Source: a virus
DNA: 45,186 nt
Direction: 5' to 3' (one strand)
IMG/VR virus record: IMGVR_UViG_3300034103_001322
Span: 1-45,186 of that record
Part shown: in pieces, positions 1-45,186 of the stretch
Numbering within the stretch: the first letter of the stretch is position 1
How the letters are laid out: each line of letters starts with the position of its first letter
Made by a program: the position numbers and the translations under genes
Notes under the pieces: model-generated
The model's input: the letters and a program-made list of their open reading frames with translations, nothing else
Database searches by the model: none
Told to the model about the DNA's origin: nothing

Positions 1-147
1 CTCGCTCGCGTCCTCGACTTGTCCGTTGACGACGTCGGTCAGCCGCATCAGTTCACCCGGCGGCACGCCGTACCGCGACAGGCGGCGGACCGCCATCGCG
101 GACGCGAGCGACAGGAGCGAGTTCTCAGTGATTGCCAGCGGGGTCAT
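1..147 (-). CDS. Hypothetical phage protein, C-terminus cut by window edge
   Basis: An open minus-strand frame begins with ATG at 147 and runs off the left edge after 49 codons. It starts MTPLAITENSLLSLASAMAV and continues with a short Arg- and Leu-rich stretch. A purine-rich GAGAGG lies just upstream of the ATG, which supports this start. It is the last visible gene of the leftward early operon. No family is recognised; the visible part looks helical and has no signal peptide. A TAAAGT hexamer at 180-185 could be a -10 element, but no convincing -35 element accompanies it. Confidence 0.6.
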   Translation of the reverse strand, partial: MTPLAITENSLLSLASAMAVRRLSRYGVPPGELMRLTDVVNGQVEDASE

Positions 148-165
148 GGGGGCCTCTCTTTCGTG

Positions 166-182
166 GTAAACGTGTCCAGACT
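166..182 (-). repeat. 17-bp upstream repeat, copy 1
   Basis: The minus strand reads AGTCTGGACACGTTTAC here. A copy with two mismatches (AGTCTGGATACGTTGAC) lies at 1590-1606, where it overlaps the -35 box of a promoter. Both lie just upstream of early genes, so a shared operator or activator site is possible. Confidence 0.4.
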
Positions 183-204
183 TTAGCAGATGCCGTCACT
201 CTTG

Positions 205-735
205 CTATTCGACTGCCCCCCTGCACACGACGGTGCCATTCACGAGTGTCGTCGATCCGCCGATCTCGACGGAGTCCCAGTTGTCGTTCACGCCCAACCC
301 GCGACGCTCGGCGTGCAGAGACAGGAAAGCCAGCCCGTGGAGGCGACTGCGATGCGATCCCTCGCTGTGCTGCACCCGGAAACGCCAGCCGTCGAGGAGC
401 AGCTTGGCTGCCGTCCGGGCGTCTCCGCCACGGAGCCAGAGGCGAGTCGCCGCAGGCACGATCACCGTCACGGGCGCGGGGCCGTCGTTGCACTCGACGA
501 CGCCTGTTCTGCCGTCTTGGACGACGACCGAGTCAGTCTCGACGGACACGTAGGCGTCTGGTTCTCCGACGCTTCCCTTGACGTGTCGCCAGAACGTGAC
601 CTTCCAGCCGCCGCCTGCGGACGCGTCGAGGTGCCACTCCTCGCTCCAGTCGTGCCGCGTGCGGGCGACCTTCCTCAGGAAGGCCTTGCCCTCCTTCGAG
701 TCGATCGAGATGCTCTGATTGGTGGTGGTGTTCAC
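205..735 (-). CDS. Hypothetical early protein (176 aa)
   Basis: The start is the GTG at 735 (protein VNTTTNQSISIDSKEGKAF...). It overlaps the stop of the upstream gene by four bases (GTGA), and GAAGGGAG sits about 6 nt upstream. A longer reading back to 873 would lie inside the upstream gene and is not needed. The protein has a Lys/Arg/Trp-rich N-terminus (RKVARTRHDWSEEWHLDASA) and a Val-rich beta-type middle (YVSVETDSVVVQDGRTGVVE). No catalytic motif is recognised. Overlap with the AAA+ partner gene suggests they are translated together. Confidence 0.7.
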   Translation of the reverse strand: MNTTTNQSISIDSKEGKAFLRKVARTRHDWSEEWHLDASAGGGWKVTFWRHVKGSVGEPDAYVSVETDSVVVQDGRTGVVECNDGPAPVTVIVPAATRLWLRGGDARTAAKLLLDGWRFRVQHSEGSHRSRLHGLAFLSLHAERRGLGVNDNWDSVEIGGSTTLVNGTVVCRGAVE

Positions 736-1541
736 TGATTGCTCCCTTCGATGTTGAGTCCGCACGCCGAACAGATGCCGAGAACCTGAGACTCCAAGTC
801 GCTCTCGCTGAGGCCGCAGCCCCGCAGGAGGTGGTCGACGAGAATCGCTTCGCCGATGCCCGGGACCGCGCACGGGCGGCAGCGGCCGATGTCGATCCCT
901 GCCCCCTCCGCCACCGCGAAACCGATCCGCCGCAGCGTGGCAGCGTGCCCCAGAGCGAACGCCACCTTGTCGATGTCGAGCGGCTGGCCTGCGTCCTTCA
1001 GGCGAGTCACGCTGTGATACTCTTTCTCGCCGCCGAAGTAAGTCTCGCCGTGCAGAAGCAGCACCTCGACTCGACGGCCGGCGGACTCAAGGACGTCGAT
1101 GGCTGCCGCCGCGACGATGCCGCGCCGTGCCAGCTTCTCTGCCGTGACTGAGGAACTGGACGAGCAGTTGAATGCCAGCCGCACCACTGGCGACGACAGA
1201 CGGGACTCGTCCTGAGTCTCGTAGCCGAAACACTCGGGCTCGCCGCTCAGGAACAAGCCGACGTCGACCCACTGCCCAGTGACGTCATACTGCACAGCCG
1301 ACGTGGCCGACGTGGCGTGCGGCGCCACGCGAGACACGATGGACGCGGACAGCTTGGCAACGCGTGCGGCTCCCTCGGGCCAGCCGCTCTCGGCAAGCGA
1401 CAACGCCTCGTCAAACGTCACGCCGCCGTACCAGTTGACGTCGAAGTGGCCGTCGCGCGAGACCTTACTGCCGCGCGACTCCCGCCTCGCTGCCTGAAGC
1501 CGATCGCCGACGCTTGCGAACTCTTCTCGGATGATCTTCAT
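732..1541 (-). CDS. Hypothetical partner of the AAA+ ATPase (DUF7192-like)
   Basis: This 269-residue protein has the pattern WYGG.TFDEALSLAESGWPEGAARV at residues ~37-61. That pattern recalls a phage family encoded beside MoxR-type ATPases, which I remember as DUF7192 (not verified). The C-terminal part holds CRPC and CSACG pairs that could bind zinc. The ATG at 1541 follows GGAGGA at good spacing, and a sigma70-like promoter ends about 25 nt upstream. It lies directly downstream of the ATPase and is coupled to the next gene by a GTGA overlap. An ATPase client or adaptor role is inferred from position only. Confidence 0.65.
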   Translation of the reverse strand: MKIIREEFASVGDRLQAARRESRGSKVSRDGHFDVNWYGGVTFDEALSLAESGWPEGAARVAKLSASIVSRVAPHATSATSAVQYDVTGQWVDVGLFLSGEPECFGYETQDESRLSSPVVRLAFNCSSSSSVTAEKLARRGIVAAAAIDVLESAGRRVEVLLLHGETYFGGEKEYHSVTRLKDAGQPLDIDKVAFALGHAATLRRIGFAVAEGAGIDIGRCRPCAVPGIGEAILVDHLLRGCGLSESDLESQVLGICSACGLNIEGSNQ

Positions 1542-1565
1542 GTCTGATGTCCTCCTCGGCTGTGA

Positions 1566-1594
1566 AGTTTAGGGCAAGGCCAGTCGATTGTCAA
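1566..1594 (-). promoter_or_regulatory. Sigma70-type promoter for the 732-1541 gene
   Basis: On the minus strand TTGACA (1589-1594) is followed after exactly 17 nt by TAAACT (1566-1571). The 17-nt spacer differs by only two bases from that of the second promoter at 2750-2778. The start codon lies about 25 nt beyond the -10 box. Confidence 0.7.
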
Positions 1595-1606
1595 CGTATC
1601 CAGACT
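1590..1606 (-). repeat. 17-bp upstream repeat, copy 2
   Basis: The minus strand reads AGTCTGGATACGTTGAC, a near copy of 166-182. It also includes the stop codon and last bases of the ATPase gene and runs into the -35 box of the promoter at 1566-1594. Confidence 0.4.
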
Positions 1607-2708
1607 AAGACAGGCTCCGGGCGATTGCCTCGACCTTCGTCCGGGTGTCGGAGTCGCAATACTTCCAGACGCAGGCCTCCAGAGCGGCCTCAACCGAGAA
1701 CCCGCCGTCGCGGACGAGGGCACAGCCGTTGAGGACGCACCGGCCACCGGCCGACAGACGCACGCCGTCCCCCAGCCTCGCCACGGCGGCGACGATCCGG
1801 GCGGCAGACTCAGCGTACTTGCACACGCTGGCCTCGACGTCGCTGTGATCCTTGAAAAACACCTTGGCCGGCTTCGGCAGGAAACGCAGGGCCTCGGCGG
1901 GGACGCGAGCCTGAGACGCGAGGATCTCCGGGTCGGTCTGCCAGAGCAGAACGACGAACCGATCGAGGCTGGCCTCGTCCAACTGGTTCCGGCCGACAAG
2001 CTTGCGATTGCCGCCCTGTCCGACGGTGTTGGCGCCGGCGACGACGCGGAAATTCGGGTGCCGCTTGACCGTGCCGTCGGGGAAGCCGACGAAGTTGTTC
2101 GCCAGCACGCTGTTGATCGTCACAAGAACGGCCGGCGACGCGGCGTCGATCTCGTCGATTAGCAGCAGCCCGCCGTTCTCGAATGCCTCGCGGATGGCGG
2201 TCCTGACGGCACGCCCGTGAGCGTCGTTGTAGCCCGTCAGCTTCGCCTCGCCGGTCTGGGGGCCGCACGAGACCGGGTAGAACGGCAGGCCGAGGTCTTT
2301 CGCGGCCTGCTCTCCGGCCGTCGTCTTTCCCGTGCCCGGAGGGCCGTAGAGCCACACGTTGTTGCCGCTCCGGAGGGCCCTCAGGAGGGCCGTGAAGTTG
2401 GCGTGGCGAACCTCGCCCGGCGGCACCACGACCGGCTTCTGCTCGGGCTGCGGCTGCGGGCTGGGCTGCTCGGCAATCTTGTTGCCCGCGTCGTCCTCGA
2501 CGCCCGCGATCCAGAGCGTGAGGCCGCGTGAACTCTTCCGTACTTTCTCGCCGGCCGGGCCGACGAGATCGAACCGACGGCTGTAGTAGCCGCCGTCGGT
2601 CTTGAACGCCTCGACCGAGACGATCTCGAAGCTGCGGCCGTCGTGGAGCGTCACGACCGTGCCAATCTTGTAGGACTTCCAAGCGGGGGTGGTGGTGGCG
2701 GTGTTCAC
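1605..2708 (-). CDS. MoxR/CbbQ-type AAA+ ATPase
   Basis: The 367-residue protein has Walker A GPPGTGKT at residues ~122-129, Walker B GGLLLIDEIDAA at ~179-190, a sensor-1-like stretch VVAGANTVGQGG and an arginine-bearing LDEASLDRF. This is the layout of the AAA_5/MoxR group, which remodels protein partners using ATP. Residues 1-65 form a small beta domain (VVTLHDGRSFEIVSVEAF), followed by a Pro/Gln-rich linker at ~80-97. The GTG start at 2708 is preferred over a TTG at 2750 because AAGGAG lies 8 nt upstream and the N-terminus (VNTATTT) matches that of the 205-735 gene (VNTTTNQ). Its own promoter is at 2750-2778. It probably works with the next gene downstream. Confidence 0.88.
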   Translation of the reverse strand: MNTATTTPAWKSYKIGTVVTLHDGRSFEIVSVEAFKTDGGYYSRRFDLVGPAGEKVRKSSRGLTLWIAGVEDDAGNKIAEQPSPQPQPEQKPVVVPPGEVRHANFTALLRALRSGNNVWLYGPPGTGKTTAGEQAAKDLGLPFYPVSCGPQTGEAKLTGYNDAHGRAVRTAIREAFENGGLLLIDEIDAASPAVLVTINSVLANNFVGFPDGTVKRHPNFRVVAGANTVGQGGNRKLVGRNQLDEASLDRFVVLLWQTDPEILASQARVPAEALRFLPKPAKVFFKDHSDVEASVCKYAESAARIVAAVARLGDGVRLSAGGRCVLNGCALVRDGGFSVEAALEACVWKYCDSDTRTKVEAIARSLS

Positions 2709-2749
2709 TGGGCTGGCTCCTTGCTGAGGGGTGTCTCGAACGTCCCCCA

Positions 2750-2778
2750 AATATAAGGCAAGGCCGGTCGATTGTCAA
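2750..2778 (-). promoter_or_regulatory. Sigma70-type promoter for the AAA+ gene
   Basis: On the minus strand TTGACA (2773-2778), a 17-nt spacer and TATATT (2750-2755) make a near-consensus promoter. The spacer matches that at 1572-1588 except at two positions, so both may share regulation or derive from a duplication. Confidence 0.75.
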
Positions 2779-2816
2779 GCGGGCGGAAAGTGCTATGACA
2801 AAGAATCCAAAAAGGC

Positions 2817-3503
2817 CTAGTTTTCCAGCCTTTTCAGCACGTCCGCGAGAATCGGGTGTCGCACGATTCCGGTCGAGTCGAACCGGAAAACGGCCACGCC
2901 GGCGGCTCCCTCAAGTCTCTCGACCACAGTGCCGAGGGCTCGCTCGTGCGACCGTAGATCACTCTGCGAGAGATCGCCAGTGAGAACCATCTGCGAGTCT
3001 CGGCCCAGCCGCGAGATCACGAGACGTAGCTGCGAGAGCGTGCAGTTCTGCGCCTCGTCGACCACGATGATCGACCTGTTGAACGTGCGGCCTCGCATGT
3101 ACGCGAGCGGCGCGACTTGAAGAGACGCACGCAGTTGTTCGCGGCGACGGCCAGACTTGCCGGCCACCGCGTCGAGCGCGTCGTGGATCGGGAGAAGGTA
3201 CGGCGCACTCTTCTCCTCGAACGTGCCCGGCAGAAAGCCGAGACTCTCGCCAGCCTCGACGATCGGGCGAGTGAGGATGATTCGCTCGACGCGTCCGTCG
3301 GCAACGCACCTCGCAGCGTAACCGCACGCGATATGAGTCTTGCCAGTCCCGGCCGGGCCAAGAAGAAACGAGATTGACGAACGCGTGATCGACTTGATCG
3401 CCGCGTCTTGCTGACGCGTGATGGGCGTGAGGTCGACTTCGCGAAGCGGCTCGATCACGATCGGCGGCTTCGGTCGTGATTTGCGAGCCCGCTTGGGTTT
3501 CAC
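2817..3503 (-). CDS. phoH: PhoH-like ATPase
   Basis: The 228-residue protein has Walker A GPAGTGKT at residues 49-56, the PhoH signature around LTRPIVEAGESLGFLPG at ~78-94, and Walker B SIIVVDEAQN at ~144-153, followed by LTGDLSQSD. PhoH-like proteins are ATPases related to superfamily 1 helicases and are common phage auxiliary genes. Some PhoH-family proteins act on RNA; the role here is unknown. The start is the GTG at 3503, which overlaps the upstream lipoprotein stop by four bases (GTGA). A basic N-terminal tail (KPKRARKSRPKP) may bind nucleic acid. A longer reading to 3695 would cover the whole lipoprotein gene and is rejected. Confidence 0.92.
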   Translation of the reverse strand: MKPKRARKSRPKPPIVIEPLREVDLTPITRQQDAAIKSITRSSISFLLGPAGTGKTHIACGYAARCVADGRVERIILTRPIVEAGESLGFLPGTFEEKSAPYLLPIHDALDAVAGKSGRRREQLRASLQVAPLAYMRGRTFNRSIIVVDEAQNCTLSQLRLVISRLGRDSQMVLTGDLSQSDLRSHERALGTVVERLEGAAGVAVFRFDSTGIVRHPILADVLKRLEN

Positions 3504-3730
3504 TCGTCTTCTCGCCACCGCTTCTTGTGGCAGGGGCAATCCGGGTGGTGAAAGAAAGGCCGAGTCTCTCCGAAGGAGTAGATCCACCAGTGGCCGTCGT
3601 GCTGGACGGTCGCCATGCGGATCGTCACGGGAGGCCCGCCGGGGATGTCGGCCGGGTGCGGCTGCGGCTTCGAGTTCAATCGGTCGCATCCGCACAGTGC
3701 CGCGATCAGGAGCAAGAGTGTGTATCTCAT
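3500..3730 (-). CDS. Small predicted lipoprotein
   Basis: The 76-residue protein starts MRYTLLLLIAALCGCDRL, a short signal peptide ending in the lipobox-like LCGC. It would be cleaved before a cysteine that is then lipidated. The mature part is Pro-rich near the start and has a WWIYSF patch and a C-terminal HHPDCPCHKK cluster that could bind metal. It overlaps phoH by four bases. In a temperate phage a small lipoprotein could serve superinfection exclusion or lysis, but nothing in the sequence decides this. Confidence 0.7.
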   Translation of the reverse strand: MRYTLLLLIAALCGCDRLNSKPQPHPADIPGGPPVTIRMATVQHDGHWWIYSFGETRPFFHHPDCPCHKKRWREDE

Positions 3731-3935
3731 GCCCTGATTATCGAGGAGCGGCCGAGACCACCTGAAGTTGGCGGCTGCTCAAAAGTGCCCCCGCGTGTCG
3801 TCTAGGGGCTCGCCTCCACCGCACTTTGTGTCCGGTGACTGACTCGCAGCGTGCCGGTTTATCGGGCCGGTGCTTACGACGGGTGGAGAAGTTACGCTGT
3901 AAGAAAAACTGGCGTCTTTTTCTTTCAGACGGTGT
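3731..3935. other. 205-nt gap without a convincing gene
   Basis: This gap separates the lipoprotein gene from the next gene upstream. It holds the 25-bp palindromic repeat at 3901-3925. On the minus strand it has a GATAAT hexamer about 8 nt before the lipoprotein ATG, without a matching -35 box. An overlapping 98-codon frame (3779-4075) is compositionally unlike a protein. Confidence 0.5.
3901..3925 (-). repeat. 25-bp palindromic repeat, copy 1
   Basis: The minus strand contains AAGAAAAA, the 8-nt loop GACGCCAG and TTTTTCTT, a perfect 8-bp inverted repeat. An identical 25-bp copy lies at 5570-5594. Here it lies just after a stop codon and could act as a weak AT-stem terminator. The second copy is inside a reading frame, so a small dispersed repeat is an alternative. 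Confidence 0.65.
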
Positions 3936-4021
3936 TCATTTTGTCCGCTCCAGAAAGGCGCGGAGCGTGGCGGCAGTCTCATCATCTGGCACATACGCAG
4001 TTCGCAGCCGCGCCTCGGCGC
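3936..4021 (-). repeat. ~86-bp direct repeat, copy 1
   Basis: This copy encodes the RLRTAYVPDDETAATLR tail of the 3936-4232 gene. A strongly similar copy lies at 4261-4346, with one run of about 28 identical bases around cacatacgcagttcgcagcc. Confidence 0.7.
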
Positions 4022-4232
4022 GATGGATTGCCTCCCGCTCCTCGGCGGTGAGCGTGGGCCAATGCACTGGCACAACCCGCTCGCTGGTGGTCGCCTCCCG
4101 CTGTGCGTCTTCGTTTGTCAGGCCAAGGAAGCGAGTGCCGCCGCTTGGGTTCACAACTGCCCACGCCACAACGCGAGAACCAGCGGATGCAGGAGACGGC
4201 TCGGCCTTGTCTTGCGTGTTGTCGTTGCTCAT
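3936..4232 (-). CDS. Hypothetical small protein with LTAEEREAI...ATLRAFLERTK tail
   Basis: The 98-residue protein starts MSNDNTQDKAEPSP at the ATG at 4232, with AGGAG about 8 nt upstream. A longer frame to 4358 enters a degenerate repeat and is rejected. Residues ~10-50 (VVAWAVVNPSGGTRFLGLTN) look like a small beta domain. The helical C-terminus (LTAEEREAIHRAEARLRTAY, then DDETAATLRAFLERTK) recurs in the genes at 4274-4627 and 5732-6184, so these are mosaic paralogues. Function is unknown. The tail resembles small proteins I associate with planctomycete phages. Confidence 0.7.
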   Translation of the reverse strand: MSNDNTQDKAEPSPASAGSRVVAWAVVNPSGGTRFLGLTNEDAQREATTSERVVPVHWPTLTAEEREAIHRAEARLRTAYVPDDETAATLRAFLERTK

Positions 4233-4260
4233 CGTTCGCCGCTCCTGATCCTTCACGTTC

Positions 4261-4346
4261 TCACTTCGTCCGATCAAGAAGACCGCGCAGCGTAGCGGCA
4301 GTCTCGTCGTCCGGCACATACGCAGTTCGCAGCCGCGCCTTGGCGC
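4261..4346 (-). repeat. ~86-bp direct repeat, copy 2
   Basis: This copy is homologous to 3936-4021. It encodes the same tail (ARLRTAYVPDDETAATLRG), but in a frame different from the upstream body of the 4274-4627 gene. It marks where that gene was shifted out of frame. Confidence 0.7.
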
Positions 4347-4627
4347 GTGAGTGTACACCGCTCCTGCCGTGTACCCTCGCTCGGTGTAGCGTGCGTCTGC
4401 GGTGTACGGTAGAGCGGCACCACCTCGCCGTTGCAGTCGGCGGCGATCTCCATCGCCTCATCAATCGCGTCAGGGCCGTATGACGAGTCGTAGACGCCGT
4501 TGAGGTACACCGCGTACGCGGCGATGAAAGGCTGCGGGCTATCGACCTCGCCACGCGCGATAGCCTCTAGGCTGTCGGCAACGTGCCGGATGCGGGCGAC
4601 GAGTTCGGGGCCGATTTCGCGTGTCAT
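4274..4627 (-). CDS. Hypothetical protein with frameshifted C-terminus
   Basis: The ATG at 4627 overlaps the upstream stop by four bases (ATGA). The 117-residue product has a sound-looking body (IGPELVARIRHVADSLEAI and DAIDEAMEIAADCNGEVVPL) but ends in an atypical Cys/Arg-rich tail (NCVCAGRRDCRYAARSS). The family tail RLRTAYVPDDETAATLRGLL is present in the next frame and stops at 4261. Compared with the 3936-4232 gene, about 25 bases encoding EEREAIHR are missing at ~4345-4375. A deletion not divisible by three is therefore likely. The body may still be made, and a sequencing indel is possible. Confidence 0.6.
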   Translation of the reverse strand: MTREIGPELVARIRHVADSLEAIARGEVDSPQPFIAAYAVYLNGVYDSSYGPDAIDEAMEIAADCNGEVVPLYRTPQTHATPSEGTRQERCTLTRQGAAANCVCAGRRDCRYAARSS

Positions 4628-5322
4628 GCTCTAACATCCTCTTCGTACCTTACCAGCGCGTCTCGGAAGTCCTTGACGCCGTCTCGCGTGTAGTTCGTCG
4701 GCAGAAGCGGGTTTGGCGTGTTGTTTCTGTCAGCAATCTCTATTGGCGTGTAGGAGAGACGCACAAAACACCGCCGCCGCCCCGACGTTTCCGGGGGTCG
4801 ACGATGGATCACATACGGGTCCATGACGTAAGCGTAGTAGGGGAGCGTGCGGCGAACCTTGGCCGGATTGACTTGTGTCTGGATGTAGCTGTGTAGGTTG
4901 TGCCGAAACGGATCGAAGTCGTCGGGTATCTCGCACGGTCCGTCGTAGTATTCGGTGCCTGCGTAGTCGGTCCATGTGTAGTTCTGCTCTGGCAGATGGT
5001 GGTACTGCATGGAGAACCCATCGACATGCCACCTGTCGTCCCCGACGCTCGCGACGACTCCGTTGCGAACCGTCAGATACAGAAATGGGTGCCTTGCAAT
5101 GACTGCCTGACGCGACTCTGCTACGCCAACCAGCGGCAACACCCATTGCAGTTCATGCGGCAGACGAAGCCCTTCGTATGGCCTGCGAATAAGCATCCGA
5201 AGGACATGCTGCTCTCGGGATGGTGGCGACAACACCAAGACGCGAACCAATTCAGGAACGGCACCGACGCGACCGAAGTCGCTTAGGGATGTGGGGCGAG
5301 TGGCTCGGGACTGGATACTCAT
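4624..5322 (-). CDS. Fe(II)/2-oxoglutarate oxygenase-like protein
   Basis: The 232-residue protein carries WHVDGF with His99 and Asp101, then DPYVIHRRPP with His173 and GRRRCFVRLSY with an arginine about 10 residues later. This HxD...H...R order matches the metal- and 2-oxoglutarate-binding residues of the double-stranded beta-helix oxygenases. The strand-rich sequence between them fits the fold. The start at 5322 is chosen for its ATGA overlap with the gene upstream and for GGGAGG about 6 nt away. Substrate is unknown: a nucleobase, a protein side chain or a small molecule are all possible. The family call rests on motif spacing only. Confidence 0.6.
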   Translation of the reverse strand: MSIQSRATRPTSLSDFGRVGAVPELVRVLVLSPPSREQHVLRMLIRRPYEGLRLPHELQWVLPLVGVAESRQAVIARHPFLYLTVRNGVVASVGDDRWHVDGFSMQYHHLPEQNYTWTDYAGTEYYDGPCEIPDDFDPFRHNLHSYIQTQVNPAKVRRTLPYYAYVMDPYVIHRRPPETSGRRRCFVRLSYTPIEIADRNNTPNPLLPTNYTRDGVKDFRDALVRYEEDVRA

Positions 5323-5735
5323 GGCTTCGCCTCCCACTCCGGCCGCACCCTGACGAGCAGCGACCGCATTACGCCGTAGATGCTCATGCTGGCGATTCTG
5401 CCGTCCTCGACCACACGCTCAATAGCGTCGATCTCGGCTTCGGAGAGTCGCGTTCTGGAATCTGGAATATCGCCGGTGCCCTCGCCGGGTCGGGTGGCCG
5501 CTTTATCAGTGCGGGCCCTGTCGGCATCTGTACGGGCTGTCGCCGCCGGCGCGGCGTCATGATTCGTGCAAGAAAAACTGGCGTCTTTTTCTTTTGTTTG
5601 CTCACGCTCGCGGAGCATGGCGTCGGCCCATCGGTAGGCAGAGCGGACGTAGGACTCCTCCGAGAACGAGCCGTCATCGCCTTGGGCCAGCAGCCCCGTC
5701 AACGCCGCTGCGGCGAACGTGTCGCGGTCAGTCAC
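5319..5735 (-). CDS. Hypothetical early protein (VTDRDTFAAAALTGLL type)
   Basis: The GTG at 5735 overlaps the upstream stop (GTGA), giving 138 residues. Residues 1-45 (TDRDTFAAAALTGLLAQG and YVRSAYRWADAMLRERE) form a small helical unit that I associate with planctomycete-type genomes and phages. Next comes TKEKDASFS, encoded by the 25-bp palindromic repeat, then a low-complexity Ala/Thr/Asp linker and a C-terminal helical unit (LSEAEIDAIERVVEDGRIAS). The junction suggests that a repeat was captured between two small modules. Function is unknown. Confidence 0.65.
   Translation of the reverse strand: MTDRDTFAAAALTGLLAQGDDGSFSEESYVRSAYRWADAMLREREQTKEKDASFSCTNHDAAPAATARTDADRARTDKAATRPGEGTGDIPDSRTRLSEAEIDAIERVVEDGRIASMSIYGVMRSLLVRVRPEWEAKP
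5570..5594 (-). repeat. 25-bp palindromic repeat, copy 2
   Basis: Identical over 25 bp to 3901-3925. Here it lies inside the 5319-5735 gene, where it encodes KEKDASFS between two dissimilar protein segments. Confidence 0.65.
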
Positions 5736-6184
5736 TTGGTTCTCTCCAGCATGGCGCGGAGCGTGGCGCAGTAAGTTGGCAATGGGCCGCCATCGCCATA
5801 CGACAACCGCGAAAACCACTCAATCGTCTTTCGCTCCTCGGCTGTGAGCGCGGGCTGCGTTCGCAGATACAGCGGAGCCAGAGGGAGAGGTAAGCTCTTG
5901 TTCCCAAATCGACACTCGTTCGCAAGCGCCTCAGCCTCGCCACGCTGGTGAGCGGCGAACGCTTCGTAGGTAGAGCCGTCCCCCATCGTGACCGCCCACG
6001 CGGCCGGCTCTTCCGCCGACAGCAGCATCGCACGCAGACGCTCGATCTCGTCGGCGGCGGCATTCAACTCGTCGGCCCGCTTGTGCAGATTGACCAAGAC
6101 ACCGCCGTCAACCGTCTCTGCGTGTTCAGGGCACTCAAGCAGGACGTAGGCTGCGGCGCGTAGGTCTCTTGCGATGTCGCTCAT
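5732..6184 (-). CDS. Hypothetical protein with helical N-terminus and ATLRAMLERTK tail
   Basis: The 150-residue protein starts at the ATG at 6184, in ATGA overlap with the gene upstream. Residues 1-55 are a probable coiled coil (RADELNAAADEIERLRAMLL). The middle (EPAAWAVTMGDGSTYEAFAA) parallels VVAWAVVNPSGGTRFLGL of the 3936-4232 gene. The end (LTAEERKTIEWFSR then YCATLRAMLERTK) is the shared tail. It is therefore a longer relative of the two smaller genes downstream. Function is unknown. Confidence 0.7.
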   Translation of the reverse strand: MSDIARDLRAAAYVLLECPEHAETVDGGVLVNLHKRADELNAAADEIERLRAMLLSAEEPAAWAVTMGDGSTYEAFAAHQRGEAEALANECRFGNKSLPLPLAPLYLRTQPALTAEERKTIEWFSRLSYGDGGPLPTYCATLRAMLERTK

Positions 6185-6474
6185 GGCGTCTCCACCGTCA
6201 CCCGCTCAGTGTGCTTCGAGTGGACTTCATCCCACGAGGTCGCGAGTGGCCGCTCGCCGTCGGTCACGACGTAGAGCCCTCTGCCGTGCCCCTTCGGGAG
6301 GAGCAAGAAAACCTTGCAGCCGGCGAGGTGCGGCGGCATGGCGTAGCTCTCAGTGAGGTCGCGGACGGCCGGCTCAGGGCGATTGGAGGCAATTATCATC
6401 GCGACGAGCATCACTGCGATGACAAGGATGACACCGGCGAGGATGCCGAAGAATTCGCGGTCGCCGTTACTCAT
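6181..6474 (-). CDS. Small single-pass membrane protein
   Basis: The ATG at 6474 is chosen because it overlaps the upstream stop by four bases (ATGA); a start 12 nt earlier also exists. The 97-residue product begins MSNGDREFFGILAGVILVIA. It has one clear membrane segment at residues ~8-30 (GILAGVILVIAVMLVAMII), followed by a soluble domain (FLLLPKGHGRGLYVVTDGER). The short N-terminus and single helix suggest an inner-membrane protein. Function is unknown. Confidence 0.65.
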   Translation of the reverse strand: MSNGDREFFGILAGVILVIAVMLVAMIIASNRPEPAVRDLTESYAMPPHLAGCKVFLLLPKGHGRGLYVVTDGERPLATSWDEVHSKHTERVTVETP

Positions 6475-6884
6475 GCCGTTACCCATGTCACGGTGATGTG
6501 GTACTCAGGCTCGTCGTCAGTCAGGCGGATGCCCCAGTCGTTGAACAGAGTGTCCGAAGCTCTCGAAGCCTCGGCCGTGACTGTGACGTCCCTCATGCCA
6601 GCCTTCGCCGGCATGGACCGCTTCAGTTCGTCGTTGAGCCTCGCGCCTCGCCATTTTTTGTCGGGATCGTAGATGTACTCGACCTCCCAGTAGGTCGGGC
6701 CGTCGAGGGTCGCGTGTTGCTGGATGCCGACCACGACACACTTCTTGAGCATCTCGGCGATCTGCTTCTCCCACTCCCTCTCCGGCTTCGGCGGTGCCGC
6801 TGAGGGCAGGGCCGCCCCTGCCCGCGACGCGGCGAGGCCGGCGGTCGCGGCGAGGAGCGTCTTGAAAAAGTCTCTTCTGATCAT
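6471..6884 (-). CDS. Exported protein with Tat-type signal peptide
   Basis: The 137-residue protein starts MIRRDFFKTLLAATAGLAAS. The RRDFFK box followed by a moderately hydrophobic stretch and AGAALPSAA resembles a twin-arginine signal peptide with a cleavage site near residues 24-28. The mature part (~110 residues) has a strand-rich YWEVEYIYDPDKKWRGARL region and ends with YHITVTWVTA. The ATG at 6884 overlaps the HTH gene stop by four bases. Export of a folded, perhaps metal-bearing protein by the host Tat system is inferred from the signal. No family is recognised. Confidence 0.65.
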   Translation of the reverse strand: MIRRDFFKTLLAATAGLAASRAGAALPSAAPPKPEREWEKQIAEMLKKCVVVGIQQHATLDGPTYWEVEYIYDPDKKWRGARLNDELKRSMPAKAGMRDVTVTAEASRASDTLFNDWGIRLTDDEPEYHITVTWVTA

Positions 6885-7165
6885 GCCTTGCTCCTCATGT
6901 CTGCGAAGTGCTTCGCCTTGACCTCGGCCTTGCGACGCTCGTACTCGGCGATCATCTCCGGCGTCGGCTCAGAGTCGTCGAACAGCTTCGTCGTGACTTG
7001 CCGACGCCTCTTCGGCAGGCCCCGCCTCGACGCCTCTTTGAGTACGGTGCTGGACGAGACGTCGAGTCGCGACGCGATCTCGCGAACCTCAAGAGTCTTG
7101 TCCGTCCACAGTCGAAACAGCATCGGCACGTCGATCTGACGACGCTTCTTGTTCTGAATTGCCAT
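6881..7165 (-). CDS. Helix-turn-helix DNA-binding protein
   Basis: The 94-residue protein starts MAIQNKKRRQIDVPMLFRLW at the ATG at 7165, which shares a base with the methyltransferase stop (TGATG). Residues ~14-45 (LWTDKTLEVREIASRLDVSS then TVLKEASRRGLP) fit a resolvase/sigma-region-4-type HTH, with a recognition helix around SSTVLKEASRRG. A basic patch (KRRRQ) and a charged C-terminal helix follow. It probably regulates phage or host promoters. The longer frame to 7447 is a shadow of the methyltransferase. Confidence 0.72.
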   Translation of the reverse strand: MAIQNKKRRQIDVPMLFRLWTDKTLEVREIASRLDVSSSTVLKEASRRGLPKRRRQVTTKLFDDSEPTPEMIAEYERRKAEVKAKHFADMRSKA

Positions 7166-7710
7166 CACCCCTCCTTGGAAATGAGCCAGCTTCCATCCTC
7201 GAATCGCCTCGGCCGCGAGAGGGCGTGCCCGCTCACGAACTCGTCGACCGCCTTCGTCACTCCCGGCCAGTCCCTCATGTAGTCGTGGCCGCACAGAAAC
7301 CCGCCGACGTCGACCGTCGGCCAGAAAGACTCGATGTCCTTCACCACGTCCTCGTACTTGTGCGAGCCGTCGATGTAGACGACGTCGACGCTCTCGCTCT
7401 CCACCGTCGACGCAAAGCTCGTCGAGTAGGTCGCGTACACCTCGCACCGCCCCTCGGCGATCGGCCAGACGAATCTAGTCCTCAGGGCCTCTGCGTGACG
7501 CTTCGACTGCTCGACAAGCTGGAGCTTCTTGATCTGAGGGAACCCCAAGAACAACGTCGCCGACTCGCCGTTCAGCGAGCCGATCTCGATCCACCGAGAC
7601 GCCGCTGGGTTCTGCTCGAATACGGCGTTCACCATCGTGAGCAGCCCAACCACCTGACGGATGTCGCTTGGGTTCCAGTAGGGAAAGAATCGAACGGAGT
7701 TGTTCATCAC
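7165..7710 (-). CDS. Class I SAM-dependent methyltransferase
   Basis: The 181-residue protein has motif I WIEIGSLNGESATLFLG at residues ~40-56, a post-I LQLVEQSKRHAEAL and the acidic motif VDVVYIDGSHKYEDVVKDI at ~109-127, then VGGFLCGHDY. This matches the Methyltransf_24-type group, often linked to sugars or small molecules rather than DNA. No DNA-methylase (D/N/S)PPY motif is present. The first of two ATGs (7710) overlaps the mazG stop by four bases. The substrate is unknown. Confidence 0.8.
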   Translation of the reverse strand: MMNNSVRFFPYWNPSDIRQVVGLLTMVNAVFEQNPAASRWIEIGSLNGESATLFLGFPQIKKLQLVEQSKRHAEALRTRFVWPIAEGRCEVYATYSTSFASTVESESVDVVYIDGSHKYEDVVKDIESFWPTVDVGGFLCGHDYMRDWPGVTKAVDEFVSGHALSRPRRFEDGSWLISKEG

Positions 7711-8006
7711 GACTCCTTGACGAACACGCCCTCGGGAGTGAGCCGCCCCCTGCGGTCCTTGATCGTGTGGTACGCGGTCGCGAGGCAGTCCTCGATGTGA
7801 ATGCCCTGTAGCCTCGCGTAGAGGATCAGAGTCACGAGGACGTCGCCGACGCCGTCGACGATCCCGTCGCGGTCGTTCTTCAAGGTGGCGTCGGCAAGCT
7901 CGCCCATCTCCGAGAGGCTCTTGAGAAGCTGAGCCATCGGCGTGCTATTCGCGATGATCTGGCGATCGGTCGCCCATCGCTCGACTTTTTCAACGAGATC
8001 CAGCAC
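7707..8006 (-). CDS. mazG: MazG-like nucleotide pyrophosphohydrolase
   Basis: The 99-residue protein has the all-helical MazG pattern: LSEMGELADATLK (E-x-x-E-L) at ~36-48 and DGIVDGVGDVLVTLILYA (the second D/E set that binds Mg2+) at ~52-70. Such enzymes hydrolyse nucleoside triphosphates to monophosphates and may trim altered dNTPs or lower alarmone levels. The GTG at 8006 is chosen over an ATG at 8036 because GGAGG lies 7 nt upstream and the conserved domain starts there. It overlaps the membrane mini-gene at 7990-8103 by 17 nt. Confidence 0.85.
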   Translation of the reverse strand: MLDLVEKVERWATDRQIIANSTPMAQLLKSLSEMGELADATLKNDRDGIVDGVGDVLVTLILYARLQGIHIEDCLATAYHTIKDRRGRLTPEGVFVKES

Positions 8007-8103
8007 CGTCAAACCTCCATGCAAGCATTGAGACAATCAGAAGACAAATCAGCCACGCTTCGTGCGGCAGGCCGTCGATCAGGTTGAGGATTTCAGCCAT
8101 CAT
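7990..8103 (-). CDS. 37-residue membrane mini-protein
   Basis: This short gene starts MMAEILNLIDGLPHEAWLIC and has one hydrophobic helix (AWLICLLIVSMLAW), then a short basic end. The first ATG (8103) overlaps the upstream stop by four bases, and the 3' end contains the GGAGG that serves mazG. Tight coupling on both sides supports a real gene. Function is unknown; a regulator of a membrane partner or a holin-like role are possibilities without evidence. Confidence 0.55.
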   Translation of the reverse strand: MMAEILNLIDGLPHEAWLICLLIVSMLAWRFDGAGSR

Positions 8104-8306
8104 TTCGGCAGCGTGACGCGGAGTGGCGGCCGAAACTGAAGGCCCACGATCTTGAAGAAAACGAACAGCCCCACGGCTTCGCCGAGGTGCATTTCTGGCA
8201 CCCCGACGAAGAGCGTGCGGGACAGGTTCCACCCGATCGACAACAGGAAGACCTCCAGAGCGAGGCAGCACACGGTCACGAGCGAAGACACAACGAACTC
8301 ACGCAT
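8100..8306 (-). CDS. 68-residue two-helix membrane protein
   Basis: The start at 8306 (MREFVVSSLVTVCCLALEVF) overlaps the DUF3310 gene by 8 nt. Two hydrophobic stretches are visible: residues ~4-24 (FVVSSLVTVCCLALEVFLLS) and ~45-57 (AVGLFVFFKIVGL), with a short basic C-terminus (RPPLRVTLPK). The size and topology would fit a small holin, but no lysin lies beside it, so this is only a possibility. Confidence 0.6.
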   Translation of the reverse strand: MREFVVSSLVTVCCLALEVFLLSIGWNLSRTLFVGVPEMHLGEAVGLFVFFKIVGLQFRPPLRVTLPK

Positions 8307-8559
8307 AGTTGTCTTGCTCCTTGCCCTCGAACTTCCACTCAGGAGACCGTGTCCGTACTTTCTCTCGACGAGCAATCTCACGCTGGAGATACCAGAGGGC
8401 CTTCTGGAGGTCTTCCACCTCGTGGCCCTTGTGATCCGCTCGCCACAGATACTTGATCACGTTGCCGACGTTGAAGCTCATGCACTCGACGACGTCGATG
8501 CACTCGATGCCAGCCGGGTGGCTGTTGTAGTGCGACGGGTGGTCGACGTTGCTGCTCAT
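8299..8559 (-). CDS. DUF3310 family phage protein
   Basis: The 86-residue protein has the typical DUF3310 pattern: VDHPSHYNSHPAGIECIDVV, then FNVGNVIKYLWRADHKG and EDLQKALWYLQREIAR. DUF3310 proteins are widespread in phages and are usually found with nucleotide metabolism genes; a biochemical role is not established. The ATG at 8559 is the natural family start. The TCCGTACT element at 8570-8577 sits 11 nt upstream, where a Shine-Dalgarno would be expected, and no clear one is seen. Confidence 0.88.
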   Translation of the reverse strand: MSSNVDHPSHYNSHPAGIECIDVVECMSFNVGNVIKYLWRADHKGHEVEDLQKALWYLQREIARREKVRTRSPEWKFEGKEQDNYA

Positions 8560-8569
8560 GGAACACGCA

Positions 8570-8577
8570 TCCGTACT
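8570..8577 (-). promoter_or_regulatory. AGTACGGA element upstream of the DUF3310 gene
   Basis: The minus strand reads CAGTACGGATGCGTGTTCC directly before the ATG at 8559. This is one of five gene-boundary copies of the 8-mer. Confidence 0.5.
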
Positions 8578-8601
8578 GTGCAGAGCAAAAAGAGGCGGCA
8601 G

Positions 8602-9072
8602 TCACTTGCCGCGACGAGATCGTACCGGCGTCGTCTTTTTGGTCAAGGGCTTTTTCCGGAGGTGACGAGGCGACCTCGTGTCACCAACTCGGCGAGGCTG
8701 GCCGCGTCGCTGTGGCTGAGAGAGATAGTCGGCGAACTCTTGCTCGGCCGACCGCTTGTCGACGGCCCACGCTTTGCCGTTCAAGCGGAACCCGGCAATC
8801 CTTCCCGCTCTCAGGTCTCGCATGACCATCGAATCCGTCTTGTAGACGATGTCGCATGCCTCAGGGACCGACACGAACTTCTTGCAGAGCTTCCTGAACT
8901 CGGCCTCGTCGAACTTCTTGCCTGAGCATTGCTCGTGGCTGAGCATCAGCCCCCTCCCGCTGAGGGCGACCGCGACAAGTCTCTTGGTGGCAATTGCCTT
9001 GATCACGCCGCTCTTAGTCAAGCCCATCAGGTCGGCGGCCTCTGAAATAGACACGGGTCGGTGAAAAGCCAT
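8602..9072 (-). CDS. Excisionase/HTH-like DNA-binding protein
   Basis: The 156-residue protein starts MAFHRPVSISEAADLMGLTK, a winged-helix pattern of the MerR/excisionase type (SISEAADLMGLTKSGVIKAI). A second similar unit follows at ~65-105 (FVSVPEACDIVYKTDSMVMR then RAGRIAGFRLNGKAWAVDKR). The C-terminal ~35 residues are very basic and unstructured. GGAGGGG lies about 6 nt upstream of the ATG at 9072. Its place next to the integrase, divergent from the rightward genes, suits an excisionase or lysogeny regulator. A replication or segregation role is also possible. Confidence 0.65.
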   Translation of the reverse strand: MAFHRPVSISEAADLMGLTKSGVIKAIATKRLVAVALSGRGLMLSHEQCSGKKFDEAEFRKLCKKFVSVPEACDIVYKTDSMVMRDLRAGRIAGFRLNGKAWAVDKRSAEQEFADYLSQPQRRGQPRRVGDTRSPRHLRKKPLTKKTTPVRSRRGK

Positions 9073-9090
9073 CTGCTGCCCCTCCTTGCA

Positions 9091-9098
9091 TCCGTACT
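9091..9098 (-). promoter_or_regulatory. AGTACGGA element upstream of the excisionase-like gene
   Basis: The minus strand reads AAAGTACGGATGCAAGGAGG, so the element directly precedes the Shine-Dalgarno of the 8602-9072 gene. Confidence 0.5.
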
Positions 9099-9105
9099 TT
9101 CCTAC

Positions 9106-9137
9106 TAAAAAACCGGGGTTTCACCGCGAAACCCCGG
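9106..9137 (-). terminator. Rho-independent terminator, leftward
   Basis: On the minus strand CCGGGGTTTC, loop GCGGT, GAAACCCCGG is followed by TTTTTTAG. The 10-bp perfect stem with a six-T run is a textbook intrinsic terminator. It lies between divergent genes, so it would stop leftward transcripts that cross the integrase antisense before they reach the early operon. The same palindrome could also be an operator. Confidence 0.75.
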
Positions 9138-9144
9138 ATTTCGT

Positions 9145-9173
9145 TTGACAAATAATGGCGGGGACAGGATTCT
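9145..9173 (+). promoter_or_regulatory. Possible rightward promoter
   Basis: TTGACA at 9145-9150 is followed after 17 nt by GATTCT (9168-9173), a weak -10. It would drive the small gene at 9227 and perhaps the integrase. It overlaps the candidate attP core. Confidence 0.35.
9156..9172. other. Candidate attP core (tRNA 3'-end-like)
   Basis: The plus strand reads TGGCGGGGACAGGATTC. Its complement, GAATCCTGTCCCCGCCA, looks like the T-arm end, 3' acceptor strand and discriminator of a bacterial tRNA. Phages that integrate in tRNA genes carry such a copy near the integrase. It lies about 435 nt upstream of the integrase start. The tRNA likeness is from memory. Confidence 0.4.
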
Positions 9174-9226
9174 TCTGGTGGGCCTGAGGGACGCTCCCCG
9201 GGCCGGTAGCTCACGGAGGGACACCA

Positions 9227-9448
9227 ATGAAAACCGCGCCGCAGTCAGTCCAAGAGTTTCGACGGATCGTTCGACAAGACTGTCGCTTCTATAGGGGGGT
9301 CGACCCCACGGCAGACCTGATTCTCGACGAGTGCATCGCGTGGGTGATCGCCGACGTGTTCGCCGGCAAGATCACGTCGCACGAGCAGGCCGCGAAGAAA
9401 ATCGGCCGCTGGCTCAAGAAAAACATCTGCGAGGACGCTCAAGTCTGA
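9227..9448 (+). CDS. Small hypothetical protein of the lysogeny island
   Basis: The 73-residue protein starts MKTAPQSVQEFRRIVRQDCR, with GGAGG 8 nt before the ATG. It is helical and charged (ITSHEQAAKKIGRWLKKNIC). It is the only rightward gene besides the integrase and precedes it, so a role in lysogeny control or recombination directionality is possible. No family is recognised. Confidence 0.6.
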   Translation: MKTAPQSVQEFRRIVRQDCRFYRGVDPTADLILDECIAWVIADVFAGKITSHEQAAKKIGRWLKKNICEDAQV

Positions 9449-9606
9449 CAGACGTGACGATTGCGACGACGCAGGCGGCGTCGTCACCCCCTCCAGCACG
9501 GGGTTGGAGGGGGTTTCGTGATAGCAAGGAGGTGACACACTCCCTCATTCGTGGCAGCCCAAGGCGGGGGCCGCAGAGAGGGGACCAACCAACAGGGGAT
9601 CACACC
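9449..9606. other. 158-nt gap before the integrase
   Basis: The gap holds the hairpin at 9486-9514, a consensus-like AAGGAGGTGA at 9526-9535 that has no properly spaced start codon after it, and the AGGGGAT before the integrase ATG. No gene is seen. Confidence 0.5.
9486..9514 (+). terminator. Hairpin between small ORF and integrase
   Basis: ACCCCCTCCA (9486-9495) and TGGAGGGGGT (9505-9514) form a 10-bp perfect GC-rich stem with a 9-nt loop. Only TTTCG follows, so it would be a weak intrinsic terminator or an attenuator that lowers integrase transcription. Confidence 0.5.
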
Positions 9607-10518
9607 ATGCTTCTCTCCGAGTTCTTCGAGTCGATATTCGCGCCGCTTCGCCTTCGCGGCAAAAGCGAGAACACAGTCCGCCTCTACGGCTGCACACTTC
9701 GCAGCTTTGACAAGTACCTAGAGCATCGAGCGACTCTCGATGATCTCTCTGATCTTGCAATCGCGAGGTTTCTCGCTAAGCGTGCCCGCGATCGTTCTGC
9801 GTTCACCGCTGAGAAGGAAAGGACTCAGCTTCTGAGTCTCGCTCGCTTCGCGTGGGACCGGGGCTTGATCAAGCAAAAGCCGTGCGTGCCGCCAGCGACT
9901 CTGCCTGAGCGGATTCCGACGGCGTGGACGATCGACCAGATCAAGTCGCTGATCCGGGCGACCGACTCTGAGCCGGGCACGGTCGACAAGGCACCGGCGT
10001 CTCTGTTCTTCCGCGCTCTCGTGAGCGTGCTTTGGGAGACGGCCGAGAGGATCGGAGCGATCATGGCCGTGCAAGTCGCTGACTACACGAACGGCGTCTT
10101 GCTCGTGCGTGCGGAGCATCGCAAGGGCAAGAAAAGGGACAAGCTCTACCGTCTCTCAATCGAGACGCAACACCTCGTCGAGCAACTCTGCCGTGGCAGG
10201 GGGCCGTCGAAGTGCATCTTCTCTTGGGATCGTCCGAAGACGATTCTCTGGCACGTCTTCGGGAAGATCGTGCGACGTGCTGGTCTCGACGACAGTCGCC
10301 GCACCAAGTTCCACATGATCAGACGCTCGTCGGCGACTCATTACGCTGCGGGTGGCGGCGACGCCACGGCCCTGCTTGATCACTCGTCGCCGAGGATCGC
10401 CAAGGCCTACTACGTCGATCCCCGCTTCATCGCGAGCGGGCCGTCGCCGTGCGACGTGCTGCCGAAGCTGCACGAGGAGGAAGAAAGGCCAGCCGGAGGG
10501 GCAACTCCGACGGGGTAG
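9607..10518 (+). CDS. int: Tyrosine recombinase / phage integrase
   Basis: The 303-residue protein has an N-terminal SAM-like core-binding domain (LRLRGKSENTVRLYGCTLRS) and a catalytic domain. Visible catalytic residues are Arg148 (ETAERIGAIM), a lysine in HRKGKKRDKLYRL (~173-179), His236 and Arg239 (HMIRR), His259 (LLDHSS) and Tyr268 or Tyr269 (AYYVDP). It should integrate and, with a partner, excise the phage genome. The ATG at 9607 follows AGGGGAT. The reading frame stays open upstream, but that part spans a hairpin and looks non-coding. It is convergent with the deaminase gene on its right. Confidence 0.92.
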   Translation: MLLSEFFESIFAPLRLRGKSENTVRLYGCTLRSFDKYLEHRATLDDLSDLAIARFLAKRARDRSAFTAEKERTQLLSLARFAWDRGLIKQKPCVPPATLPERIPTAWTIDQIKSLIRATDSEPGTVDKAPASLFFRALVSVLWETAERIGAIMAVQVADYTNGVLLVRAEHRKGKKRDKLYRLSIETQHLVEQLCRGRGPSKCIFSWDRPKTILWHVFGKIVRRAGLDDSRRTKFHMIRRSSATHYAAGGGDATALLDHSSPRIAKAYYVDPRFIASGPSPCDVLPKLHEEEERPAGGATPTG

Positions 10519-10549
10519 GCTGGGCGTCGGGCGCCTCGCCCCCGGCTGG

Positions 10550-11029
10550 CTAGACGTAGATGTCGCGTCCGTCGAATCGGACCTTGGCGTTGACCTTGTC
10601 GGCGATCCACCGCATTCCGACGCCGGCCTCGCGGAGCATTTGTTCCGCGAGGGTGATCTCGGACTCCCACCGATGCGGAGTCGCGTTTCTCAAGGCGGCG
10701 AGACCGACGATCTCCGACACGCCGGCGACGATCAGGGCTCTCGCACAGTCCGTGCAGGCGAACCACGGGCAGTAGACTCGCGAGCCGGCCGTGGAGACGC
10801 CTCGCTGGGCGGCGCGGTAGACGGCCGACCTCTCGGCATGCTCGATGAACCTGTACTTCACCGGCGGCTCCAGCCTCTCAGGGGCTCGATGCACGCCGTG
10901 CGGGAGCGTGTTGGCGGCGAAGACTCGATCCCTGCCTGCCACGAGGATCGCGCCGTTCTTCGTGCGAGGGTCGTCGGAGTGAGCGGCCGCGTACTCGCAG
11001 GCCAGCCTCAGCATTTCACTGTCTGACAT
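10550..11029 (-). CDS. Cytidine/deoxycytidylate deaminase family protein
   Basis: The 159-residue protein has the zinc site HAE (64-66), with the catalytic glutamate, and PWFACTDC (88-95), whose two cysteines complete it. N-terminal DPRTKNGAILV is the usual dCMP deaminase lead-in. dCMP deaminase makes dUMP for thymidylate synthesis. The substrate could also be a different (d)C compound. The start at 11029 overlaps the upstream gene by 14 nt. It is the last gene of the leftward block from the fibre and converges with the integrase. Confidence 0.88.
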   Translation of the reverse strand: MSDSEMLRLACEYAAAHSDDPRTKNGAILVAGRDRVFAANTLPHGVHRAPERLEPPVKYRFIEHAERSAVYRAAQRGVSTAGSRVYCPWFACTDCARALIVAGVSEIVGLAALRNATPHRWESEITLAEQMLREAGVGMRWIADKVNAKVRFDGRDIYV

Positions 11030-11618
11030 AGTGTTGCGGGCTCCGCCCTGAGTGCAGTTCCTTGAGTCTCGCCACGTGAGGCGTCAGCGAGTCGATCAGT
11101 TCACGGTGTCCTCCCGGGAACTGCCGATCGTCCTTGAGCTTTCCGGCCGCCTGACAGTCGACGAGGATCGCGAGGCACGCGAGAGCCGCCGACAGGTGCG
11201 GCACGCCCTCTTCGTCGGCCTCTTCGCCCTCGAACCACGCCGCGAGGTGCCTCTGGCAGGCGTCCACGTAGATCGATGCTCGCACTCCCACGGCCCTCCA
11301 GTTCGAGCGTCCGTACTTCAAGGCCCCGTTGAGCAAAGCGATGCAGCCCATCGCACTAGCCGTCGTCGGCCAGAGATGGAGAGGAAGCTTGTCGCTGCCG
11401 ATCACGTCCTTCGGGTTGTCGCCCTCGGCCATCTCGAACATCCCCGGCATCGGCGTCGCCGTGCCCATGTCGACGGCCGCATCAAGCTCGGCCTGAAGCT
11501 CTCCGTCGTCGACGGTCACCGCTTCCGTACTTTTCCGGGCCTCGACGATTTTTCGGATGACCGCGTTCGCCTCGTCGATGCTCGTGACGTGCCCACCATC
11601 GACTGCCGTGACTTGCAT
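11016..11618 (-). CDS. DUF5664 / dATP-dGTP diphosphohydrolase-like protein
   Basis: The 200-residue protein shows the family hallmark from residue ~67: NPKDVIGSDKLPLHLWP, ALLNGALKYGRSNWR, ASIYVDACQRHLAAWFEGEE and HLSAALACLAILVDC. The helical Glu/Asp/His pattern is MazG-like. I recall this family (DUF5664) as related to a phage S-2L dATP/dGTP hydrolase. The ATG at 11618 has AGGAGGAGG upstream. The first ~65 residues are an acidic leader without recognisable fold. It overlaps the metallophosphoesterase end by 103 nt. A role in shaping the dNTP pool together with the deaminase and MazG is inferred. Confidence 0.75.
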   Translation of the reverse strand: MQVTAVDGGHVTSIDEANAVIRKIVEARKSTEAVTVDDGELQAELDAAVDMGTATPMPGMFEMAEGDNPKDVIGSDKLPLHLWPTTASAMGCIALLNGALKYGRSNWRAVGVRASIYVDACQRHLAAWFEGEEADEEGVPHLSAALACLAILVDCQAAGKLKDDRQFPGGHRELIDSLTPHVARLKELHSGRSPQHYVRQ

Positions 11619-12655
11619 GTGCCTGCCTCCTCCTGAAGATCTCGATCACAAAAGATTGGAATTGCCCGCGTGCATTCGTGCCGCTCGTGAGAGACCACGA
11701 GGAGCGACTGGCTCGGAGCCTCGTAGTCGAAACGGTTCCGCAATGCGTAAGCATTGTACCCGATCAGGCTTCCGTTCGACACGTATTTGCCACGGCACCA
11801 CGAGAACTGATGGTGGTGACCGAAGACATGCAAGTCTACCGGAGTCGACCTCTGCCACTGGGCGATCGCACGAGTCGCGCCGACGTGGATATTCCCCGTG
11901 ATCCCGTGGCCGTGGTGGCAGGCGATCCTGTAGCCGTCCAAATCGACGACATTCAGGTAGCCTTCCCCAACTTGCCACACGACGTTGTCGTTCTTCTCAG
12001 ACGCCGCCATCATCAGGTAGAGATTCTGCTCGAAACTGTGGTCGTGTTCCGTGCCGATCCGGGGCTTCATCACACTTCGGCCGTGGTTGCCGACGGCGGT
12101 GACGACGATTACCTCGTCGGCAAGTCTCGCGGCCCGGTCGATGATCGACCTGAGTCTCTCGCCGGCCCAGCGTGTAGCGGCGAGAGGGGCAAGCTGAGCC
12201 AGTTCCGCTGTGTCGTCGTGAATGATGTTTGAAATAAAGTCGCCGAGGGCCGCGATGACGATTCTGTCGATCTTTGCGAGGTGCCGCTCGTGATGGATGA
12301 GCGTCTCGATCCGATCAGATAGCTCCGCCAGACGCTGGTCGGCGATCCTCAGGTCGAAGTTGTTTTTCCACCCGATGGTCTCGCCGGGGACTCGCTCCTC
12401 GACGTGCCAGTCTGAGAGAAGCACGACGGCCGTGGCCTCGCCTCTGGCCTTCTTGCGTCTCTTGGGAGGCTTCTTCGAGGCCTCGATCCCGGCGAGGGCG
12501 GCGAGCGAGTGAGACTTCTTCCGCTCGTTGTCGATCGCGACGAGAGCCGCCTTGTAGCTCCTCTTGAGAGCCACAAGCTGGGCCCGGAGCTTCTCGGTCT
12601 CGATGTCGGCCTCGACGATCCGCTCGACGTGGTCGGCTAGTTTTTCGCGAGCCAT
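11516..12655 (-). CDS. Metallophosphoesterase
   Basis: The 379-residue protein has a coiled N-terminus (~1-60), a basic linker (KKPPKRRKKARG) and a calcineurin-like core: LLSDWHVEE (Asp82, His84), ALGDF (~137), VGNHGR (188-193), CHHGHG (~247) and FGHHHQ (279-283). These are the di-metal ligands of phosphoesterases acting on nucleotides, nucleic acid or phosphoproteins. The last ~45 residues (SRASTRRTRSSEKSSRPGK) are low-complexity and read in another frame over the next gene, which may mean that the ancestral stop was lost. The start at 12655 overlaps the small gene upstream. Confidence 0.85.
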   Translation of the reverse strand: MAREKLADHVERIVEADIETEKLRAQLVALKRSYKAALVAIDNERKKSHSLAALAGIEASKKPPKRRKKARGEATAVVLLSDWHVEERVPGETIGWKNNFDLRIADQRLAELSDRIETLIHHERHLAKIDRIVIAALGDFISNIIHDDTAELAQLAPLAATRWAGERLRSIIDRAARLADEVIVVTAVGNHGRSVMKPRIGTEHDHSFEQNLYLMMAASEKNDNVVWQVGEGYLNVVDLDGYRIACHHGHGITGNIHVGATRAIAQWQRSTPVDLHVFGHHHQFSWCRGKYVSNGSLIGYNAYALRNRFDYEAPSQSLLVVSHERHECTRAIPIFCDRDLQEEAGTCKSRQSMVGTSRASTRRTRSSEKSSRPGKVRKR

Positions 12656-12885
12656 TCACGAACCCCGCTTTCCGTGCAGTGCCAGCCGCGTTCCTTCGCG
12701 GCCGTGACGATAGCCCTCGCCATCGCTCTCTTGCTCGTGCGGCCGAACTCGCCGGCCGCGAACCTCTTCTTGATTGCGTCGATCTCGACACGTCCGGGTG
12801 CCGGCAGCCTGTCGTACCAAGACCGCGAGGCCTTCCGGCTGTCGTTCTCGATCAACTGCTTCACGAGGATCTCAAACTTACTCAT
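12637..12885 (-). CDS. Small basic protein upstream of the metallophosphoesterase
   Basis: The 82-residue protein starts MSKFEILVKQLIENDSRKAS. A basic helical middle (IDAIKKRFAAGEFGRTSKRA) is followed by ERGWHCTESGVREWLAKN, which resembles the recognition half of an HTH. It may bind DNA. The ATG at 12885 overlaps the upstream stop (ATGA), and the 3' end overlaps the phosphoesterase start. I recall similar small genes preceding phosphoesterases in other phages, without a defined function. Confidence 0.65.
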   Translation of the reverse strand: MSKFEILVKQLIENDSRKASRSWYDRLPAPGRVEIDAIKKRFAAGEFGRTSKRAMARAIVTAAKERGWHCTESGVREWLAKN

Positions 12886-13151
12886 GGCTTCTGAATCCTG
12901 TACCCAAGTGCCCAGAGAATCTTCGCCAGATCGCTGGCGGCCTGCGTCACGCTCTCCTCGGAGATTGTCTTGCCGAGGCAGGCGTGGATCCCCTCGTGGA
13001 TCTCCGTCTCCAGCCGCACCCTACCCTTGAGCTTCCGGTCGATCAAAACCTTTCGCTTGTCCCATTCTGTCCATCCTGCCGCAGCCCCCTTCAGCGGCGA
13101 GTACCGCCAGAGCCATTTCTGGTGATCGATTTGGAAGTGGTGGTCGTCCAT
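12882..13151 (-). CDS. Small HExxH (putative metallopeptidase-like) protein
   Basis: The 89-residue protein contains TEIHEGIHACLGKTISEESV, with the zinc-peptidase-type HEGIH at residues ~53-57, then a helical AASDLAKILWALGYR. The N-terminus (FQIDHQKWLWRYSPLKGAAA) looks strand-rich. Its minimal size and strong family-like pattern resemble short phage zincin-like proteins. The ATG at 13151 follows the fibre stop by 4 nt; a TTG at 13163 is an alternative, and neither has a good Shine-Dalgarno. Proteolytic activity is unproven. Confidence 0.7.
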   Translation of the reverse strand: MDDHHFQIDHQKWLWRYSPLKGAAAGWTEWDKRKVLIDRKLKGRVRLETEIHEGIHACLGKTISEESVTQAASDLAKILWALGYRIQKP

Positions 13152-13155
13152 AGCA

Positions 13156-16100
13156 TCAGTCAAATTTCGGAATGATGATTACGTGAGAAGCCACCTGCCC
13201 ATACACCGACTGAGAAACGCTTGCCTCGGCGTGGGCCTTTATGGAAGAGATGCTTATTTCTGCCCCAGTCCCGACCCCCGAAACACTGCACGAGGTGGGC
13301 ACGGGCACTCCAGCCAAAAAACAAGCGCCCCCCTCGTTGCTGTATCGATACGAATCAACTCCTGTCACCTGACCGTCATCGAAAAACGGAACGACGAGCG
13401 GGTTTCCGGATAGGTCGCAGTTGTTTATGTGGGCTCCGCGTTGAAATTGGTACGCAGCGGAGACGTCCGAAATCATCGCCACGGGGGGGAACGATGTGTC
13501 GATCGAGCATGTCTTTGCCGACTGCGACGATATGAGAGGCCAGTAGTAAAAGGGGCTCGTTGCGGCCGGGTACATTATTGAGCTGGGGCTCTGCCAGCCG
13601 TAAGTATTCTCCCCAAGTTCCGTCGCGTAACTGTTGCCGGCCATTCTCAATCCTCCGTAATTTTCTTGACGCAAGCCGAAGCCGCAGTATTGAATCTGAA
13701 ATTTAGAAAAGACGTCGTCCACCAAGCCGGGAATAGGAAGTGCAGACAGGACAACAAACCTTTCGTAGCCAGTCAAAGAAGACAGGTACTGGCCGAATCG
13801 CGGCAGTAGCACAGAGCCCTGCCAATATTTCAATCCAGACTCATACGAGGACGGATCGTAGCCAGAGTAAAAGGCGATCCCCGTGCCGCTGTCGTCGCCG
13901 TAAATGAAGTACGTCTCGGCTGCCTCCTGAGTTGGAGTTGCCACGCACCGGGGGTCGAAGATTGACTCATCTTCTGTCGAGTGAACAAACGAGACTGACG
14001 GAGGATTGGAAGTCGAATAACCGGACCCTCCACTCACGACTCCCACTGACCCAACTGCGTAAACGACCGCGTTTCCACCCTGCGGATCGGCCACAAGAGT
14101 CGCAACAGCCTCGGCGCCTGTCCCTCCTCCGCCGTGAATCACGACCCTCGGCGGCTTGTAAAAACCACCTCCGCCGCTCTGGATCGATATTGAGGTCACA
14201 CTTCCGGACGCATCGACTGTGGCGGTTGCCGATGGCTCATCCACCAGTCTCTCTCCCTGATCAAACTCAAGCCCGTCGACGTTCAGGTAGCCGCTTCCAG
14301 ACTGCGTAATTGTCATTCCGGACGCAGACTCCACGACCCCGTTGGCGTCTATGGAGAGTTGCGCCTTCGCGCCCGTCCCGCTGACGCTCCTGATCTTCAC
14401 TGAAGGCGCTTTGGAGTATCTTGCGTGCAAGAACGGCGAGACCAAACTATAAAACCTGATCTTAGATCCAGATTGAAGATCGCCCTTGACAATCAAAAGG
14501 CCTTGAACGGCGCATGCAGTCGCAGACTTCCCAGAGCCACACACAACACCACGGTGATGAGTCGAATAAAGCAGATGCTTTTCAGAATCGCTCGTTGGGT
14601 TAGAAAGCGAGATAGACGTTGCCGTTTTTGACATGGCAAGCGACCGAAGCCGCATCGTTGTCCTTGGGGCAACAGCAAACGAGTCGATCGGAACGATTAG
14701 CGGCGGAGTGGCATACGTGCCGGCGATCGAATCGGCTCCTGTTATTGGAGACCCGGTCCTCGGCAGGCGATTGCCTTGTGTCAGCCGAAGCGGCGATCGA
14801 TACACTGAGACAGAAGTAATCCCGCCACCCCCCCAAGAGCCATCAAACCAGTACCCTGAACTGTAGTAAGCTCCAGCTCCGCCGAGCGGCGAGTCCAGCC
14901 TAGTCCCCAGAACGGTCGCGGCGGGGCCCTTGTATTTCCCATCCTTGTCATACTCCAGACCCGTTGGCCCATATCGTAACAGGTCGTTGCTTGAGTAGTT
15001 TGATCCGGGGTTCGTCACCGTTGGCTGCGTCAACGTCCCGCACACGTAAGCCTGAAGCTTAGCGTTTCCGGGCACGGTGACTGAGGGGCGAGATGTCAGG
15101 CCGCTTCCCTCGTTCGTGACAGACACAAACACCACAGAACCATCGATCTCAGTTGTTCCAGACCCTCCACTGCCGGGGGCTTGAGAGATCTGCGTTGTGG
15201 CAGCGACGCCAGTTCCGCCGCCCCCAAAAAAGAAAACCCTCGGGGACTTTTCGTATCCGTACCCAGAGTCGGACAACAGAATCTTCGACACCGGCAGGCC
15301 AACCTTGGCCTCAGCGCCAGAACCACCGCCGCCTGAAAAAGTGACGGTCGGGGCGGAAAGAAATCCGCCGCCGGGGGACTGAATGGTTACGGACGTCACA
15401 ACCCCTCCGCTGACGCTGCACGTCGCGGTTGCAAACTCGCCGCTGCCGCCAGACAAAGTCACGCGTGGTGCAGACGTGTACCCAGAGCCACCCTTAGTGA
15501 CTGTCACTGTGGCATTTGAAAGCGTGGACGCAAGAACAGCGACAGCCGCAGCGCCCGCGCCGTATCCGCCAAGTATTTCCACGGACGGAGGCACTGAGTA
15601 TCCGCTCCCTCCAGAAGTGAGCGTCAGCGAGGAGACCTCCTTCTTCGTCTCGAAAGAAAAAGTTGGGGCAGACCTGTATTTGCCACCCCTGACTATCGTC
15701 ACGTCAGAAACATATCCAGAAAGCCTTGCAACACCGGCGGCGCCTCCTCCAACTCGAATCGCTGGAGGAGTTGTGTATCCGCTGCCTCCGCTGACGACAG
15801 AAAAGCCTGTCACGACTCCGTCTGCTTTTACTGTCGCCGTTGCGGTTGCTGGCTCGCCGCCGGGGTCTTGTGACCCCGTGATGGAAACCTCTGGCGCAGA
15901 AGTGTAGCCATTCCCTCGCGAGGTAAGCGTCAAGTTTATGACTTGCCCGTATGTGTCGCTTTCCTCGTCGAGGTCAACTGTTGCGGCTGCCGCTGCGTCA
16001 CTGCCGCCCCCGCCAGTTATGGACACAGTCGGGCTGGACGTGTACTTGCTTCCGCGAGACGTCAGAAGCAATCTGTCTACCTTTCCGCCTCCGCTGATCG

Positions 16101-19100
16101 TCGCCGTGACAACAGCGCCGCTGCCGTCGCCGTCCACCTCAACCTGAGGCGCCGAAAAATAGCCACTGCCTGTGGCGGTCATCCTCACCTCCGCGATGCC
16201 TCCAGAAATCGCGGCTGTCGCCTTGGCTGGTATTCCGGGGTCAGAGAAGACGACCGTCGGAGGCACCGCATAATCGCCACCGCCACCTGTGACTGTGACT
16301 TTAGACACCGGCCCTTCAATTGTGGCGGTTGCTTGTGCCCCTCCGTTGGAAAACGAGACTTGAGGCGCCGTTTTGTACCCGCTGCCTCCTTCAATAACGC
16401 CGACGGCGATGACCTTCCCGTTGATGCTGCAAGTGACACTCGCAGCCGACGTCGCAGACGCCGGAGAGAGCGACGCCTTTGCCGGCTCGGTATACCCCGA
16501 CCCAGAGGACGTAACAGTCGGAGTGAACGGATTGATTCTCGCCGGCGGCTGCGAGAACGCGACCGGGAGCCTCCACGCCGTGTCGCCTGACTTGAGGCCG
16601 ACGCCTCCTTCTGCGACAGCGGAAAACCCGGAGTATTCCTGAGGGACCGTCCACCCGGCAAAAGATCCGTACTCGTGTGGCCTCATTCCAAAAGTCAGCG
16701 TGCCGGATTCGCTTGAGGCGACGCCGTGCCTCGGGAAGTAATTACTCCACGCCCCTTTGCACTCCGCCATGAATCTATTCGAGAAGCCGTATCGGTCATC
16801 GTTCGCCGTCACCTGAACAGTCCCCCCGGAGCCGCCAACGTCCGTGTTCTCGACGCCTGCCGTCTGAACATCAAGCGTGGAGTACGGCTCAAACAAATGC
16901 GAGTCGCTCGGGACATACCCAGATAGAGACACTGTTGTCGCCGAATACAGCTTGCCGCCCCAGACGACTTCCGGATGAAGCGAGACGCTGGCGATCTTCT
17001 CGTGCGAAAACGACTTCTTCGTAATGTCAGCTAGTCGCGTTGTTCTGGAAACTGTCCAGTCATATTTCCCATTGCCCGGCCCAGTGACCAACACTTTGGT
17101 GTTGACTGCGTCTCCGGTAAGGTAGCCCCAGTACGGAGTCCAGTCCCCGCATGATCCTGTCATAAACTCAGGCTCCTCCGTCGACTTGAAGGACGTGCGA
17201 AACACATGCTCGACTTCAGCACGGAGCCACGCCTTCGGAGGAGAGTAATTCGAGTAGTCGTTGATGTAGTCGTAGTATTCGCTGCCCTGCGTGGCCGTGA
17301 TCACAAGCCCGGTCTTCGGAATGACGTGCGAGCCTTCTTTCCTTAGATCGCCATGCGTAGGGAGATCGAATATGTTTGGGTACGGCTCAGGGTTTAGAAA
17401 CCCACCCCGATCTTCGGTGCCGATTTTTTCATCGGAGCTTAGGCTTGCCACGAAACATTGATAACCTCCGGGGTAGAAGTAAGTCTCTGTATTCCACAGC
17501 GTTTTCCTGATGTCTGGCCCTGTTCTCGCTTGCTGCGGAAGGCTCTTCTTGATGATCCACAGGCTTCCTCCGGAGTCGATCACGTACCTCGCGAAACCGT
17601 CGGCGTAGCACTTGACTCCGCCCGACGGCCCGCTCAGTTCAGCGCGGAAGCCTGACCACTGCGCTTCCCACACCTCCGTTCCGGAGATTCGATCTGCGTA
17701 ATTGTTCCCGCCCGGCCAATACTCAAACTGGGTTTCATCTGGAGTGCGTCCGAGCCGCGACAGCGTGTTGTTGCCAGATCCAGATGGCGACACTTTTGCA
17801 ACCTGAGCGGGAACTCCCACATCTGGATTGGGAACAGAAGTCCACTTTCCTCCTTCGGTCGGGCTCAGGGTCGGCACGCTTGTGTATCCCCACCCTTGGG
17901 CACTCGTGATTTCAACTTCGCCAGCGTCCCACTCTTTTCTCCAAAATGGCACAACCGCTCGCGAGTCATACTTGTTGTACTGAGGATCGCTCGTCGTAAA
18001 CGGAGTCGCCGGCGGAGCATTCACGGAAGCGTACAGCCTCAGCCCACGCCCCAGCGGCGTTGGACTGTAAAGAGGCTCTTTGTAAGTATCGGAGCCGTCC
18101 GTTTCGTCGCGATTAGGACGTGCCCCCCATACCCAGATGGAGGCGTCGGATTTGATGCCGACCCCAGCACCTTCCTTAGAGACCGAAACGTGAGTCCATG
18201 ACCCAGAGTCGACGAGGCGAGGCTTGTTTGGCGGACCAATGACGACGTCTGGAGCAAAGATGTACCCAGACCCCGGGTTCGTAATCGCAATACCAGTGAT
18301 GTTCATGCCGTTCTGGTCGATCGTATAGCTCGTCACTTCGGCGGTCGCCCTGTTGAACCCCTCGCCATAGACGTCATAATCCTCGATCGCGATGTCTGGT
18401 TTGATATATGCTGGAGAGTTTGCGTCAAATCCATTCGGGAGTTCTTGGCTGACGTTCACTCGGCAGTAAACCGATCCGCCAAAGTACGGAACGATAGACG
18501 AGATCGGAGCCGGCTTCAGGCGGGCTCGTGCGTAGATGTACTCAGGCTTCTTCTCCGGATAAGAGATTTTGTCTTCTGGTGAGGCCTGAAAGTTTACCTT
18601 TATTGTCTTGTAGTAGCGAGGATAAATGTCGAAGGTGTAGTGGTTGCTTACTCCATACGTTCTGGCCTCCTCAAAGTCTCCGTAGAAGTAATCCGTATAC
18701 CACTGAGGATAAGGAAGCGGACCGAGGCTACCCATGCCCTGAACCGGCGGAAGATCGCACGTGTATCCGCTACCCGGAGACTTGACCTGAACCTCAAGCA
18801 TTGGGCCGGCAATCTCAACGGTTGCTGACGCACCAGAGCCTCCGCCACCACTGAAAACGACAGTGGGCGGCGTCTGGTACTCAGATCCTCCGCTTGTGAT
18901 TTCTAGAGAAACTACAGAGCCTCCGCTGACCGTGGCCTTCGCCATCGCGCCGCGCCCGCCGCCGCCCTCGAAGCTGACGTCTGGAGCAGACGCGTACCCA
19001 GAACCGCCGTTCGTTATCAGCGGCCGAAGATTCGTGTACTTTGAGGAACTCGACTGAACAGCCCCGTCGATGAGACACACAAATTCAGCGCCGCTCCCCG

Positions 19101-19812
19101 CCTTGTAAATGTTTGGGGTTATGTCGGGACGAACGATGTTGTAGACAACGGACGCCGTTGGAGCGCGATTGAAGTCTGGCTTATTGGCCGTGTTATTGTT
19201 TTCGTTGTAGTGGCCTTTTATCGGCCCGACGCTGTCGATTCCGCTGCTCAGCACAGCGCGAGCGGCTGGCGCGTTGAAGTAGTCGGTGTTGTCTTCCCAG
19301 CCGTATCCTAGATTTCCCGGGCCAATCTTCCTGAATCTCGTGGCATTAGTCGGAAGGATTCCTCCAAGCCCAAGCTGGCCCGCGTTGCACTTGCCCCATC
19401 CCCACAGCGAGCCGTCGGTCTTTATTCCGAGCGTCGAGCCACCAGTGGTGTAGATAAACTTCCAAGTGTCGCTGCCGATCTGGACCGGGTTGCCCTTGGC
19501 TAGATACGAGCCGTCACCAAGCTGGCCCCACCGGTTGTCGCCCCACGCCCACAGCTTGTCTTCCATGTCGATCGCAAACGTGCATCCGATGCCACCTTCG
19601 TCACCTGTGAACACACGCTTCCACCGTCTCTCGCCGCAAAAGCCGTCAGACAGGTTGGGGTTCTCGATGTAGTAGTCGGGAAAATATCTCCGCCCCTCGG
19701 CAACAACATTTCCGAATATGCAGTGACGCACCTCCGATCGCGGAGCGGCCTGCCCGGACTCGTTGTTCCCGACGCCGACGTATGAGTTGCACCCGCAATC
19801 GTCGCAAGGCAT
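13156..19812 (-). CDS. Giant tail fibre with RCC1-like blades and Gly/Ser repeats
   Basis: The 2218-residue protein starts MPCDDCGCNSYVGVGNNESG at the ATG at 19812, 2 nt after the upstream stop; the longer GTG start at 19890 would overlap a real gene. N-terminal residues ~80-170 contain RCC1-type blades (LWAWGDNRWGQLGDG, LWGWGKCNAGQLGLG), with another at ~18116-18200 (SIWVWGARP). Much of the rest is repeats of the form SGGSGYTSAPTVTFSGGGGS followed by A.A.ATV, about twenty copies mainly at 14100-16500 and 18760-19020. Such repeats are typical of phage fibres and form beta-rich shafts. Being last in the tail operon fits a receptor-binding fibre. By eye it is less GC-rich than its neighbours. 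Confidence 0.85.
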   Translation of the reverse strand: MPCDDCGCNSYVGVGNNESGQAAPRSEVRHCIFGNVVAEGRRYFPDYYIENPNLSDGFCGERRWKRVFTGDEGGIGCTFAIDMEDKLWAWGDNRWGQLGDGSYLAKGNPVQIGSDTWKFIYTTGGSTLGIKTDGSLWGWGKCNAGQLGLGGILPTNATRFRKIGPGNLGYGWEDNTDYFNAPAARAVLSSGIDSVGPIKGHYNENNNTANKPDFNRAPTASVVYNIVRPDITPNIYKAGSGAEFVCLIDGAVQSSSSKYTNLRPLITNGGSGYASAPDVSFEGGGGRGAMAKATVSGGSVVSLEITSGGSEYQTPPTVVFSGGGGSGASATVEIAGPMLEVQVKSPGSGYTCDLPPVQGMGSLGPLPYPQWYTDYFYGDFEEARTYGVSNHYTFDIYPRYYKTIKVNFQASPEDKISYPEKKPEYIYARARLKPAPISSIVPYFGGSVYCRVNVSQELPNGFDANSPAYIKPDIAIEDYDVYGEGFNRATAEVTSYTIDQNGMNITGIAITNPGSGYIFAPDVVIGPPNKPRLVDSGSWTHVSVSKEGAGVGIKSDASIWVWGARPNRDETDGSDTYKEPLYSPTPLGRGLRLYASVNAPPATPFTTSDPQYNKYDSRAVVPFWRKEWDAGEVEITSAQGWGYTSVPTLSPTEGGKWTSVPNPDVGVPAQVAKVSPSGSGNNTLSRLGRTPDETQFEYWPGGNNYADRISGTEVWEAQWSGFRAELSGPSGGVKCYADGFARYVIDSGGSLWIIKKSLPQQARTGPDIRKTLWNTETYFYPGGYQCFVASLSSDEKIGTEDRGGFLNPEPYPNIFDLPTHGDLRKEGSHVIPKTGLVITATQGSEYYDYINDYSNYSPPKAWLRAEVEHVFRTSFKSTEEPEFMTGSCGDWTPYWGYLTGDAVNTKVLVTGPGNGKYDWTVSRTTRLADITKKSFSHEKIASVSLHPEVVWGGKLYSATTVSLSGYVPSDSHLFEPYSTLDVQTAGVENTDVGGSGGTVQVTANDDRYGFSNRFMAECKGAWSNYFPRHGVASSESGTLTFGMRPHEYGSFAGWTVPQEYSGFSAVAEGGVGLKSGDTAWRLPVAFSQPPARINPFTPTVTSSGSGYTEPAKASLSPASATSAASVTCSINGKVIAVGVIEGGSGYKTAPQVSFSNGGAQATATIEGPVSKVTVTGGGGDYAVPPTVVFSDPGIPAKATAAISGGIAEVRMTATGSGYFSAPQVEVDGDGSGAVVTATISGGGKVDRLLLTSRGSKYTSSPTVSITGGGGSDAAAAATVDLDEESDTYGQVINLTLTSRGNGYTSAPEVSITGSQDPGGEPATATATVKADGVVTGFSVVSGGSGYTTPPAIRVGGGAAGVARLSGYVSDVTIVRGGKYRSAPTFSFETKKEVSSLTLTSGGSGYSVPPSVEILGGYGAGAAAVAVLASTLSNATVTVTKGGSGYTSAPRVTLSGGSGEFATATCSVSGGVVTSVTIQSPGGGFLSAPTVTFSGGGGSGAEAKVGLPVSKILLSDSGYGYEKSPRVFFFGGGGTGVAATTQISQAPGSGGSGTTEIDGSVVFVSVTNEGSGLTSRPSVTVPGNAKLQAYVCGTLTQPTVTNPGSNYSSNDLLRYGPTGLEYDKDGKYKGPAATVLGTRLDSPLGGAGAYYSSGYWFDGSWGGGGITSVSVYRSPLRLTQGNRLPRTGSPITGADSIAGTYATPPLIVPIDSFAVAPRTTMRLRSLAMSKTATSISLSNPTSDSEKHLLYSTHHRGVVCGSGKSATACAVQGLLIVKGDLQSGSKIRFYSLVSPFLHARYSKAPSVKIRSVSGTGAKAQLSIDANGVVESASGMTITQSGSGYLNVDGLEFDQGERLVDEPSATATVDASGSVTSISIQSGGGGFYKPPRVVIHGGGGTGAEAVATLVADPQGGNAVVYAVGSVGVVSGGSGYSTSNPPSVSFVHSTEDESIFDPRCVATPTQEAAETYFIYGDDSGTGIAFYSGYDPSSYESGLKYWQGSVLLPRFGQYLSSLTGYERFVVLSALPIPGLVDDVFSKFQIQYCGFGLRQENYGGLRMAGNSYATELGENTYGWQSPSSIMYPAATSPFYYWPLISSQSAKTCSIDTSFPPVAMISDVSAAYQFQRGAHINNCDLSGNPLVVPFFDDGQVTGVDSYRYSNEGGACFLAGVPVPTSCSVSGVGTGAEISISSIKAHAEASVSQSVYGQVASHVIIIPKFD
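14080..16520 (-). repeat. Array of Gly/Ser-Gly-Tyr fibre repeats
   Basis: Imperfect ~80-100 nt repeats encode units such as VTSGGSGYTSAPTVTFSGGG followed by a short A/T/V strand. Units vary in length and are spaced unevenly, so they are protein-level repeats. A smaller group lies at 18760-19020. Confidence 0.75.
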
Positions 19813-19814
19813 TC

Positions 19815-20186
19815 CTAGCACCTGTCGATCGAGATAGCCACATACGTTGCGGCCCCGCTCGCCGCCGTCTGTGCCATCGCCAAACAGCACACGCGAGCGA
19901 TGTTTCCGGTGTGCGGACTCACGTTCGCCACGACGTTCATCGCAGCCGCTGTGGAGGTGGGATCAGAGAGAAGACTCACGACCTTAGTTTGGTTTTTGCT
20001 CCAAGCCCCGGTGAACGTCGCCAGAACCACAGAACCCCCGCCACCGCCGGCAGCCCTCGGCAGCGTCGAGCCCTTTCGGCCACGACGGCTCCCCTCGGCC
20101 TCGGCAACGACGGCAGAGATTCTTTGTGCGTCAGCCAGACTGAAGCTGACGACCTGAGAGCCGCTGTTTCCCGGCCCATTACTCAT
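19815..20186 (-). CDS. Small tail-tip-associated hypothetical protein
   Basis: The 123-residue protein starts MSNGPGNSGSQVVSFSLADA. Residues 1-30 include a helical ADAQRISAVVAEAEGSRRG; after a GGGGGS linker come beta-type stretches (VVLATFTGAWSKNQTKVVSL and GAATYVAISIDRC). It is tightly packed between the distal tail protein and the fibre. A fibre-attachment or collar role is inferred from position. No family is recognised. Confidence 0.65.
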   Translation of the reverse strand: MSNGPGNSGSQVVSFSLADAQRISAVVAEAEGSRRGRKGSTLPRAAGGGGGSVVLATFTGAWSKNQTKVVSLLSDPTSTAAAMNVVANVSPHTGNIARVCCLAMAQTAASGAATYVAISIDRC

Positions 20187-20194
20187 GCTTCACC

Positions 20195-21052
20195 TCACGA
20201 CGGGAGTGTCGGGAACGTGCCCGTGAACGGCAGCGTCCGGTAGACTCTGAACGTCAGCATGTCGGGCGGCTGGCCCGGAGTCTTGGCGACGCCGTTACTC
20301 AGGGCTGCCGGCTCACTGACAGGCTCAGATCCGGCGAGGATCTTCTTGCGAAGCCCGCCGACGATCTCGTTGAAACCCACGTCCCACGTCTGCAAGTCCC
20401 AGCCGGTGTTTCGATACGCCAAAGTGGCGTTCGTCTCCCAGTAGACGTACTTGCTGCCGTTGACGTCCTCGACTTTTCTGGTGCCCGTGATCGACACGCA
20501 CTTCCATGTCTTCGGGCCGCCTCCGCTCCACGTGTCGGAGTTGATTGCGCCGACGTAGTTCTGTGCCTTGGCGTAGTCGAACGGCGGCGCCTTGTTGATC
20601 GTGATCGAGACCGTGAACTCGCCCTCGTCTCGGTCCAGACCGCCGATCGGGTCGCCGGCCGTGTTGATGATGATCCGCTTTGTCGAGTTGTCGCCGGCGT
20701 TTGGAAAGTACCAGAATGCCGGAGCAGAGGCGAGTCCGCCGTTGAAGCTGTACTGGGCTGGGCGGTCCCACGGGGTCTGCGCCAAGTCTTGGCCGACCTT
20801 GTACGTGGCCGTGACCTTGTAGTGGAAGGGGCTGTCGCCGTCTTGCTGGACGCTCGACTCGACGAGAAGGGCGTTGGCATTTTCCGGGTGCGGCTCAAGC
20901 CACACGAGGCCTGTCCCCACGGCGATCTCTTGGAGGTCCGTGTCCATCGAGTCCGTGCGGACGAGAAACACGCGGGTGTAGACAGGCACGTCGCCGTACT
21001 GAGTCTGGCTCGCACGGCCACGAAACATCTCGCGAGAGTCAACAACAGCCAT
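20195..21052 (-). CDS. Putative distal/minor tail protein
   Basis: The 285-residue protein starts MAVVDSREMFRGRASQTQYG. It is rich in beta strands and aromatic residues (FHYKVTATYKVGQDLAQTPW, AFWYFPNAGDNSTKRIIIN, KYVYWETNATLAYRN). It follows the tape measure gene, the place of distal tail or baseplate hub proteins. Large variable tail-tip proteins have this type of composition. The AGTACGGA element lies 12 nt before its ATG, and no clear Shine-Dalgarno is visible. Confidence 0.65.
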   Translation of the reverse strand: MAVVDSREMFRGRASQTQYGDVPVYTRVFLVRTDSMDTDLQEIAVGTGLVWLEPHPENANALLVESSVQQDGDSPFHYKVTATYKVGQDLAQTPWDRPAQYSFNGGLASAPAFWYFPNAGDNSTKRIIINTAGDPIGGLDRDEGEFTVSITINKAPPFDYAKAQNYVGAINSDTWSGGGPKTWKCVSITGTRKVEDVNGSKYVYWETNATLAYRNTGWDLQTWDVGFNEIVGGLRKKILAGSEPVSEPAALSNGVAKTPGQPPDMLTFRVYRTLPFTGTFPTLPS

Positions 21053-21063
21053 GAGAAAGTGTA

Positions 21064-21071
21064 TCCGTACT
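21064..21071 (-). promoter_or_regulatory. AGTACGGA element upstream of the distal tail gene
   Basis: The minus strand reads CTAGTACGGATACACTTTCT before ATG. The first TAG is the tape measure stop codon. Confidence 0.5.
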
Positions 21072-24000
21072 AGCGTGCAGCAAGCTGGACAAGGACCGGG
21101 CGGGCCTCGGGGCTCTTGGCCGCCTCGGCGAGAATCTTCGTGTTGCGTGCGACCTCAAGCTGGGCCTTGAGGCTTGGGTTGTCGTTGCCACGAAGGATGC
21201 GGAAGAACGTGTCGACGCCGCCCTTGCTCCTCGTGTCGGAGCCCTCGATGCCGCGACGGTCAGGGGCGACCTTGTCGAGCGACGGCTTCAAGTCTTCCTG
21301 AAGCTGGGCTTGGAGGTTCTTCTTCCTCAGGTCAGCGTCGTCACCCTCGATCAGTCCCTCCTTGAGAGCATCGTCGACGGCCTTCATGTCTCGCTCGAAC
21401 TTCTTCACGGGGCTTTCTTCTTCGCCGCCGGGGAGCATCGAGCGACGAGCCTCGTCCTGACCACGCGTGAACTCCTCCTGCGATATCTGCCCCTTGGAGA
21501 ACGCTTCCTTGAGGTTGTCCATCCGCTCCTTGAGTTGCGTCACAGGATTGAGCGGGATGCCCAGCGACTGAAGCAGCGTGTCCTTGGCCTTCTGAGAGCC
21601 CTTGGCGAACTCAGTCGCCGAGATCTGGCCCTTATCGAACGCCTCGCGAAGCTTTTTCATCGCGTCTTCGGTTTGCTGAGCGGGGCTCTTGTCGATGCCA
21701 AGGGCGGACAGGAGCTTGTCCTTGGCTTCTTTCATCCCCTTAGCAAACTCTTCCGGGCTAAGCTCAGAGGCGTTCTCTTGGATCTTCGTGACGGCGTCCT
21801 CGAAGTCTTGGGCGGGGCTCTTCGAGATGCCGAGCGACGACAGGAGGCTGTCCTTCTGTGCCTTGATTGCCTTGTCTGCCTCTTTCTGAGTGATGACGCC
21901 GCCAGCCACGGCCGCAGAGAGCTTGTCGCGAGACTCCTTGATCTTGTCGGCGCCGCTCTTCTCGACCCCAAGACTGGCCTTCACGGCGTCAGAGTTCTTC
22001 TGGATCGCCTCTTGATACTCCTTGAAGTCTTGCGGAGAAAGCTCCTTCTGAATCTCCGCCATGCTCTTTCCGGTCACGCCAAATGCGTCGTTGACCTTGT
22101 CGACGCCGGCCTTGAGCGATTGGGCAGCCGTCGGGTCGAGGCCGGCTGCGGATCGCTTGTCCATGTCGAGCTTGTTCTGTGCCACAGCAAGCTTGGCTGG
22201 GTCTTTGCCACCGCCGAACGCTTCTTCAATCTTTTTCTGACGGTCGCGAAGCTGGCCGCCGACGTCCGCTCCTGCGCCCAGTGCCTCGTCTCTTTTGCGA
22301 GTGGCGGCTGTCCTTGCCTCCTCTGCCTGCGACGCCGAGATCCTCTTGTTGGGATCCTTCGAGTTAGCCGCCTCGTCGATCTTCTTCATCTGCTCGTCGA
22401 AGATCGCCTGCGGAGTCTTCTCAATTCCCAGCGAGGATAGAAGGTTATCTCGGGACTCCTTCACGGCACGATCGAAGAGGTCAAGCTGATCGGCGTTGCC
22501 CTTGAGCTTCTCGCGAACCTCGTCGATCGGCTGCCCGGCGAAGCCGAACTGCGCAGTGATGTTGTTGAGCGACGAAGAGAACGACTCGAAAGGCGTCTGC
22601 GTCACTCCAACGGCCTTGGCGAAGTCGTCGGCTGCCTTCTGAAGCTCAGAGTCCAGCTTTCCGCCGGTGATGAGTCCAGCGTCGGCAGCCTGATTCAGGT
22701 CTCGCTTCCTGTCCGTCAACTGAGCCTGAGCGGACTTGCCGACGAGGCTCTCGGTGGTCTTCTTGCGGAGATCGACCTCGGCCAGTTGCTTCTCTTCCGG
22801 CGTGAGAGACTTGTTATCCCTGATCTTCTTCAGTTCTTTGTCGAACTTCTGCACAGGCGAGAGGAACGCTTCGTCGAGCGACTTGCGAATGCCGTCGGCG
22901 AACGACATATCAAGCTCGATGTCCATCTTGTTCTTGCGGTCGAACTCTCGCTTGACCTCCTCGGCGGCGATCGACGCTTGCTCCTGAGCATTCGTCGAGT
23001 CGAGTTCGAGCTTGACGGCGAGGAACTGCTCTTGCGAGATCTTGCCAGAGTCAAAGTCGGCCTGATTCTTTTGCTGCTTCTGCTTGATCTCTGCGGCAAA
23101 GCCGCCTGATTGCTGCTTCTTCTTGATCTCTTCGAGGGCTTTGACGTACTCGTTCTTGTACTGGGCAGCCTTTTCCTTGATGGCTGCCGACGTCGGGAAG
23201 AACTTGTCGTCGATCACCACGCCAGCGCCGATGTCTCGGACAGACTTGCCGGCGGCCTTCGCGGCGTCGTCGAGTTGCTTGTACAGTTCGAGGTTCTTCT
23301 TGAGCGTGACCTCGGGGGCGTCGTTCTTGAGGATATCAAGGTTCTTTTCGAGGTTGTCGCCAAGCCGTGCAGCCTCGGTATCGAACTCTTCGAGAGTGAT
23401 GCTGCCGTCGGCAAGCTGTTGCTGGAGATCATTGAACTGCTTCTGCGAGGCAGCGGCGGCGTCGGCGCCGGCTTGCCCGAACTTGGCTGACTCGATCGTC
23501 AGTTCACCCATCCGGTCGCGAGCGGTCGTGACGCTGGCCGCGATCTCGTCCACAGACGGCCCCTTCATGGACTCTGTCAGGTCTGCGAACTGTTCCTTCA
23601 TCGACTGGATAGCGCCGTTGATGTCATCCTCAGTCACGCCGAAGGCGGCGGCGAGCGCGTAGGCTCCGTCGGCCGCCATTGCAGCGCCGTCCGACGCGAA
23701 CGCTGCGGCGTCTTCCTGCATGCCGGCGAAAGCCTCTCGCGAGCTTTCTTCGCTCATACCAAACGCTGCACCGACGGACACAACCGCATTGTCGAGGGAG
23801 GGAAGGATCGCGTTCGTAATCACCCCAGCGCCGGTGGCGGTCGCGTTGAACAGTGCGTCCGCCTGTTCCTTAGTGAGGCCCATAGCCGCGCCGTACTCGA
23901 CGACGGCCGTCCTTGCTCCTCCGAACTCCGCAGTGGCGGTTCTCGATGCGCCACCGAAGTCGACCTGAACTGTCTCTGACTCTCCCTCGCCCGAAGACGT

Positions 24001-26805
24001 AGCTGCCGCCATGTCTTTCTGGAGGCCGCTCTGGCTGTTCTTTGCTGCCGCCGCAGAAAGCTCTTCTACGGACGCCGTGGCGGCGTTGATCTTCTCGGAG
24101 CCATCGGAGAATCCGGTGAAGAAGCTGGCGATGCTTCCGCCGAGCGCGTACAGGGTGGCGAGGCCGGCTCCGATCGCGGCCACGCCCAGAATGATCAAGC
24201 CGATGGGACCGAGGGCGATGAGCCACGAGATAGCCATCACGACCGCAGCGGCGGCAGTCGTGGCGGCGGCGGCGATAACGGACGCCGCGTAGGCCCCGAT
24301 CGCGATGATTCCTGCGGCAATGACCGGGATGATGCCGACGGCGATGGCTGCGACCCACGCCGTAGCCGTAGCCGCCGCAGAGACAACCGCCTGCACGGCC
24401 GTCGACTTCATAGCAATGGCGAAAATCTGCGTGCTGAACGTCGCCGCAAAGTAAGCACCGCCGAGGGCGATGATCGCCGTGGCCGTCGAGTTGGCGTTAC
24501 CCTCGGTGTCGCCGAAGATGTCTCCTGTAAATATCTCGATCAGGCCGACCACAACCTCGCCGAGGTACATGAAAGACTCGACTGCCGGGAGCATCGCAGT
24601 GGCGATGACGGACGCTCCTCCCTCGACTGCCGTAATCACCGCCTCGATGTAGCCGAAGAGGTCGAGAATCACCTTCCCGACCATGTCGGCCAGCGTCGCA
24701 ATCGTGGCAAACACAAGCCCGGCACCGGCCACCTTGAGGATGGCACCGACGAGCCTGAGCATCATGTTCACGACTCTCGCCGTCACCTCGATGATCACAG
24801 CCAGCGGCTTGGTCATGTCCATGAGGACAGTCATCACAGGCTGGAGCGCCGCAGCGAGCCCGCCCCTGATGTCCGCCGTGGCGTTGTTGAACGCTTTCTG
24901 CATCTCGACGAACGGGATCATCAGAACCTGATTCAGATTCGACGACGACGCCTTTAGTCGGTCAAACGAAGTCTCCAACTGGAGAAACTTGTCGAAGTTG
25001 ATCTGCGTCAGCGTCCCGCCAAGCCTCTTGAAGTCTTGCTCAAGCTCGCCAAGTTCCTTGAGGGCCGGCAGGATCGCCGCGCCTTGCTTGCCGAACAAGT
25101 CAAACGCGATCGCCGTTCGCTCCGCCGGATCCTTGACCTCGCTGAGCCGCTTGGCGACTTCCTTGAACGCTTCCTCTGGCTTCAGACTCTTTAGTTCGTC
25201 GAGCGAGATGTTGAGCTTGTCGTAGGCGAGCTTTGCCTCGCGGACGTTCTCGACGTTGAGTTGCCCGGCCTTGATCTTCGACAGGCTCGTGTAGAACGCT
25301 TGCTGGCCCTTCGCAAGCTGCCCCATGCCGACGCCAGTGTTGTCGGCGGCCAGCCGAAGCTTGGTGATCTCCTCCGTGGATGATCCGAACCGGCTTGCCA
25401 TCTGGTCGATCGCCTGAGCCTTGAGGCTAAGCTCCTCAAGCTCGTGAGCGTACCGGCCGGTGGCGACGGCGGCGGCGATGGCAAGCGGCACGACCGTCGG
25501 GAGAGTTGCTGCGAATCCCAAGACTGCCGTGCCGGCGCCGCCCGCTGCGCCGGCTGCTAATCCGGTCCCGGCGACCCACGCCGAGATTGCCCCCTCGGCT
25601 GCACCAAAAGCCACCGACGTTGCCACGATCCTTGCCGTGAGCGCGGCGTACTGAGTGAGGGAGATTTCCTTGTTCGCCGCGCCAGCAACAAGCTCGATTG
25701 CCGGAAGAAGCCGGCCCAAGACTCCAAGCAGGGTGGCGGCGCGAGTTGCGCCCTGCACTGCGGCGACGCCGAGGCCCTGAAGCGCATTCTGGAGAAGCTG
25801 ACTGGCCGACGTAGACCTGAAAAGCGCAGGCGCAACAAGCCCATAGGCCACGGAGGAAGCGCGGATTCCGACAACGGCAGCGGCGGACGCTGCCCCGACG
25901 GCGGCAACTGCCTCAACGTATCCGCGAGCTTCGTCGCTGAGCCCGGAAGTCAGCAGACTGACGCCGTACATTGCGGCTTTGTACGTCACAAAAGACGCAG
26001 CGCCGCCCACGGCTGCGGCTGCGAGCGTCCCCAGAGATATGGCCGCCGCAGCGGTGCTGCCGGCCATAGCGGCAGACACGACCGCCATTCCTCCCATCGC
26101 CCTGACCGTTCCGGTGATTGCACCGGCAACTGCGCCGTACGCGCCGTAGCTTCGGCCGAGTGCCACGATCGTCTTGTCTATGGCAGAAGTTGCGGTGACG
26201 TTTCCGGAAGTCGCAAGAGTGGCGGCCTCAGTGAAACCAACTACAGCCGACGTTGCCGACGAAGCAGCGTCCGCGACCTCGCCGACAGCGGTGGCCGCGT
26301 AAAACGAACTGGCCGCGTATTTCTTAGCTTCCTCTGCGTTCTGCCCAGTTGCCGCGAGCAAGTAGCCGTCTGCTACTCGCTGTAGTGAATTCCCCAGCCC
26401 TTCGCCGGCTTCCGCCGCCGCGCCGGCGTTGTCTGCAAACCTCTGCGTCTGCCCGGCAGCTTCACCCGTGACGTCCGGAAGTCCAGAGAATGATTGTCGC
26501 AGTGAGTCAATGAAACCGGACAGGCGTGAGGCAGACTGCTCTAAGGCCGTCGTGTCAGCCTCAATTTTGACGGGCTCGGCGTCCTTGCCGACGCCCTTGA
26601 CGTCGCTCTCGGCCTTAGCGATGGAGCCCTTGTCCATCTCGGCACGGATCTTGATGACGCCTGCGGACGCGTCCTCGATCTGCTCAGACAGGCTGTCGAT
26701 GGAGTCGGACAACTCCTCGAACAGGTCGAGAGCCTCCGTGATGCCCTCTTGAAGGCCAAGGAGGTCAGCGGCGAACTCGACGGTGATGGTGCCGATCGTC
26801 GCCAT
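21070..26805 (-). CDS. Tape measure protein
   Basis: The 1911-residue protein starts MATIGTITVEFAADLLGLQE. The N-terminus is helical and heptad-like. Residues ~200-480 and ~740-950 are long Ala/Gly-rich hydrophobic stretches (GAYAASVIAAAATTAAAAVV), typical of tape measure proteins that line the tail tube and may enter the host membrane. From residue ~1230 to ~1830 a helical unit of about 60 residues repeats, with the signature LLSSLGIxKSPAQxFEDAxKKI and SPEEFAKGMKEAK. Position after the G/GT chaperone pair is diagnostic. Tail length should scale with it, which predicts a long tail. Confidence 0.93.
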   Translation of the reverse strand: MATIGTITVEFAADLLGLQEGITEALDLFEELSDSIDSLSEQIEDASAGVIKIRAEMDKGSIAKAESDVKGVGKDAEPVKIEADTTALEQSASRLSGFIDSLRQSFSGLPDVTGEAAGQTQRFADNAGAAAEAGEGLGNSLQRVADGYLLAATGQNAEEAKKYAASSFYAATAVGEVADAASSATSAVVGFTEAATLATSGNVTATSAIDKTIVALGRSYGAYGAVAGAITGTVRAMGGMAVVSAAMAGSTAAAAISLGTLAAAAVGGAASFVTYKAAMYGVSLLTSGLSDEARGYVEAVAAVGAASAAAVVGIRASSVAYGLVAPALFRSTSASQLLQNALQGLGVAAVQGATRAATLLGVLGRLLPAIELVAGAANKEISLTQYAALTARIVATSVAFGAAEGAISAWVAGTGLAAGAAGGAGTAVLGFAATLPTVVPLAIAAAVATGRYAHELEELSLKAQAIDQMASRFGSSTEEITKLRLAADNTGVGMGQLAKGQQAFYTSLSKIKAGQLNVENVREAKLAYDKLNISLDELKSLKPEEAFKEVAKRLSEVKDPAERTAIAFDLFGKQGAAILPALKELGELEQDFKRLGGTLTQINFDKFLQLETSFDRLKASSSNLNQVLMIPFVEMQKAFNNATADIRGGLAAALQPVMTVLMDMTKPLAVIIEVTARVVNMMLRLVGAILKVAGAGLVFATIATLADMVGKVILDLFGYIEAVITAVEGGASVIATAMLPAVESFMYLGEVVVGLIEIFTGDIFGDTEGNANSTATAIIALGGAYFAATFSTQIFAIAMKSTAVQAVVSAAATATAWVAAIAVGIIPVIAAGIIAIGAYAASVIAAAATTAAAAVVMAISWLIALGPIGLIILGVAAIGAGLATLYALGGSIASFFTGFSDGSEKINAATASVEELSAAAAKNSQSGLQKDMAAATSSGEGESETVQVDFGGASRTATAEFGGARTAVVEYGAAMGLTKEQADALFNATATGAGVITNAILPSLDNAVVSVGAAFGMSEESSREAFAGMQEDAAAFASDGAAMAADGAYALAAAFGVTEDDINGAIQSMKEQFADLTESMKGPSVDEIAASVTTARDRMGELTIESAKFGQAGADAAAASQKQFNDLQQQLADGSITLEEFDTEAARLGDNLEKNLDILKNDAPEVTLKKNLELYKQLDDAAKAAGKSVRDIGAGVVIDDKFFPTSAAIKEKAAQYKNEYVKALEEIKKKQQSGGFAAEIKQKQQKNQADFDSGKISQEQFLAVKLELDSTNAQEQASIAAEEVKREFDRKNKMDIELDMSFADGIRKSLDEAFLSPVQKFDKELKKIRDNKSLTPEEKQLAEVDLRKKTTESLVGKSAQAQLTDRKRDLNQAADAGLITGGKLDSELQKAADDFAKAVGVTQTPFESFSSSLNNITAQFGFAGQPIDEVREKLKGNADQLDLFDRAVKESRDNLLSSLGIEKTPQAIFDEQMKKIDEAANSKDPNKRISASQAEEARTAATRKRDEALGAGADVGGQLRDRQKKIEEAFGGGKDPAKLAVAQNKLDMDKRSAAGLDPTAAQSLKAGVDKVNDAFGVTGKSMAEIQKELSPQDFKEYQEAIQKNSDAVKASLGVEKSGADKIKESRDKLSAAVAGGVITQKEADKAIKAQKDSLLSSLGISKSPAQDFEDAVTKIQENASELSPEEFAKGMKEAKDKLLSALGIDKSPAQQTEDAMKKLREAFDKGQISATEFAKGSQKAKDTLLQSLGIPLNPVTQLKERMDNLKEAFSKGQISQEEFTRGQDEARRSMLPGGEEESPVKKFERDMKAVDDALKEGLIEGDDADLRKKNLQAQLQEDLKPSLDKVAPDRRGIEGSDTRSKGGVDTFFRILRGNDNPSLKAQLEVARNTKILAEAAKSPEARPVLVQLAAR
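21400..22900 (-). repeat. Helical ~60-residue repeats in the tape measure C-terminus
   Basis: Successive units end LLSSLGI, LLSALGI or LLQSLGI and restart with K(S/T)P.Q.F...M.KI. At least five clear and several decayed copies are visible. They suggest expansion of the ruler by duplication. Confidence 0.65.
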
Positions 26806-26808
26806 CGC

Positions 26809-27443
26809 TTATCCCCCGAATGCCTTTCGGAGTTCTGCGATCATCGCCTCCTTCGACTGAGGCGGCCTGCGGTATGACGGCATGAGCATTTCCTCTTCGA
26901 GGTTTTTCGAGCCCCATGCCGTACACAGGGCCGTGGCGAGACGAGCGACCTGACGCCACTCGTCTCCCCACGGTTCTATTTTCCAATAACTCTCCCACTC
27001 TGCGAGTTCCGCAGCGTCGACCGTCGCCAAGAGTTCCCTGTGAGACCGGCCGAGGGCTAGTGCGAGCCGAAACTCGAACAGCCGGCGGGGCCTCGTCAGG
27101 AGTTTCCCGCGAGTTCCTCGACGTCGTCCTTGGTGAAGCGGTTGTGCTTCATGCAGATGGTGAAGAGCTTGTCGAGGACGGCAGCGGACTTCTCGCCCAA
27201 CTGCGGCACCTCGGCCTCGGTGAAGAGCCGATTGCCCTCGTCGTCGCACAGACACTTCGCCACGAGCTTCGCCCGGACCATGTCGACCGACTTGTTGCCG
27301 CCGACAAACTCGCCCTCGAAGCGGTCACGCTCCGTGCCGGTCATCACGCGGATCTTCACCGAGCCGCCCCACTCGGGCACCTCGACGTCGATCATCTTCT
27401 TGTCCTGCGCGTCCAGAATCGCCTTCTTGTTCAATGCACCCAC
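26809..27443 (-). CDS. Tail assembly chaperone GT-type frameshift product
   Basis: The downstream frame (residues LLTRPRRLFEFRLALALGRS to KEAMIAELRKAFGG) has no good start of its own and joins the G frame by a -1 shift at GGGAAAC (27102-27108). The fusion would be about 211 residues: 114 from G and 97 from the T part, ending at 26809, 3 nt before the tape measure ATG. The T part has the helical WESYWKIEPWGDEWRQVARL pattern. Lambda-type GT proteins bind the tape measure protein while the tube assembles. Confidence 0.85.
27096..27443 (-). CDS. Tail assembly chaperone G-type protein
   Basis: The 115-residue protein starts at GTG 27443 (VGALNKKAILDAQDKKMIDV), with AAAGGAG 8 nt upstream. It has a strand-rich start (DVEVPEWGGSVKIRVMTGTE) and a helical rest, as in gpG-like chaperones. 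It ends ELAGNS just after the slippery heptamer. Most ribosomes should stop here and give the G form; a fraction shift into the GT form. It lies directly before the tape measure gene. Confidence 0.85.
   Translation of the reverse strand: MGALNKKAILDAQDKKMIDVEVPEWGGSVKIRVMTGTERDRFEGEFVGGNKSVDMVRAKLVAKCLCDDEGNRLFTEAEVPQLGEKSAAVLDKLFTICMKHNRFTKDDVEELAGNS
27102..27108 (-). other. Programmed -1 frameshift slippery site GGGAAAC
   Basis: Read in frame as GCG GGA AAC TCC TGA, the heptamer G GGA AAC fits the X XXY YYZ rule. Slipping gives CTC CTG ACG AGG, the start of the T frame. The zero-frame stop is 3 nt after the heptamer. Confidence 0.85.
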
Positions 27444-27472
27444 GGCCTACACTCCTTTGAAAAGAACGCACA

Positions 27473-27480
27473 TCCGTACT
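27473..27480 (-). promoter_or_regulatory. AGTACGGA element upstream of the G chaperone gene
   Basis: The minus strand reads GAGTAGTACGGATGTGCGTT. The TAG is the stop of the fifth tail-tube paralogue. The chaperone start is about 30 nt further on. Confidence 0.5.
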
Positions 27481-27868
27481 ACTCGTTCGAGAGTTTGAAT
27501 GTGCAGCTACCCTTGACCAATTCCCCAGCCACGATTTCCTGAGACATGCCGGTCAAGTACGCCGGCGCGCTCAGGCCTGTTCCGTTGACGGTGAGCGTCT
27601 TCTGCGAGCCAATCTGGTCGGTGGAAAATCCGCCCGGCCCAAAAAACTCACACGACAACTCTCCGAGGTCGATCACGCCGTAGTCGATCGCTTTCTTGAC
27701 AAGCTTTCGGTTCGAGAAGTCCTCGTCCTCGACGAACGTCGACTGCATCGACGTGATGTCGATCTCTCCGGCAGCCGAGCCGCTCCATCGCATACTGGTG
27801 ACGCCAATTTCTGTGCTTCCCCAGTTGAGCGTGATTCCCTGAGCGGAGAGTTCAGTTGTGAATGTCAT
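27479..27868 (-). CDS. Tail-tube-like protein, paralogue 5 (most divergent)
   Basis: The 129-residue protein (MTFTTELSAQGITLNWGSTE) shares the start SAQGI.L.. and the end EIVAGELVKGSCTFKLSNE with the four paralogues upstream. It also has the middle element EIDITSMQSTFVEDEDFSNR. As the paralogue closest to the chaperone and tape measure genes, and the one most altered, it may be either the true tube subunit or a specialised ring protein. All five have the size and strand pattern of siphovirus tube proteins. One nucleotide separates it from the gene upstream. Confidence 0.75.
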   Translation of the reverse strand: MTFTTELSAQGITLNWGSTEIGVTSMRWSGSAAGEIDITSMQSTFVEDEDFSNRKLVKKAIDYGVIDLGELSCEFFGPGGFSTDQIGSQKTLTVNGTGLSAPAYLTGMSQEIVAGELVKGSCTFKLSNE

Positions 27869-27869
27869 G

Positions 27870-28241
27870 TCAGTCCTTCGAGACCTTGAACGTCGCAGAG
27901 CCTTTGATCAGTTCACCAGCCTGTGCTGTGATCTGAAGGCCAGTGCAGACGGCTCTGTTCATGTTGGGGTCAAGATCTCCATCTGTGGGGTCGACGTCGC
28001 CATCATCAAACGAGATCGCGTACAGATCGTCGGTCGGCGGGATCGTCTTGCCGATCCAGTCCACCTTGATCTCCAGAGACATGAGTCCGCCGGGGCGGTA
28101 GCGGGCAAGGCTGCCGGTCCCCGTAATGTCCGTAGACGTCAACGCGAAGTCTCCGCGACTCTTGGCGACGGCAACAGACGTGGCCGTGTACTTGACGCCG
28201 TTGAACTTGAAGACAATCCCCTGCGAAGACTCGTATGCCAT
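27870..28241 (-). CDS. Tail-tube-like protein, paralogue 4
   Basis: The 123-residue protein starts MAYESSQGIVFKFNGVKYTA. It shares with paralogues 1-3 the YTAT.V.V.KS start, the core SLEIKVDWIG and the end TAQAGELIKGSATFKVS. An acidic insertion (DDGDVDPTDGDLDPNMN, residues ~77-95) is unique to it and probably forms a surface loop. Function as a tube subunit is inferred from family pattern and place. Confidence 0.75.
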   Translation of the reverse strand: MAYESSQGIVFKFNGVKYTATSVAVAKSRGDFALTSTDITGTGSLARYRPGGLMSLEIKVDWIGKTIPPTDDLYAISFDDGDVDPTDGDLDPNMNRAVCTGLQITAQAGELIKGSATFKVSKD

Positions 28242-28252
28242 GCGTCACCTTC

Positions 28253-28612
28253 TCAGTCGTAAGAAACTTTGAAGGTGGCCGAGCCCTTGATAAGTTCGCC
28301 GGCCTGCGCGGTGATGTTCAGCCCCGTGCAGAGTGCGATTGAACCGGTAACGCCAAGTGCCGCAGAGTTGCCGGTAATCGAGAACGTGGCGGTCTTCTCA
28401 ATCTGCGGCGAAGAGAGTCCGATCCAGTCAACCTTGATCTCGCAGTTCTCGATGTCGCTCGTGCGGTAGCGACGCTTTCCACCGGAGCTAATATCCGTAC
28501 TAGTACAGTCAAACTCGGCCGCACTTCGGCTCACGCTGATCTGCGTTGCCGTGTACGTGTCGCCGTCAAACGTGAACGCGATTCCGGCGGCTGACGGAGG
28601 GTTCACTGGCAT
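28253..28612 (-). CDS. Tail-tube-like protein, paralogue 3
   Basis: The 119-residue protein starts MPVNPPSAAGIAFTFDGDTY. Conserved elements are YTATQISVSRS, CEIKVDWIGLSSPQ and ITAQAGELIKGSATFKVSYD. The N-terminus is a few residues longer than in paralogues 2 and 4, and a GTG within it would give an alternative start (VNPP). A TCCGTACT copy lies inside its coding sequence at 28494-28501. Confidence 0.75.
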   Translation of the reverse strand: MPVNPPSAAGIAFTFDGDTYTATQISVSRSAAEFDCTSTDISSGGKRRYRTSDIENCEIKVDWIGLSSPQIEKTATFSITGNSAALGVTGSIALCTGLNITAQAGELIKGSATFKVSYD

Positions 28613-28620
28613 GCGATCAC

Positions 28621-28965
28621 CTAGTCATGGGAGACTTTGAACGTCGCCGAACCACGCAGGAGGTCGCCAGCGTTTCCGGAGATCGACAGGCCAGTGCAGA
28701 TCGCCTTGCCGCCGGATACCCCAAGGTTTCCAGTCAGCGAGAAGTCCCGCGCCTCTTTCACAGGAGGAACACTTCCGCCGATCCAGTCGACCTTGATCTC
28801 GATGTTGTCGAGAGGGCCGACCCGGATGCGGCGAAGATCTCCTTCGTCGAGATCAGTCGACGAGATGTCTATGTCCTGACGACTCTTCGACACGGACACC
28901 TGAGTGGCCGTGTAGACTTGACTCGCGTAGGTGAACGTGATTCCCTGCGAAGACTCAAAGGCCAC
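28621..28965 (-). CDS. Tail-tube-like protein, paralogue 2
   Basis: The 114-residue protein, the shortest copy, starts MAFESSQGITFTYASQVYTA. It keeps YTATQVSVSKS, NIEIKVDWIGGSVPP and the ending GDLLRGSATFKVSHD. It is closest to paralogues 3 and 4, so these likely arose by tandem duplication after paralogue 1 diverged. Confidence 0.75.
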   Translation of the reverse strand: MAFESSQGITFTYASQVYTATQVSVSKSRQDIDISSTDLDEGDLRRIRVGPLDNIEIKVDWIGGSVPPVKEARDFSLTGNLGVSGGKAICTGLSISGNAGDLLRGSATFKVSHD

Positions 28966-28988
28966 GCCGCTGCCTCGCTAAAAGGTTT

Positions 28989-29360
28989 TTAGTTCAGCGT
29001 CAGCCGGAACGTCGCCGATCCCTTGATGAGTTCGCCGACCTGCGCGGTGATGTCAGCAGCCGTGCAGAGCGCGGCCGTGGGGATCCCCGCCGTGAAGCCC
29101 GCATTCGACCCCGATCCGTCGATCGCCCACGTGATCTGACCGGTGGCGGTCATCTGGGGGAGGGTCAGGCCAACGAAGTCGACCTTCAACTCGTCGCCGT
29201 CTCGGATCGAGCCGAGGCGGTAGGAGCGATACGAGCCGTTGGGCGACTCCAGCGACGTGACGTCGATCTCGGAGACCTTCTTGGAGACCGAGATCTGGTT
29301 CGCGGTGAACTTGGTGCCGCTGAACGTGAAACCAATGCCCTGCGAAGCTTCAAATGCCAT
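28989..29360 (-). CDS. Tail-tube-like protein, paralogue 1
   Basis: The 123-residue protein starts MAFEASQGIGFTFSGTKFTA, with AAGGAGGG about 8 nt before the ATG, the strongest ribosome site of the array. It has ISVSKKVSEIDVTSLESPNG, ELKVDFVGLTLPQ and ITAQVGELIKGSATFRLTLN. Good translation signals and first position make it a fair candidate for the main tube subunit. This choice is inference. Confidence 0.78.
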   Translation of the reverse strand: MAFEASQGIGFTFSGTKFTANQISVSKKVSEIDVTSLESPNGSYRSYRLGSIRDGDELKVDFVGLTLPQMTATGQITWAIDGSGSNAGFTAGIPTAALCTAADITAQVGELIKGSATFRLTLN

Positions 29361-29381
29361 TTTTCCGTCCCTCCTTGGACG

Positions 29382-29777
29382 TCAAACTGTTTCGACGAAA
29401 CGGACCTCGTAGACCTGATCGACCCTGTACAGTGGTTTGGCCTGCCCCTCGAACGGACGTTCCATGTTGTCCTGTTCAGAGACGAGAGCCGTCGTGACTA
29501 TTTTCACGCCCTGAGATTCACCCGTAAAGTTGTCGCAAGCGAGACGAATCGAATCGGCGATGTCCTTCGCCTCGCTGTATGTATGCGAGACGATCGCGAC
29601 CGAAAACGTCGCCACGGGCACGCCGTAGTTCCCGGTCAGGCCACGCTCTCGCCGTGTCCCCGTCCTTCGGTAGACGACCAGCGGGAACGGTGCGTTCTGC
29701 GTCGCCAGAACGGGATAGATCCCGGCCGTGGTGGCAGAGTCGAGCCGCTCTCGGAGCCACTTTTCAGGTGCCGCCAT
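29382..29777 (-). CDS. Tail completion protein (DUF3168-like)
   Basis: The start at 29777 gives 131 residues (MAAPEKWLRERLDSATTAGI). The pattern of an N-terminal helix, YPVLATQNAPFPLVVYRRTG, a beta sheet and SEAKDIADSIRLACDNFTG matches the DUF3168 group, which sits at the tail end of the head-tail connector in HK97-type phages. The gene overlaps the upstream gp10-like gene by 14 nt. The longer frame to 29834 enters that gene and is rejected. Confidence 0.8.
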   Translation of the reverse strand: MAAPEKWLRERLDSATTAGIYPVLATQNAPFPLVVYRRTGTRRERGLTGNYGVPVATFSVAIVSHTYSEAKDIADSIRLACDNFTGESQGVKIVTTALVSEQDNMERPFEGQAKPLYRVDQVYEVRFVETV

Positions 29778-30165
29778 CGATCTGCTCCGCGAACCTGTCA
29801 GACATGAACGTGACGCCCTCCGGGGCGTAGGCATCGAAAGTCTCTTCGAGGACGGCCGAAAGCTCGTTCACGGAGACCCACCGCAGCACGCTGCGGCCAC
29901 GAGTCTGCGGGCGGACAACACTGTCCAGTTCCGGGTTGCCGGCGGTCTCGACCTCCTGCTCATAGCCCACCTCGGCCGTAGCCTCCGAGACCTCGTAGAT
30001 CACGGAGTCTCGAAGCTTGCCGCTGTAACCCGTCGGCGTTGCGGCCCGGAGCCGGGCGGCGAACGTCTGCGAGACGTCGTCGTAGACTGCCTCTCGGTCG
30101 ATGACCGTGGGGAGCCTCTTGAACCCTTGGACGACCTCACTGAGTCCCGAAATCTTGACGCTCAC
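29764..30165 (-). CDS. HK97 gp10-like head-tail joining protein
   Basis: The GTG at 30165 overlaps the upstream stop (GTGA) and gives 133 residues (VSVKISGLSEVVQGFKRLPT). The pattern KISGLSEVVQGFKRLP, then AARLRAATPTGYSGKLRDSV and WVSVNELSAVLEETFDAYAP, fits the gp10 family, which helps join tail and head. A longer reading to 30411 is a shadow of the adaptor gene. Confidence 0.82.
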   Translation of the reverse strand: MSVKISGLSEVVQGFKRLPTVIDREAVYDDVSQTFAARLRAATPTGYSGKLRDSVIYEVSEATAEVGYEQEVETAGNPELDSVVRPQTRGRSVLRWVSVNELSAVLEETFDAYAPEGVTFMSDRFAEQIDGGT

Positions 30166-30500
30166 GACGTCACACGCTCCTTGCAGATGAGCGAGTGTTC
30201 TTCGCGGTTGTTCTTCTCGGTGACCGAGACGATGTCGAGAGTGCGAGTCGGCGTGCGGCTTGTCCACACGACACGCATGGCCGACGTGAGGCCGGGGACG
30301 TAGCGAAACCGGACCGTGTGCGTGGCGACGGTGGCAAGCTCCTGTGCGAGCATTGCCTCGCTGGCCGTAAGGCCCTCGACGGCGGCCCTGCGGGTGGCAA
30401 ACGTAGCCCAAGTCTCGGTCGACTCGCCGTAGGCGTTCGTGGCCTGCGTCGCCACCTCGATCGTGATCGCCTCGCGGAGGTCGCCGGCCCGCAGCGTCAT
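30162..30500 (-). CDS. Head closure / head-tail adaptor protein
   Basis: The 112-residue protein starts MTLRAGDLREAITIEVATQA at the ATG at 30500, in ATGA overlap with the connector gene. RAGDLREAITI, then YGESTETWATFATRRAAVEG and a strand-rich half (THTVRFRYVPGLTSAMRVVW), match the SPP1 gp16-like stopper family that closes the portal channel. The longer frame to 30905 is out of frame with the connector gene and rejected. Confidence 0.82.
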   Translation of the reverse strand: MTLRAGDLREAITIEVATQATNAYGESTETWATFATRRAAVEGLTASEAMLAQELATVATHTVRFRYVPGLTSAMRVVWTSRTPTRTLDIVSVTEKNNREEHSLICKERVTS

Positions 30501-31123
30501 CGGTACTGCCCCCAGTTGATCGAGCCGAGAAGCATCTCGACCGCCATCGGGACCGGGTTCATCGCTCCCTGAATGATCGACTCGCGATTCGCGTACCACC
30601 CGCCGATCAGCATGAGCATCGCGTGGCGGGCGGGGGCGGGCACGGATCGGCCGTCCTCGCCGTACCCGGCCCAGTACGTGATCACGACGTCGTTCTCGGC
30701 ACCACGCGTCGAGGGCCACGTGCGGTTCCACTGCGGCCGGATCACGGCCGGCGTTGCGTCCCTGTCCTCGCGAAAGTTCGTGAACGGCACCGGTTGGTAC
30801 ACGCCGTCGCTGGGGATGTACGTGACGACGATGTCGCCCGTCGTGATCGGCGGTCGTGGAAGCTCGATGTCCCACGAGGGGAACGTGTCGAGCTTTATCT
30901 GCCACTGAGAGCGAATCAGAGTCCTGTCGCAGACCGTCTCAACGTGATATCGAGCGGCAGAGATCAGGGACATGACGTACTGATCGTCGCCGTCGAAGTC
31001 TGCGTCCACCCTGAGGTGAGACTTGGCCTCGGCCAGAGACACTGGCTCGACGACAGGCTCCGTGATCCGCTTGAGCGACCGATACCGAAGGTTCGCTCTT
31101 TGGACTAGCTCGTAGTATTTCAC
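30497..31123 (-). CDS. Head-tail connector protein (gp6/gp15-like)
   Basis: The 208-residue protein starts MKYYELVQRANLRYRSLKRI and contains EPVSLAEAKSHLRVDADFDG and YVMSLISAARYHVETVCDRT, the hallmark helices of the phage head-tail connector family, followed by strand-rich RSQWQIKLDTFP and a C-terminal helical PAPARHAMLMLIGGWYANRE. It should form the ring below the portal. Both ends overlap neighbours by four bases. Confidence 0.85.
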   Translation of the reverse strand: MKYYELVQRANLRYRSLKRITEPVVEPVSLAEAKSHLRVDADFDGDDQYVMSLISAARYHVETVCDRTLIRSQWQIKLDTFPSWDIELPRPPITTGDIVVTYIPSDGVYQPVPFTNFREDRDATPAVIRPQWNRTWPSTRGAENDVVITYWAGYGEDGRSVPAPARHAMLMLIGGWYANRESIIQGAMNPVPMAVEMLLGSINWGQYR

Positions 31124-31305
31124 GGGTGCTTCACCTTGCGACGCTCGACTTGCATCGTGGCCTGCTCGACCTCAATGGACCGAGCCTCGTCAGGCACCTT
31201 GACGGCAATGCCGTCGGAGACCCACGCCTTCGCCGTCGCGTCGAAGATTTCGACGACGTCGCCCTGCTTGTGCCACTGCCAGTCCTTCAACAGCTTGATC
31301 CTCAT
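31120..31305 (-). CDS. Small hypothetical head-region protein
   Basis: The 61-residue protein starts MRIKLLKDWQWHKQGDVVEI. The lysine-rich start and KQGDVVEIFDATAKAWVSDG suggest a small SH3-like barrel. A charged helical tail follows. It overlaps both neighbours by four bases (ATGA). I recall small genes of this type next to capsid genes in other phages; the role is unknown. Confidence 0.7.
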   Translation of the reverse strand: MRIKLLKDWQWHKQGDVVEIFDATAKAWVSDGIAVKVPDEARSIEVEQATMQVERRKVKHP

Positions 31306-32060
31306 CGCTCTGACCTCTCAGCATGCTCCTTGGAACCCCATGCCTCCGGTGGTCGCCTGCCGCCGCTGTTCCAAAAATGCGTCGGGTACTGGTGCATCGC
31401 CTTGAGTCGCTGGTCGGGCCACGTGATCACAAGCTCAGCGTGACCGATCGCGACTTGCGGGCACACGGCCAGACGGTTGCCGGCCTCGCGAAACTTGTGC
31501 CAGAAGTAGATGTCAGGGTCTTGGCGATCTTGGCCCCAGTCTCCGTCCTCCCCGGGCACGCCGAGGAACCACGGCTTCTTCATCTTTCGGATTGCCGACG
31601 CCCTAATGAGCGTCAGTCCGAAGTGCGCCGTGTCGACGGGCTGGGCCGGCTTCTCCCACCACTCCAGAGGGAGCGTGACCTCGGTGGGGCCCTTGCCCCC
31701 CAAGCCGGGCGGCGTGAACATCAGTTGCTTCTCGTCTCGCTTCATCTGGAGCGGAGCGAGTGCGTCGACCCCGCTGATCAGCATGGCCGCAAGAAGACGA
31801 GTCAGGCAGTCGGGCTCGAAGACTGAATCGTAATCAACTGTGCAGATGACCTCGTTCTCGGTCTCTTCCTTGCACAGATCCGTGAGGATCTTCGTCATCG
31901 TCTGGTCCCAGAACGCTCCGGTGCCCTTCGTGACATGAATGCCATGAGGGGCGAACGTGCTGGTCACCGAGAAGTAGTTGTCCGTAAATGCAAGTCGCGG
32001 CATGCTCAGGCATGCCGCGACCTTTACATCATGCTCGACGTTGCCGACGAGAACTCGCAT
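31302..32060 (-). CDS. GT-A-type glycosyltransferase-like protein
   Basis: The 252-residue protein has VICTVDYDSVFEPDCLTRLL with the DxD-type Asp76 and Asp78, expected to hold a metal and nucleotide-sugar, and later GEDGDWGQDRQDPDIYFWHK and VCPQVAIGHAE, which fit the acceptor side of family-2-like enzymes. The ATG at 32060 has TTGGAG upstream; a TTG 12 nt earlier is possible. Being inside the capsid-connector operon suggests that it glycosylates a virion component, or another late target. Activity is not proven. Confidence 0.7.
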   Translation of the reverse strand: MRVLVGNVEHDVKVAACLSMPRLAFTDNYFSVTSTFAPHGIHVTKGTGAFWDQTMTKILTDLCKEETENEVICTVDYDSVFEPDCLTRLLAAMLISGVDALAPLQMKRDEKQLMFTPPGLGGKGPTEVTLPLEWWEKPAQPVDTAHFGLTLIRASAIRKMKKPWFLGVPGEDGDWGQDRQDPDIYFWHKFREAGNRLAVCPQVAIGHAELVITWPDQRLKAMHQYPTHFWNSGGRRPPEAWGSKEHAERSER

Positions 32061-32148
32061 CCGCCACTCCAAGCCCCTCCAAGGAATGAAATCGGCTTGG
32101 GCATCCGTGCCCTTGGCTTGGCCGTCCTTGGCCTCGCCGAAGGCGGGA

Positions 32149-32607
32149 TTAGTAGGTCTGGAACTGCTTGTTGATCGTGGCGACCGGGACGACGTCGTTG
32201 ACGCCCATCGCGGCAGCCGAGATCGGCATGTCTTCCAGCTTGCTCAGGCGAGCCACCGTCGCGATCGTGGCGGCGTTGCCCGGGGTCGTGACGACCGTCA
32301 GGTAACGCTTGCGGCCACGCATGTCGACGTTGAACCGGGCCACGGCACCAGTGCTGCCGGTGGTCGCACCAGCACCGGCGGTGATCGTGTAACCGCTGAC
32401 GTCGGCCTGACCGCTGCCAGAGGCGTCGGACTCCCTGACCTTGAGAACGCTCGCGTAGCTCGTCGTGGCCGCCGTGAAGGCGCTGTAGACCACGTCGATG
32501 CTCACGTAGTCGGCACCGAGCGTGTCGATCTCGTGGCTGTGGGTGGCGTTCGCAGCGACCGCCACGGAAACCTTCGCGACCGTCTTCGTCCCTTCGATGT
32601 GATTCAC
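32149..32607 (-). CDS. Capsid accessory protein (possible decoration protein)
   Basis: The GTG at 32607 gives a 152-residue strand-rich protein (VNHIEGTKTVAKVSVAVAAN). It has an Ala/Gly/Thr-rich loop (ITAGAGATTGSTGAVARFNV) and RGRKRYLTVVTTPGNAATIA. It directly follows the major capsid gene, where decoration proteins are often encoded. The assignment is positional. AAGG lies ~12 nt before the start. Confidence 0.6.
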   Translation of the reverse strand: MNHIEGTKTVAKVSVAVAANATHSHEIDTLGADYVSIDVVYSAFTAATTSYASVLKVRESDASGSGQADVSGYTITAGAGATTGSTGAVARFNVDMRGRKRYLTVVTTPGNAATIATVARLSKLEDMPISAAAMGVNDVVPVATINKQFQTY

Positions 32608-32653
32608 TGTCTAGACCCTTCGTTGAGGTGAGGTGAGGTTGGTGGGAAGTGTT

Positions 32654-32661
32654 TCCGTACT
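32654..32661 (-). promoter_or_regulatory. AGTACGGA element after the capsid gene
   Basis: The minus strand reads TGATAGTACGGAAACACTTC, starting at the capsid stop. It is about 50 nt upstream of the accessory protein start. Confidence 0.5.
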
Positions 32662-32662
32662 A

Positions 32663-34129
32663 TCACGAGGCAGCGGTCTTGAGGGCCACGATCGGGCCGG
32701 CACGGTTCGCGTCGCCGCAATCCGCCGTCACGGCATCCCAACGCATGGTCGAGACAAGGAGCGTCTGGTCGAGTTCCGCATAACGCTCCGTCGACTGCTT
32801 GATCGTCAGGCCGCGACGCGTGGCGTAGTAGCTCGACAGCGACAGGTCGCCGAAGAGGAACTTCACGACGCCGGGGTCCGCACTCACGTTGTTGGAAAGA
32901 GTGTGGACAAAGACAATCGGATATCCGAGCAGTCGCATCTCGGCACCGGCCGACACGCTGGCCGGCGTGTTGCCGCCCGCGATGCCGACGTTGTTGACGA
33001 GACCGAGACGCTGCACGGAGGCCGAGAACACAGCCGGGTTCACGTACCACTTCGCGTTGCCGCGAGCGTAGAGCGGAAGCCGGCCAGCGGCCGCGATCAG
33101 CGACTCCAGCTTCAGGGTCGAGGCACCGGTCTCGCCGCTGCCCGCCGTCACGACGCCGGCGGCGTGGTTGCCGTCGGTGATCTTGTTGACGACACCGACG
33201 ATACCGCCGAAATCACCGCTGCCCGTCCCGACGAACGCACAGACGTCGATGAGTTCCGCCACGGCCCTCGACACTTCGCCCGTCAAATAATCGGCCAAAT
33301 TCAGCACGGACGAGTCTTCGAGGATCTCGGACGAGATCCGGCTCGCGACGGCGGTCTTCTTCGCCACCATCTGGACGCGGTCCCAAGCAGCGTCACTTTC
33401 TTGCACGCTCGCGTTTTCCCCCACGAAATAGGCTTTGAGGCCTCCAACCCGCCGGGGGATGATGAGGGTGTCAGACTTCATCGTGATGTTGCGGGCGTTC
33501 GCGGGGAACGCGCCGAACTCTTCGACGAGGACGATGATCTCGTTGAGGATCTCCTCATTCACGAAAATCCCGCCCTGCGAATTGACGCCCTCGTTGAGGG
33601 CGCGAGACTCGGTCACGCCGTGGTCGCTGCACCACCGCTGGGCGTCCTTGTCCTTGAGCAGCGTCGCGCGGAAGAACTGACCGGCGCGGTAGGCACGCTC
33701 CTCAGCGCGGGGGCCACGGAAGTTCTTCAGGCGACCAGCGCCCGGAAGGTTCATCGGGGAAATCGTCACGGGCGTCTCCTTGGCGTTGCGGGTTTCGATC
33801 TTGGCGGGGGTGGACTTGTCGAGGACTGCCCGGAGTTCCAGCTCCTTGGCGGCGACGCCCTCGTAAAACTTGATCTGGTCGCGAAGCTTCTCGGCACGCT
33901 CGCAGAGGCAGCGGAGCTTCTTCTGCTTCTCGCCCTCGACCTCCTGAGTGTCCTCGACCTTGTCGGCGTCCTCGGCCTCGCCCTCGGCGGGGTTCATGCC
34001 GTTCTGCTCGACCATGTCATCGCCAGCGTCGGTGGTCTCGGTGTCGTCCGAATCCTGAACCGCGCCCATCTCAGCGAGAACAGAGGCGAGTTCGTCGAGC
34101 AGCTTCTTGACCTTGGACGAGGCTTCCAT
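32663..34129 (-). CDS. HK97-fold major capsid protein
   Basis: The 488-residue protein has an acidic, coiled N-terminal domain (residues ~1-105; KVKKLLDELASVLAEMGAVQ, then ELRDQIKF-type helices), as in scaffold (delta) domains removed by the prohead protease. The capsid fold follows: GGIFVNEEILNEIIVLVEEF, NITMKSDTLIIPRRVGGLKA, VGENASVQESDAAWDRVQMV and the C-terminal YATRRGLTIKQSTERYAELD. The start at 34129 (MEASS) is favoured because AGGGGAT is 7 nt upstream; another ATG lies 9 nt earlier. The gene comes just after a terminator, so it should have its own late promoter. Confidence 0.92.
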   Translation of the reverse strand: MEASSKVKKLLDELASVLAEMGAVQDSDDTETTDAGDDMVEQNGMNPAEGEAEDADKVEDTQEVEGEKQKKLRCLCERAEKLRDQIKFYEGVAAKELELRAVLDKSTPAKIETRNAKETPVTISPMNLPGAGRLKNFRGPRAEERAYRAGQFFRATLLKDKDAQRWCSDHGVTESRALNEGVNSQGGIFVNEEILNEIIVLVEEFGAFPANARNITMKSDTLIIPRRVGGLKAYFVGENASVQESDAAWDRVQMVAKKTAVASRISSEILEDSSVLNLADYLTGEVSRAVAELIDVCAFVGTGSGDFGGIVGVVNKITDGNHAAGVVTAGSGETGASTLKLESLIAAAGRLPLYARGNAKWYVNPAVFSASVQRLGLVNNVGIAGGNTPASVSAGAEMRLLGYPIVFVHTLSNNVSADPGVVKFLFGDLSLSSYYATRRGLTIKQSTERYAELDQTLLVSTMRWDAVTADCGDANRAGPIVALKTAAS

Positions 34130-34251
34130 GTCGGGCATCCCCTGAAAGTGGTTTGACGTGCCGGCACCAAGCGGTGGCGACACGTTCACACTACGGGGAA
34201 AGCAGAAGCGACCAGAAGATGGTCAAGAAAAAAGTGTTGTGTCGCACAACA
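34130..34251. other. Capsid gene leader with terminator
   Basis: The region between the zinc-finger gene and the capsid gene holds the terminator at 34228-34253. On the minus strand it then has TTGACC at about 34220-34225 as a possible -35 element, but no good -10 box at 17 nt. Capsid expression may need an activator. Confidence 0.45.
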
Positions 34252-34253
34252 CT
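34228..34253 (-). terminator. Strong rho-independent terminator
   Basis: On the minus strand AGTGTTGTG, loop CGA, CACAACACT and TTTTTT make a 9-bp perfect stem, a 3-nt loop and a T run. It starts at the zinc-finger stop codon and should end the transcript of the three large head genes. Confidence 0.88.
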
Positions 34254-34431
34254 ACTTGCGACGACGCCAACAGATCGAACGAACGTCGTTGACAGACACG
34301 ACAGAGCGTGCCTGATGTCCGCACACTTGGCACTTCAGATATCTGACTTGCAGATCTCCGCTCTGCCGACTGGTGCGAGTTGCCATCCTGCCCGCGCATC
34401 CGGGGCACGAACACTTATCACCGCTTTGCAT
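34252..34431 (-). CDS. Ogr/Delta-like zinc-finger protein (59 aa)
   Basis: This short gene starts MQSGDKCSCPGCAGRMATRT at the ATG at 34431, overlapping the upstream stop by 14 nt. The cysteines are arranged CSCPGC ... RTSR ... RYLKCQVCGHQA, close to the layout of the P2 Ogr / P4 Delta activators (CPxC, then RTSR, then Y.QC..C). It ends in a basic CWRRRK tail. Ogr-type proteins bind DNA upstream of late phage promoters and recruit RNA polymerase. Its place right before the capsid gene leader is suggestive. It is shorter than most gene-calling limits. Confidence 0.62.
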   Translation of the reverse strand: MQSGDKCSCPGCAGRMATRTSRQSGDLQVRYLKCQVCGHQARSVVSVNDVRSICWRRRK

Positions 34432-37400
34432 GCTTCTCGCTCTTGTAGAAAGAGTCTGTGAAATGCGTGTCGAACACGAGATCCGCCGTCCCTAGCACTG
34501 CGTCAGGAATTGAAGGGGCCGCAGCGGAGCCGACTGCCGTGGCAACCAGAGACCCGGCCTGCTTCGCCCCGACCACGAAGCCCTTCTTCGCCAGACGTGT
34601 CGCGTAGCTGAGGGAGTTTGTCTTGACGACGATCGACGTCTCCTTAGGGGAAGAGTCCGCCGCGAGCTTCTTGATCGAGTCGATCTGGTCGTCGGTGAGT
34701 TCGCGACGCCCGGCCCGGGGGTAGATCGTGACCTTCTTGCTCGTGATGTCGACGACGTGCGAGACCATTCCGTTCTTGCCGCGAATCGTGAGCGTCAGGC
34801 CGTTCTTGCCGTTGACAGAGGCGACTGACTTTCTCGTGCCGCCCAGCCCTTTGACCAACCCGGAGACCTTCTCGTCCGTCATGCCGACCTTCTCGATCCT
34901 CGCCGACACTCGCGTTGGCCGCATCTTGTTGTCGTAGATGCCCTTGACGGCGCCGGCCACCGCGCCGACTGCCGCACCAGACGCCGCTGCCTGTGGGGTG
35001 AACGTCTTGCCGAATGCAGAGACCCCGCCCAGCACGGCTCCGGCCGCCGCGCCCTTTGCAACGTCGGCCGCCACGCCGCTCGCGCACGTGTTGCCCTTCG
35101 AGAACTTGCCGTCTTTGTCTTGGCCGCAGTCGCGAGACTCGGCAAAGGCGAGCAGGCTGGCGTAGCGGGCGTCGATCGACCGCTCCCACTTCTTAGGCCT
35201 CTGGTGCGGCGGGAGCAGCGTCGAGAACTTGTACTTGTCCTCCCACTTCTGAAGCTTCTTGGCGTTCTCGGCCTCCCACTTCTTCATGTCCTCCGCCTTT
35301 CGGTAGACGGTGACCTTGAAGTCTGTGTTTTTGCCACTGTACTCAGATGGGAAGGCGTCCTTGGCTGCGGCCTTGATCTTCGCGACGTCATCTCCGCTCA
35401 AGTCTTTCGTCGGATAGACGCGAGCCCGCCCGTTGTCAAAGTCGACGTGGAACAGCTTGTTGCCGCTCTTGTCCAAGACAGAGATGTTCACGCTGGGGTG
35501 ATTGATGTCGACGGTCGTGTTCTTCGGGTCTCCGCCCATAGCCTCGACGAGGCCCTTGAGCTTCTCTTCTGACGAGCCCATCTGGTAGAGCTTCCGGGCG
35601 GCGTCTGTCTGGACGCCGTTGTCGTATCGCATGCGACCGCGAGGGTCTTCCTTCGGCATGTCGACCTGACCGCCACACTTGTTGCCTGAGGTGAAGCGAC
35701 CTTCGTCGTCGCGGCCGCAGTCTGTGGAGCGGGCCTCTCTACTGTGCTTCGGATGACTGGAGTGAAGAAGGTCGTTGTCATTCACATACTTCGCGTTCTC
35801 TGGCCTGCCTCTTCGGGCCAGAGTCAGGAACGCATTCACTCTCGCCATTGCCCATCGTTCGCGAGTCATGCCCGGACGGTGACTAGTCGAGAAAGCGCCA
35901 GCGCCACGACGATAGACTGCCTTCAGGGATGGCAGGCGAACGTGAGTCCAGTCTGGCTTGCCGGCCTCTCGCATCGCAGCGTTGTGTTCCTCGACCTTTT
36001 TCTTCAGCGACGAGATCGTGCTTTCGTCTAGCGAGATGTCGCCAGACTTGTTCTTGGCAGAGCCTTCGTCGTTGACGTCGCTGCCTTTGATCTGGTCTTT
36101 CTTTGGGGCGGGAGCGTCTCCGCGAGACTCCACGCTCGCAAGCGACCTGAGCAACGCTGGCCTCGACTTGATGTGCTGGTAGCCCAGCGGCTCGTCACTG
36201 TCAGCCTTCGCCGCGCGGCTGCTCTTCGTCCGCTTCTTCAGTTCGCTGCGGATGATCTCCGGGCCGACCTTCGAGGCGTAAGCGTTCTGCGGCGCGTACT
36301 GCTTCGTCTTCTCGTAGACGGCGTTCTGGCCGAAAGTCTCTGCGAACAGGGCAGGCCACGCCTCTTCAGGAAGCGTAGACGCGTGCGTCAACATCCCGTT
36401 GTACTCACCGTTCGTCGAGAACGAGTAGCCGCCTCGCACGTGCGCGACCATGTCGTGGACGACACGAAACAAGTCGTTCGCGATCATCGGCTCGCCGTCG
36501 GCAGTCTTGAACTTCGTCTCGCGAAGCATTGGATGATCAGGAGTGGCGTCCCCGGTGCCGAACCCCTTATCGGTCATGAAGAAAGAGAACTCGCCAGTCT
36601 TGGCGACCTCTTGACGCATCTTGTCTGAGTTGGGCTTCGTGCTGCCCGGCGGGTCTCCATATGGCTCGCCATCTCCCCGCCACGCTCTGGCCTTCAGCCC
36701 GGCGGCGGTGAGTGCCTCGTACTGCCTGCCGATCTCGTTGACAAGGGCCGCGTAGGATGCCTCGGCCTCTGGAGTCAGCGGCGCACCAGAGTGGCTGCCT
36801 TGCTCGTCGGCGATCGCGTCCATCTGCTTCGGATACGGGGTCTCGGCCCTGCCCTTCGAGCGGTCCCAGATCGCATCGGGGCTTGGAGCCACGGAAGTGA
36901 CGGCGTCTCGCAGTGGCTGCGAGCCGGCCGGGAAGGACTTTGTCGACTGGCCTCCGTCTGACGACGAGCAGTCGTTCTTGATCCCGCCTCCGGTGCCGGT
37001 GGCACAGAAGGCACGGTCCTCTCGCTTCTTCTTTTTGTCAAGAACGTAGTGACCGTAGCGGTCGAGTCTTGCGCCCAATGACTCGTAAGCCTTCTTGGCC
37101 GCAGTTGCCACATTGTGTTCTTCATCCGACACGACACGAAACTGCTCAGACAGTGAATCGAGAAGAGACTTGTACACCCCCTGACCGCGAAGCGGCTTTG
37201 CGACTTCGGCGTAATTCATATAGAGTGATTGCTTGTCGTCCGAGAGGTCTGCGTAAACGAACGCCTTCACCTTCTCGTCTTCGCCAACAAGACTCAGAAC
37301 GTGAGTCGCTGGATCGCCGCCATCTCGCCAAGGCGTTGCAGCCTGCTTGCTGTTCTTCTCAAGGAACCACGCCCCGTGGTTCGTGGAGCCTTTGGCATCA

Positions 37401-38005
37401 ACGGCACCCATCCATGAAGGCTTTGCATCCCCGCCGCCGCCGGGGGGGCGTGTAAGGACAATCCACTCGTCCTCGCCAGTGTCCATAATCTTGCCGACGA
37501 TGTCGGAAAGCTTCACACCGGAAGCACCTTCGAGCGTCTGGAGTGTTCCGCCATACCTGTCTGCCCATTTCTCAGCAACACGGCGGTTTGAAGACCATCC
37601 CACGAGTGCCGAAGAGTTGTCGTCGGTTGTCTTGTTGTCGCCACGGTAGAGCGTTGGGGCTGGCCTGCTATTTTCCTTTACCTCCTTCAAGAGTGCGGAT
37701 GCCATTTCTCGCAGCTTCGTGCCGCTGCCAGACGGCGGCGGCGGCAATCCGTCGATCTCGTCCTGAACATGAATCCCAAGGTCAGTGGGATCGCCCTTCC
37801 AGCGAGTGACGGCAGACTTCAGTGCCTCGGACTCGCTGGTGAAATACTTGTACGGGCTTGCTGCCGATCCGCCACCACCGTCCCCGTCCGGCGCGGACAT
37901 TACTTTCGCGCCGCACGAGTTGTCGATGCCGCCACCGTCTCCCGTCGGACAGAACCCGCGAGACTGAGCAAACGCAATCAGCGACGCATGGCGTGCCGCA
38001 ATCAT
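34418..38005 (-). CDS. Modular head-region polyprotein with ADP-ribosyltransferase-like module
   Basis: The 1195-residue protein starts MIAARHASLIAFAQSRGFCP, in ATGA overlap with the protease gene. Modules in order: Cys motif (14-32); ADP-ribosyltransferase-like (~105-190: TLYRGD Arg121, GWSSN Ser138/139, EDEWIVL with Glu178 and Glu180); GNAT-like (~240-325: MNYAEVAKPLRGQGVYKSLL); Cys motif (~329-347); a module with NDLFRVVHDMVAHVRGGYSF (HDxxxH); helical segments; two CGRDDEGRF/CGQDKDGKF-type Cys motifs (~760 and ~957); and a Gly/Ala-rich stretch (GAAAGAVLGGVSAFGK). Such modules are known from toxins and from internal virion proteins injected into hosts. Role is inferred. Confidence 0.72.
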   Translation of the reverse strand: MIAARHASLIAFAQSRGFCPTGDGGGIDNSCGAKVMSAPDGDGGGGSAASPYKYFTSESEALKSAVTRWKGDPTDLGIHVQDEIDGLPPPPSGSGTKLREMASALLKEVKENSRPAPTLYRGDNKTTDDNSSALVGWSSNRRVAEKWADRYGGTLQTLEGASGVKLSDIVGKIMDTGEDEWIVLTRPPGGGGDAKPSWMGAVDAKGSTNHGAWFLEKNSKQAATPWRDGGDPATHVLSLVGEDEKVKAFVYADLSDDKQSLYMNYAEVAKPLRGQGVYKSLLDSLSEQFRVVSDEEHNVATAAKKAYESLGARLDRYGHYVLDKKKKREDRAFCATGTGGGIKNDCSSSDGGQSTKSFPAGSQPLRDAVTSVAPSPDAIWDRSKGRAETPYPKQMDAIADEQGSHSGAPLTPEAEASYAALVNEIGRQYEALTAAGLKARAWRGDGEPYGDPPGSTKPNSDKMRQEVAKTGEFSFFMTDKGFGTGDATPDHPMLRETKFKTADGEPMIANDLFRVVHDMVAHVRGGYSFSTNGEYNGMLTHASTLPEEAWPALFAETFGQNAVYEKTKQYAPQNAYASKVGPEIIRSELKKRTKSSRAAKADSDEPLGYQHIKSRPALLRSLASVESRGDAPAPKKDQIKGSDVNDEGSAKNKSGDISLDESTISSLKKKVEEHNAAMREAGKPDWTHVRLPSLKAVYRRGAGAFSTSHRPGMTRERWAMARVNAFLTLARRGRPENAKYVNDNDLLHSSHPKHSREARSTDCGRDDEGRFTSGNKCGGQVDMPKEDPRGRMRYDNGVQTDAARKLYQMGSSEEKLKGLVEAMGGDPKNTTVDINHPSVNISVLDKSGNKLFHVDFDNGRARVYPTKDLSGDDVAKIKAAAKDAFPSEYSGKNTDFKVTVYRKAEDMKKWEAENAKKLQKWEDKYKFSTLLPPHQRPKKWERSIDARYASLLAFAESRDCGQDKDGKFSKGNTCASGVAADVAKGAAAGAVLGGVSAFGKTFTPQAAASGAAVGAVAGAVKGIYDNKMRPTRVSARIEKVGMTDEKVSGLVKGLGGTRKSVASVNGKNGLTLTIRGKNGMVSHVVDITSKKVTIYPRAGRRELTDDQIDSIKKLAADSSPKETSIVVKTNSLSYATRLAKKGFVVGAKQAGSLVATAVGSAAAPSIPDAVLGTADLVFDTHFTDSFYKSEKHAKR
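35083..35140 (-). repeat. Cys motif, CGxDxxGKF variant (copy 9)
   Basis: Encodes ESRDCGQDKDGKFSKGNTCA, a variant of the module-border motif with the same spacing between two cysteine sets. Confidence 0.6.
35670..35735 (-). repeat. Cys motif, CGxDxxGRF variant (copy 8)
   Basis: Encodes ARSTDCGRDDEGRFTSGNKC followed by GG. A 'D.xGRF' element of this kind also occurs near ends of other phage head proteins. Confidence 0.6.
36965..37021 (-). repeat. Cys motif copy 7 (EDRAFCATGTGGGIKNDCS)
   Basis: A 57-nt repeat that follows the GNAT-like module of the 34418-38005 gene. It carries the KNDC variant seen also at 42488-42544. Confidence 0.75.
37910..37966 (-). repeat. Cys motif copy 6 (QSRGFCPTGDGGGIDNSCG)
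   Basis: A 57-nt repeat at the very N-terminus (residues ~14-32) of the 34418-38005 protein. Confidence 0.75.
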
Positions 38006-40242
38006 GCACGGCGATCCTTCAGGAACTTGAGAGTCTCGGCAATGACCTGATCGGCTCGCGAGCTTTTGCGTCGCTTGATCTCGTCCGAGACTTGCTTCAT
38101 CGCCGCCGACGTGTCTCCGCCCTTGAACGGATACGCCTCTGTCTTGCTGCCGTCCGGGTGCAGGCCCTGAACGTGACCGTCGGTGTCGCCGACTTGCTTG
38201 ACCGTCCACGGGAAGTGGTCGCCCTTGCTCCACGTCTGGACGCCGCCGCCCTCGTCGGCCTGACCGCCGTCCTTGCCGCCCTTCGAGAGTTGCTCCTCTC
38301 TGGCCTTGTCGACGAACTCCTGAGCGTCCTTCGCGGACTTCTTCACGGAGTCGGCGCTCGACACGTCCATCTGCATGTACTTGCCGCACGAGTTGTCGAC
38401 GCCGCCACCAGATCCAGTGGCGCAGAAGGCACGCTCCTCGAAGAACTTCATGTTCTTGGCGTACTCTGCCTCGAACTCCTCGGCACGCTTGCTTCGCGAG
38501 AGCTTCTTCTCGTAGACGCCCTTGCTGGTCGAGTATCCGCCCGGAGACTTGACAACCTCACGGTAGCCCTTCGACGTCAGAGCTTTCACGTCCTTGTCGC
38601 TCCATACTTCAGCCGAAACGACCTTCGCGCCGACGGCCTTGGCCGCCTTCTCGACGGCCGAGATGTCCAGCTTCCCGCCGACGTCGGCGCCGGGCTGAAA
38701 GTGGAAAGCAGTTCCAGCCGCCTTCGAGAACTGACTGCCGCTGGAAACAAGAGCGATGCTGTCGCCAGACTCAATGGCAATAGTTTTGCTATCGATCGCG
38801 AACGGCTTCTTATCGCCGCCGAACAGAGACTGCGACGCAGAGGAGAGGCTCTCGTGGGTCGTGCCAATGCTCTTCACGAGCGAATCAAGATTGCCCTTTG
38901 CAATCGAACTGATCGCCGCCGCGACTCCGTGCCCCGCCGCATTCAGAAATGCACCCGTTATCGAGCCGATCGCTGCACCAACAGCACCACCGGCCAGACC
39001 GACAGCGCCTCCGATAACTGCACCCTTGGCCGCCGCCTCTGCGATCTTGCCGCCGGTCGTCTTTCTTGCGGCCTCATACTTGTCCAGCGATTGCTGAGCG
39101 TCCTGCTTTTGATCCGAAGAAGACCCGCACGAGTTGTCGATGCCGCCGCCAGCCCCGGTGGCGCAGAAGGCACGTCGCTCATCGAGGAACGCACGAGTCT
39201 TCTCGATCTCGCTGGTGACGTTCGAGCGAACCTCGATGATCTTCTTCTTCTCGGAAGAGAACACCTCGTAGCTCCGCTTCGCGATCGCCACGGTAGCATC
39301 GTCGTAGGCTGGATAGGTCACGGGCGAAACATCTAGCAAAGACTTGATTTTTCTTACGAGGCGAATTGACTGCCCGTCCTCGGTGATCCACTTCTCGCCG
39401 CCGTCCTCGTCGATGACGAAGCTGAAGCTGGATCCGCGCAAATCTTGACGGATGATCATTTCGGCGATGTCCTGCCGAGAATCTGGCAGGAGGCACTCGT
39501 ACCGCAGGCCGATCTTGTCGACGATGAGCTTCATCGTGGTCGGAAAGCGGCCGAGGAGGTGATTCGGGTCGTGGTTGAACAGGCAACGAGTCGCGATTGG
39601 CTTGCCGCTCTTGTCCTTGCCGGCCTTGACGATGTCGAACGCCGTCGGCTCCAGCCTCTCCACGAAGTCTCCGAGCAGCAACGAGTCGGTTCCAAATTTC
39701 GCCGCATACCCGACAATGTAGGTCCGCTTCTTCCCCGTCTCCGGGTCAGCGCGATGCTCGACCGTCAGCGAGTTCGAGTCTGCTTTCTCGAACGAACCGA
39801 AGTAGCGACGCTCGACGCCTTGCATCACGGCACTCCTTTGCGACACAGCCTCCTCTTCGAGCGTAGCCGTCTCCAGATCCAGACTATAAGTCCGCTCGTC
39901 GGCAGCGTTCATCTGGCGAACGACCTTGTTCGCCCACGACTCGCCGCTGCGACCGCCCCACAAGAGGTCCGCGATCTTCCCGTTCGAGGGGAAGCCCTCC
40001 TCGCCAGCGCGAAAACCCGTCGCCTTTCGGTCAGGGGCATGCCGATCGAAGAACGCCTTCATGCGTCGGAGCGTCGACGGCGAGAGTTCAGTGCCGTTCG
40101 ACAGGTCGCGGGCCCTCGCGATGCCGATCGCCGTGCCTCCACGGCCGTGTTCGCGACGAAAAGCGAGTCCACGAGCCGCCTCTCGACGCACTCCGGACGG
40201 CGGAACGAAGGAAATGTGGTTGTACTTTTCAGGCGTCGCCAT
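38002..40242 (-). CDS. HK97-type prohead protease with N- and C-terminal extensions
   Basis: The 746-residue protein starts MATPEKYNHISFVPPSGVRR. Residues ~5-112 are a domain also seen in other phages (VRREAARGLAFRREHGRGGT, IADLLWGGRSGESWANKVV). Residues ~145-330 are the protease: YIVGYAAKFGTDS, FNHDPNHLLGR with His224, LRGSSFSFV with Ser272 as likely nucleophile, VSPVTYPAYDDA. Then come a Cys motif (355-373), a Gly-zipper-like region (GAVIGGAVGLAGGAVGAAIG), a mixed domain, a second Cys motif (~602-620) and a charged tail. Ordinary relatives are about 200 residues. It should process capsid precursors. It overlaps the upstream gene by 14 nt. Confidence 0.88.
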   Translation of the reverse strand: MATPEKYNHISFVPPSGVRREAARGLAFRREHGRGGTAIGIARARDLSNGTELSPSTLRRMKAFFDRHAPDRKATGFRAGEEGFPSNGKIADLLWGGRSGESWANKVVRQMNAADERTYSLDLETATLEEEAVSQRSAVMQGVERRYFGSFEKADSNSLTVEHRADPETGKKRTYIVGYAAKFGTDSLLLGDFVERLEPTAFDIVKAGKDKSGKPIATRCLFNHDPNHLLGRFPTTMKLIVDKIGLRYECLLPDSRQDIAEMIIRQDLRGSSFSFVIDEDGGEKWITEDGQSIRLVRKIKSLLDVSPVTYPAYDDATVAIAKRSYEVFSSEKKKIIEVRSNVTSEIEKTRAFLDERRAFCATGAGGGIDNSCGSSSDQKQDAQQSLDKYEAARKTTGGKIAEAAAKGAVIGGAVGLAGGAVGAAIGSITGAFLNAAGHGVAAAISSIAKGNLDSLVKSIGTTHESLSSASQSLFGGDKKPFAIDSKTIAIESGDSIALVSSGSQFSKAAGTAFHFQPGADVGGKLDISAVEKAAKAVGAKVVSAEVWSDKDVKALTSKGYREVVKSPGGYSTSKGVYEKKLSRSKRAEEFEAEYAKNMKFFEERAFCATGSGGGVDNSCGKYMQMDVSSADSVKKSAKDAQEFVDKAREEQLSKGGKDGGQADEGGGVQTWSKGDHFPWTVKQVGDTDGHVQGLHPDGSKTEAYPFKGGDTSAAMKQVSDEIKRRKSSRADQVIAETLKFLKDRRA
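38383..38439 (-). repeat. Cys motif copy 5 (EERAFCATGSGGGVDNSCG)
   Basis: A 57-nt repeat near the C-terminus of the protease protein, between the mixed domain and the final charged tail. Confidence 0.75.
39124..39180 (-). repeat. Cys motif copy 4 (ERRAFCATGAGGGIDNSCG)
   Basis: A 57-nt repeat just after the protease domain, separating it from the Gly-rich extension. Confidence 0.78.
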
Positions 40243-43200
40243 AATCGTCGAGAATCCCTTCTTCGATGATGTCAGTGAACGACTTGCCGGCGGCAAAATC
40301 GTCGAAAATTCGACCTTGGACTCCGTTCAGGTCGATCGAGACGTCTATTTCACGTCCATTTTGCTCCCACCACTCGCTCCCGCCGTCGGAGACGTGCAGA
40401 TCAAGCAGAGTTTTGCAGTGCGAGAGCGGTTCTGGAAGAGTTTTTTCGAGATCTGAGGGGATTTTCGCGTCGAATCCCATCACGTGCAGCCCGCTGCGGC
40501 CCGCTTTCGGCATCGTGACAGTCGTCTGGCCGGCAGTGCGGTGTTCGACGACGGCACGCCTCGCTGCGTAGGTGGCAGACCTGTCCTGAGAATCGTCCGT
40601 GAGCCTCTGAAGCTCATTCAGGAAAGCGTCGCCATCGCTTTTGCCGCTGCCAAGTCTCTCAAGCTCAAGCAAGACCTCCTTGAAATCGATGCCAGACTGC
40701 ACCATGTCGGAGTCCCACACGGCCTGCTCTGCCTCAAAGGGCCAGAGATCAAGCTCGCTCGTGTCGAACTCTGCCATAGCAGCGCGCGACTCTGCGGAGA
40801 ACCGCCTTGCCTTAGTCTTACCAGTGAGGAGATCGTCCGCAGCTTTGGAGTAGAGCGAGTTCTCGTCAATGCTCACCTTGGCGCCGAGGTGCTTCCAGAG
40901 ATTTTTCTCATACTGCCAAAGAATAGCCTGAACCTCGTCGACGTCGGCCCGGCCGCGACGGTCCGGATACTTGGCCTCTATTTCTTTGACAACGGACCGG
41001 AACACTTCACGCATCGTTCTTCTGGCCTGAGCCCCTCGCGGGTCTTGCTGCTCGACAATCAACGACTTGAAGATGGAATTTCCTGCCTGATGGCAGGCGT
41101 GCTTGTCCGGGTCAGGGTCTTTTCCGTACTGTCCTCCGTCTGGCTTCTTTGTGTTCTTGTGAGACCTCTCCGCAGCGGTTGCCCACATGAAGGCTGCGCC
41201 GTTTTCCTCAATGACTCCAGTCCGCTGCTGGATCTTGAGAGAGCGAACAAGATCCGCCTTGGTGATCCCGAACTGCTTGTCCACGCCAAACATGTAGACG
41301 CTCGACTTCCATCTCTCGACGTCGAGAGCTTCAAGGGCCTCTTTTGCCCTCTTGGAAGCCCCCTCTGGGGCGCAGCGAGTGATCAACTCCCCGGTCACGC
41401 GACCAGTGGACCGCATCAGCCATCGGTCCATCGTCAGAAAGTCATGCCTGCCGTTCAGGTTCGCAAAAAACGATCCGATCTTTGGGCCGAAGATTGAAGC
41501 CATCGGAACGACTTCGTCGGGAAACTCTCCGGACGCGTCAGTCTTGACGAGGTTCGTCGATGCCTTGACCTCTCCGGTTCTTTTGTCGCGTGCTTTGTAG
41601 TGATCAATCATCCAAGGGCTGACGCCAATCCTCTCCTGCCACTCAGGATCGCCAGATCGCTCTGACATGCTCGCGAGCGTGCGGTTCACGTTCTCCGCAG
41701 TCGTGTACCCAGAGAGCAAGTTCCTTGTCCGCTCGACGCCGAACGAATCCAGCATCGACTGAAACAGCCGAAGAGATGGTCTTGCGTCTCTGTTCCCTCC
41801 GGCTGGCCCAGACGGGACGCACGTGCCGCTCTTTTTCCACATGTCGTAGAGGCCGTCCGAGTCGGCGAGATTGGTGGTCGGATCCTGTCCGTTGCTCAAG
41901 ATGGCTGTGAGCGCCGTGAACACGAACCGGCTGTTGTCGTCGCTTGAAAGCTCGGGATGACGAGTTGCCATCTTCGACATTGCGTCTTCGAGGTCTTGGC
42001 TGTAGAAGCCCGGGTCAAACCTCTTCGACTCGTAGGCGTGCATGACGTCGTCAGTCAGTGCGTCCACAAGATAAGTAAACTGCTCGTGTGGCAAAATCTG
42101 CGTCGTGTCGATGATGGCACCGGGCCCTTCAGCGCCAACAGCCCTGCGGTTGTCCTCGTCTCGCATGGACAGATATTGTCCGACAGATTCGTGCGCGACG
42201 AACGTGCCGCTCATCGCGAGGCGGTCCATCGGAAACACTGGGTCTGTCGACGTGATCTTCATTTTTGAAGATCCATTTCGCTCCACAAACTTCCGCCCCC
42301 AGAGGTCTGCGGTAGAGCCGGGAGAAATTCCTTCCGGGCGAGGGTGGGACTGAATGTCAGACAAAGCCCTGTCTCTGGCCTCTGCGTCAATCGTCGCCAC
42401 GGTCTGCCCGCCGCCCAGCATCACGTCTACATTCTTTGCCTTTGCCAGACTTGCCGACGCAACGGCGGCGTCTCCGCCATCCTGCGACGAGCAATCATTC
42501 TTGACGCCGCCGCCCTCTCCAGTCGGGCAGAATGCGCGAGACTCCACCAGCGAATCAAAGAACGACCTCGACTTGTTTCGCTCCCGCAGCTTCGGGAGCC
42601 GGGCCTTCATCTCGGTCCACTTCTTGTAGCCGGGGCTGCTCTTGTCCCTCAGGTCGAGCGTGAGATTCACGTCGCTGCCGTTCTCATCCCACCAGCGATC
42701 GCCCTCGCGGCTGGAGATAAGCTCCTGAATCGTCAGGCTGTTGCGGTGGCGTGAAGCCAGACCCTTCAGCACAAGTTCGTGCGGAATGGCTGTCGAGCCC
42801 GGTCGCGGCGGCTCGATGCCCTTTGCTTTCAGGACAATCTCTGACGGGATCCTCTTTGAAATGTCTCGCGGGATGTCGCCGTCGAAGCCAAACTGCGGCC
42901 AGAGCCGATAGCCCTTGTACGGACTCTTCGCGTCGCCGACTGCGAACGTCGTGACCTTCGCGAAGTCGTGCTTCTCGGCTGTATCGATCGACTCGGCGAC
43001 TTTCTCCGACACGAGCGACATGACCTTGGCGGCCTTGTCTCTTGGAAGGTCCGTGGCGTAGCCAGTCAGGCCGAGAGTCTCAAGGCCAAGCTCCTTGCCG
43101 TCCTCTCCCTCGCTGATCGAGACAGACGTGTGGAACTGGCCGGCAGAAGAGTTATCGCGATCCACGGGAGACACAGAAGAGACGTAGATGAATCCCTCAC

Positions 43201-45186
43201 CGTTTGCCTTGATCGCCACCTCGGCTCCACGGACGTTGCCGCCGCCGAGGGCGAGGACGTCGTCGACGCCAGACAGGCCAAGCGCCTGCATCGAGCCATC
43301 AAGCTCGCCGTCTGACTGCACTCGAACGCTGGCCGGCTTTCCGGAGGAGAGTGCCGCGCCGTCCCCGCTGGAACTGCACGAGTTGTCGATTCCGTTGCCT
43401 TCGCCGTTGGGGCAGAAGGCTCGCGAGCATTTGTCCCAATACTCCAGAACGTCGCGGTCCTCGTTCCTCCGCTTGAGTCGCTTGGAGAGCTTTGCAGCAC
43501 GCTGATATCTCTTGTATCCATCAGACTTCTTGTCCTTGAAGTCGAGCGTCATCTCCATCGACTCGCCGTTGTCGTTCCACCAGCGATCGCCGGCGGGGGT
43601 CGAGATCAACTCTTGAATCGTCACCGGGTCGTCGTGCGAAATGATGTCCTTCGGAATCTTCTCCCGAACGCTGGAGTAGATCTCGGCGTCAAATCCGAAT
43701 TGCGGCCAGAGGCGATAGCCCTTGAAGTCGCTCTGAGAATCGCCCATCGCAAATGTCTTCGCGTAAGCGATTCCGGCCTTCTCGGCCGCCGCGAGCGACT
43801 CTGGGAATCGCTCCAGCAAGATCGAACTCATGCGGGCGGCGTCCTGCCCTTCGAGGTTTGCGTTTCCCGACTCAGAGTTTGCAGCCATCGTTTTGTAGTC
43901 GACGTACCGCTTGCCATCCGGGTCTGAGCCGATCGTCACCTTGCTCCCCATACTGGCGGACTCTTCGTCCTCTGGATCAACAGGAACCTCTGACATGACG
44001 TGGATCTCTCCGCCTCTCGCGATCACACTCGTGAAAGAGCCGCGAGTCAGGCCTCCACCGATCGCAACCACGTCAGTAAGGTTGCGGACCTTCAGTTCCT
44101 TCATCGTGGAGGCGACTTCCGCCGGCCGCTCGATGCTCAGAGACTTGATGTCGTCGCCGCCGACCACCGGGCTGTTTCCCTCGCCGGGGCGGTAGCTGTA
44201 CTCGTGGTCGCTGCTCTTTTTCCAAGAGTTGTCGACGCCGGCCAGCGTCGCGCTGCCGCACGAGTTGTCCACGCCGTTGCCGTCTCCAGTGGCGCAGAAT
44301 GCACGAGACTCGGCGCCATCGTGAATGCTCCGCCACTCGACGCCGATCAGTTCGAGGATCTCGTCCATGTCACGGGATGCGACGCGGTCGCGGATGCGGG
44401 AGAAACGCTGCCAGCCAGAGGACGTCTCGTCGTCGAGCCGCAGCGACATTGGCATCGTCGATCCGTTCTCCTCCCACCAGCCCTGCCCCTCGCGGGTGTC
44501 GTAGAGCGATTGGACAGTGAGCTTGCCAGCCTTCTTCTCGGCCTTTGCTCTGTCGGAGAGAATCGCGTCGGGGATCTTGCTGCCGTAGGGCTCGAAGAAT
44601 CCAAGCCGTGCGGAGTAGGTCGGCGTGACGATCTTTCTGGGGATCGTTCCGTCGAAGCCAAGCCTCGGCCAGAGGCGATACCCCTTCATCACGTCGTCGT
44701 CCTTGTCTCCGGCGGCGAGCATCATCACCTCGGAGACGCCGATCTTCTCTGCCTCGCCAACGCTGCTCACGACGCTCTTGTAGACCTCGCGAGCAACAGC
44801 GACAGACGCCGACTTCTGCGCCTCAGGCGAAACGACCATCGACGCATACGTCAGGAGAAGTTCCTCGTCCTCTGTCCGTGTCAGAGTGGTCGCTGCCGCC
44901 ACGGCGTCTGGGATGCCGGCCACCTGACGATGCGAAACAAACGTGACGCTGGACTCGACTTGCGGCTCGCGAGTCGGGTCTTGGGCGTACCGAGAAATGT
45001 CCGAGAGCATCCCGTGAGAGATGGTGACGTCGGCATCCTCAGAAAGCGCCGCGCACACCATCGACGCTTGGTCGAGCGTCACGCCGGTCTCCTTGAGAGA
45101 CTGCGAGAGAGTGGAGCCGTGGATGATCGTGACTGAGTTCACGCCGGCCAGAGAGCGGCACGGCGGAGACGCCTTGACAGCCTCGG
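40229..45186 (-). CDS. Giant modular head-region protein, N-terminus beyond window
   Basis: The frame is open to the window edge (EAVKASPPCRSLAGVNSVTI), and the first start inside (GTG 45142) has no ribosome site, so the gene likely begins outside. At least 1652 residues are visible. A unit of the form KGYRLWPQFGFDxxIP ... LTIQELISxREGDRWWDENG ... MTLDL is present three times (44365-44690, 43510-43735, 42600-42930) and weakly at the C-terminus (40300-40480). Cys motifs follow each full unit. Residues from about 42480 down to 40900 hold a different domain (GPKIGSFFANLNGRHDFLTM, MDRWLMRSTGR, EVQAILWQYEKNLW). It is probably a virion-internal protein; activity unknown. Confidence 0.7.
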   Translation of the reverse strand, partial: EAVKASPPCRSLAGVNSVTIIHGSTLSQSLKETGVTLDQASMVCAALSEDADVTISHGMLSDISRYAQDPTREPQVESSVTFVSHRQVAGIPDAVAAATTLTRTEDEELLLTYASMVVSPEAQKSASVAVAREVYKSVVSSVGEAEKIGVSEVMMLAAGDKDDDVMKGYRLWPRLGFDGTIPRKIVTPTYSARLGFFEPYGSKIPDAILSDRAKAEKKAGKLTVQSLYDTREGQGWWEENGSTMPMSLRLDDETSSGWQRFSRIRDRVASRDMDEILELIGVEWRSIHDGAESRAFCATGDGNGVDNSCGSATLAGVDNSWKKSSDHEYSYRPGEGNSPVVGGDDIKSLSIERPAEVASTMKELKVRNLTDVVAIGGGLTRGSFTSVIARGGEIHVMSEVPVDPEDEESASMGSKVTIGSDPDGKRYVDYKTMAANSESGNANLEGQDAARMSSILLERFPESLAAAEKAGIAYAKTFAMGDSQSDFKGYRLWPQFGFDAEIYSSVREKIPKDIISHDDPVTIQELISTPAGDRWWNDNGESMEMTLDFKDKKSDGYKRYQRAAKLSKRLKRRNEDRDVLEYWDKCSRAFCPNGEGNGIDNSCSSSGDGAALSSGKPASVRVQSDGELDGSMQALGLSGVDDVLALGGGNVRGAEVAIKANGEGFIYVSSVSPVDRDNSSAGQFHTSVSISEGEDGKELGLETLGLTGYATDLPRDKAAKVMSLVSEKVAESIDTAEKHDFAKVTTFAVGDAKSPYKGYRLWPQFGFDGDIPRDISKRIPSEIVLKAKGIEPPRPGSTAIPHELVLKGLASRHRNSLTIQELISSREGDRWWDENGSDVNLTLDLRDKSSPGYKKWTEMKARLPKLRERNKSRSFFDSLVESRAFCPTGEGGGVKNDCSSQDGGDAAVASASLAKAKNVDVMLGGGQTVATIDAEARDRALSDIQSHPRPEGISPGSTADLWGRKFVERNGSSKMKITSTDPVFPMDRLAMSGTFVAHESVGQYLSMRDEDNRRAVGAEGPGAIIDTTQILPHEQFTYLVDALTDDVMHAYESKRFDPGFYSQDLEDAMSKMATRHPELSSDDNSRFVFTALTAILSNGQDPTTNLADSDGLYDMWKKSGTCVPSGPAGGNRDARPSLRLFQSMLDSFGVERTRNLLSGYTTAENVNRTLASMSERSGDPEWQERIGVSPWMIDHYKARDKRTGEVKASTNLVKTDASGEFPDEVVPMASIFGPKIGSFFANLNGRHDFLTMDRWLMRSTGRVTGELITRCAPEGASKRAKEALEALDVERWKSSVYMFGVDKQFGITKADLVRSLKIQQRTGVIEENGAAFMWATAAERSHKNTKKPDGGQYGKDPDPDKHACHQAGNSIFKSLIVEQQDPRGAQARRTMREVFRSVVKEIEAKYPDRRGRADVDEVQAILWQYEKNLWKHLGAKVSIDENSLYSKAADDLLTGKTKARRFSAESRAAMAEFDTSELDLWPFEAEQAVWDSDMVQSGIDFKEVLLELERLGSGKSDGDAFLNELQRLTDDSQDRSATYAARRAVVEHRTAGQTTVTMPKAGRSGLHVMGFDAKIPSDLEKTLPEPLSHCKTLLDLHVSDGGSEWWEQNGREIDVSIDLNGVQGRIFDDFAAGKSFTDIIEEGILDDYGDA
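42488..42544 (-). repeat. Cys motif copy 3 (ESRAFCPTGEGGGVKNDCS)
   Basis: A 57-nt repeat after the third KGYRLWP/WWDENG unit of the 40229-45186 protein. Confidence 0.75.
43373..43429 (-). repeat. Cys motif copy 2 (CSRAFCPNGEGNGIDNSCS)
   Basis: A 57-nt repeat after the second KGYRLWP/WWNDNG unit. Confidence 0.75.
44255..44311 (-). repeat. Cys motif copy 1 (ESRAFCATGDGNGVDNSCG)
   Basis: A 57-nt repeat after the first KGYRLWP/WWEENG unit. It shares the bases gccgcacgagttgt with copies 4-6 in part, so the repeats are visible at DNA level too. Confidence 0.75.

Follow-up and report, generated by a model that had tools for sequence, protein, structure and literature searches.

In the window, meaning the whole 45,186-nucleotide (45 kb) virus record analysed here, five tandem genes of the tail-tube type, designated A to E in the order of transcription, belong to a long-tailed bacterial virus for which environmental DNA is the only source. 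The array is an expanded and differentiated tail-tube gene family of an uncultured lineage. Our preferred reading, to which we assign a probability of about one half, is that A is the major tube protein and that B–E are low-copy tube paralogues that probably form special rings in a tail that is long and probably non-contractile. The tail tube of a long-tailed phage is usually portrayed as a stack of many copies of a single protein, and a search of the open-access literature recovered no paper describing tail tube paralogues, tandem or otherwise multiple, in such phages.

Layout of the locus and assignment to the tail-tube family

The late genes lie on the minus strand in the order protease and capsid, connector, tail terminator, array A–E, chaperone and tape measure, with the array (29360 to 27479) placed between the tail terminator and a frameshifted tail assembly chaperone followed by the tape measure gene (Table 1). 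The true start of the tail terminator is probably downstream of the listed ATG. The functional part of the Phage_tail_T partner overlaps the end of the chaperone, and a slippery heptamer, GGGAAAC, is found immediately 5' of the chaperone TGA stop (27080-27160, minus strand), a lambda G/GT-like −1 frameshift site linking the chaperone to the Phage_tail_T frame. Within the array, D and E are separated by 1 nt and the gaps among B–E are short or overlapping; E is probably translationally coupled to D, and coupling probably extends across B–E. Promoter and terminator signals were sought inside array A–E and none were found.

Table 1. Features of the array and its boundaries in the window.
Feature	Position	Strand	Product and support	Assignment
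Tail terminator	29382..29834	-	phrog_347, 1e-10	upstream boundary of array
Copy A (first)	28989..29360	-	123 aa	probable major tail-tube protein
Copy B	28621..28965	-	114 aa, GTG start	minor tube-type paralogue, middle cassette
Copy C	28253..28612	-	119 aa	minor tube-type paralogue, middle cassette
Copy D	27870..28241	-	123 aa	minor tube-type paralogue, middle cassette
Copy E (last)	27479..27868	-	129 aa, longer beta2-beta3 loop	conserved second tube-type paralogue
Tail assembly chaperone	27096..27443	-	phrog_344, 1.3e-27	downstream boundary of array
Chaperone frameshift partner	26809..27255	-	Pfam Phage_tail_T, 8.7e-8	lambda T-like
Tape measure protein	21070..26805	-	1911 aa	by position and length

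Several other features of the window were recorded. The tape measure protein has C-terminal repeats carrying LLxSLGI-x-K-x-P that match the short-helix models SHOCT/DUF1707 and are possibly a periodic structural element. A 2244-aa protein in the tail-tip region (13156-19890, minus strand) has RCC1-like repeats near its N-terminus, and the same place is occupied by proteins of 2.2-2.5 kaa in close relatives and of ~1 kaa in the three-copy lineage. Between the capsid and connector genes, a 256-aa protein lacking a Pfam match (31302-32072, minus strand) resembles a glycosyltransferase by eye; in Tetraselmis viridis virus S20 an annotated glycosyltransferase gene adjoins the head closure gene. Two very large ORFs upstream of or beside the protease and capsid genes, of 1637 aa (40229-45142, minus strand) and 1323 aa (34418-38389, minus strand), are almost without family matches, the only one being DUF5824 in the 1323-aa ORF. 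A tRNA-Leu (CAG) gene is located at 416-507 on the plus strand, opposite to most phage genes.

The original prediction of five tandem paralogous genes of 114-129 residues was confirmed in the form of five minus-strand ORFs related to one another by BLASTP (A–C, 9e-32; B–D, 9e-36; A–E, 1e-6; C–E, 1e-7), and at the level of sequence it is beyond doubt that A–E are true paralogues rather than chance likenesses. The copies fall into three classes: a core first copy, A; a middle trio, B-C-D, whose members share 38-56% identity with each other within one genome; and a divergent last copy, E, with 22-35% identity to the others. The motifs by which the family had been recognised proved less uniform than described. 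An EIKVDWIG core, claimed for four copies, is exact in B, C and D but reads ELKVDFVG in A and ELSCEFFG in E; the ELIKGSATFKxS end, claimed for all, is exact over ELIKGSATFK in C and D only and inexact elsewhere; and the SxxGIxF start is there, but loosely, as S-x-GI or S-x-x-GI.

Searches of Pfam and PHROG gave a significant match for none of the window's copies A–E. The major tail protein family phrog_1407 was matched only weakly by 4 of 103 family members (best 0.0012), and PDB sequence searches with one copy and with a 103-sequence profile returned nothing significant. Structural prediction and profile–profile comparison were more informative. The one good AF2 model is that of copy C, built from a 103-sequence alignment and of moderate confidence (pLDDT 76.8); an earlier model built from the five paralogues was poor (pLDDT 65). 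The Foldseek PDB list for the C model was headed by tail tubes (E 1.7e-5 to 1.4e-3, probability 1.00), with monocin MttP, R4C TTP, phage 812, RcGTA and lambda gpV as top matches and the SPP1, AFP and PVC tubes lower in the list. Against a profile of 12 cultured-phage major tail proteins, the copy groups scored 80-96% probability each, copy E reaching 96% (E 2.5e-9), and the whole family 96.9% (E 1.8e-10), compared with under 0.3% for the controls (terminator, chaperone, stopper and gp14-like). All five copies consist of a single tube domain, with no extra domain. A tail-tube beta-barrel fold is supported for copy C by the model and, through homology, for A, B, D and E. Fold prediction, proposed at the outset as a check on tube identity, agreed with the label 'tail-tube-like', which is also backed by the profile–profile homology and by gene position.

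Distribution and descent of the copies

Approximately 200 related IMG/VR loci carry arrays of two to five copies. In a second, wider IMG/VR set, which includes some re-fetches of the same contigs, untruncated arrays had two copies at 70 loci, three at 33, four at 4 and five at 8, and none had fewer than two; no further copies were found outside the array on contigs of up to 97 kb. The uncultured lineage is represented by hundreds of IMG/VR contigs in which complete arrays always hold 2 to 5 tube paralogues, and which Pfam and PHROG models as they stand miss. Copy A is present in every untruncated relative array.

A phylogeny of the copies across relatives, one of the checks first suggested, was built from 148 copies. 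The first copies of two- and five-copy arrays formed one clade and the last copies grouped together, while C and D each formed one orthologous clade across the five-copy loci and B nearly did so, L009/L010 members branching outside; the deep branches of this tree are poorly resolved, the proteins being short. The order of B, C and D is fixed across the five-copy relatives, all three are kept in each, and no homogenisation or shuffling of copies between positions was seen. The suggestion that the array might be a diversity reservoir is disfavoured by this pattern, as each position keeps its own orthologous group. The middle copies of other lineages formed separate groups, so that there were at least three separate additions of middle copies, each of them placed between a first and a last gene that are conserved. 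Orthologous middle copies, 42-78% identical, have been retained across divergent phages. Estimates of dN/dS were ~0.1-0.26 for A–D (B, ~0.1-0.17; D, ~0.16-0.26) and up to 0.35 for E, values that indicate purifying selection on all five copies, and A is the slowest-evolving of the five.

The middle copies of the five-copy phages form single groups and their E copies one group (support 76/89), while flanking-gene trees are incompatible with a monophyletic origin of these phages (p-AU 3e-67). The two-copy locus L011 and the five-copy loci L014/L013 share ~80% nucleotide identity as far as the end of A and from the chaperone onwards; the stretch in between differs, and B–D are missing from L011. 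Across 8 loci, evolutionary distances among B, C and D correlated with each other at 0.86-0.93 and with those of the chaperone at ~0.8, in contrast to 0.03-0.20 with the adjoining A, whose distances go with those of the terminator and connector. The correlations, the L011 comparison and the flank trees together indicate that the middle cassette B-C-D was inherited as a block with a history separate from that of A, the break falling between A and B.

Expression signals and the proposed tail design

The Shine–Dalgarno (SD) sequence of A in the window is AAGGAGG (-10.5 kcal/mol), and values of about -10.5 accompany an ATG start in 10 of 10 five-copy loci; the SDs of B–E in these loci are weak (means -4.8 to -7.4), and B mostly starts with GTG. 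GC3 and CAI were highest in A in all nine five-copy loci compared. CAI calculated against the window's capsid gene was 0.69 for A and 0.48-0.54 for B–E, the codons of A being the most capsid-like. First copies of the two-copy relatives have SDs of about -10 and exceeded the last copy in GC3 in 35 of 36 two-copy arrays. An SD advantage of the first copy was also observed in other two- and four-copy arrays and in the three-copy arrays of the L146-L225 lineage; in the three-copy L226-L244 lineage no copy stands out by SD. As a separate observation, the three-copy L226-L244 and L055-L064 loci, which have a short tape measure (911-1238 aa), lack any single copy with major-protein expression signals, and their tube may be organised differently.

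SD strength and codon bias are proxies, and B–E, which are probably coupled, could exceed the amounts suggested by their SDs. Given the strong SD, the capsid-like codons and the slowest evolution of A, it is probably A that serves as the major tube subunit, with B–E minor. An evenly mixed-subunit tube, among the options originally listed, is disfavoured, since no copy other than A shows the expression signals typical of a major structural protein.

Common to the copies are the predicted inner strands and beta5-beta6 loop; the differences lie in the predicted outward segment and in the beta2-beta3 hinge loop, the hinge region of E being longer. The predicted ring-forming strands are the parts most conserved among copies and the outward segments the most divergent, those of B–D varying far more than that of A, and each copy has its own conserved motifs and hinge sequence. 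In the solved tube of JBD30, it is through the hinge loop that one disc contacts the next (PMC11445458). Across relatives, tape measure length showed no relation to copy number and does not rise with the number of copies, which is what a small contribution of rings by the extra copies would predict.

In the design that we propose, hexameric rings of A would make up the tube body around the tape measure. E would be an old, conserved, low-copy paralogue with an altered stacking loop, probably forming one or a few specialised rings, which are probably placed at the junction of the tube body with another partner, at the tip or neck. The cassette B-C-D would be specific to its lineage and supply more low-copy tube paralogues, which probably either make extra distinct rings next to E or substitute for A at particular levels of the tube. 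More tentatively, the tube may be an ordered segmented structure of five ring proteins, in which A makes the long body and B, C, D and E form separate terminal rings; ring sets that differ between lineages would then have been inserted time and again, with the first and last proteins conserved on either side. Rings of several kinds stacked on one another, one of the options initially offered, are the best-fitting option left, along with sparse minor subunits; the virion copy numbers, the formation of rings and the place of B–E in the tail are what we infer.

Several other roles for B–E were considered. Conservation of the ring-forming strands could make the copies interchangeable, and B–E would then assemble together with A into shared rings throughout the tube, for instance as occasional substitutions tuning flexibility or surface, and special rings would not form. 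Such a heteromeric tube appears unlikely given that each copy has its own motifs, hinge sequence and fixed position, and that expression signals are unequal between copies. DSR2 is known to be triggered by tail tube proteins (PMC10981675), and the extra copies might be alternative or decoy subunits evading this and similar tail-tube-sensing systems as a form of defence escape or host adaptation. The highly variable outward segments of B–D and the gain and loss of the B–E block between close relatives are in line with such a role. However, B, C and D are kept in order and under purifying selection in every five-copy relative, homogenisation and shuffling are absent, and A is highly conserved, the opposite of what escape at A would need, and we consider this explanation rather improbable.

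We give little credence to decoration-type display, also raised in the original prediction, in which B–E, with their tube fold, would attach to the exterior of the tube or to the head. Outward segments are fast-changing and relatives can do without the middle copies, as display would allow, but each copy is a single tube domain with no added domain to back such a role, all copies retain strands matching the ring-forming strands of tubes, and all lie between terminator and chaperone, as classical tube genes do. Decay of non-functional duplicates, to which the weak SDs and GTG starts of several copies might point, is contradicted by the selection and orthology results (dN/dS of A–D and maintenance of the divergent middle copies, above) and by the lack of internal stops in the window's five copies, and its probability is negligible.

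Pairs of closely related phages with different middle copies occur naturally in this lineage, which offers a ready-made system for studying tube subunit specialisation. Questions that could be addressed with it include how rings of different kinds stack and whether minor rings affect flexibility, ejection or escape from tail-sensing defence.

Comparison with known systems

By way of the conserved chaperone, the tail module could be related to cultured actinophages such as REQ1, Dubu, phiSASD1 and P1312. Cultured phages examined have one annotated major tail gene between terminator and chaperone (in P1312, an unannotated ORF), in agreement with the earlier statement that most siphoviruses have one tube gene. 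The Streptomyces phages Dubu (gp12) and phiSASD1 (gp34) and the Rhodococcus phage REQ1 (gp74) resemble the window in placing the major tail gene between the terminator and a frameshifted chaperone 42-48% identical to the window's, but differ in having a single annotated tube gene where the window has five. The Dubu and phiSASD1 major tail proteins show profile homology to the A–E family; in REQ1, where extra small genes surround gp74, this homology is weak. Some cultured phages have extra small genes near the major tail gene, none of them matching the A–E family. No relative was recovered from cultured phages by tblastn with A, C and the first copies from two other lineages, and scans of bacterial genome contigs found no relative of the array. 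Of A and E as candidate orthologues of the single cultured major tail protein, E looked closer (96% against 93%) when all sequences were used; with the same 8 loci per class, C matched the cultured major tail profile about as well as E, and single-sequence scores against cultured major tail proteins did not separate the copy classes.

In phage SPP1, one gene reportedly gives rise to two forms of the major tail protein through a frameshifted extension. The SPP1 tube, of gp17.1 and gp17.1*, is described as containing its major tail protein in more than one form (Auzat 2008, cited in PMC8718954). In place of one gene with a long form, the array has five separate ORFs of 114-129 aa with their own starts and no extension, which does not fit an SPP1-type two-form tube with an added C-terminal domain.

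The extracellular contractile systems (eCIS) are alike in having tube-fold paralogues, as tube/tube-initiator pairs (Afp1/Afp5, Pvc1/Pvc5 and, in the Bacteroidales BIS, Tube1/Tube2), of which one forms the tube body and another, such as the initiators Afp5 and Pvc5, a special ring (PMC13277306, PMC7394362). The AFP and PVC tubes are also among the PDB fold matches of the C model. Among the five copies it is E, a conserved tube paralogue, that was considered as a candidate of the Afp5/Pvc5 initiator type, which would make the first ring at the baseplate. The eCIS differ in being contractile, with a sheath, and in usually having two tube genes where up to five are found here; no match to a sheath gene was found among the ORFs scanned around the array. 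In the myophage Mu, the tube starts on a hexameric ring that is tube-like but made of another protein, gp43 (PMC11915804). This initiator is a baseplate component with an extra helix-rich/LysM domain, in contrast to the single-domain, tandemly encoded A–E. Afp5/Pvc5 and Mu gp43 are precedents for a second tube-fold protein serving as a special ring, the role that we consider probable for B–E.
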